Shown here: positions 1 to 35,333 of the stretch, one piece after another | Layout: each line of letters begins with the position of its first letter | How positions within the stretch are numbered: the stretch's first letter is position 1 | Assembly (NCBI GenBank): GCA_026706845.1 | Contig: JAPOXY010000037.1 | Span: 36,328 to 71,660 of the forward strand | Direction: 5' to 3' | Source: Gemmatimonadota bacterium | GTDB taxonomy: Bacteria; Latescibacterota; UBA2968 | Length of the DNA stretch: 35,333 nucleotides | Made by a program: the position numbers and the translations under genes | The notes under the pieces: generated by a model | Told to the model about the DNA's origin: nothing | What the model saw: the letters and a program-made list of their open reading frames with translations, nothing else | The model's database searches: none

Positions 1-740
1 GTATTTTGGCCGCTACAATGGCCGATCAGGTCGTGCCGAGAGCAAATCGGGCGCGATCTAAAATCGAGCAACCGCGTCGATCAGCAGTTGGACCTCAGTC
101 CATCCGCGTGCGAATCGCGCTGCGAGATACGGGCAGGCGTATTTTGTCAATGAGAGAATACGATGCCCAGGCCATGAAGGGCCGGCAGGTAATACTCGAC
201 AAATATGAAGGCGGGGCACTCGCAGAGCGCGTTCGCGCGGAAGAAGTCGTTTGGGCCGCCGCAGAATGGCATTTTATGAATGGAGATCGGCGCGTATTTT
301 CAGATGGAAAAGAATTTTATCGCACATTTCGCGTGTGGGCAGCAAAAGATGTAACACTAACACCCGAAGACCTCATACGCGATGTCGTGCCCGAAGATCA
401 GATGACGTATTCGGAACTGATGGATTTTATCCATCGCAAAACGCGCAACGGCAGCCAGACACTTCGAGAATCTGTAGCGCTTCACATGCGTTTGGCATTT
501 CCATTTGCGAACTTCGTGATCGCCCTCTTTGGCCTTCCCCTGGCCTCTCGCATGCAGCGGACGGGACGCCCCATCCAAATTGGCATGTGTTTGCTGATTT
601 GCTTTGCATTTTACGGGTGCATTCAACTCGGGCGCGCCATGGGTTGGAACGATGTGCTACCTCCTGAATGGGGTGCCTGGGGGGCAAATGCGATCTTTGG
701 CGCGATTGGGATTATCACGCTTCTCACAACGCGCAAATAG
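1..740 (+). CDS. LptF/LptG-family lipopolysaccharide export permease, C-terminal part (5' end outside window)
   Basis: The reading frame is open to the left edge, so this is the 3' part of a longer gene; about 244 residues are visible. The C-terminal third holds three hydrophobic segments (about residues 167-185, 194-212 and 224-241 counted from a TTG at base 6). The first follows an ARG/HIS-containing 'LHMRLAFPFANFVIALFGLPLA' type stretch, which is the hallmark of the YjgP/YjgQ (LptF/LptG) family. The region before it would be the periplasmic beta-jellyroll domain. Family members form the inner-membrane part of the LptB2FG complex that extracts LPS. Whether this is LptF or LptG cannot be told from the C-terminus. 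It is followed 27 bases later by a sulfatase gene, with no terminator seen between them. Confidence 0.8.
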   Translation, partial: ILAATMADQVVPRANRARSKIEQPRRSAVGPQSIRVRIALRDTGRRILSMREYDAQAMKGRQVILDKYEGGALAERVRAEEVVWAAAEWHFMNGDRRVFSDGKEFYRTFRVWAAKDVTLTPEDLIRDVVPEDQMTYSELMDFIHRKTRNGSQTLRESVALHMRLAFPFANFVIALFGLPLASRMQRTGRPIQIGMCLLICFAFYGCIQLGRAMGWNDVLPPEWGAWGANAIFGAIGIITLLTTRK

Positions 741-767
741 TTAACACCTTAACATTCGAGGATCCAC

Positions 768-2219
768 ATGAAATACAATATTCTCCTGATGATCTCCGAT
801 CAGCACAGCAAGTATCACATTGGTGCTTATGGCGACCCCCTTGTACGCACACCCCATCTCGACCAACTATCAGAAAACGGTATGCGCTTCACAAGCGCGT
901 ATTGCGCCTCACCCGTTTGCGTGCCCAGCCGCATGTCATTTATGACGTGTCGCATGCCTTCGGCCAACCGCGTGTGGAACAACAATCACCTGCTGCATTC
1001 GGGCATTCCCACCTGGGCACATGCCATGGGATTGGCCGGGTATAAAACATCGCTTATTGGGCGGATGCACTTCAACGGACAAGACCAGCGACACGGCTTT
1101 GAAAACCGTCCCTTCGGCGAATACGGTGCCACACATCCGGGTGCAAACAGGCAGGGCGCGCCCCTCTTCAAAAGCATTTCAACGGCGACCACCGGACAAA
1201 ATCGCACGGCCGTCGAAGTTGCCGGGCGGGGGTATGGCTCGTATCACGTCTTTGACGAAATGGTCGCGGAAAGAACCAGCGCGTATTTGCGCGACAAAGC
1301 GGAAAATCCCGGCGACCGACCCTTTGCTGCCGTGGCGGGATTTCTCTTGCCCCACTGTCCCTTCATCGCACACAAAGAGCTTTTTGATTATTATTACGAC
1401 CGCGTCGATATCCCCCAGCACACGCCCAATGAACCCGCAGCCATTCGCAAATTCAAACAGCTTCGCGGCCTCTATCCCCCCCTCGACGAAGAACGCATCC
1501 GCGTTGCCCGTGCCGCTTATTTTGGCATGTGCGAATACCTCGACATACAAATCGGGCACATCCTCCAGACCCTGCGAGAAACGGGCCTCGACCGCAATAC
1601 TCTGGTCATTTATTGCTCGGACCACGGCGAAATGTCCGGAGAACACGGCTGCTGGTGGAAAAGCAGTTATTACGAAGGGTCTGTCGGCGTCCCCCTCATC
1701 GCAAGCCTTCCAGGCGTGATCGCATCAAATACGGAAAACAACCAGATATGTAATCTGATGGACATTGGTCCCACGCTACTCGACATGGCAGATGGAAATC
1801 CCCTGCCGGACATTCACGGACACTCGCTCTGGCCGCTGCTTGCGGGGCGCGATGCTGGCGATCACCCCAACGAAACATTCAGTGAACACCTGGGGATAGA
1901 ACGCACACCCTCGTGTATGATTCGAACTGGACCCTGGAAATGTTACACATATCACGACGATACTGCACCCGTCCTCTACAACCTCGAAGACGATCCCGAA
2001 GAAATGCACGATCTGGGCAGCGATCCCAATTATGAAGACATCCGCGACCACCTCATATCCCGCATTTTTGAACAGTGGGATCCCGAGTATGTACTCAGAG
2101 AATGCGCGGATATCGACCGCGACATACGCCTGATTACCCGCTGGGGGCAGACCATTCAACCCACCTTGCCCGACACCGTCCCGGTGCCCGATGACGCCGA
2201 AGATATTGAATGTCTGTGA
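768..2219 (+). CDS. Sulfatase, choline-sulfatase-like, cytoplasmic
   Basis: This 483-residue protein is a type I (formylglycine) sulfatase. The signature C-x-P-x-R is CVPSR at residues 51-55, so Cys51 is the residue expected to be oxidised to formylglycine. Metal ligands are visible at the N-terminus (SDQH, Asp11-Gln12) and in the SDHGEMSGEHG block (Asp285-His286). The MHF-x-G-x-DQ-x-HGFE block around residues 100-112 and the C-terminal WDPE segment resemble choline sulfatase (BetC). There is no signal peptide, so it should act in the cytoplasm on an imported sulfate ester. The position normally filled by a catalytic Lys in the GK(M/W)H motif is Arg99. A GAGGA ribosome binding site lies 6 bases before the ATG. 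The substrate is not certain; choline sulfate is only the nearest family. Confidence 0.9.
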   Translation: MKYNILLMISDQHSKYHIGAYGDPLVRTPHLDQLSENGMRFTSAYCASPVCVPSRMSFMTCRMPSANRVWNNNHLLHSGIPTWAHAMGLAGYKTSLIGRMHFNGQDQRHGFENRPFGEYGATHPGANRQGAPLFKSISTATTGQNRTAVEVAGRGYGSYHVFDEMVAERTSAYLRDKAENPGDRPFAAVAGFLLPHCPFIAHKELFDYYYDRVDIPQHTPNEPAAIRKFKQLRGLYPPLDEERIRVARAAYFGMCEYLDIQIGHILQTLRETGLDRNTLVIYCSDHGEMSGEHGCWWKSSYYEGSVGVPLIASLPGVIASNTENNQICNLMDIGPTLLDMADGNPLPDIHGHSLWPLLAGRDAGDHPNETFSEHLGIERTPSCMIRTGPWKCYTYHDDTAPVLYNLEDDPEEMHDLGSDPNYEDIRDHLISRIFEQWDPEYVLRECADIDRDIRLITRWGQTIQPTLPDTVPVPDDAEDIECL

Positions 2220-2313
2220 CGCTAACCGCTAATCGCTTTTGTTTTTAAGTGACAAATGATTCTTTTTTACTTTACTTAACATCCCGAAATTATCCGTTGT
2301 CGCATTTGGCTTA

Positions 2314-2334
2314 ATAGTTCTTCGAGCTATTTTT
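2314..2334 (+). terminator. Weak intrinsic terminator-like hairpin
   Basis: ATAGTTC and GAGCTAT pair (7 bp with one G-U) around a three-base TTC loop, followed by a run of T. It lies between the choline-sulfatase-like gene and the UPF0182 gene, ending 15 bases before the next ATG, so it could end the upstream transcript or act as a leader structure. The stem is short and AT-rich. Confidence 0.4.
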
Positions 2335-2349
2335 ACAGAGGACATATTT

Positions 2350-5157
2350 ATGCAACGCAAGTTTTTAATCCCAACCATATTTGTCATTGTCATCGGGTTC
2401 GCGTGGTTATCATCCTATTATACCGACTGGCTGTGGTTCTCGAGCCTCGATTTTCAGGCTGTCTTCTGGACCACCCTGAAAGCGCGTTTCCTATCCGGCA
2501 TATTTTACGGTCTAATTGCCGCTGTAGTCATTGGTATCAACCTTCATTATGTCGGTCGATTCACCCGCTCCGCGCTCGAAGCAGACGCCTCGCTTTACGA
2601 AGGTGAAATGCCCGGCGCAAGCCTGTTGCGCTCAAATACCGGTTATCTGTTAATCGCCGCTGTCCTCGTCCTCATTATGGGCAATGTCGGCTCCTCACAA
2701 TGGCCCACCCTGTTGCGTTACTGGTACGGCGGATCATTTGGCACTTCCGATCCCATCTTTGGGCGCGACGTTGGATTTTATGTCTTTGATTTGCCCTTTT
2801 ACCAGTTTACAGTCGGTTTTCTCATCGGCACAGTAATCGTATCGGCCCTGGCATCAGGGGTCATTTACATGGCCACAGGCGGTATTAGCTTGCAGGAGCG
2901 CATTCAAGTCATGCCGCGCCCCGTCGCACACCTGTCTGCCCTTGCCGGGCTATTCTTGCTGTTTTCGGCTATCAATTATTACCTCAAAATCTACGGCTTG
3001 CTCTATTCTCCGGGCGACGTCTTTTTCGGTGCGGGATTTGTCGATGTCAACGTCCAACGCTGGATATATTGGATCCTCATCATTGCCTTTGTCGCAACTG
3101 GCATCATGCTCTTGCGAAATATCAAATCGCGTGAAGCGCGCCCACTCCTCATCGGTGTTGGCGTCTTTCTCATTGGCACCATCGGGCTGGGCAGTATTCC
3201 GGGTGCAATTGTGCAAAAACTCATCGTAGATCCCACCGAACTCCAGCGCGAAACCCCCTATATCAAGAATAACATCGACTTTACGCGAAAAGCATACGCC
3301 CTCGACAGGATTGTGGAACAACCCTTTGAGGCATCCGAGAACCTCACCGCAGCGGACATTGCCGCCAATCCTTTGACCATTCGCAACATCCGCATCTGGG
3401 ACGAGCGCCCAATGGTGCAAACCTATCAGCAGGTTCAGGAAATTCGTCCCTATTATGTCTTTCCCAGCGTTGACGTGGATCGCTACACCATCGATGGCGT
3501 ATATCGACAGGTCATGCTCTCGGGGCGCGAACTCGACACCAATCGCCTGCCTGCTCAGGCGCGCAACTGGGTCAACGAAACCCTGCAATATACACACGGA
3601 TATGGGGTTGCCATGAGCCCGGTTACGCAAGTCACGCCCGAGGGCTTGCCAGAGTTTATGGTCAAGGATATTCCCCCAGTGACCGACGCAGCAGAGCTAC
3701 AGATTTCTCGCCCAGAAATCTACTATGGCGAACGCACCTACGGCAACGTGGTCGTCAAAACCAGTGCCGAAGAATTTGACTATCCCCAGCGCGATGGCAA
3801 TGCGTTTACCACCTACGAAGGCAATGGCGGGGTACCCATGGGCAGTTTCATCAACCGTCTGGCATTTACCATTCGCATGATGGATCCCAATTTGCTCTTG
3901 AGTAGCTACATCCTATCCGAAAGCAAAATCATGTACCACCGGCAAATCGCCCAACGCGCACGCGAGATCGCGCCTTTCCTCTTCTTCGACTCGGATCCCT
4001 ATCTCGTTATCTCAGAAGGCCGTCTGTACTGGATCTTAGATGCGTACACAACCACCAACATGTATCCCTATTCCAAACGCATGGGCCGGTCGCAGATCAA
4101 CTACATCCGCAATTCGGTCAAGGTTGTCATGGATGCTTATCACGGTTCTGTCACCTTTTATCAAGCCGAAGATGAACCCGTGATTGCCGCTTATGCCGCG
4201 ATATTCCCCACCCTGTTCAAATCAATTGACACCATGCCTGCTGATTTGCGCGCCCATGTGCGGTATCCCGTTGACCTCTTCCGCATTCAAGCGACGATGT
4301 ATCGCGAATATCACATGCAGGAAGTGCAGGTGTTTTACAACCAGGAAGACCTGTGGGAAATCCCAAATGAAATCTATGGCCAAAACGACCGCACACAGCC
4401 GATGGAACCGTACTATATCATCGTCAAATTCCCCGGCGAACAACGCGAAGAATTTCTGCTGCTCGTGCCCTTCACACCCGCCCAAAAGGACAACATGATC
4501 GGCTGGCTTGCCGCGCGATGCGACGGGGAAAACTACGGTGACTTGCTGGTCTATCTCCTGCCGAAAGAAAAACTCATCTTCGGTCCCATGCAACTCGAAG
4601 CCCGCATCGATCAGCAGCCAGATATATCGAGCCAACTCACCCTGTGGGGACAAGGCGGCTCCGAAGTCATTCGCGGCAACCTTTTGGCCGTACCCATCGA
4701 ATCATCTTTCCTGTACGTTGAACCCATCTACCTTCAAGCTCGCCAGGAATCCGAGCAATTCCAACAACAGGGCTTTGAAGGCGAAGGCGGTGGACAGCCG
4801 CAGCAGGGACAACCACCGCGTCAACTCCAGCAGAGCACGGCCATCCCCGAACTCAAGCAAGTGATCGTCGCATTTGGTGGACAGGTCATCATGCGCGATA
4901 CATTTGAAGATGCCCTCAACGAATTGTTTGGCTCTGGTGCGGGGAAAACCCTGAAATCTCCAGGTTCCGAAGAAACACCCGCGACCACATCAGAACAACC
5001 CGCTGAACGCACCGCAGCAGATTTGGCATCAGAAGCAGATATGCAATTCCAGCGCGTGCGGGAATCGCTTCAAAAATGGGATTGGACAACCGCGGGCGAA
5101 GCGATGAAACAACTGGAACAATCGATTCTCGAATTAAAAAAGACACTGGATAAATAA
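2350..5157 (+). CDS. UPF0182 (COG1615) family integral membrane protein
   Basis: The 935 residues match the size and layout of the UPF0182 family. The N-terminal third (to about residue 310) has around seven membrane segments, starting with FLIPTIFVIVIGFAWLSSYY. It is followed by a large extracytoplasmic domain rich in Tyr, Pro and aromatic motifs. The family-typical start (a first TM, then a TDWLWF segment) is clear. The C-terminus carries a Gln/Gly/Pro-rich linker (about residues 800-830) and a charged helical tail that ends in Lys. The function of the family is unknown. An AGAGGA ribosome binding site precedes the ATG. It is followed by a strong terminator, so it is probably transcribed alone or with the upstream sulfatase. 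Confidence 0.9.
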   Translation: MQRKFLIPTIFVIVIGFAWLSSYYTDWLWFSSLDFQAVFWTTLKARFLSGIFYGLIAAVVIGINLHYVGRFTRSALEADASLYEGEMPGASLLRSNTGYLLIAAVLVLIMGNVGSSQWPTLLRYWYGGSFGTSDPIFGRDVGFYVFDLPFYQFTVGFLIGTVIVSALASGVIYMATGGISLQERIQVMPRPVAHLSALAGLFLLFSAINYYLKIYGLLYSPGDVFFGAGFVDVNVQRWIYWILIIAFVATGIMLLRNIKSREARPLLIGVGVFLIGTIGLGSIPGAIVQKLIVDPTELQRETPYIKNNIDFTRKAYALDRIVEQPFEASENLTAADIAANPLTIRNIRIWDERPMVQTYQQVQEIRPYYVFPSVDVDRYTIDGVYRQVMLSGRELDTNRLPAQARNWVNETLQYTHGYGVAMSPVTQVTPEGLPEFMVKDIPPVTDAAELQISRPEIYYGERTYGNVVVKTSAEEFDYPQRDGNAFTTYEGNGGVPMGSFINRLAFTIRMMDPNLLLSSYILSESKIMYHRQIAQRAREIAPFLFFDSDPYLVISEGRLYWILDAYTTTNMYPYSKRMGRSQINYIRNSVKVVMDAYHGSVTFYQAEDEPVIAAYAAIFPTLFKSIDTMPADLRAHVRYPVDLFRIQATMYREYHMQEVQVFYNQEDLWEIPNEIYGQNDRTQPMEPYYIIVKFPGEQREEFLLLVPFTPAQKDNMIGWLAARCDGENYGDLLVYLLPKEKLIFGPMQLEARIDQQPDISSQLTLWGQGGSEVIRGNLLAVPIESSFLYVEPIYLQARQESEQFQQQGFEGEGGGQPQQGQPPRQLQQSTAIPELKQVIVAFGGQVIMRDTFEDALNELFGSGAGKTLKSPGSEETPATTSEQPAERTAADLASEADMQFQRVRESLQKWDWTTAGEAMKQLEQSILELKKTLDK

Positions 5158-5183
5158 TCGTTCCAGTTCATTTCTCCCGATTC

Positions 5184-5225
5184 AACTATGGATAGACGGT
5201 ATAATTCTGTCTATCCATAGTTTTT
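5184..5225 (+). terminator. Intrinsic terminator after the UPF0182 gene
   Basis: A perfect 14-bp stem (AACTATGGATAGAC with GTCTATCCATAGTT) closes an 11-base loop and runs into TTTTT. It separates the UPF0182 gene from the Gfo/Idh/MocA gene, so the latter needs its own promoter or read-through. Confidence 0.85.
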
Positions 5226-5248
5226 AGGACTTTACAGAAAGGAAAAAA

Positions 5249-6226
5249 ATGGCTGTAAAAGTAGGATTTATCGGAACTGGCGGCATATCGCGCCCCCACC
5301 GAAAACATCTCAAAAATATGGATGACGTAGAGGTGGTGGCAATGTGTGACCTCGAAAAAGACCGCGTCGCAGAAGCCGCCGAAGAATGGAATGCGACGGT
5401 CTATACAGATTACAAAACAATGCTCGAAAACGAAGAAATGGACGCGCTATACGTATGCATTCCGCCCTTTGCACACGAAGAGCAGGAAATCATGGCCGCT
5501 GAAAAAGGCATAGCCCTCTTCGTGGAAAAACCCGTATCTGTCACAATGGAAAAAGCCCGCGAAGTCGATGCCGCCATTCGCAAAAACAACGTCGTATCGT
5601 GCGTTGGATTTCAAGGACGCTATTTAGACATTATCGCACAGACAAAAGACCTGCTCAAAGATCGCCCCGTTGGCCTGGCAATGGGATACTGGATGGGAGG
5701 AATGCCGCAAGTACCCTGGTGGCGGCGCAAAGAAATGTCGGGTGGCCAGGCCGTTGAGCAAACCATTCACGTCACCGATATGACGCGGTATCTCTTTGGC
5801 GAAGTAAAATCCGTCTATGCGGCAGGGCGCACGGGCTTAATGACCGACGTGCCCGACTATAACATCGAAGATAGCAGCGCAGCCACGCTCGTTTTTGAAA
5901 ATGGTCTGGCCGCCACCATCTTCTCAGCGTGTTTTCTATCGGGAGGACGAGGCAGAGGCGGCATTGACATCTTCACCAAAGACATGAACATCGAATATCG
6001 CGAGCGCAGATCCATCACCATCATTCAAAATGGCAATTCAGAACGGGTCGAAGTGCAAAACGATTACTGGCAAGACATGGACAATGACTTTATAGATGCC
6101 GTGAGAAAAGGCGACGACTCCGCACTCAAAACCACGTATGCCGATGCCGTCAAAACACAAGAAATCGTCATGGCCGTCAACCGCTCAATAGAAACGGGCG
6201 AAGTGGTTCAGATATCGGATATGTGA
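5249..6226 (+). CDS. Gfo/Idh/MocA family NAD(P)-dependent oxidoreductase
   Basis: The 325 residues have the usual length and two-domain plan of the family. The N-terminal Rossmann fold has GFIGTGGIS (residues 6-14) and an acidic residue after the second strand (AMCD, Asp34). The conserved EKP motif is at residues 93-95 with Lys94 as the likely catalytic residue. The C-terminal domain holds the HVTD stretch (His174, Asp177), which fits the family's H-x-x-D active-site pair. Members oxidise or reduce sugars, inositols and related polyols, and the exact substrate cannot be read here. An AAAGGA ribosome binding site lies 7 bases before the ATG. It ends 4 bases from the convergent FAD oxidoreductase gene. 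Confidence 0.92.
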   Translation: MAVKVGFIGTGGISRPHRKHLKNMDDVEVVAMCDLEKDRVAEAAEEWNATVYTDYKTMLENEEMDALYVCIPPFAHEEQEIMAAEKGIALFVEKPVSVTMEKAREVDAAIRKNNVVSCVGFQGRYLDIIAQTKDLLKDRPVGLAMGYWMGGMPQVPWWRRKEMSGGQAVEQTIHVTDMTRYLFGEVKSVYAAGRTGLMTDVPDYNIEDSSAATLVFENGLAATIFSACFLSGGRGRGGIDIFTKDMNIEYRERRSITIIQNGNSERVEVQNDYWQDMDNDFIDAVRKGDDSALKTTYADAVKTQEIVMAVNRSIETGEVVQISDM

Positions 6227-6230
6227 GGAA

Positions 6231-7370
6231 TCACTGTAAAAACCGCTCGAGGCGATAGCGTCTCAAAAAATCTATTCGAGCACCATCCAAAATCTCAATC
6301 GCCGCGCATTCGCCAATTAAAGGCGCGAGCGTAACCCCGCTGTGTGTCACAGACAAATAGAGATTTGGAACCCGTTTGGAAAATCCGAGAATCGGGTGTC
6401 CGTCCTCAGGAACAGGACGGCGCCCGCGCCGGACCTCGCGCACGGGCACGCCTTCAATCGCAGGCAAAAAACGCGCCACAGCATCGACCACCCGCTGCAC
6501 TTCTCGATCATCCTGCCCAAGCGAACCACCATCGTACACCCGACCGTGCGCCCCTCCGTGAAGCATCACCGAACCATTGGGCAACTGCCTGAAATTGGTC
6601 TGCGGAGGACAATCGCGGGGCGAATGCACCACCGATGCGTTTTCAAAAACAGGCGGCACAGGCTCTGTCAAAATCGTACATCCAAACGTGTAATACACAG
6701 GCACATCAACATCTGCCATTGCCGCGAGACTTGCTGTATCTGCACCCCCTGCAAGCACAACTGCATCACACGCAATCTCTCCCCTGTCCGTCACCACAGC
6801 CGCTATATCTGCCCCCGAACGCGCCAGCCCTGTGACGTGTGTCCCCCAAAAAATATCCGCGCCCCATTCCTTTAACCGTTCGACACATGCCCGAACAACA
6901 GCCCCTGTATCTGCGTGTCCTTCTATATCCGTATAAGAAGCTGCCGTCACAACGCCGGGCGTCAAACCCGGCTCCAATGATTCAACCTCCTCCCCATTCA
7001 ACAGACGGATGGGATATCCCCAAGACTGCAAAACGCCCGCGCGCTTCACAATTTCCCGCGCCCCATCATCCGTAGATGCCCACCGCAATTCACCGCCCCA
7101 TGTCGCGCTTTGCGGTATGCCCAGTCGCTCGACAAATCGCGCCCACATATCCAGCGAGCGCCGGTTGAAAAGGTGATAATGTCTGGGATTTTTATCGCGT
7201 GCATTCATCCATGCAAAAGATACAGCCGTTGCCGGCTGAATAGCTGATTTCTTCCTGGGTTCACCCACATCAATCAGCGTGACCTTCGCACCGCGCCTCG
7301 CCAGGTGAAATGCGATTGATGCCCCCACAATACCCGCGCCAATCACAGCGATATTTGAAAAATTGTTCAT
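6231..7370 (-). CDS. FAD-dependent oxidoreductase of the DAO (glycine/D-amino acid oxidase) family
   Basis: The 379-residue protein begins with the dinucleotide-binding motif IAVIGAGIVGASIAFHLA (Gly11, Gly13, Gly16) and an acidic residue ending strand 2 (LID, Asp34), typical of DAO-family flavoproteins such as glycine oxidase, sarcosine oxidase and related dehydrogenases. A second FAD-contact block, 'GRRPVPEDGHPILGFS', lies near residues 320-335, followed by a Gly-containing 'THSGVTLAPLIGE' block. These two blocks are also characteristic. No signal peptide is seen. An AAGGGAA ribosome binding site precedes the ATG. It converges on the Gfo/Idh/MocA gene with a 4-base gap. The substrate amine is unknown. 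Confidence 0.9.
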   Translation of the reverse strand: MNNFSNIAVIGAGIVGASIAFHLARRGAKVTLIDVGEPRKKSAIQPATAVSFAWMNARDKNPRHYHLFNRRSLDMWARFVERLGIPQSATWGGELRWASTDDGAREIVKRAGVLQSWGYPIRLLNGEEVESLEPGLTPGVVTAASYTDIEGHADTGAVVRACVERLKEWGADIFWGTHVTGLARSGADIAAVVTDRGEIACDAVVLAGGADTASLAAMADVDVPVYYTFGCTILTEPVPPVFENASVVHSPRDCPPQTNFRQLPNGSVMLHGGAHGRVYDGGSLGQDDREVQRVVDAVARFLPAIEGVPVREVRRGRRPVPEDGHPILGFSKRVPNLYLSVTHSGVTLAPLIGECAAIEILDGARIDFLRRYRLERFLQ

Positions 7371-7394
7371 TTCCCTTTCACCCTTATACAGAAA

Positions 7395-7422
7395 ACGGGT
7401 TCGCCTTTTGTGGTAAACCCGT
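7395..7422. other. Inverted repeat between DUF433 and FAD oxidoreductase genes
   Basis: ACGGGTT and AACCCGT form a 7-bp stem with a 14-base loop, extendable by CAGA/TCTG across a two-base mismatch. It lies upstream of the minus-strand oxidoreductase and downstream of the minus-strand DUF433 gene. No T run follows on either strand, so a terminator role is doubtful; an operator or mRNA leader hairpin is equally possible. Confidence 0.35.
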
Positions 7423-7496
7423 AATCTGTTCAGCTATTTAATGCCCATAAATGAACAAAATCCAATTAAAGAAATTGAATATTGTTTTTCATTTCG

Positions 7497-7751
7497 TCAC
7501 TGGTCAATTTTTTTTTCTTCGGCCACCAAAGACGCTTCTACTTCTTCTTTGTTCGCGTGGTAATAAGCCAACGCTGCATAGATTTGCGATAGCGTCAAAT
7601 GCGGATATTGATCTGCAATTTCTTCCGGGCTATACCCTTGTTTATACCACACAACGATTTGATTTACTGTCATGCGCGTACCGTCTATGCGTAAGAGTCC
7701 ACCACATATATCCGGGTCTTTAACCAGCAAAGTGCCAATTTCTATGCTCAT
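7497..7751 (-). CDS. DUF433 (VapB-type antitoxin-like) small protein
   Basis: The 84 residues match DUF433: an N-terminal strand region, a GTRMTVNQIVVWYKQGYSPEEIADQYPHL helix-turn-helix-like core, and an LSQIYAALAYYHANKEEV helix. The ATG is preferred over a GTG three codons upstream because a GGGTGA ribosome binding site sits 6 bases before it. DUF433 proteins are often antitoxins paired with a PIN-like DUF5615 toxin encoded just downstream. Here the next 126 bases hold no open frame of that size, so this copy is solo. The Lys- and Glu-rich tail ends with KKIDQ. The DNA-binding role is inferred from the family. Confidence 0.85.
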   Translation of the reverse strand: MSIEIGTLLVKDPDICGGLLRIDGTRMTVNQIVVWYKQGYSPEEIADQYPHLTLSQIYAALAYYHANKEEVEASLVAEEKKIDQ

Positions 7752-7918
7752 AGTGTTCACCCATAATTTTTTACCGACACAATTGTGATAGCGTGACGTT
7801 AATAGCCCAGAGGAGGTTCCTTTAATTTTGTTGTATTATCCCAAACAAGAGGACCCCCCGTGTGCCTAATAGATAAAAACACTCCCATCTGCATTGAAAT
7901 GGTAAAAAAATCGGCCGG
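7752..7918. other. Intergenic region with orphan Shine-Dalgarno-like sequences
   Basis: No gene is assigned. Two plus-strand purine tracts look like ribosome binding sites: AGGAGG at 7811-7816, before a 13-codon TTG frame, and AGAGGA at 7848-7853, before a GTG frame that runs antisense into the symporter 3' end. Neither frame has recognisable protein features. On the minus strand a T7 tract follows the symporter stop, after a GC-rich CCGGCCG. No loop-forming stem is present, so it is not called a terminator. Confidence 0.3.
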
Positions 7919-9466
7919 TTATTTATACACCGTTAACTCACCCGCCTTGTAACGTCCCCAGTATTCTTTGAGCACAGCCTTGATCTGTGGGCTTAAAATA
8001 ACGCCACCGACAATATTCGGAAACGCCATACCCAAAATCATCATGTCTGAAAAATTGAGAACATTTTTTAACGCAGTGACCGATCCGATGAACACAAAGC
8101 AAACAAAAATAACCCGATAAGCCAGAATAGATTTCATACCAAAAAGATATTCCCATGCACGCTCGCCGTAATAAGACCAGGAGATCATAGTCGAATACGC
8201 AAAAAGCATCACGGCAATCGCGAGCACATAACGCGCCCCAGGAATAAACGAATCAAATGCCGCAGCCGTCATTTTAGCACCAACTACCCAGTCTGACGTA
8301 CCTTGAAACTCTGCAAGTTGATATGCACCTGTGATCATACAAACCAATGCCGTCATCAAACATATAATAATGGTATCGATAAAAGGCCCGATCATCGCGA
8401 CCATCCCTTCACGAGCGGGTTCATCGGTTTTGGCTGCCGCGTGGGCAAATGCAGCAGAACCCAATCCCGCCTCATTGGAAAAAGCAGCCCGCTTAACCCC
8501 GTTAACCAATACCCCGATAAATCCGCCATACATAGCTTCTGGCGTAAACGCCTGTGAAATAATATTCGCAATAAGCCCGGGAACTTCTGTAATATTCGTC
8601 AGAATAATCAAAATTGAGGTCAGAACATATAGTCCACACATAAAGGGCACAATGCGCGACGTTACATTGCCAATGCGCTTGATGCCGCCAATAATGACAA
8701 TGGCTACAAATGTCGCCATAACAATACCCATTAGCCAGTTATATGTTATAAAGCTCTCAGATACTGTGCTGAGAATTTCAAGGGTCTGGTTGGCTTGAAA
8801 CATATTGCCGCCACCCAGAGAACCGCCAATCGTCAGAATCGCAAAAATCACAGCGAATGTGCGCCCCAACGGCCTGAGGCCTTTTTCGCCAAGACCGTGT
8901 TCCAGATAATACATCGGGCCACCCGACACGCGGCCATCGGGATGGATTTTCCTGTGCATTACCGCCAGCGTACAGGACGCCAGCTTTGAAGCCATGCCAA
9001 AAAACGCCATACCAATCATCCAGAAAACCGCACCAGGTCCCCCCAGACTTATCGCAATTGCAACCCCAGCGATATTTCCCAATCCCACAGTCGCAGACAG
9101 CGCACTGGTCAGTGCCTTAAAGTGCGAAATTTCGCCAGGATGGTCGGGATGATCGTACCGCCCGCGAATCACGTCAATCGAATGTTTGAAACCACGCAGA
9201 GAAATCCAGCCAAAATAAAAAGAGTAATACACGCCACCACCAAACAAGACAACGACAATGAGAGGAATATCTGTACCGAAATCCTGAAATAAAATATTGC
9301 CCAAAAACCCGACAACCGTACCCAGGTGTTCATTCAAAGCCATCGTAAATGCTTTAATTCCTCCCGGCGATTCACCCGACGATGCTTCCTGTGCAAATGC
9401 ATAACCGACTACAGACAGACCCAGAAGCCAGGCAAACCAAAAAAACGTGCGATTCTTGAAAGACAT
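7919..9466 (-). CDS. Sodium:alanine (AGCS) family amino acid symporter
   Basis: The 515-residue protein is a multi-pass carrier of the alanine/glycine:cation symporter family. Signatures are 'LTSALSATVGLGNIAGVAIA' (residues 119-138) and the 'NEAGLGSAAFAHAAAKTDEPAREG' block (roughly residues 305-330). The start was placed at the ATG with a canonical AAAGGAG site 6 bases upstream; a longer in-frame start 24 codons earlier has no such site. The N-terminus (residues 1-26, ending AFAQ) looks like a cleavable signal sequence or an extra helix, followed by a polar spacer. This extension is found in some Gram-negative members. It probably imports alanine or glycine with Na+. It is divergent from the SulP gene. 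Confidence 0.93.
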   Translation of the reverse strand: MSFKNRTFFWFAWLLGLSVVGYAFAQEASSGESPGGIKAFTMALNEHLGTVVGFLGNILFQDFGTDIPLIVVVLFGGGVYYSFYFGWISLRGFKHSIDVIRGRYDHPDHPGEISHFKALTSALSATVGLGNIAGVAIAISLGGPGAVFWMIGMAFFGMASKLASCTLAVMHRKIHPDGRVSGGPMYYLEHGLGEKGLRPLGRTFAVIFAILTIGGSLGGGNMFQANQTLEILSTVSESFITYNWLMGIVMATFVAIVIIGGIKRIGNVTSRIVPFMCGLYVLTSILIILTNITEVPGLIANIISQAFTPEAMYGGFIGVLVNGVKRAAFSNEAGLGSAAFAHAAAKTDEPAREGMVAMIGPFIDTIIICLMTALVCMITGAYQLAEFQGTSDWVVGAKMTAAAFDSFIPGARYVLAIAVMLFAYSTMISWSYYGERAWEYLFGMKSILAYRVIFVCFVFIGSVTALKNVLNFSDMMILGMAFPNIVGGVILSPQIKAVLKEYWGRYKAGELTVYK

Positions 9467-9615
9467 GTAAACTCCTTTGTTTGGTAAGGCACCTGTAAAC
9501 AGATTTCTCGCTAACAATGGCAAATATAATACAAACAAATTGAGGGGATGTATAGCACTTTTACATCCTCCGTGACTTTATCCTTGCACTTTGCGCTTGC
9601 GTTGAGCAGATTAAA

Positions 9616-9625
9616 TATCCGGATA
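9616..9625. promoter_or_regulatory. Perfect 10-bp palindrome in divergent symporter/SulP intergenic region
   Basis: TATCCGGATA is an exact palindrome 27 bases before the SulP ATG, in the 185-base gap between two divergent transporter genes. Its position would suit an operator, but a palindrome this short may occur by chance. Confidence 0.2.
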
Positions 9626-9651
9626 AAACAACCATACGGTACGGAATACGC

Positions 9652-11424
9652 ATGCCAAATTCACTACTCCATCGCTATCTGCCTTTTCTCAACTGGATTG
9701 GAGAACTCAAAGACCGGCACATCCTGCGCGCCGATATTATTGCGGGCATCACCTTATCGCTGGTCTTGATCCCACAGGCCATGGCCAATGCCCAACTGGC
9801 CGAAATGCCGCCCTACTACGGCTTCTATGCATCCTTTGTACCCATCATTGTCAGCGCCCTCTTCGGGTCTTCTCGCCAACTCTCCACAGGCCCGGTTGCG
9901 CTCGTCGCCTTGATGGTCGCCTCTGAATTGGGACAACTCGCAGTTGACGAACAGGCGTATATCGCCTATGCGATCCTGCTGGCTCTCATGGTTGGCCTCT
10001 TGCAATTCGGGCTGGGCATATTGCGCCTGGGCGTATTGGTGAACTTTCTCTCACATCCGGTGGTACTCGGTTTTACCAATGCCGCAGCCATCATCATCGG
10101 CACATCGCAAATCGACAAATTATTCGGCGTCACCGTAGAACGCGGCGGGGCACATTACGAACGCATGATACGCATGTGGGACGTCATATCAGCGGGCTTT
10201 CACTCCCCCACCCTGATCATGGGCCTCTCTGCCATCGCATTATTATTTATCTTGCGCCGCATTAGCCCGCAAATCCCGGGTGTGCTAATTGTCGCCATCT
10301 TGACAACAGGCATCTCATGGCTCATCGGATTTGAACAAAATTACGGCGGACAGGTCGTGGGCAACATCCCCGAAGGCATCCCCGCATTTGCACTGCCAGT
10401 AATTGACTGGGGTATCGTACCACATATCCTCAGTGCCACCATAACCATCGCACTCATTGGATACCTGGAAACCATTTCAATTGCCAAAGCCATCGCCACG
10501 CAAACCCGTCAACGCATTGACGCCAACCAGGAATTGCTCGCACAGGGCTTGAGCAATATCGCTGGCAGTTTTTTTCAGAGTTTTCCCGTCTCCGGATCTT
10601 TTGTTCGTTCAACCGTCACATTGCGCGCGGGCGGCCAAACCGGCTTTGCATCTGTCATTGCTGGTTTAGTGGTCATCCTGCTACTCCTTTTCTTCACCCA
10701 ACTCTTATACCACATGCCCCTATCCACCCTGGCGGCAATCGTCATTGTCTCTGTCACCGCACTAATTAACGTCAAACCCATTGTAAGCGCGTGGAAAGTA
10801 CACAAACACGACGGCATTGTCGCCATATCGTCATTTGCACTCACCCTCATCTTCGCGCCACACCTCGACCAGGGCATCTTGATCGGTGCGTCCTTATCAA
10901 TCGCCCTCTATCTCTATCGCACGATGAAACCGCGCGTGGCCTTCCTCGCCCGCCATCCCGACGGTGCGTTTCGAGACGCAGTAGAACACGATCTGGAATT
11001 GTGCGATGCAATTGCCACCATCCGATTTGATGGCTCATTGTATTTTGGTAGCGCGGGTGCTTTTGAAGACGCCGTATTGGAACGTATTCGCGATCCCAAA
11101 TTGCGCTATGTGATTGTCGATGCCGAAGGGATAAATGAGATTGATGCCACGGGAAAGGAAATGCTGATCGGCGTGGTACAGCGGCTCCACGAGACCGGCA
11201 TTGAAGTACTATTCACGCGTACAAAAAAGCAGATCCTGGACGCACTCAATCGCGCAGGCGTACTCGAAGCAATCGGCCGAGACAGATTTTACGCCACTCT
11301 CGACAGCGTATTAGCTCATGTTTGGGAGGCACTGGAAGACCAGTATCCCTGCGACAGATCGTGCCCTGCCGGATGTCCACTTCACCGCCCCAGACCAGAT
11401 GGAGACGTATTTTATCGCGTATAG
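9652..11424 (+). CDS. SulP family anion permease with STAS domain
   Basis: The 590-residue protein has the SLC26/SulP plan. About 12 or more membrane helices start with the family signature 'GITLSLVLIPQAMANAQLAEMPPYYGFYAS' region (residues 32-60). A cytoplasmic STAS domain spans about residues 435-560, with the 'VIVDAEGINEIDATG' block as its recognisable core. Family members carry sulfate, bicarbonate or other anions. The two sulfatases in this window make sulfate plausible, but this is inference. The last 29 residues (562-590) form a Cys-rich tail with C-x3-C-x3-C (Cys567, Cys571, Cys575) and a nearby His578, unusual for the family. Only a weak GGA lies before the ATG. Confidence 0.92.
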   Translation: MPNSLLHRYLPFLNWIGELKDRHILRADIIAGITLSLVLIPQAMANAQLAEMPPYYGFYASFVPIIVSALFGSSRQLSTGPVALVALMVASELGQLAVDEQAYIAYAILLALMVGLLQFGLGILRLGVLVNFLSHPVVLGFTNAAAIIIGTSQIDKLFGVTVERGGAHYERMIRMWDVISAGFHSPTLIMGLSAIALLFILRRISPQIPGVLIVAILTTGISWLIGFEQNYGGQVVGNIPEGIPAFALPVIDWGIVPHILSATITIALIGYLETISIAKAIATQTRQRIDANQELLAQGLSNIAGSFFQSFPVSGSFVRSTVTLRAGGQTGFASVIAGLVVILLLLFFTQLLYHMPLSTLAAIVIVSVTALINVKPIVSAWKVHKHDGIVAISSFALTLIFAPHLDQGILIGASLSIALYLYRTMKPRVAFLARHPDGAFRDAVEHDLELCDAIATIRFDGSLYFGSAGAFEDAVLERIRDPKLRYVIVDAEGINEIDATGKEMLIGVVQRLHETGIEVLFTRTKKQILDALNRAGVLEAIGRDRFYATLDSVLAHVWEALEDQYPCDRSCPAGCPLHRPRPDGDVFYRV

Positions 11425-11712
11425 AAAATCCGATCCTTTTGAGTGTACAAACTATAACACTATAACAATTTATTACATTGTTCATAAGGAACGAAGTGAC
11501 CTTCTAATTTGTCTAAAACAATGTAGTTGCAAATGGGTCTGACCCGCTGACTACTGATCATCACGATTCTTACTTGATTTTTTTTTGTAAAATGATAAAT
11601 TTGGTGGACTAATTTTTGCACCATAACAGATTGTCTCCCTTCAATTTTGGGCAATCTGATTCAATTCCAATACGAAAAGCGCAACTGTCCCTTTCACCAC
11701 AGGAGGAAGTCT
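11425..11712 (+). other. 288-base leader/intergenic region upstream of the envelope operon
   Basis: No gene is called. The region is AT-rich. A 6-bp AT-rich inverted repeat (AACAAT...ATTGTT, 11464-11482) lies just after the SulP gene, and a hairpin at 11627-11658 is listed separately. An AGGAGG at 11701-11706 is the ribosome binding site for the next gene. A 64-codon minus-strand frame across the region has no recognisable features and is taken as chance. Confidence 0.4.
11627..11658 (+). promoter_or_regulatory. Leader hairpin upstream of TonB-dependent receptor gene
   Basis: CAGATTG (11627-11633) pairs with CAATCTG (11652-11658), and inside it CCC pairs with GGG after a three-base bulge. 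It sits about 55 bases before the start codon and 42 before the AGGAGG site. No T run follows, so it would be a leader structure or operator rather than a terminator. Confidence 0.35.
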
Positions 11713-14700
11713 ATGAGACGGACGAGTCTATTTTTCTTTTTCTTCATAGCTCTGGCATTCTCAGCCAGTGCTGTTTTTGCCGGATCAACCGGTAAAATTG
11801 CCGGAAAGGTCGTGGAGAAATCCACAGGTGAAACCCTGCCCGGTGCCAATGTGGTCATTGAAGGCACCACATTGGGCGCGGTAACAGATCCCGATGGCAA
11901 TTATTTCATCATCAATGTGCCGCCGGGTTCTTATACCGTCAGTGCGAGTATGGTCGGCTATCACAAAGCCACGCAAACCAATGTGCGGGTCTTTATAGAC
12001 CTGACCACAACGGTAAATTTCTCTGGTGACTACGGCCTTGTCGAAGAGACCATTGAACTGGCAGAGATCACGGTGGTTGCCGAACTCCCGGTGGTGCAAC
12101 CCGATATTTCCGCCAATGTCGCCAATATCTCCGCGCAGGATGTCGAAACCCTGCCATTGACCAGCGTGAACGAAGTCGTGCGATTAGAGGCAGGGGTTCT
12201 CGCCTCTGCCAATGGCGAACTCTCGATTCGAGGCAGCAATTTTAATGAGATCGCCTTTTCGGTCGATGGTCTGTCCATGCGCGATGGGCGCAACAACGAA
12301 CCGTATTCAACGGTGAGTTATACCTCAATCAAAGAAATGAGCGTGCAGTCGGGTGGGTTCAACGCCGAATACGGCAACGTGCGCTCGGGCCTGGTCAATA
12401 TTGTAACCAAAGAAGGCGACAAGCGACGTTACAACGGCGATGTGTTGTTGCGACACAGCGGCGCACAGCGCGATTATTTTGGTCCGTTGCCAAATCATCC
12501 CAATGGCTTTTTTTGGCGGCCATTTACAGATCCCGCTGTGAGGAACGTGGGCACCCATTCGCCCGAAAGCCCCTGGGATGTGTACACGCGGCGTCAATAT
12601 CGAGTCTGGGCCGGGTGGAATACCATTGTACGAAGATGGGCTGCCACCCCTACTGATCCGTATCACGGCGTGGGCGTGAGAGACACGGGCGCAGATGAAT
12701 CGACTTTACCAGTTGATGAACTGCAAGTTGATGATGCGGTCATCACAGAGTTGTTCGAGTGGTATCGCCGCAAAGATCTGGAAGTTCGCAATGCGGATTT
12801 CGATATCGACCTGGGTTTTGGTGGTCCCTTAATTCCGGGATTGAGCGAAAAACTGGGCGGTCTGAGGTTCTTTGCTTCGGGCAAGCGCGAGCGCAGGGCC
12901 TATATGATGCCGCGCAATATTGATGAATATGAAAACGACTGGGGCCGCGTAAAGGTCACGTCGGATATTCGCAGTAGCATGAAGTTAAGTGTCGAGGCGA
13001 TGGCAGGTGAAGAATATGGCTTGAATCCGAACAAGAGTGGCTTTCCCAACATGTGGCGCGGCAATCAGGAAATGGGTCTTAATGATGCTGACCTGATTTG
13101 GGCAAATCACCACGAGAACACGCTTCAGATCAAGCGCAATAATATCGGCCTCAGCTTTTCACATGTGTTGAGCCCCAGAACATTTTACGAGTTTCGCTTT
13201 CAGAGGATGCAATCGGACTTTTTGACCGAAAAGTATCCAGACCGCGATTTGACGGCTGTTGAAAATACCATTCCCCGCAATCCGGACTTCGCGCCTCCCA
13301 GTCCGTCTTTACAAGTTTCAGAGGTCACGCAGAACCACATCGGGTTGACGGCTGCACCCGATGGCTATTTTATGAAAAATGAAGTCTTTGTTGACGGCCT
13401 GTATTTTGGGGGACACTGGGCCAATGGACGCGACGACTCTGAAGTCGTAGCCTATACAACGCGTTTTGACATTACCAGCCAGCGCAATCAGGTCGCGCAG
13501 TTTAAGGCGGGTTTTGAATGGATCGCCAGTGATTACGATGTGAATCACGAAAATGCACAGCCTTTCTTCAAAAACAATGCGGCACCCAAATACATCTGGC
13601 AACGCACTCCAAACCAATTTGCCGGATATGTGCAAACCAAGCTCGAATTCAATGCGATGATCGCAAACTTGGGGGTGCGTTGGGATCGCTGGAATGGGAG
13701 TGGCGAATGGTGGGTTTATGAAGATTTCTCCGGTGCGTTTGGGCCTAAAATTGGCAAAGAAAATCTCGAGGAAGCACTCGATCAGGCGCCTGTTAAGACC
13801 CTGTCTTATTTAAGCCCGCGCTTGGGTATTTCGTTCCCGGTAACAGCAGATAGCAAATTGTTTTTTAACTATGGGCACTTCCGCCAGATGCTGAACCCAC
13901 ACAATCTCTTTCTCATCGATGAAATAAATACGGGTGCAGTCTCTCGGATTGGCAATCCCAATCATCCGATGCCGCGCACGATCAATTACGAACTCGGCTT
14001 TGAGCAGAATTTGTTTGATCGGTATTTGCTGCGCCTGACCGGATATTACAAGGCCAACGACGACCAGTCAATTGGTGTGGCCTACACCAATCTGGACCAA
14101 ACCGTAGCTTACAACCTTTTTGAACCCCTCAACTACGACGATATCCGGGGCTTTGAAATAACCATTAGAAAGCACAGGGGCAAGTGGTTTGGCGGATCAG
14201 TCAACTATACGTATCTGCAAACTAAGGACGGCAACTTTGGTCGGCGCCAGATATTTGAAAATCGCTTAGAGCAAGCCACTTTTGATGCGACCTCTACGCG
14301 GCACTATCAAAGCCGACCCGCCAGCCGACCCTTCGCCAGATTGTCGCTGGAATTTTACACGCCGCGCGACTTTGGTCCCCAGGTCTCTAAGTTTTATCCC
14401 CTGGGCAAGTGGGATATGTCTTTCGTGGGCCGTTGGCGAGCGGGTCAGTACAGCAACTGGTATGGGCCAGAAGGTGGAGATATCCCCGGTTTGATCAGAA
14501 ATGTCCAGTACAAGAGTATCAGGAATATGGATCTGCGCCTGACGAAGCAGTTTGCGATGATGGGCGTCAGGGCCATGTTCTTTTTAGACGTCGATAATGT
14601 GTTTAATCTCAAGCGACTCAATAGCAGTTCTGCCAACCCGGGGCTCGAAGACTGGGAATTCTATATGGTATCCCTGCATTTGCCAGAAGACACATTTGGC

Positions 14701-15069
14701 GAGTTTGAACCGCCCTATCAGTTCATTCCCGGCAATGACTCGCCCGGCAGTTTCAGAGATTACGGCACGGAGTTTGTGCCCATCGAAATTGTCAATACAG
14801 CCAGCGATTTGCCCGCCAATGGATTGCCCGGCGATGCGGAAATCACGGCTGTACTGCCCACGGGTCTCGAACCCGGCCGCCGCGTGTTGTGGTATGTTCA
14901 GGAAACCGGACAATATCACGAATATCAAAACGGAAACTGGGCGCAGGCAAATCAGGACTTTGTGAATGAAGTGCTGGACAATAAGCTGTATATCGACATG
15001 CCCAACAACGACACTATCTGGTTCTTAAACCCACTGCGCATGCGTTTGGGCTTGCGGTTCTCGTTCTAA
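11713..15069 (+). CDS. TonB-dependent receptor with N-terminal carboxypeptidase-regulatory-like domain
   Basis: The chosen start has a perfect AGGAGG 6 bases upstream and gives an 1118-residue precursor with a clear signal peptide (residues 1-23, ending VFA). Then come a CarboxypepD_reg-like beta-sandwich (about 27-105, GKVVEKSTGETLPGANVVIE...), a TonB-box-like ELAEITVVAE (115-124), the plug (about 130-235, with SIRGSNFNEIAFSVDG and SGLVNIVTKEG), and a long beta-barrel ending in Phe (LRFSF). The N-domain is the layout of SusC-like and related receptors of the FCB group. It is the first gene of a three-gene operon with a secreted protein and a PorV-like barrel. No SusD partner is present, so it is not a classic SusCD pair. 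The imported or exported ligand is unknown. Confidence 0.92.
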   Translation: MRRTSLFFFFFIALAFSASAVFAGSTGKIAGKVVEKSTGETLPGANVVIEGTTLGAVTDPDGNYFIINVPPGSYTVSASMVGYHKATQTNVRVFIDLTTTVNFSGDYGLVEETIELAEITVVAELPVVQPDISANVANISAQDVETLPLTSVNEVVRLEAGVLASANGELSIRGSNFNEIAFSVDGLSMRDGRNNEPYSTVSYTSIKEMSVQSGGFNAEYGNVRSGLVNIVTKEGDKRRYNGDVLLRHSGAQRDYFGPLPNHPNGFFWRPFTDPAVRNVGTHSPESPWDVYTRRQYRVWAGWNTIVRRWAATPTDPYHGVGVRDTGADESTLPVDELQVDDAVITELFEWYRRKDLEVRNADFDIDLGFGGPLIPGLSEKLGGLRFFASGKRERRAYMMPRNIDEYENDWGRVKVTSDIRSSMKLSVEAMAGEEYGLNPNKSGFPNMWRGNQEMGLNDADLIWANHHENTLQIKRNNIGLSFSHVLSPRTFYEFRFQRMQSDFLTEKYPDRDLTAVENTIPRNPDFAPPSPSLQVSEVTQNHIGLTAAPDGYFMKNEVFVDGLYFGGHWANGRDDSEVVAYTTRFDITSQRNQVAQFKAGFEWIASDYDVNHENAQPFFKNNAAPKYIWQRTPNQFAGYVQTKLEFNAMIANLGVRWDRWNGSGEWWVYEDFSGAFGPKIGKENLEEALDQAPVKTLSYLSPRLGISFPVTADSKLFFNYGHFRQMLNPHNLFLIDEINTGAVSRIGNPNHPMPRTINYELGFEQNLFDRYLLRLTGYYKANDDQSIGVAYTNLDQTVAYNLFEPLNYDDIRGFEITIRKHRGKWFGGSVNYTYLQTKDGNFGRRQIFENRLEQATFDATSTRHYQSRPASRPFARLSLEFYTPRDFGPQVSKFYPLGKWDMSFVGRWRAGQYSNWYGPEGGDIPGLIRNVQYKSIRNMDLRLTKQFAMMGVRAMFFLDVDNVFNLKRLNSSSANPGLEDWEFYMVSLHLPEDTFGEFEPPYQFIPGNDSPGSFRDYGTEFVPIEIVNTASDLPANGLPGDAEITAVLPTGLEPGRRVLWYVQETGQYHEYQNGNWAQANQDFVNEVLDNKLYIDMPNNDTIWFLNPLRMRLGLRFSF

Positions 15070-15079
15070 ATTCAAACGC

Positions 15080-15102
15080 AACCACATAGTTTATCTGTGG
15101 TT
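15080..15102 (+). other. Intercistronic hairpin in the envelope operon
   Basis: AACCACA and TGTGGTT form a 7-bp perfect stem with a 9-base loop in the 51-base gap between the receptor and the secreted-protein genes. Its 3' arm ends six bases before the AGGAG site of the next gene. There is no T run, so it could act as an mRNA-stabilising or translation-tuning element. Confidence 0.4.
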
Positions 15103-15120
15103 TCAACAGGAGACATTGTA

Positions 15121-17295
15121 ATGAACAGATTGTTAAAACCGCTGGTCGGAACAGCTTTTGCACTTGTGGCTCTGGTGTTCTTTGGTCAGCCAACCGAAGT
15201 GCAGGCACAGGCGGAACTAATGTGGCTGGATGTGGGCGATTATCACTATCGATACGCATCGACAGGCACAGAGCCTTCAATCACACGCCCCCCGTTTCGG
15301 GCACGTGTGAAATACTGGCCCGGTATTTATGCTCGAGAAGGTGGAACCCATGTGCGTTCACGTCACTATATTGGAGTAAAAGATTTTACCGATGAAAATG
15401 GCCAACCCTGGCCATTTAAGGTCGCCCGTGCGGGACCGCGCGTATTTGACCTGGGCGAACACTTTGCATTGCCCATGGAACTGATTGGCAAGTTTGACAA
15501 ACCCGACGTGTTTGTCGATGGGTTTCAATCTTTTTCTCGGCCCACAGTATTGACCCGCGTCGATCCTTCTATTCCATCAGATCGCATGATTGTTCGCGGT
15601 GCCCATAGCAATGTAGGCATCACATGGGAAGAGAAGATATACGCATTTTCCAATCCCTATCACGATGACTACCACATCCGGGAAATGACCTGGACAAATA
15701 CGGGCAATGTCGATGCCGATGAAGAGATCGAATTGCCCGATCAAACCGCGAACGAGATGATGTTGTCTTTTGCCGCTAAAGAGCACCTCTGGGGGCCGCG
15801 CGGGGTTACGGGCGCGGGTGTCTCGGGCACAATGTGGGATTATGTGGGCGACGGCAAGGAGCCTCTGGGCAAATGGGAAGGCATACGCGCCACGCTCGGC
15901 TGGATCGGCAATGGTACGAATGTGTCCTTCCTGAACCGACTTGGAGGACCTATCTGGCGAGGTGGACGCGGAAATGCTAACTATCGGATTACAGAAGGCG
16001 ATTCCATTGGTCGGCTCGGCGGTGCTTATATGCTGACCCGCGCGATCTTGCACGCAGATACAAGCCCATCAGATCCGACTAATGATCCTGGCCAGCCCAG
16101 GAGTACGGGCTTTCACCGCGGCGGCGACTCGATTAGCAACCCGTCGTTTGGCGATGCCGAACAGATGGTAGACACGTACCATTTTATGCACCCGGACCTG
16201 AGCTATGCCGAATATGGCAACCCGGGCACCGATGGACACTTTTTTCCACACGAAGCCGACCGTTCAGCACCGCCGGAGCCTGCGGGTCCTTTCGATGATG
16301 AATCGTGGTACGAACGCATGGGTGCGCAAACTGATGTCTCTCGCATGAGAAGTGGAGGTATGGTACCGTGGTTTGCCTTTGGCCCCTACACACTGGCTCC
16401 GGGCGAAAGTGTCAGTATGGTCTGGATTGAAGGTATGCACGGGTTGAACCGGGACGTATCTGTTGCTGTGGGCAAGGCGTACAAAGATTCTGGTTATGAC
16501 GATACACTCCCCATTACCTACAATGGGCAGACCCACACGAAGAACCGCTGGGTACTGGGCACCCGGGATTCCATCTACCAGATGATCCGCAGAGCTACTG
16601 CGAACTGGGAATCGGGTTATAATATTCCGCATCCCCCACTGCCGCCCAGAGTTTTCAATGTGCAGTCCGGTTCTGATCAAATTGTGCTTTCCTGGGATAC
16701 CTTTGCCAATGCCAACCACTCGGGTTTTGAGATCTGGCGTACGCGCAATTTTTATGAAGGCAATGTGGATGACCGCTGGGAATATCAATTGATCGCCACC
16801 CTGGGGGCAGAGGCACGCGAATACGCAGATGCGGACGTGGTGCGCGGCATCAGTTATTTCTACTATATCCAATCTGTAGGCCAGGTGAACAGCGATGGAA
16901 CGGGAATGACGCCGACAGGCAGTGTGCTGAAAAGCAGCCGGTATTATACGCAGACCTATGATCCCGCGTTTTTGAAGCGTCCGCCCGGCGGCGTAATGAG
17001 TGACGTGCGCGTTGTGCCCAATCCCTATGTGCTGGAAGCCGATCAGAATATTCGATTCCCAGACCAGCAGGACAAGCTGGCATTCTTCGAAATTCCCGGG
17101 GAATGCACCATCCAGATTTTCAGCGAACTGGGAGAATCGATTTTCACCATTGAGCACACAGACGGCACAGGGGACGAATTTTGGAACCTGACCACAGAAT
17201 CGAATCAGGTGATTACAAGCGGCATTTATTTTGCCGTGATCACAGACACTCAGACCGGCGAAAAGATAATCAAAAAATTCGTCATTATTCGTTAA
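15121..17295 (+). CDS. Large secreted protein with FN3-like domain and C-terminal FlgD/T9SS-like sorting domain
   Basis: Start chosen at the ATG 8 bases after AGGAG, giving 724 residues with a signal peptide (about 1-29, ending VQA). Residues 30-500 are not recognised; they are rich in Gly, Asp, Tyr and Trp and look beta-structured. About 505-595 is a fibronectin-III-like domain (PPLPPRVFNVQSGSDQIVLSW...FEIWRT...YFYYIQSVG). The C-terminal ~95 residues (VRVVPNPY... ending GIYFAVI...KKFVIIR) have the NPY and GIYF features of FlgD-like/T9SS type A sorting domains. It is thus likely exported to the cell surface. Its place between a TonB-dependent receptor and a PorV-like protein supports a shared surface complex. 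The function is unknown. Confidence 0.85.
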   Translation: MNRLLKPLVGTAFALVALVFFGQPTEVQAQAELMWLDVGDYHYRYASTGTEPSITRPPFRARVKYWPGIYAREGGTHVRSRHYIGVKDFTDENGQPWPFKVARAGPRVFDLGEHFALPMELIGKFDKPDVFVDGFQSFSRPTVLTRVDPSIPSDRMIVRGAHSNVGITWEEKIYAFSNPYHDDYHIREMTWTNTGNVDADEEIELPDQTANEMMLSFAAKEHLWGPRGVTGAGVSGTMWDYVGDGKEPLGKWEGIRATLGWIGNGTNVSFLNRLGGPIWRGGRGNANYRITEGDSIGRLGGAYMLTRAILHADTSPSDPTNDPGQPRSTGFHRGGDSISNPSFGDAEQMVDTYHFMHPDLSYAEYGNPGTDGHFFPHEADRSAPPEPAGPFDDESWYERMGAQTDVSRMRSGGMVPWFAFGPYTLAPGESVSMVWIEGMHGLNRDVSVAVGKAYKDSGYDDTLPITYNGQTHTKNRWVLGTRDSIYQMIRRATANWESGYNIPHPPLPPRVFNVQSGSDQIVLSWDTFANANHSGFEIWRTRNFYEGNVDDRWEYQLIATLGAEAREYADADVVRGISYFYYIQSVGQVNSDGTGMTPTGSVLKSSRYYTQTYDPAFLKRPPGGVMSDVRVVPNPYVLEADQNIRFPDQQDKLAFFEIPGECTIQIFSELGESIFTIEHTDGTGDEFWNLTTESNQVITSGIYFAVITDTQTGEKIIKKFVIIR

Positions 17296-17310
17296 GAATG
17301 GAGTAATTCA

Positions 17311-18366
17311 ATGACCAGAAAATTTCTTACTTATGTCGCGCTAAGTCTGATGTGTCTGACGCCGCTCTACGCACAGGACCCTGTGGATACGACAGATCCA
17401 GACGACCTTCCCGTGCCCGAACCGGGACAGGATCTCCCGCGCGAACGCCGCGCACAAGCGGGCTTTAAGTTTTTGAGCGTATCGCCCGATGCGCGCGCCG
17501 CCGCCATGGGCGATGCGTATTCCGCATTGAGGGTGGGGTCATCGGCGATGTTTTACAATCCCGCATCAATGGCGTATGCCACCCGCAAGTTTCAACTCTC
17601 TGCCGGGCAGATCCAGTGGATCGCAGATGTGACCTACAACATGGGCAGTGTCGCATTGAATACGGATTGGGGCGTTTTCGGGTTGTCAATGGTTGCCGTC
17701 GATTACGGCGATTTTGAACGCACCATTCGCGCAGACAACGAAAAGGGATTCCTCGATGTGGGCACGTATAGCCCATCTGCCTGGGCAATCGGACTCGGTT
17801 ATGCCCGCGCTATTACCGACCGTTTTTCAGTGGGTGGCAATATACGCATCGCCAAGCAATCGTTCGGCGATGTTCCCGTGGGCCTTGAAGGCGCATCGCC
17901 TGTAAATAAATCTTTTAGCGAGCGCTCGACCATTGTCGATTTTGGCGTACTCTACTGGACGGGATATAAGAGCCTGACACTGGCGCTGAACACGCGAAAC
18001 TTCTCTCAGGAAAACAAGTATAGCGAGGAGAGTTTTGAATTGCCGCTGACATTCCGCATGGGGTTGGCGATGGATTTGATCGATCTCACGGATATGGATA
18101 AGGATACCCATTCCATAATTCTATCGGTGGACACCGAGCGCCCGCGCGACTTTTCCGAGCAAGTCAAGGTCGGGGTGGATTATACGATTATGAAAACCCT
18201 ATCTTTGCGCGCCGGATATATAACGCCAACCGATGAACAGGGCATATCTCTGGGCGTCGGCTTTGGCCGCGATCTGGGCAGCCTCGCTTTGCGCGTGGAT
18301 TATGCGTACACCGATTTTGGCGTATTTGACGGTGTCAACCGCTTGACGCTTCAGGCGGGCTTTTAG
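17311..18366 (+). CDS. PorV/PorQ-like outer-membrane beta-barrel protein
   Basis: The 351-residue precursor has a signal peptide (1-21, ending YAQ) and an acidic Pro-rich linker. The family-typical 'GFKFLSVSPDARAAAMGDAYSAL...SAMFYNPASMAY' opening follows, then alternating strands ending in an aromatic C-terminal residue (LQAGF). In Bacteroidota PorV is the shuttle that carries T9SS substrates to the surface; PorQ/UPF0164 relatives occur widely in FCB phyla. Being directly downstream of a gene with a FlgD/T9SS-like C-terminal domain makes a substrate-carrier pairing attractive but unproven. A GGAG site lies 7 bases before the ATG. A strong terminator follows. Confidence 0.88.
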   Translation: MTRKFLTYVALSLMCLTPLYAQDPVDTTDPDDLPVPEPGQDLPRERRAQAGFKFLSVSPDARAAAMGDAYSALRVGSSAMFYNPASMAYATRKFQLSAGQIQWIADVTYNMGSVALNTDWGVFGLSMVAVDYGDFERTIRADNEKGFLDVGTYSPSAWAIGLGYARAITDRFSVGGNIRIAKQSFGDVPVGLEGASPVNKSFSERSTIVDFGVLYWTGYKSLTLALNTRNFSQENKYSEESFELPLTFRMGLAMDLIDLTDMDKDTHSIILSVDTERPRDFSEQVKVGVDYTIMKTLSLRAGYITPTDEQGISLGVGFGRDLGSLALRVDYAYTDFGVFDGVNRLTLQAGF

Positions 18367-18395
18367 ACTATTGCGATGTATTCCCCGCCATTTTG

Positions 18396-18430
18396 AAAAG
18401 GGAGCCTGTTTTTGACCGGCTCCCTTTTTT
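18396..18430 (+). terminator. Strong intrinsic terminator of the envelope operon
   Basis: An 11-bp perfect stem (AAAAGGGAGCC with GGCTCCCTTTT) closes an 11-base loop and ends in six T. It marks the end of the receptor/secreted/PorV operon. It also argues against a long N-terminal start for the next gene, whose frame opens inside this hairpin. Confidence 0.92.
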
Positions 18431-18450
18431 ATGTAAAGCCCACAGGCTAA

Positions 18451-18484
18451 TCCCTGACCCCTACCATTCCCTGACCCCTACCAT
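18451..18484 (+). repeat. Exact tandem duplication of a 17-bp unit at a start codon
   Basis: TCCCTGACCCCTACCAT occurs twice, back to back, with no mismatch. The second copy ends with the first two bases of the ATG of the downstream membrane-protein gene. The duplication fills the place where a ribosome binding site would be, and neither copy contains a purine-rich Shine-Dalgarno sequence. Confidence 0.95.
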
Positions 18485-20453
18485 GGCCGAATCCGCACAA
18501 AACATACAGATACAAAAGCCGCTCGGCAGGGGTTTGCGCACCTATCGAACCGCTGCTGCGTCGGTCGCCATGATCCTGGTCAGTGTGCTGTGGAATGAAT
18601 GGATGCCGTATTACACATCGGGATCCAATATCAGCCGCAGCCATTTTCCCGTAGCACTCTTTTATCCCTTTTTGATATTGTGTATATGCAATTTGCTGGC
18701 AAATCATCGGCGTTCAACCTGGGCGTTGACGCGGTCGGAATTGCTGGTGGTCCTGGCTTCTGGACTGGTCGGCATCTCGGTGTCTTACGACGGGATCAGT
18801 GGGCATCTGATCGGCGTGGTAGCTGCGCCCTATTATTTTGCCTCAACGGAAAACGGCTGGACGACGTACTTACTCGAACATATCCCGCACTGGCAGGTGC
18901 CGACCAATGCGGGCGGAGAGATGACGCGGTTTTACGAGGGCGGAAAGGGAACATTCCCCTGGCGCGTATGGGTCGCACCGATATTCTGGTGGATGTGTTT
19001 TTTGGGCGCGATGGGGTTTGCGGCATTCAGCGTGGTGGTGATTTTGCGAAAGCAATGGGTGGATTACGAGCGGTTGGCATATCCGCTTGTAGAAGTGGGA
19101 ACCCTGCTGACCGAGACTGAGCCGGGTGGCACGCTGGAAAAAATGCTCCGGTCCCCGTTGTTCTGGATCGCATTTGGCCTGGTAATGGCGTTAAAGCTGT
19201 GGAATATCGGATCTTACTTTTCGCCGGCTTTTCCGCATATTTCTATTGAGGGAATGAACTGGCGGGCTTTTCCCGATTTTCCCGCATTGCCCTTTCGCCT
19301 CAGTTTTTACGCCATAGGTTTTGGCTATTTTGCACGATTAGATGTATTGTTCAGCGTGTGGTTTTTTATCGTCTTGACGGCATTTCAGATCTATGCCTCG
19401 AATATTTTTGGATACCCTCTCGGTTCATCCAGTCTGCACTGGCAAAATGAATTATTAAACTGGCAGAGCATGGGCGCACTCATTTTCCTTGCAGTGTGGG
19501 GCTTGTGGATGGCGCGCGCACATTTGAAGGCCGTATGGCGCAAAGCCTGGGACCCGAGTTGTGAAATAGATGATCGCGGAGAGTTATTGTCGTATCGCAC
19601 AGCTGTATTTGGCCTCGTACTCTCGCTCGTGTTTGCAACGTGCTGGCTGGTCGCAACCGGCATGGCGTTGTGGGTTGCGATAGTATTTCTAATTCTGGCA
19701 ATGTTGTTATTCTTGGGCCTGGCACGCGCTGTTTCTGAGCTGGGGCTGGTCTATGCCTATTATCGGTTAGAGCCAAATGACGCGGTCGTGCAGGCATTTG
19801 GATCGGCATCGATCATGGGGGTTTCGAGCATCACCGCGCTGGCATTTATGCGGGTGTTCAATTTTTTTCCCGACATCGGCAAAGGCTTTTTGATGCCGTC
19901 GTTTTCCCAGGCGGTTAAGGCCGTAGATAAGACCGTAACACCCCGGCGAATTACAGGCGTGATCTGGGCATCGCTCGCCGTGGGCTTTGTGATTTCGATT
20001 GTCAACACGCTCTACTTGAGTTATGAATACGGGGCTTATAATCTGGGAAATATGGGCCTCAAGCACGTTGGTCCGCGGGCATTTGATTTTGCGATGAACG
20101 CGATCCGTAATCCCCTGGGACTCGGAGGTGATGGCCGCGTGATGTGGGCGGGAGTTGGTGCCAGTGCGATGGCGATTTTGACTCTAATCCGTTACTGGAT
20201 CCCCGCCTGGCCGTTGCATCCAATTGGGCTGGCCATGCAAGGGAACTACGGTGTGAGTAAAACCGTATTCTCGGTATTTATTGTATGGTCAATCAAAGTT
20301 GTCGTGATGAAGATGGGCGGTGCGCAGCTATACGAAAAAGGAAAACCGTTTTTCATCGGCCTGCTGGCAGCGCAAGCATTCAGCACGGGATTGGTATTTG
20401 TCATAGATTGCATCTGGTTCCCCCTGCAGGGACACAATGTACACAACTTTTAG
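18483..20453 (+). CDS. DUF6785/DUF6784-like multi-pass membrane protein, copy A
   Basis: With the ATG in ccATGg the protein has 656 residues, matching the 655-residue second copy later in the operon; a longer frame would begin inside the upstream terminator. It has a soluble N-terminus, then about 12-14 hydrophobic segments. A conserved block, NEWMPYYTSGSNISRSHFP (about residues 38-56), precedes or opens an early helix. Another, LRKQWVDYERLAYPLVEV, lies near residue 190, and the C-terminus is PLQGHNVHNF. From memory this pattern fits the uncharacterised DUF6785/DUF6784 family; a transport role is inferred. The first gene of a tight five-gene operon, it ends 6 bases before the phosphotriesterase-like gene. 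No Shine-Dalgarno sequence is seen. It shares a large majority of residues with copy B. Confidence 0.8.
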   Translation: MAESAQNIQIQKPLGRGLRTYRTAAASVAMILVSVLWNEWMPYYTSGSNISRSHFPVALFYPFLILCICNLLANHRRSTWALTRSELLVVLASGLVGISVSYDGISGHLIGVVAAPYYFASTENGWTTYLLEHIPHWQVPTNAGGEMTRFYEGGKGTFPWRVWVAPIFWWMCFLGAMGFAAFSVVVILRKQWVDYERLAYPLVEVGTLLTETEPGGTLEKMLRSPLFWIAFGLVMALKLWNIGSYFSPAFPHISIEGMNWRAFPDFPALPFRLSFYAIGFGYFARLDVLFSVWFFIVLTAFQIYASNIFGYPLGSSSLHWQNELLNWQSMGALIFLAVWGLWMARAHLKAVWRKAWDPSCEIDDRGELLSYRTAVFGLVLSLVFATCWLVATGMALWVAIVFLILAMLLFLGLARAVSELGLVYAYYRLEPNDAVVQAFGSASIMGVSSITALAFMRVFNFFPDIGKGFLMPSFSQAVKAVDKTVTPRRITGVIWASLAVGFVISIVNTLYLSYEYGAYNLGNMGLKHVGPRAFDFAMNAIRNPLGLGGDGRVMWAGVGASAMAILTLIRYWIPAWPLHPIGLAMQGNYGVSKTVFSVFIVWSIKVVVMKMGGAQLYEKGKPFFIGLLAAQAFSTGLVFVIDCIWFPLQGHNVHNF

Positions 20454-20459
20454 AGCGCA

Positions 20460-21491
20460 ATGATTACCCGAAGAACATTTATACAACAAAGCCTCGCAAC
20501 TGCGGGTGTGCTGGCAATTGCCCCGTCGGCTTTTGCATCAAAACCACAGGTGATGACTGTAACCGGGCCGATAACACCCGAGCAGATGGGGCTCACCCTC
20601 CCCCACGAACACATCATGTCTATTTTCGGCGGACAGCCAGTCAAAGTGGCGCAATACGACGAAGAAAAATTATTCGCCAGGGTTATCCCCTATCTCAAAA
20701 TGTTAAAAGTATTTGGCGTGCAAACCATTTGTGAATGTACGGGGGCTTATTTTGGACGGCGCGTGGATTTGCTCCGGCGCATCTCACGAGAAACCGGGAT
20801 GCAAATACTGACCAATACCGGATATTTTGGCGCAGCGCACGATCGCTACGTGCCAGCACACGCCTTTGAAGAAACAGTTGATCAAATTGCCCAACGCTGG
20901 ATTGATGAGTGGGAAAACGGGATTGACGGGACAGATATTCGCCCGGGATTTATCAAAATTGGCGTTGACCCCGGCATGCCCTCTGACATAGACAAAAAAC
21001 TCATTTTGGCGGCGGGCAAAACCCATCTCAAAACGGGTCTGACAATTGTCTCGCACACAAGTGGCAGCACGGATGCGGCTGTTGAGCAGGTTGCGCTGCT
21101 CGAAGAAATGGGCGTCCATCCCGAGGCGTGGATCTGGGCACACGCACAACGCGTCAAAGATCCCGCCGACCTGACCCCCGTTGCGCAAGCAGGTGCGTGG
21201 ATCGGGCTAGATAGCATCCGCGACGAAACCCTCAATCCCCATCTCGATGCACTGCGCCATATGAGAAGATTTGGCGTTTTGCCCCGGGTTTTACTTTCTC
21301 ACGACGGAAATTCATTTGGATATGGCGACCGTCCTTTTAAGCCTTATAATGCCATTTTTGACCAATTTATTCCACTGATGCGAAAAGCGAACTTTACCGA
21401 TGAAGACATTCACCAGATCACCGTAAAAAATCCTCAAGAAGCATTTGCCATTCGGATTCGCAAAGCACAGCAAGATGACTTTGACTACTGA
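20460..21491 (+). CDS. Phosphotriesterase-family metal-dependent hydrolase, Tat-exported
   Basis: The 343-residue precursor starts with a twin-arginine motif (RRTFIQQS, Arg4-Arg5) and a hydrophobic stretch ending near AFASK. The mature part is an amidohydrolase-fold PTE-family enzyme. All binuclear metal ligands appear present: His49 and His51 (LPHEH), Lys166 (FIKIG, expected to be carbamylated), His199 (SHTS), His228 (AHAQ) and Asp282 (SHDG). PTE-like proteins hydrolyse phosphotriesters, lactones or other esters. The natural substrate cannot be inferred, and lactonase is as likely as phosphatase. Export to the periplasm fits its partner sulfatase, which also has a Tat signal. It starts 6 bases after copy A; only a weak AGAG, overlapping that gene's stop, precedes it, so translation may be coupled. 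Confidence 0.88.
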   Translation: MITRRTFIQQSLATAGVLAIAPSAFASKPQVMTVTGPITPEQMGLTLPHEHIMSIFGGQPVKVAQYDEEKLFARVIPYLKMLKVFGVQTICECTGAYFGRRVDLLRRISRETGMQILTNTGYFGAAHDRYVPAHAFEETVDQIAQRWIDEWENGIDGTDIRPGFIKIGVDPGMPSDIDKKLILAAGKTHLKTGLTIVSHTSGSTDAAVEQVALLEEMGVHPEAWIWAHAQRVKDPADLTPVAQAGAWIGLDSIRDETLNPHLDALRHMRRFGVLPRVLLSHDGNSFGYGDRPFKPYNAIFDQFIPLMRKANFTDEDIHQITVKNPQEAFAIRIRKAQQDDFDY

Positions 21492-21509
21492 CAACAACCG
21501 GAGATAATT

Positions 21510-22952
21510 ATGAACCGACGCGAGTTCATCAAACAAACTGCCGTAGCGACCGTTGCAATGCCATCAATACTTCGGGCACAGACAGATGATCGTCCCAATA
21601 TTGTATTGTTTTTGGCTGACGATATGACGTGGCGAGACTGCGGCGTATATGGCAATGCAGAAGTACAAACGCCAAATCTGGATCGCCTATCGCGTGAAGG
21701 CATGCGTTTTGATGGCTGTTTTACCTCCACGTCAATTTGCGCGCCCACCCGTCAGCAATTGTACACCGGAATGTTTCCAATACGCAATGGCGCATATCCC
21801 CAGGGGGGATTTGTGCATCCGGGTGTTAAGAGCATGGCGCATCATTTCAAAGCACTGGGCTATCGCGTTGGAATCATTGGAAAACAACACTACGGACCAT
21901 CCGAATCATTTCCCTTTGAGGTATTGAAAACAACCAGAACCAATGAATTGCTGGATTCCGATGCGTCAATCCAGGTTATTCAAGAATTCATCAATCGAGA
22001 ACCGGGACAGCCCTATTGTCTGATCGTCGCATCTCGCAATCCCCACCTGCCATATACAAAAGGGCCGCAGGACATGTACGATCCGGATAAAGTGACGATT
22101 CCACCGTATTTAATCGACACCCCGGAAACGCGAAAACGATTGGCGGCGTACTATGCCGAAATTACCGCACTGGACGCCGAGTTGGGCCGATGTCTGCAAA
22201 TCATATCGGATAACACACTCGTGGTTTTCTCCACGGAACAGGGATCAGCATTCCCCTATGGCGGCAAGTGGACGTGTTATGAAAACGGGTTGCACACCGG
22301 GCTGATCATGCGCTGGCCGGGCAAAATTGAGGCGGGTTCATCCTGCGATGCTCTCGTGCAATATGTGGATATTTTGCCAACGCTCCTACAAGTCGCAGGC
22401 GGCGATCCCGCACAAGTCGATACGGGCAAAGCAGGCGCGCCAGATGGAGGATCTGGATTTGACGGAAAAAGTTTTTGGCATCTCGTCGCAGGAAATGGCA
22501 ATCATCACCGGGATTACGTATATGGCGCTTATACCAATCGCGGTGTTCGAGACGGGACAGATTATCCGATTCGCTCGGTGCGCTCCAGAAGATATAAATA
22601 CATCGCAAATCTCAATCACGAAGGTGTGTTTCAGTGCAATGTGACGCGGTTTATGGACGAAATGGGATGGGCAGAAGCAGCCCAAAAAAATCCAGCACTC
22701 GCGCCCCGGGTACACGCCTTGCGGCATCGCCCGGCAGTGGAATTTTACGACCTGGAAAACGATCCCTACGAGTTGGAAAATTTATCTGGAGACGCCCAAT
22801 ACGCAGGTATCATGAAAGAGATGCGGACGGAACTCGATGCGTGGATGGCGCAGCAAAATGACCGTGGAATGGAAACCGAATTGGAAGCGTACGCCCATGT
22901 GAATCCAGCATCTGCAAAGTACAAACAGTATCGTGAATCCCAAAAAAAATAA
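21510..22952 (+). CDS. Sulfatase with Tat signal, N-sulfoglucosamine-sulfatase-like subgroup
   Basis: The 480-residue precursor carries a Tat motif (RREFIKQT, Arg3-Arg4) and a short hydrophobic stretch ending in LRAQ. Sulfatase features follow: Asp37-Asp38, CAPTR at 77-81 with Cys77 as the formylglycine site, and GKQH with Lys125 and His127. The block STEQGSAFPYGGKW at 241-254 has Glu243-Gln244 in place of the more common Asp-Asn/His metal ligands; EQG-type motifs occur in sulfamidase-like bacterial sulfatases. Export by Tat fits maturation of Cys77 in the cytoplasm before transport. A GGAG site lies 6 bases before the ATG, 18 bases after the phosphotriesterase-like gene. The substrate is likely a sulfated sugar or glycan, by family only. 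Confidence 0.9.
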   Translation: MNRREFIKQTAVATVAMPSILRAQTDDRPNIVLFLADDMTWRDCGVYGNAEVQTPNLDRLSREGMRFDGCFTSTSICAPTRQQLYTGMFPIRNGAYPQGGFVHPGVKSMAHHFKALGYRVGIIGKQHYGPSESFPFEVLKTTRTNELLDSDASIQVIQEFINREPGQPYCLIVASRNPHLPYTKGPQDMYDPDKVTIPPYLIDTPETRKRLAAYYAEITALDAELGRCLQIISDNTLVVFSTEQGSAFPYGGKWTCYENGLHTGLIMRWPGKIEAGSSCDALVQYVDILPTLLQVAGGDPAQVDTGKAGAPDGGSGFDGKSFWHLVAGNGNHHRDYVYGAYTNRGVRDGTDYPIRSVRSRRYKYIANLNHEGVFQCNVTRFMDEMGWAEAAQKNPALAPRVHALRHRPAVEFYDLENDPYELENLSGDAQYAGIMKEMRTELDAWMAQQNDRGMETELEAYAHVNPASAKYKQYRESQKK

Positions 22953-22968
22953 AAAATAGGAGAACTTT

Positions 22969-24405
22969 GTGTCCACAAGTAAAACAGATCAAAAAGCAGC
23001 ACCCTGGGGCGAGGGCGAACCCATTGGGCGGGATTATCCGCCGATTCCATTGCTCGAAAAGATCGCTTATGGCGTCGGCGTCCTGCCGATGAACACAAGT
23101 GTCAATTCGATCAAAAAGCTCTCAGGCCCCATTTTTAATATTACGCTGGGCATGCATCCATCTAAGGTTGGCACTGTCCTGTTGCTCTCCCGAGGCTGGG
23201 ATGCGATTACCGATCCCTTTATGGGATGGCTTTCGGACAACACAAAATCTCGCTGGGGCCGGCGCAGACCCTATCTCTTTCTGGGCGCTATTTTGACGGC
23301 CATTGGCTACGCACTCATTTTGAACGTGCCCCAAGGACTGAGTCAAGACGCACTATATGCGTATTTTATGTTTGCCAGTCTGGGCCTCTACACCTGTGTC
23401 ACCATTTTGCAAGTATCCTACAACAGTCTCGGCTTTGAACTGAGCCACAACTATCACGAGCGGACAAATATCTTTGCGTACCGCTCGTTTTTTCAGCAGA
23501 TCAGCACCATTCTCGTGGGCTATCTCTTCTATTTTTGCACACTCGATATTTTTGGCGACACCATGACGGGAGCCAAATACGTCGGCATTGGCGTTGGCCT
23601 GGTCATTTTTATATTTTTATTACCCACTGTTTTTCTCGTGCGCGAAGGCCACTCAGAACAGGCAGCTAAACAGGAAAAAGTACCCGTCGGTTGGGCGATC
23701 AAAACAACCCTGAAGACCAAACCATTCCTCATCCTGAGTAGCCTGACGGTCGTAACTATTTTTGGTGGCAATTTCACGCTGGCATTGGGACCTTATGTCA
23801 ACATCTATCACGTTGCCCAGGGAGATGTAAAATTTGGAGCCGAGATACAAGGACACGCTATTCTCATCGGAACCATCGTATCCTTCGCCGCCATTCCCGT
23901 ATTGACCTATTTGTCCTCTCGAATTGGAAAGATCAAAACCCTTGGTATTTCAATCTCCTCCCTTCTCCTCGGTTCTATTTTGAAGTGGTTCTGCTATACG
24001 CCAGCAATGCCCTATTTGCAACTCATCGTACAGCCCTTTATCCGCATCGGCGAAATGGGCTTCTGGCTCATTATTACGTCGATGAAAGCCGATATCTGCG
24101 ACTGGGATGAATGGAAAACCGGCTTTCGGCGCGAAGGCATGTACGGCGCGGCAACGGGCTGGTTTCAAAAAGTGACACAGGCGACCACATTCGCGCTCGG
24201 GCAGGGATATATTCTGGCAATCATTGGATTTGACGCTACAAAAGGTGTGGCACAAGATCCAGGCGTGATGTTCTGGATGCGCTTTCTCTTTGCCGTATTG
24301 CCCGCGATCCTGGCCGTGGCGGGATTGATCCTGTTAAAATTTTATGAAATCGACGACGAAAAAGCCAAAGAGATTAAGGCAGATCTGGATAAACGAAATA
24401 ATTGA
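22969..24405 (+). CDS. GPH-family (MFS_2) sugar:cation symporter
   Basis: The 478-residue protein is a 12-helix carrier of the glycoside-pentoside-hexuronide:cation family. The family signature is clear: RGWDAITDPFMGWLSDNTKSRWGRRRPY across residues 75-102, with Asp78 and Asp82 in the cation-site helix. The start is a GTG, supported by an AGGAGA site 5 bases upstream. The hydrophilic N-terminus (about 30 residues) and charged C-terminal tail are cytoplasmic. It lies between the sulfatase and membrane-protein copy B, with 16 bases before it and none after it. It likely imports the desulfated or hydrolysed sugar-like product made in the periplasm. That is inferred from context. Confidence 0.92.
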   Translation: MSTSKTDQKAAPWGEGEPIGRDYPPIPLLEKIAYGVGVLPMNTSVNSIKKLSGPIFNITLGMHPSKVGTVLLLSRGWDAITDPFMGWLSDNTKSRWGRRRPYLFLGAILTAIGYALILNVPQGLSQDALYAYFMFASLGLYTCVTILQVSYNSLGFELSHNYHERTNIFAYRSFFQQISTILVGYLFYFCTLDIFGDTMTGAKYVGIGVGLVIFIFLLPTVFLVREGHSEQAAKQEKVPVGWAIKTTLKTKPFLILSSLTVVTIFGGNFTLALGPYVNIYHVAQGDVKFGAEIQGHAILIGTIVSFAAIPVLTYLSSRIGKIKTLGISISSLLLGSILKWFCYTPAMPYLQLIVQPFIRIGEMGFWLIITSMKADICDWDEWKTGFRREGMYGAATGWFQKVTQATTFALGQGYILAIIGFDATKGVAQDPGVMFWMRFLFAVLPAILAVAGLILLKFYEIDDEKAKEIKADLDKRNN

Positions 24406-26373
24406 GTGAAAATCATGGCAGAGCGATTCAAACAACTCTCGGAAACAACACCCGTGCGGGCGGTGACAACGCGGTCGGTAATTGCATCGGTAGTGGTGAT
24501 CACTGCAAGCGTACTGTGGAATGAGTGGATGCCGTACTACACGTCGGGATCGAATATCAGCCGCAGCCATTTCCCCATGGCGTTCTTCTTTCCGTTTTTG
24601 ATCGCGTGTACACTCAATCTGGCATTAAACCACTTGCGGGCGGGATGGGAGCTTTCGCGGTCGGAATTGCTGGTGGTCCTGGGGTCGGGCTTTGTGGGAA
24701 TCGCGCTGGCTTACGACGGGCTGACGGGCCACTTCTTCGGCGTTCTGGCAGCCCCCTATTATTTTGCATCTGTAGAAAATGGATGGGGTTTTATACACAA
24801 CACCATCCCCGCCTGGCTCGCACCCTCAAATGCCACTGGTGAAATGACGCGGTTTTTTGAAGGCGGAGGCGGATCCCCCCCGTGGCGCGTGTGGGCAGTA
24901 CCCGTTTTCTGGTGGATGTGCTTTTTCGGCGCAATGGGCTTTGGGGTATTTTGTCTGGTCGTAATTTTGCGAAAGCAATGGGTGGATTACGAGCGTTTGG
25001 CTTATCCACTTGTCGAAGTCGCACAATCTCTGGCGGAGACAGAAAAGGGCGGCGGACTGGAAAAAACATTTCGCTCTCCCCTGTTCTGGATCGCATTTTC
25101 TCTGGTCATGCTCTTGAAATTGTGGAATATCGCGTCTTATTTTACCCCGGCATTTCCGCATATAGACATTGAACAAACACAGTGGCAACCGATTCCAGAC
25201 TTTCCCTGGATGGTAAATCGCCTGAGTTTTTACGCCATTGGATTCGGGTATTTTGCGCGCCTGGATGTGCTGTTCAGCGTGTGGTTCTTCATTATTTTGA
25301 CGGCGTTTCAGGTATATGTATTCAATATCTTTGGCTATCAAATCGGCGCGGCAACCCACCACTGGACAAGCGATGCTCTGGGCTGGCAGAGCATGGGCGC
25401 ATTGATCTTCTTATCTGCCTGGGGATTGTGGATGGCGCGCGCGCATTTGAAGGCCGTGATACGCAAGGCACTATATCCCAACTGCGAAGTTGATGATAGC
25501 GGCGAATTATTGTCCTATCGCATGGCAGTATTCGGCTTATTGGGCGCATTTGCATTTGTCTCGGCGTGGCTATATACGGCGGGCATGCCCTTGTGGGTGG
25601 TATTTTGCTTTCTCATTTTGGCGATGTTGTTATTCCTGGGCCTTGCCCGCGCCATTGCAGAGCTGGGATTGGTCTATGTGTACTATCGCATTCAGCCCCA
25701 CGATGCTGTGGTGCAGGCATTTGGTTCAAATATGGTAGGGCTTTCCGGCGTGGTGGTACTCGGGTTTATGCATGTATTTAATCAGTGGCCCGATATTGGG
25801 AAGGGATTTTTGATGCCGCCGTTCACCCAGGCGGTAAAAGCCGTGGATAAGGTCGTCAGTCCACGGCGAATTACACCAGTGCTGTGGCTGGCACTCGCAC
25901 TGGGCTTCACCATCTCAATAGTGGATACGCTGTATTTGAGTTATGAATACGGAGCCTATAACCTGGGTAATATGGGGATGAAGAAGACGGGACCCGTGGC
26001 ATTTGATTTTGTGATTACAGAAATACGAAACCCCCTGGCACCCGGCGGCAATGGCAGGGTCATGTGGGCATTTATCGGGATGGGACTGATGGCGATTTTG
26101 ACGACCGTTCGCTACTGGGTACCGTGGTGGCCCCTGCACCCGATTGGCCTGGCTATGCAGGGGAATTACGGCGTGAGCAAGACGGTCTTTTCGATTTTTA
26201 TTGTCTGGTCAATCAAAGCGGTTGTCATGAAAATGGGTGGCGTGCAATTGTACGAAAAGGGAAAACCATTTTTCATCGGCTTGCTGGCAGCACAGGCGGT
26301 GAGCACGGGCCTGGTATTTATCATAGATTGGTTCTGGTTCCCCCTGCAGGGACATAATGTGCATAATTTTTAG
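24406..26373 (+). CDS. DUF6785/DUF6784-like multi-pass membrane protein, copy B
   Basis: This 655-residue protein is a paralogue of copy A along its whole length: same NEWMPYYTSGSNISRSHFP block, same RKQWVDYERLAYPLVEV, and the same C-terminal FPLQGHNVHNF. Differences concentrate at the N-terminus and in loops (for example the IHNT versus LLEH region near residue 130). A GTG directly abuts the GPH stop codon; an ATG three codons later is an alternative start. No strong ribosome binding site is visible, so coupling to the GPH gene is likely. It is the last gene of the five-gene operon and converges on the PcRGLX-like gene with 24 bases between. Function is unknown; substrate transport is the working inference. 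Confidence 0.8.
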   Translation: MKIMAERFKQLSETTPVRAVTTRSVIASVVVITASVLWNEWMPYYTSGSNISRSHFPMAFFFPFLIACTLNLALNHLRAGWELSRSELLVVLGSGFVGIALAYDGLTGHFFGVLAAPYYFASVENGWGFIHNTIPAWLAPSNATGEMTRFFEGGGGSPPWRVWAVPVFWWMCFFGAMGFGVFCLVVILRKQWVDYERLAYPLVEVAQSLAETEKGGGLEKTFRSPLFWIAFSLVMLLKLWNIASYFTPAFPHIDIEQTQWQPIPDFPWMVNRLSFYAIGFGYFARLDVLFSVWFFIILTAFQVYVFNIFGYQIGAATHHWTSDALGWQSMGALIFLSAWGLWMARAHLKAVIRKALYPNCEVDDSGELLSYRMAVFGLLGAFAFVSAWLYTAGMPLWVVFCFLILAMLLFLGLARAIAELGLVYVYYRIQPHDAVVQAFGSNMVGLSGVVVLGFMHVFNQWPDIGKGFLMPPFTQAVKAVDKVVSPRRITPVLWLALALGFTISIVDTLYLSYEYGAYNLGNMGMKKTGPVAFDFVITEIRNPLAPGGNGRVMWAFIGMGLMAILTTVRYWVPWWPLHPIGLAMQGNYGVSKTVFSIFIVWSIKAVVMKMGGVQLYEKGKPFFIGLLAAQAVSTGLVFIIDWFWFPLQGHNVHNF

Positions 26374-26397
26374 AGAATGCTCCGATGCGCCCTACAA

Positions 26398-28914
26398 TCA
26401 CTCGTCCATCCCCGCGTCTTGCAGGGCACCCAACAAATGGGGCACGCCGAAAAACAGCAGGCTCAAGTACATGGGGCTCAGTCCCACTGCGCCGCGCCTT
26501 TTGGGATCGTCGCTCCAATCCTGCGATTCAGCCAGGCGGCGCAGCAGGTGCTGACCCACCTCCAAATAGCCCCGCTCGCCTGTCAGCCTGTACGCATAGC
26601 TCAGGTGGCGGCACAGCACCCCGCCGTAGCGCTGCTTCCATGCCATTTCTGGATCGAAAACCCCAGGCCCACCGCAAAACCAATCCACAGCCCGCAGATA
26701 GCATTCGGCCACATCGGTCCTGCCTGTCAGTCGGTGCAGCAATTCGATGCCGATCATTAAATAGTGGGTCTGATACCCCTTTTGGTCGGCGTAGGACAGC
26801 ACTTGTTTACCCGCGGTAGAAGCCCCGCCCAGGGCTTTGTGCTCAGCCGGAGTAAAAGGTGCTGCGGTGCCCATTTCCACAGCCAGGGTCGTGCCTTCGG
26901 TGGCCATGCCGTAGGGTGCCTGGTCCGGCAGCCTATCGGGAGTGGAAACCTGAAAGCGCTTGTGCCAACTGCCGTCGTCGTTCTGCCCCCGGGCAATGAC
27001 CTGAAAAATTTCTTCGGCGCGCTGTTTAAAACGCGTTTTGCCCGTTAGTTCCCACAAATACAGCAGAGCGCGCAAGGTATTGGCAATGCTGCGCAAACTA
27101 AAGGAGAAACGGGGATCTTCGCTCCAGCGATAGCGCAGGAAAAATTCCCCAGCTTCTCCGAGCACCTCCAATGTACGGTGGTCGCCCGTCAAGTAGTAAT
27201 AGTCGATCCAGTTGTCGATAAAGGTGTGCGAAGCGCAAGGCTCGTCGCCAAAGTGGTCGATGCTGTGTCGGAAACAGCCGCCGACCCGATACGGCCTGAG
27301 CGGGTGGTAGTGGCAGGTATCGACATCCATCGAGTGCCGGGTCATCGCCTCACCGAGACGGAACCAGCGCCCTGCCCCGCTGCGCAAATACTGGATCCAC
27401 ACCCCGTGGCGCGGGTCCCACTCGCTGTTGCACCATCCCCACCGGCCCCGGAAGCGCCAATCGCCGGTCGATTCCTCCCAGGCCACGAGCACATCGCCCC
27501 AGTCAAAAAAACCGTGCCAGCGGTTGACTTCAATGCTGCGCGCCATCCAATCGAGGAAGCCATCAATCATGCGCTCGGAGTGCGGGAAGGCATCTACCGC
27601 GCGGACCGCAAAGCCACCTGTGACCTGGCAGTGAGCCATCCAGACGGGATCAACCGCGACGTGTGGCCAATCGAGCAAAGCCGTCAGCCGTTGAGGGGCT
27701 TCTTCGCTGGTATAGCGCTGGAAGTAATCGATGAAAAATTCCGAGGTTTTTGCCGTGCCCAGGCCATCGCTGTACACGCCTTCTCCCTCGTGCCACGCCA
27801 CCTCCTCGGCATAGCGCCTGAAATGCAGTCGTCCATCATCCGGATCTTTCCACAAAAACACGTCGATTCCCCCTTGATCCACGCCTATGGCTTTGGGATA
27901 TTCCTCGACCATATAGCGCAACGCCACCCCGACCCCGGCTTCTTCGCCCTCCAACACCGCCCACCCACCGGCCCGTTCGCCTTCTGCTATCCTCTCTGAG
28001 CGCTCGCTGCGCCGCCGCTCCAGGCGGAAGTGGCGATCCTGGCGCTGGGCCAAAAGCAGGCCTTCGTCCCGACCGAGAACGCCTTCCATACACCGATTCC
28101 CCCCCACCCGATAGCGTCGTTTTCCCGCCCAATCCACCGGGATTCGCACGGCCAGTTCCCGCAATTCGGTCTGATCTGGATCGCAGGCCACCACGACGGT
28201 GTGCAGGACCCGCAAAAAGGCGTGACCGGCAAAGGCGTAGATACGCGTCACAAAACGGAAGGGTTGATAGCCGACGTAGTGGTGCATGGGCGCCTCGGAT
28301 TCCAGGGCGCCTTCACAGCGAATCACCGCCCGCAGAGGCCCGGATTCTTCCACCTGGACCCGGTAAGCGCTTTCCCCCAGCGATGCCCGGCACATCCCGC
28401 CCATACCGTAGATCCGCCGCTGAGTCTCCCCACTTTCAAAAGCCTCGCAAATATCGGCCCAACTGTCGCCGCCCTGCGAACTCACAGCGACTTCTTCGAC
28501 AAAGCCATCGGCCTCCTGCCGCCCCAATGACACCGCGTGTACCAGGCCATAGCGCTGCCGACTCACGGCAAAGCGCAAGGGGCCGGTACACACGACAAGG
28601 CGCTCGTCGCTCTCGCTTATTTGCAGTCGATTCGCCGGAGCAGCGCGAGGGGCTTCTCCTGCATAACACAAGTGGTAAATCGCCGATCCGACCACATCGG
28701 CTTGAAAATCGACCAGGACCCACTTGATACTGCCGTCGGGCCAATGGCTCAGTGGACGACTTTGCAGATCTACAGCCCGTCCCTGAGCATCCTCCAACCA
28801 CAAATCGGCGCATTCGGCTACAGCCCCTTGTGGCAGAGGTACGCCCCGGGTCACAGGCCAGGCGTGGCGTTCGATTCCGCTCTCTTCCTGGACAGTCAAT
28901 ATTAGACGTTGCAT
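26398..28914 (-). CDS. PcRGLX/YetA-like protein (putative exo-rhamnogalacturonan-lyase-type, PL26-like)
   Basis: The 838 residues follow the three-part plan of the PcRGLX/YetA family. The N-terminal barrel opens with 'VTRGVPLPQGAV...SHWPDGSIKWVLVDFQ' (about residues 20-72). A central beta-sandwich lies around 230-430. A C-terminal alpha/alpha toroid of repeated helix pairs (for example DNWIDYYYLTGDHRTLEVLG and YLWELTGKTRFKQRAEEIF) is followed by a DDGSW segment. The Penicillium member is an exo-rhamnogalacturonan lyase; bacterial YetA proteins are largely uncharacterised, so the activity is only suggested. There is no signal peptide. An AGGAAGAGGA ribosome binding site precedes the ATG. Most sampled lines of this gene are more GC-rich (three of four at 63-72%) than a sampled neighbour line at 45%. 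Confidence 0.75.
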   Translation of the reverse strand: MQRLILTVQEESGIERHAWPVTRGVPLPQGAVAECADLWLEDAQGRAVDLQSRPLSHWPDGSIKWVLVDFQADVVGSAIYHLCYAGEAPRAAPANRLQISESDERLVVCTGPLRFAVSRQRYGLVHAVSLGRQEADGFVEEVAVSSQGGDSWADICEAFESGETQRRIYGMGGMCRASLGESAYRVQVEESGPLRAVIRCEGALESEAPMHHYVGYQPFRFVTRIYAFAGHAFLRVLHTVVVACDPDQTELRELAVRIPVDWAGKRRYRVGGNRCMEGVLGRDEGLLLAQRQDRHFRLERRRSERSERIAEGERAGGWAVLEGEEAGVGVALRYMVEEYPKAIGVDQGGIDVFLWKDPDDGRLHFRRYAEEVAWHEGEGVYSDGLGTAKTSEFFIDYFQRYTSEEAPQRLTALLDWPHVAVDPVWMAHCQVTGGFAVRAVDAFPHSERMIDGFLDWMARSIEVNRWHGFFDWGDVLVAWEESTGDWRFRGRWGWCNSEWDPRHGVWIQYLRSGAGRWFRLGEAMTRHSMDVDTCHYHPLRPYRVGGCFRHSIDHFGDEPCASHTFIDNWIDYYYLTGDHRTLEVLGEAGEFFLRYRWSEDPRFSFSLRSIANTLRALLYLWELTGKTRFKQRAEEIFQVIARGQNDDGSWHKRFQVSTPDRLPDQAPYGMATEGTTLAVEMGTAAPFTPAEHKALGGASTAGKQVLSYADQKGYQTHYLMIGIELLHRLTGRTDVAECYLRAVDWFCGGPGVFDPEMAWKQRYGGVLCRHLSYAYRLTGERGYLEVGQHLLRRLAESQDWSDDPKRRGAVGLSPMYLSLLFFGVPHLLGALQDAGMDE

Positions 28915-29199
28915 ATCTTCCTCTTCCTTATCGCGCTTGTGAACACACCGGGTATTTTAAAACAGCTTCTCAAAAAAAGCCAACATTTTACGCACTGCAT
29001 TTTGGCAAGTCCATATCTGGTTTTATAATCTACACTTTTGTCTTTTTTTCTCTAACAACGCACTTTCTTCTATGCAAGTTGGCAATGCGCAAACGCAAAT
29101 CTTTCTTGTACTTGACTCATAGCCCAAAAGCTGGTATTGTTAAGACTTCGAAAAATAAGTGGTGCTTTTGATCAAACCCTTTTTTTAAGAATATCCTTT
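28915..29199. other. 285-base divergent intergenic region between PcRGLX-like and heme o synthase genes
   Basis: AT-rich region with no coding signal that I can support. It holds the ribosome binding site and presumably the promoter of the minus-strand PcRGLX-like gene, and the plus-strand promoter candidate listed separately. Nothing else stands out. Confidence 0.4.
29112..29140 (+). promoter_or_regulatory. Sigma-70-type promoter candidate for heme o synthase gene
   Basis: TTGACT (5 of 6 to consensus) and TATTGT (4 of 6) are separated by 17 bases, about 60 bases before the chosen ATG. It is the only such pair I found in the upstream region. Confidence 0.4.
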
Positions 29200-30081
29200 A
29201 TGAACGCCGAACTGGTACATGCAAAAACATTTGTGAACGACTTATTTGTTTTAATTAAATTTCGGATTGGGCTAATGGTCGTGTTTAGCACTTCTGTGGG
29301 ATATGTGCTCGGCATGGGATATGTTCCCGATCCGATTCACATCTTCCATGTGCTATTCGCCACTTTTTTGACTACATCTGGCACGGGTGTTTTGAACCAG
29401 TTTATGGAGCGCGAGCGCGATGCGAGAATGGGACGCACGGCTGACCGACCACTGCCTGCGGGACGCATTGCGCCAGAGCTGGCCTTTTGCTTCGGGCTAA
29501 TTTTGAGTGGTATGGGCATTCTCTATCTGGGGGTGCTGGTCAATATTTTGACCGCACTGGTGGGATTATTAACCGTAGTGGTATATTTGCTCCTCTATAC
29601 GCCCTTAAAGCCCAAAACACCGCACAATACATCTATTGGTGCCATCGCAGGCGCATTGCCGCCAGTAGGTGGATGGACCGCGGCAACAGGTGTTTTGAGT
29701 GGCGAAGCGCTGGCTCTATTTGGCATTTTGTTTTTGTGGCAATTCCCCCATTTTTTGTCCATTGCCTGGCTTTATCGAGAAGATTACGCACGAGGCGGAT
29801 TTCGCATGCTACCCATAGAAGACCCGCAAGGCCATAGAACCGCCCATCAGGTAGTACTTTATACTCTGGTCTTGTTGTCGTGCAGCCTGATACCAGCGCT
29901 ATTGGGCATGGCTGGTGTCGCGTATTTTGGCGTTGCCGTTTTGCTCGGCCTGGGCCTGTTGTACGCCAGTTTAACCTTTGCGCAGTCGCGTACAGATGTG
30001 TTAGCGCGTCGCCTGATGCGAGCGACGCTCATATATCTGCCCGTATTGTGGACAGTAATGATGTTGGACAAAATCGCGTGA
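29200..30081 (+). CDS. cyoE: Heme o synthase (protoheme IX farnesyltransferase)
   Basis: This 293-residue UbiA-superfamily prenyltransferase makes heme o from heme b and farnesyl diphosphate, in the inner membrane. The first aspartate-rich-type motif is NQFMERERDARMGRTADRPLPAGR (residues 66-89), with Asn66, Glu70, Asp74, Met77 and Arg79-Thr80. The second is YTPLKPKTPHNTSIGAIAGALPPVGGW around residues 148-175. Nine or so hydrophobic helices are visible. The ATG at MNAELV is preferred to a longer frame 21 codons upstream because it matches the usual family N-terminus; its ribosome binding site is weak. It is followed by an ABC exporter. No cytochrome oxidase subunit lies in the window. It is also called ctaB. 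Confidence 0.93.
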   Translation: MNAELVHAKTFVNDLFVLIKFRIGLMVVFSTSVGYVLGMGYVPDPIHIFHVLFATFLTTSGTGVLNQFMERERDARMGRTADRPLPAGRIAPELAFCFGLILSGMGILYLGVLVNILTALVGLLTVVVYLLLYTPLKPKTPHNTSIGAIAGALPPVGGWTAATGVLSGEALALFGILFLWQFPHFLSIAWLYREDYARGGFRMLPIEDPQGHRTAHQVVLYTLVLLSCSLIPALLGMAGVAYFGVAVLLGLGLLYASLTFAQSRTDVLARRLMRATLIYLPVLWTVMMLDKIA

Positions 30082-30113
30082 GACAAGTGTGCATCCAATT
30101 CAGAAGATACAGG

Positions 30114-30145
30114 AGGTGATAGGCTGACCTATCACCTTTCTTTTT
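30114..30145 (+). terminator. Terminator-like hairpin with embedded Shine-Dalgarno-like sequence
   Basis: AGGTGATAGG and CCTATCACCT pair perfectly (10 bp, 4-base CTGA loop) and are followed by TTCTTTTT. The hairpin overlaps AGGAGGTGAT (30111-30120), the ideal Shine-Dalgarno sequence. The next start codon comes directly after the T tract. It could stop cyoE transcripts or control the ABC ATPase gene; see the finding. Confidence 0.75.
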
Positions 30146-31084
30146 ATGTTAAGCAACCAATTGCAAGTAGCAATAGATGTCGAAAATGTGAGCCACAAAT
30201 TTGGTGAGCATGTGGCCTTAGACAGTATCACATTACAGGTGATGGCCGGGGAAATGTACGGTCTTTTAGGCCCCAATGGAGGGGGAAAGACCACCCTATT
30301 TCGCATGTTGTGTACCATGCTGTCTCCCGACCACGGTTCAATTCACCTGTTGGGCAAAAACGCTGCTACCGGTGCTGTGCGCGCACGCATCGGGGTGGTT
30401 TTCCAGCATCCCAGCTTAGATACCCGTTTGACCGTATTGGAAAATTTGCGCCATCAAGGCCACCTCTACGGCTTGAAAGGCCGCTCGCTCTCCCAACGCA
30501 TCGAAGAAGTACTGGACATGATGGCCCTCACCGATCGCGCAAAAGATCGGGTAGAAGTACTATCTGGCGGCTTACAGCGACGCGTTGAACTGTGCAAAAG
30601 TTTGCTGCACCACCCCAAAATATTGATATTTGATGAACCCTGCACAGGGCTTGATCCCGGTGCGCGGCGAGGATTTTGGGATGATCTGGATATTTTGCGG
30701 CGGACCTATGGCACGACACTGGTATTGACAACCCATTTTATGGAAGAGGCCGAGCGCTGTGACCGCATTGGCATTTTAGATCGTGGACGGCTAATTGCCG
30801 AAGGTACACCCGAGGCATTGAAGCGCACAGTGGGGTGCGAAGTCATTACCCTCGAGACACGCGATTCCAAAAGCCTGCAATTGCAAATCGAAAAAGTTGT
30901 GGGCCGCGATGTCCAGATAATTGATGGGCAGGTGCGTATTCCCTGCGATGACGGGCAGCAGTTATTAGCACAGTTGTATCCCCTTCTGCGAGAGAATGTT
31001 CAAGCCATGACTTTAAGCGTGCCCACACTTGAGGATGTTTTTGTGCAGCGAACGGGACACGGATTCCAAGTGGAGGATCAGTAG
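30146..31084 (+). CDS. ABC transporter ATP-binding protein, DrrA-like
   Basis: The 312 residues contain a complete ABC ATPase: Walker A GPNGGGKTT (residues 42-50), Q-loop VVFQHPS (Gln87), signature LSGGLQRR (139-146), Walker B ILIFDEP (Asp163, Glu164) and the H-loop (LTTHF, His197). The C-terminal ~90 residues form an accessory domain common in DrrA/CcmA-type exporters. Its partner permease gene overlaps its stop codon by one base (TAGTG), which supports a two-component exporter. The start codon sits 8 bases after a terminator-like hairpin, and no other in-frame start exists upstream. The substrate is unknown; the position after the heme o synthase gene makes a heme- or oxidase-related role possible, as inference only. 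Confidence 0.92.
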   Translation: MLSNQLQVAIDVENVSHKFGEHVALDSITLQVMAGEMYGLLGPNGGGKTTLFRMLCTMLSPDHGSIHLLGKNAATGAVRARIGVVFQHPSLDTRLTVLENLRHQGHLYGLKGRSLSQRIEEVLDMMALTDRAKDRVEVLSGGLQRRVELCKSLLHHPKILIFDEPCTGLDPGARRGFWDDLDILRRTYGTTLVLTTHFMEEAERCDRIGILDRGRLIAEGTPEALKRTVGCEVITLETRDSKSLQLQIEKVVGRDVQIIDGQVRIPCDDGQQLLAQLYPLLRENVQAMTLSVPTLEDVFVQRTGHGFQVEDQ

Positions 31085-31854
31085 TGCGAATGGCTTTCTG
31101 GTTGCCCGTGGTGTCGCTCTGGCGGCGCGAACTGGTGCGCTTTGCCCGAGATCGCAATCGATTATTCGGTGCAATAGGCCAACCTCTCGTGTTCTGGTTG
31201 CTATTGGGCGCTGGTTTTGAAAAGTCTTTCGCACCCCTGGGTATTTCCAGTGGATATCTGGAATATATTTATCCGGGAATATTGTTGCTGATTGTGTTAT
31301 TTACAGCGATCTTTTCGACTATCTCGGTCATTGAAGACCGGCGAGAAGGATTTATGCAATCGGTGCTGGTCGCGCCCGTATCCCGGACCGGATTAGTGCT
31401 CGGCAAGGTCTTGGGCGGAGGAACCCTGGCCTTTTTGGAAAGCCTGATATTTCTGGTATTTCTGGCCTTTTTGGATATACCCATCAGCATTGCATCTTTG
31501 GGCATGACCCTCATTTTCCTGGCTGTACTGGGCATTGCCCTCACAGCTTTGGGCTTTGCAATAGCCTGGCAGGCTTCATCCACTGCGGGATTCCACGCGG
31601 TAATGAATTTGCTTTTATTCCCCATGTGGGCACTTTCTGGCGCATTTTTCCCCGCGGAAGGTGCGTCGCGGTGGCTGGCGTACCTGATGGCAATAAATCC
31701 ATTGACTTACGGTATGGACGGCTTACGCCAATCTCTTTACCTCACAACATCCGGCGCAAATACCCATTTGTGGTTTTGCGGTATAATAAGCGTGGCATTT
31801 GCAGTCCTGACCCTCAGCGCAGCCGTGTGGCAGGTATGTCGAATTAAAAATTAA
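31084..31854 (+). CDS. ABC-2 type transporter permease
   Basis: The 256-residue integral membrane protein has six hydrophobic segments and the ABC-2 family layout: an N-terminal amphipathic stretch with Arg-rich REL-x-RFARDR (residues 15-23), a central 'EDRREGFMQSVLVAPVSRTGLVLGK' block (about 84-108) and a 'INPLTYGMDGLRQ' segment (about 209-221). It pairs with the ATPase encoded just upstream; its GTG start overlaps that gene's stop by one base, so translation is likely coupled. An ATG two codons later is an alternative. Together they form a homodimer-type exporter (NBD plus TMD on separate chains) like DrrAB. The substrate is unknown. Confidence 0.9.
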   Translation: MRMAFWLPVVSLWRRELVRFARDRNRLFGAIGQPLVFWLLLGAGFEKSFAPLGISSGYLEYIYPGILLLIVLFTAIFSTISVIEDRREGFMQSVLVAPVSRTGLVLGKVLGGGTLAFLESLIFLVFLAFLDIPISIASLGMTLIFLAVLGIALTALGFAIAWQASSTAGFHAVMNLLLFPMWALSGAFFPAEGASRWLAYLMAINPLTYGMDGLRQSLYLTTSGANTHLWFCGIISVAFAVLTLSAAVWQVCRIKN

Positions 31855-31866
31855 GGAGCGGTGTAC

Positions 31867-31881
31867 AACTGCGTAGCAGTT
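31867..31881 (+). other. Short perfect hairpin downstream of ABC permease
   Basis: AACTGC and GCAGTT pair around a GTA loop. No T run follows, so it is a poor terminator. It lies between two copies of AATTAAGGA-type sequence (near 31846-31858 and 31893-31901), which may be traces of a small dispersed repeat. Confidence 0.3.
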
Positions 31882-31960
31882 CATTGAGAATTAAGGATTG
31901 GGTGGCCGGGCCTTCACAATTTTCTGGAACAGAAACCTTATTTAATTGTTGGATATTGTA

Positions 31961-31995
31961 TTGACAAAATGAATCTCTGGCGTATGGTCTTGTCA
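31961..31995 (+). promoter_or_regulatory. Sigma-70-type promoter whose start point falls at the lipoprotein ATG
   Basis: A perfect TTGACA (31961-31966) is followed, 16 bases on, by TATGGT (31983-31988; 4 of 6). Transcription starting 6-7 bases after the -10 would begin at the A of the ATG. No purine-rich ribosome binding site precedes that ATG. Confidence 0.5.
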
Positions 31996-32729
31996 TGCAG
32001 AAACTAACGCATCTATTATTTTTTACCTGTGTCTGTATATCCTGTCTGGGTGGTTGTAGCTTGCTCGACCGTCAGCAAGGTCCCAAATTACTGGATTTGC
32101 GCACAGATCGGGGGCCTGATCCATCAGTGGGGCGTGGACAGGAAGTACAAATTACCATCGTGACAGATGATCCAGACAATGATGAGTTGGATTTTCGCTG
32201 GATTGCGACCGGAGGAGAATTTTCTGCCAGCCGTGCGGATACGCTGATTGACCTGTTTCAAGATTCGGTAACAGTTGTATGGAAAGCACCCATTGAACCC
32301 GGCGTTTACGAGCTGTTTTTAGAATTGGGTGACGGCCAATCTGATATATTGGTGACCTCGGGAGTGCGTATTGCCGTAACACAAGCCCCCCCCATCGCTG
32401 TTGTTGGCCCAGATCGGGAATTGGGTTTTCACGATGAACTGCGCGTGATCTTAGACGGCACTGGCAGTTCGGACCCAGACCAGGACGCGCTGATGTATTT
32501 TTGGACACAGATTTCGGGACCGCGCGTGGGATTGCAAAATAGCAACGGACCATCGCCCGAGTTTCCCGTGCCTGCACCGGCAGATTACATTTTTGAACTG
32601 CGCGTAGCAGACTTGATACAGGGCGTGGGCGATACGAGCAATGTGGTAGTTACACGGGTTCGCGTAACTGACCGCACAGGGCGCGTAACCGGGTCCGGCC
32701 TGGCTCGGCTACTGGACCTCGGGCAGTAA
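31995..32729 (+). CDS. Lipoprotein with PKD-type domains
   Basis: The 244-residue precursor has a lipoprotein signal: a hydrophobic stretch and the lipobox LGGC with Cys21 as the lipidation site. The residue after it is Ser, so retention in the inner membrane is not indicated. After about 15 residues come two beta-rich units. The second (about 133-222, with 'VILDGTGSSDPDQDALMYFWTQISGP' and a closing 'YIFELRVAD') is a clear K319L/PKD-like Ig-fold domain. The first (about 40-128) is similar in size and has a 'DPDNDELDFRW' stretch of the same type. Such domains mediate binding at cell surfaces. It may be a leaderless message, and it is followed by a good terminator. Function is unknown. Confidence 0.85.
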   Translation: MQKLTHLLFFTCVCISCLGGCSLLDRQQGPKLLDLRTDRGPDPSVGRGQEVQITIVTDDPDNDELDFRWIATGGEFSASRADTLIDLFQDSVTVVWKAPIEPGVYELFLELGDGQSDILVTSGVRIAVTQAPPIAVVGPDRELGFHDELRVILDGTGSSDPDQDALMYFWTQISGPRVGLQNSNGPSPEFPVPAPADYIFELRVADLIQGVGDTSNVVVTRVRVTDRTGRVTGSGLARLLDLGQ

Positions 32730-32766
32730 ACAAAAGCGCAAGTGCCTATTACATAATTTTTGGATT

Positions 32767-32796
32767 AAAGAGCAGGGAATAACCTGCTCTTTTTTT
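32767..32796 (+). terminator. Intrinsic terminator between convergent lipoprotein and DNA polymerase genes
   Basis: AAAGAGCAGG and CCTGCTCTTT form a 10-bp perfect stem with a 6-base loop and run into T7 on the plus strand. On the minus strand only TTT follows, so it mainly serves the lipoprotein gene, though it may also slow minus-strand transcription. Confidence 0.9.
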
Positions 32797-32798
32797 AG

Positions 32799-34925
32799 TT
32801 AGAACAGGCAGAGTTGATCGCGTGCGACGGGTTGAATCAGGGGAAACAGACGGCGGAATTCGCCATCGGGAAATAGAACGCGAAAACGCTCGGCCATATC
32901 GCGCAATCGGCGCAACAAATAGCCCCGATCTTCATCGTGGGTAAAAAATTCTGTGCGGGAAAGGGTGCCATCTTGGCACTGGTAAACCGCGATCCGCTCT
33001 CCAATGCGACAGCCTTTGGCAGCCGTGGCGAGCCGGCTCAGATTCGGGTTGGAAAAGGTTTTTTTCGTAATGCGCTCAAACCGGCAAAAATCTTCGGGAT
33101 CAATTTCGCCACCTTGCAACTTGCGCCCCAGAGATAGATACGCGCTGGAAGCGGCTTCTATGTCGCCATCCACGAGCAAGGGGGCGATCCGTGCTATAAA
33201 TTGGCGAAAGACGCGTTCATCGCGTCGGCTCCGCAGGCTGCTGCCCACAAGCGATACACCGCCATCGTAATCGACGAGAATATAATTTTTTGCCTTGAGA
33301 CTGATCATCCCTTTAAAGCGACCGTCGTGCGAAAGATGAATGCCATGGGGCAAGGTAGCTGAAATTTCCTCAATCAGTTGTTTTTCATCGGCCTCTGTCC
33401 TGACATGCGGTGGCGCGACAAAATAAGCCCCATCGGTATCCACTTCGATAATTTCTCCACCGGCATCGCGCAACTCATCCACGAGTTGGCGGGCGATTTG
33501 CTGTCCAATTACAGTAATTTTTTCTGCGGCCTGGTAGTCGTTAAAACACGCGCGTCCGTACCCCAGATATCCGTAAAAAGAATTGATGAGAATTTTGTAG
33601 CTACCCTGCAACCCATTCCAGTATGCGCGATCGGTTTCGTCACGTGCGCTTTGAAAATTGGTCTTGGCCTCAAGGCGTCGCTGTGTGAGGTGTTCGAGCA
33701 TGGGCAAAAAAGCATGTTCAGTATCGGTCGCTGGCCGGATCTGTTGAGTTAGCATAATCGATGGATAAAGACTTTCGACATCGGCTTTGACCACGCGCTT
33801 AAAAATGCCCGAAGCCACGAGTCGCGTATAACCACCGCTAAATCCCTTTGAGGGTCGCGGTTTGGGAATGGCGAGATTGCGCCGCAGATAAAGCCCAACC
33901 ATAAGGGCGTTGATTTTCTCGCCCGGTCCGCTGAGTGCAGCATCTTGAAAGCTGTATGGCAAAATCTGCGTCTGATAAAATTCAGTGGGAACGACCACCT
34001 CGCTGAGCGCTTTGACATCGCGCACATCGTCGAGCGCGTAGTCGATAAGGCGTTGCGGATCGGTGCGCCATGTGTGGGCAATTTCTTCCCCATCGACAAA
34101 CGTACGCCCTGCCCGCTCGAGACCGAATGCGTGGATAACTTGCTTGAGGCCATAGCGCTCCAGCTTGCCCCCGGTATCATAACGCTGTACTTGTTGCAAG
34201 GTATCGATAATATGTCGCCCGTAGATATAAGCCGGACGAAAGCCCGGGATTTGTGCCCCAACTTTGAAGACGCGCTGTCCATGCCCCGCGCGCAATGCCG
34301 ATCCGTCTCGCCCCCATGTAAGGGAAATGCCATAGTGTTGAGCGCGAGCGACGAGATAGGGCAAGTCAAATTCAAAAATATTGTGGCCCTCAATCGTATC
34401 GGGGTTGCGCGCGCCGATCACTTTGTTGAGGTTGCGAAGCAGGTCTGCCTCACTCATATCCGTAGCACTCAATACAGTCTCATAGCCCTGTGAATCGGAA
34501 ACTGAAATGAGAATAATCTGTGCATCGGGCGCCGAGGGATCGAGCGTGAGGGTCTCGATATCGAGTTGCAAGCGGTGGAGGTCACCGTAGCGCATGCCTC
34601 GAAAGAGGGTTTGGCCCGAAAGCGTCAGATGCTGCCGCACGGGATTGTTAAAATTAAAATGCGGAATGCCATCCTGGGCGAGGCGGTCGCGTGCGTTGAG
34701 AAAATGAGACCAGTTGCTAAAGTGTATCCGCGCGCGAAATTCACCGCCGCCTTTTAGACGCACGCAATCTGAAACCCCTGAAAAGCCAGACCGGGCGGAC
34801 TCTTCGGGAGTTTCAACGAGCAACCACGGGGAAAAGGGTTGCAGGTCGCGATTATCGCGTGTGTAAAGCGCCATCTGATTCCCGCCGACGAGTTCGGCAG
34901 CGAGAACACCGGGGAGATAAGCCAT
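32799..34925 (-). CDS. polB: Family-B DNA polymerase with 3'-5' exonuclease, Pol II-like
   Basis: The start was set at the ATG with a GGAG site 7 bases upstream, giving 708 residues, shorter than E. coli Pol II (783). Exonuclease motifs: ExoI LDIET (Asp122, Glu124), ExoII HNIFEFD (Asn182, Asp187), ExoIII YALDD (Tyr296, Asp300). Polymerase motifs: A with ADVESLYPSI (Asp382), B with KILINSFYG (Lys444, Asn448, Tyr451-Gly452), and C with DTD (Asp496, Asp498) followed by Gly rather than the usual Ser. All catalytic acidic residues are thus present. The C-terminus ends QLCLF, which fits the sliding-clamp-binding pentapeptide QL-x-LF at the end of Pol II. A likely role is repair or lesion bypass. 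No LexA-type box was seen upstream. Confidence 0.93.
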   Translation of the reverse strand: MAYLPGVLAAELVGGNQMALYTRDNRDLQPFSPWLLVETPEESARSGFSGVSDCVRLKGGGEFRARIHFSNWSHFLNARDRLAQDGIPHFNFNNPVRQHLTLSGQTLFRGMRYGDLHRLQLDIETLTLDPSAPDAQIILISVSDSQGYETVLSATDMSEADLLRNLNKVIGARNPDTIEGHNIFEFDLPYLVARAQHYGISLTWGRDGSALRAGHGQRVFKVGAQIPGFRPAYIYGRHIIDTLQQVQRYDTGGKLERYGLKQVIHAFGLERAGRTFVDGEEIAHTWRTDPQRLIDYALDDVRDVKALSEVVVPTEFYQTQILPYSFQDAALSGPGEKINALMVGLYLRRNLAIPKPRPSKGFSGGYTRLVASGIFKRVVKADVESLYPSIMLTQQIRPATDTEHAFLPMLEHLTQRRLEAKTNFQSARDETDRAYWNGLQGSYKILINSFYGYLGYGRACFNDYQAAEKITVIGQQIARQLVDELRDAGGEIIEVDTDGAYFVAPPHVRTEADEKQLIEEISATLPHGIHLSHDGRFKGMISLKAKNYILVDYDGGVSLVGSSLRSRRDERVFRQFIARIAPLLVDGDIEAASSAYLSLGRKLQGGEIDPEDFCRFERITKKTFSNPNLSRLATAAKGCRIGERIAVYQCQDGTLSRTEFFTHDEDRGYLLRRLRDMAERFRVLFPDGEFRRLFPLIQPVARDQLCLF

Positions 34926-34972
34926 TGTATTACTCCAATTAGTTGCGGGAGAAGGGGAAAGCAACCTGTTAA

Positions 34973-35001
34973 AATATAGCCAATTTTTACCCGCTCTGCA
35001 A
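34973..35001 (-). promoter_or_regulatory. Promoter candidate for the DNA polymerase gene
   Basis: On the minus strand TATATT (5 of 6 to the -10 consensus) lies 17 bases downstream of TTGCAG, of which only TTG matches the -35 consensus. Transcription would begin about 40 bases before the ATG. Confidence 0.35.
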
Positions 35002-35045
35002 TGTGATGGGTTCGCAAACCGCGAAAGCATACCTCCTGCGCCTTG

Positions 35046-35061
35046 ATGCTAATTATTTCGC
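35046..35061. promoter_or_regulatory. Likely operator, copy 1 (upstream of -35)
   Basis: ATGCTAATTATTTCGC occurs here and, exactly repeated, at 35112-35127. This copy ends 9 bases before the -35 element of the repressor gene promoter and lies between the two divergent genes. Its right half-site is GCTA rather than GCAT, so it is a weaker dyad than copy 2. Confidence 0.6.
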
Positions 35062-35070
35062 TATTTGGAC

Positions 35071-35099
35071 TTGACAACGAATTTTTAATAGGATATTTT
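35071..35099 (+). promoter_or_regulatory. Sigma-70-type promoter of the BlaI-like repressor gene
   Basis: TTGACA (perfect) and TATTTT (4 of 6) are separated by 17 bases, about 64 bases before the ATG. The two copies of the 16-bp direct repeat bracket it. Confidence 0.65.
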
Positions 35100-35111
35100 T
35101 CCATAACTGAT

Positions 35112-35129
35112 ATGCTAATTATTTCGCAT
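35112..35129. promoter_or_regulatory. Likely operator, copy 2 (downstream of -10)
   Basis: ATGCTAATTATTTCGCAT is an imperfect 18-bp dyad with ATGC and GCAT arms, 14 of 18 positions symmetric. It falls between the expected transcription start and the ribosome binding site, where a bound repressor would block elongation or promoter escape. Its first 16 bases repeat copy 1 exactly. Confidence 0.65.
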
Positions 35130-35162
35130 CGTATCATTCAGAAAAATAAAAAGGAGCTAAAA

Positions 35163-35333
35163 ATGGCAAGACTGCGACAAGAGGGATTGACCACCCGTGA
35201 AATGGAACTCATACAGGTACTCTGGCAACAGAAAGAAGCAACCGTCGAGGTGATCCAAGCAAAATTACCCAACCGGTTAGAAGGATCAACCATTCGCACA
35301 CTCCTGCAAATCATGGAAGACAAAGGCTATGTG
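35163..35333 (+). CDS. BlaI/MecI/CopY-family transcriptional repressor, N-terminal part (3' end outside window)
   Basis: The first 57 residues are visible and the frame stays open to the window edge. They match the winged-helix domain of the BlaI/MecI family: LTTREMELIQVLWQ, then VEVIQAKLP, then STIRTLLQIMEDKGYV, which is the recognition helix region followed by the start of the wing. An AAGGAG site lies 6 bases before the ATG. BlaI repressors usually bind dyads as dimers and are relieved by a BlaR1-type sensor protease encoded next to them. That partner would lie beyond the window, if it is present. The bracketing repeats suggest self-regulation. The divergent neighbour is the family-B polymerase gene. 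Confidence 0.9.
   Translation, partial: MARLRQEGLTTREMELIQVLWQQKEATVEVIQAKLPNRLEGSTIRTLLQIMEDKGYV

Follow-up and report, generated by a model that had tools for sequence, protein, structure and literature searches.

Five consecutive plus-strand genes in the 35,333-nucleotide stretch of DNA analyzed here (hereafter the window) may make up the inner-membrane and periplasmic portion of a locus for nutrient uptake, with OPT-fold importers and an optional sulfatase, an explanation to which we give about an even chance. It is part of contig 37 in a 5.46-Mb genome of 279 contigs, whose relatives are mostly labelled Latescibacterota, a group with large hydrolase sets and poorly known import routes. 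An earlier sequence-only reading had placed the five genes in one operon, and the coordinates confirm its intergenic gaps of 6, 18, 16, and 0 bases.

The first gene, DUF_A (18483..20453), encodes a DUF6785-DUF6784 membrane protein (Pfam E-values of 3e-107 and 1e-19) with an OPT fold predicted from models of DUF_B and of a distant paralogue. Its mechanical open reading frame starts at 18393 (TTG), and we set the start at the ATG at 18483 because conservation with relatives begins there. It is followed by a PTE-family hydrolase with predicted Tat export (20460..21491), a sulfatase (21510..22952), a symporter of the MFS_2/GPH type (22969..24405), and DUF_B (24406..26373), a second DUF6785-DUF6784 membrane protein with a predicted OPT fold. 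The Pfam cut-offs were exceeded for DUF6785 (bit scores of 359.6 for DUF_A and 356.0 for DUF_B, cut-off 25), DUF6784 (71.0 and 72.3, respectively, cut-off 26.4), PTE, Sulfatase with SGSH_C, and MFS_2. Whereas DUF6785 has 48 matches in the genome (some cut by contig ends) and sulfatases number at least 151, the PTE, MFS_2, and PcRGLX families were each found once. The PcRGLX-like (exo-rhamnogalacturonan lyase-like) protein, which carries three PcRGLX Pfam domains, is encoded by a convergent accessory neighbour on the minus strand (26398..28914) that adjoins DUF_B in most, not all, sister species. The searchable literature yielded no papers on DUF6785, on DUF6784, or on the five-gene combination. 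Further along the window, a gene for a family B DNA polymerase (32799-35030) was observed in this bacterial genome.

In order to place DUF_A and DUF_B, for which the PDB holds no solved structure related to DUF6785 by sequence, an AlphaFold2 model of DUF_B was built from an alignment of 42 sequences, nearly all from its own genome. The model (mean pLDDT 91.6, pTM 0.92) retrieved two PDB entries with E<0.001, both of barley Yellow Stripe 1 (YS1; PDB 7wst/7wsr), with TM values of 0.61-0.69. A second model, led by a distant DUF6785 paralogue in a 15-member alignment without the A/B clade, reached a pLDDT of 80.5 and matched the same two entries and no others with E<0.001; the two alignments have some members in common, so this is a partial replicate. 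Over both models the YS1 matches had TM values of 0.60-0.69 and E-values of about 1e-7, and the next matches lay near TM 0.1. YS1 is a homodimeric, proton-driven symporter (PMC9691689).

At the sequence level the likeness is faint. The predicted fold covers the whole DUF6785-DUF6784 protein (about 650 residues), but identity to YS1 is 11-14% and the Pfam scan gave neither DUF_A nor DUF_B a match to PF03169 (OPT). Some other full-length DUF6785 proteins were retrieved by whole-genome scans with PF03169, with E-values (about 1e-4 to 9e-4) that miss the cut-off, and ordinary hmmscan of PF03169 against the 42 DUF6785 members gave a single match (E 0.33). A profile built from two OPT-like proteins of the phylum aligned with that of DUF6785 over 131 columns, at a probability of 7%. 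Given this weak sequence support, we claim a predicted OPT-like fold and not proven OPT membership: the DUF6785-DUF6784 proteins are, by model, remote relatives of the OPT transporters that serve uptake in plants and fungi. They differ from these in being bacterial, in their dozens of copies per genome, and in their linkage to TonB receptors. DUF_A and DUF_B are very likely inner-membrane carriers. The same whole-genome scans also retrieved two proteins of 683-685 residues matching the OPT model with E-values of 5e-13 and 7e-9 (L157:994-3042 and L158:823-2877, respectively), the former without a Pfam match by ordinary hmmscan; these possibly represent another unrecognised OPT-like family.

Upstream of the five genes, on the same strand, lies a three-gene cassette. 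It encodes a TonB-dependent receptor with CarboxypepD_reg and Plug domains (11647..15069), a secreted protein with a weak C-terminal match to the T9SS sorting domain CHU_C (15097..17295; 22.6 bits, cut-off 27), and a PorV/FadL-like outer-membrane barrel (17311..18366) with sub-threshold Toluene_X/PorV matches; the positions of the latter two genes are conserved. The Pfam matches of the receptor (CarbopepD_reg_2 and Plug) are those of a SusC-like TonB-dependent receptor. As in polysaccharide utilisation loci of the SusCD type and in other nutrient loci with a TonB receptor, a receptor and its secreted partner stand beside hydrolases and an inner-membrane carrier. However, we found no SusD family member by Pfam in the next two genes; a PorV-like barrel takes the place of SusD, and the recurring inner-membrane carrier is DUF6785. 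Directly upstream of the cassette, a gene for a SulP-family sulfate permease with a STAS domain (9652-11424) is conserved in the genus, including species without an intact sulfatase.

The association of the cassette with DUF6785 recurs across the genome. We found ten complete cassettes (receptor, FlgD/CHU_C-like, and PorV-like genes) with a visible next gene, possibly an undercount because the receptor profile was built from the five cassettes adjoining DUF6785. In five of the ten, including that of the window, a DUF6785 gene follows directly on the same strand, where a simple model predicts about 0.1, and four of these five are followed by two DUF6785 copies. Of the 64 phylum genomes, 59 contain the family, with 5 to 60 candidates per genome in this class at first look (at most 19 being scored) and 0 to 9 matches per genome in the other classes. 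A third close DUF6785 relative (58%) lies in a different conserved run (L039:1-19401) with genes that by eye are Gfo/Idh/MocA, aminotransferase-like, and phosphodiesterase/sulfatase-like.

The enzyme encoded beside DUF_A belongs to the phosphotriesterase family (PTE, PLL lactonases, PHP), as indicated by its match to the family profile (E-value 6.9e-49) and a complete binuclear metal site (HxH, Lys, His, His, and Asp), in which the lysine aligns with that of the Sulfolobus-type enzymes. It differs in its predicted Tat export and scores far below the curated-subfamily cut-offs. Its Tat signal reaches 17.2 bits against an NCBIfam cut-off of 16.7, and the genome encodes its own TatC; the Tat and metal motifs read earlier from the sequence are confirmed for this enzyme. 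It is most likely a lactonase or esterase. Relatives outside the genus (41-61%) were considered as a guide to its substrate and set aside, their neighbours (by eye biotin-type, SDR, and enolase-superfamily) having no common theme. For the symporter (Pfam MFS_2 4.7e-68), no second MFS_2 gene was found in the genome, and the nearest solved structures are MelB and MFSD2A; it scores 230 bits against a cut-off of 27 for the broad MFS_2 family and 175.7 against 231.35 for the GPH subfamily TIGR00792.

DUF_A and DUF_B are 71% identical over 656 columns and have in common both of the strings cited earlier as evidence that they are paralogues. In a tree they form separate clades with full support, and the B clade takes in a sequence from another genus (G009), which dates the duplication to before the genus arose. 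The dN/dS values relative to the window are about 0.015-0.08 for DUF_A and DUF_B and 0.07-0.16 for the PTE and GPH genes. The pair is thus an old duplication under strong purifying selection. These two features, the homodimeric state of YS1, and the fact that the genome's four close DUF6785 pairs (<6 kb) all sit behind a receptor cassette could be read as signs that DUF_A and DUF_B transport only as a heterodimer, an idea compatible with the uptake locus. We nevertheless regard it as somewhat unlikely: the two genes are not adjacent in one genus member (G021), and the genome shows no excess of DUF6785 pairs closer than 6 kb (4 seen, 3 expected). Another family of the class likewise has tandem DUF6785 pairs, there without the receptor cassette.

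Comparison with relatives revealed two stable pairs, DUF_A-PTE and GPH-DUF_B. The PTE gene occurs once per genome and always beside DUF_A in all 11 genomes of the genus, with a gap of 6 bases in 10 of them, and GPH and DUF_B stand together in every genus genome where both are visible. In G021 the two pairs are located in separate places, and in G009 PTE, GPH, and DUF_B stand together; both lack the sulfatase. Gene co-occurrence elsewhere had been proposed as a check on the operon. The outcome was mixed, as the full set was found in a single genus only, one member of which has it split and lacks the sulfatase, and the other genus (G009) has three of the five genes. The proposal of dedicated inner-membrane carriers is supported, as DUF_A and DUF_B are kept with PTE and GPH in same-genus genomes and are strongly constrained. 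A functional constraint on the five-gene layout is clear.

The sulfatase, by contrast with its neighbours, is an optional and dispensable part of the operon. It is a member of the S1 sulfatases by fold family and CxPxR motif (nearest solved members S1_8A and human SGSH), yet far from any characterised member. Its formylglycine motif (C-A-P-T-R) is present as had been reported, whereas the reported Tat motif, at the start MNRREFIKQ...LRAQ, is a fit judged by eye only, making export probable. Among the 11 genus genomes the gene is intact in six, interrupted by four different large deletions in G013, G014, G015, and G016, and absent from G021, with neighbours intact and no close intact copy found elsewhere in these five genomes. 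Although these are metagenome assemblies, each deletion has left a scar of its own, with undamaged sequence on either side. Sulfatase remnants persist between PTE and GPH at L128, L129, L130, and L131, a small natural decay series in an otherwise intact operon, and at L133 (G020) about 1 kb of extra DNA with two small ORFs separates an intact sulfatase from GPH. Near DUF6785 genes, sulfatases are at background density, with 26 in 697 kb (19 to 25 expected) and 11 of 46 DUF6785 genes having one within 5 kb (about 31-38% expected). The deletions and this background density led us to reject the sulfatase as a core part, and inferring the substrate from it should be avoided.

These observations bear on the pathway proposed originally, an obligate one in the periplasm, whose PTE-like enzyme and sulfatase would have one sulfated ester or lactone as their common substrate and whose product the carriers would take up. 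Short gaps, adjacency, the probable export of both enzymes, the SulP-type permease just upstream of the receptor, and purifying selection on the intact sulfatases (dN/dS 0.06-0.11) would all fit. But because the sulfatase has been destroyed in sister species and is no denser than background near DUF6785, joint de-esterification and desulfation is not supported, and with PTE-GPH-DUF_B lacking a sulfatase in G009 we consider it quite unlikely. A dedicated uptake locus, on the other hand, is supported.

Such a locus might instead serve a siderophore-like metal chelate, as do the plant YS1 relatives, with receptor, OPT-fold importers, and a PTE-family hydrolase that opens the chelator. The fold match to a metal-phytosiderophore transporter and the TonB-dependent receptor upstream are in its favour. 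We hold this to be very unlikely, however, given that OPT proteins carry peptides too, that the 48 DUF6785 matches in one genome lie near many kinds of enzymes and suggest diverse organic substrates, and that the GPH symporter, the sulfatase, and the PcRGLX-like lyase hint at saccharide or glycoside substrates. That the genes are chance neighbours without a common pathway, as might be read from the whole set having been found in one genus only and being split in one member, is highly improbable given the short gaps, the order conserved in ten species, and the retention of PTE, GPH, and both DUF genes while the sulfatase between them decays.

Under the nutrient-uptake explanation, the receptor, its secreted partner, and the PorV-like barrel (11647-18366) would bring a compound across the outer membrane. 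The Tat-exported PTE-family enzyme, probably acting as a lactonase or esterase, would open or trim it in the periplasm, and the two DUF6785 proteins, with their predicted OPT proton-symporter fold, together with the GPH-type symporter would move this compound, or what is made from it, into the cytoplasm. In some species the sulfatase would be an extra that broadens the range of substrates. We infer the direction of transport, the proton coupling, the order of these steps, and the PTE chemistry. Counting against the explanation are the faint sequence likeness to OPT, the separate location of the two halves in G021, and a terminator-like hairpin with a T-run that stands between cassette and operon, after the PorV gene and before DUF_A (18396..18430, plus strand; fold -23.1 kcal/mol, with z -4.7 for the stretch around it). 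The hairpin is kept in 7 of 8 aligned genus sequences, the eighth (G021) having a different hairpin and T-run. It may thus act as a terminator or attenuator, either keeping the outer-membrane genes apart from the inner-membrane ones or setting the ratio of the two.

In summary, the operon appears to be one of several uptake loci that span the outer and inner membranes and are built around DUF6785, a putative transporter family. We tentatively propose, at a little short of an even chance, that the DUF6785-DUF6784 proteins are an undescribed bacterial branch of OPT-fold symporters, which has grown to dozens of copies in this Latescibacterota class and serves as the inner-membrane partner of TonB-receptor/PorV-like cassettes, often paired and possibly as heterodimeric paralogues. 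If DUF6785 proteins are OPT-fold symporters, a family accounting for nearly 1% of the genes in this genome would gain a testable role, and the OPT superfamily would gain a large bacterial branch tied to TonB-dependent uptake.
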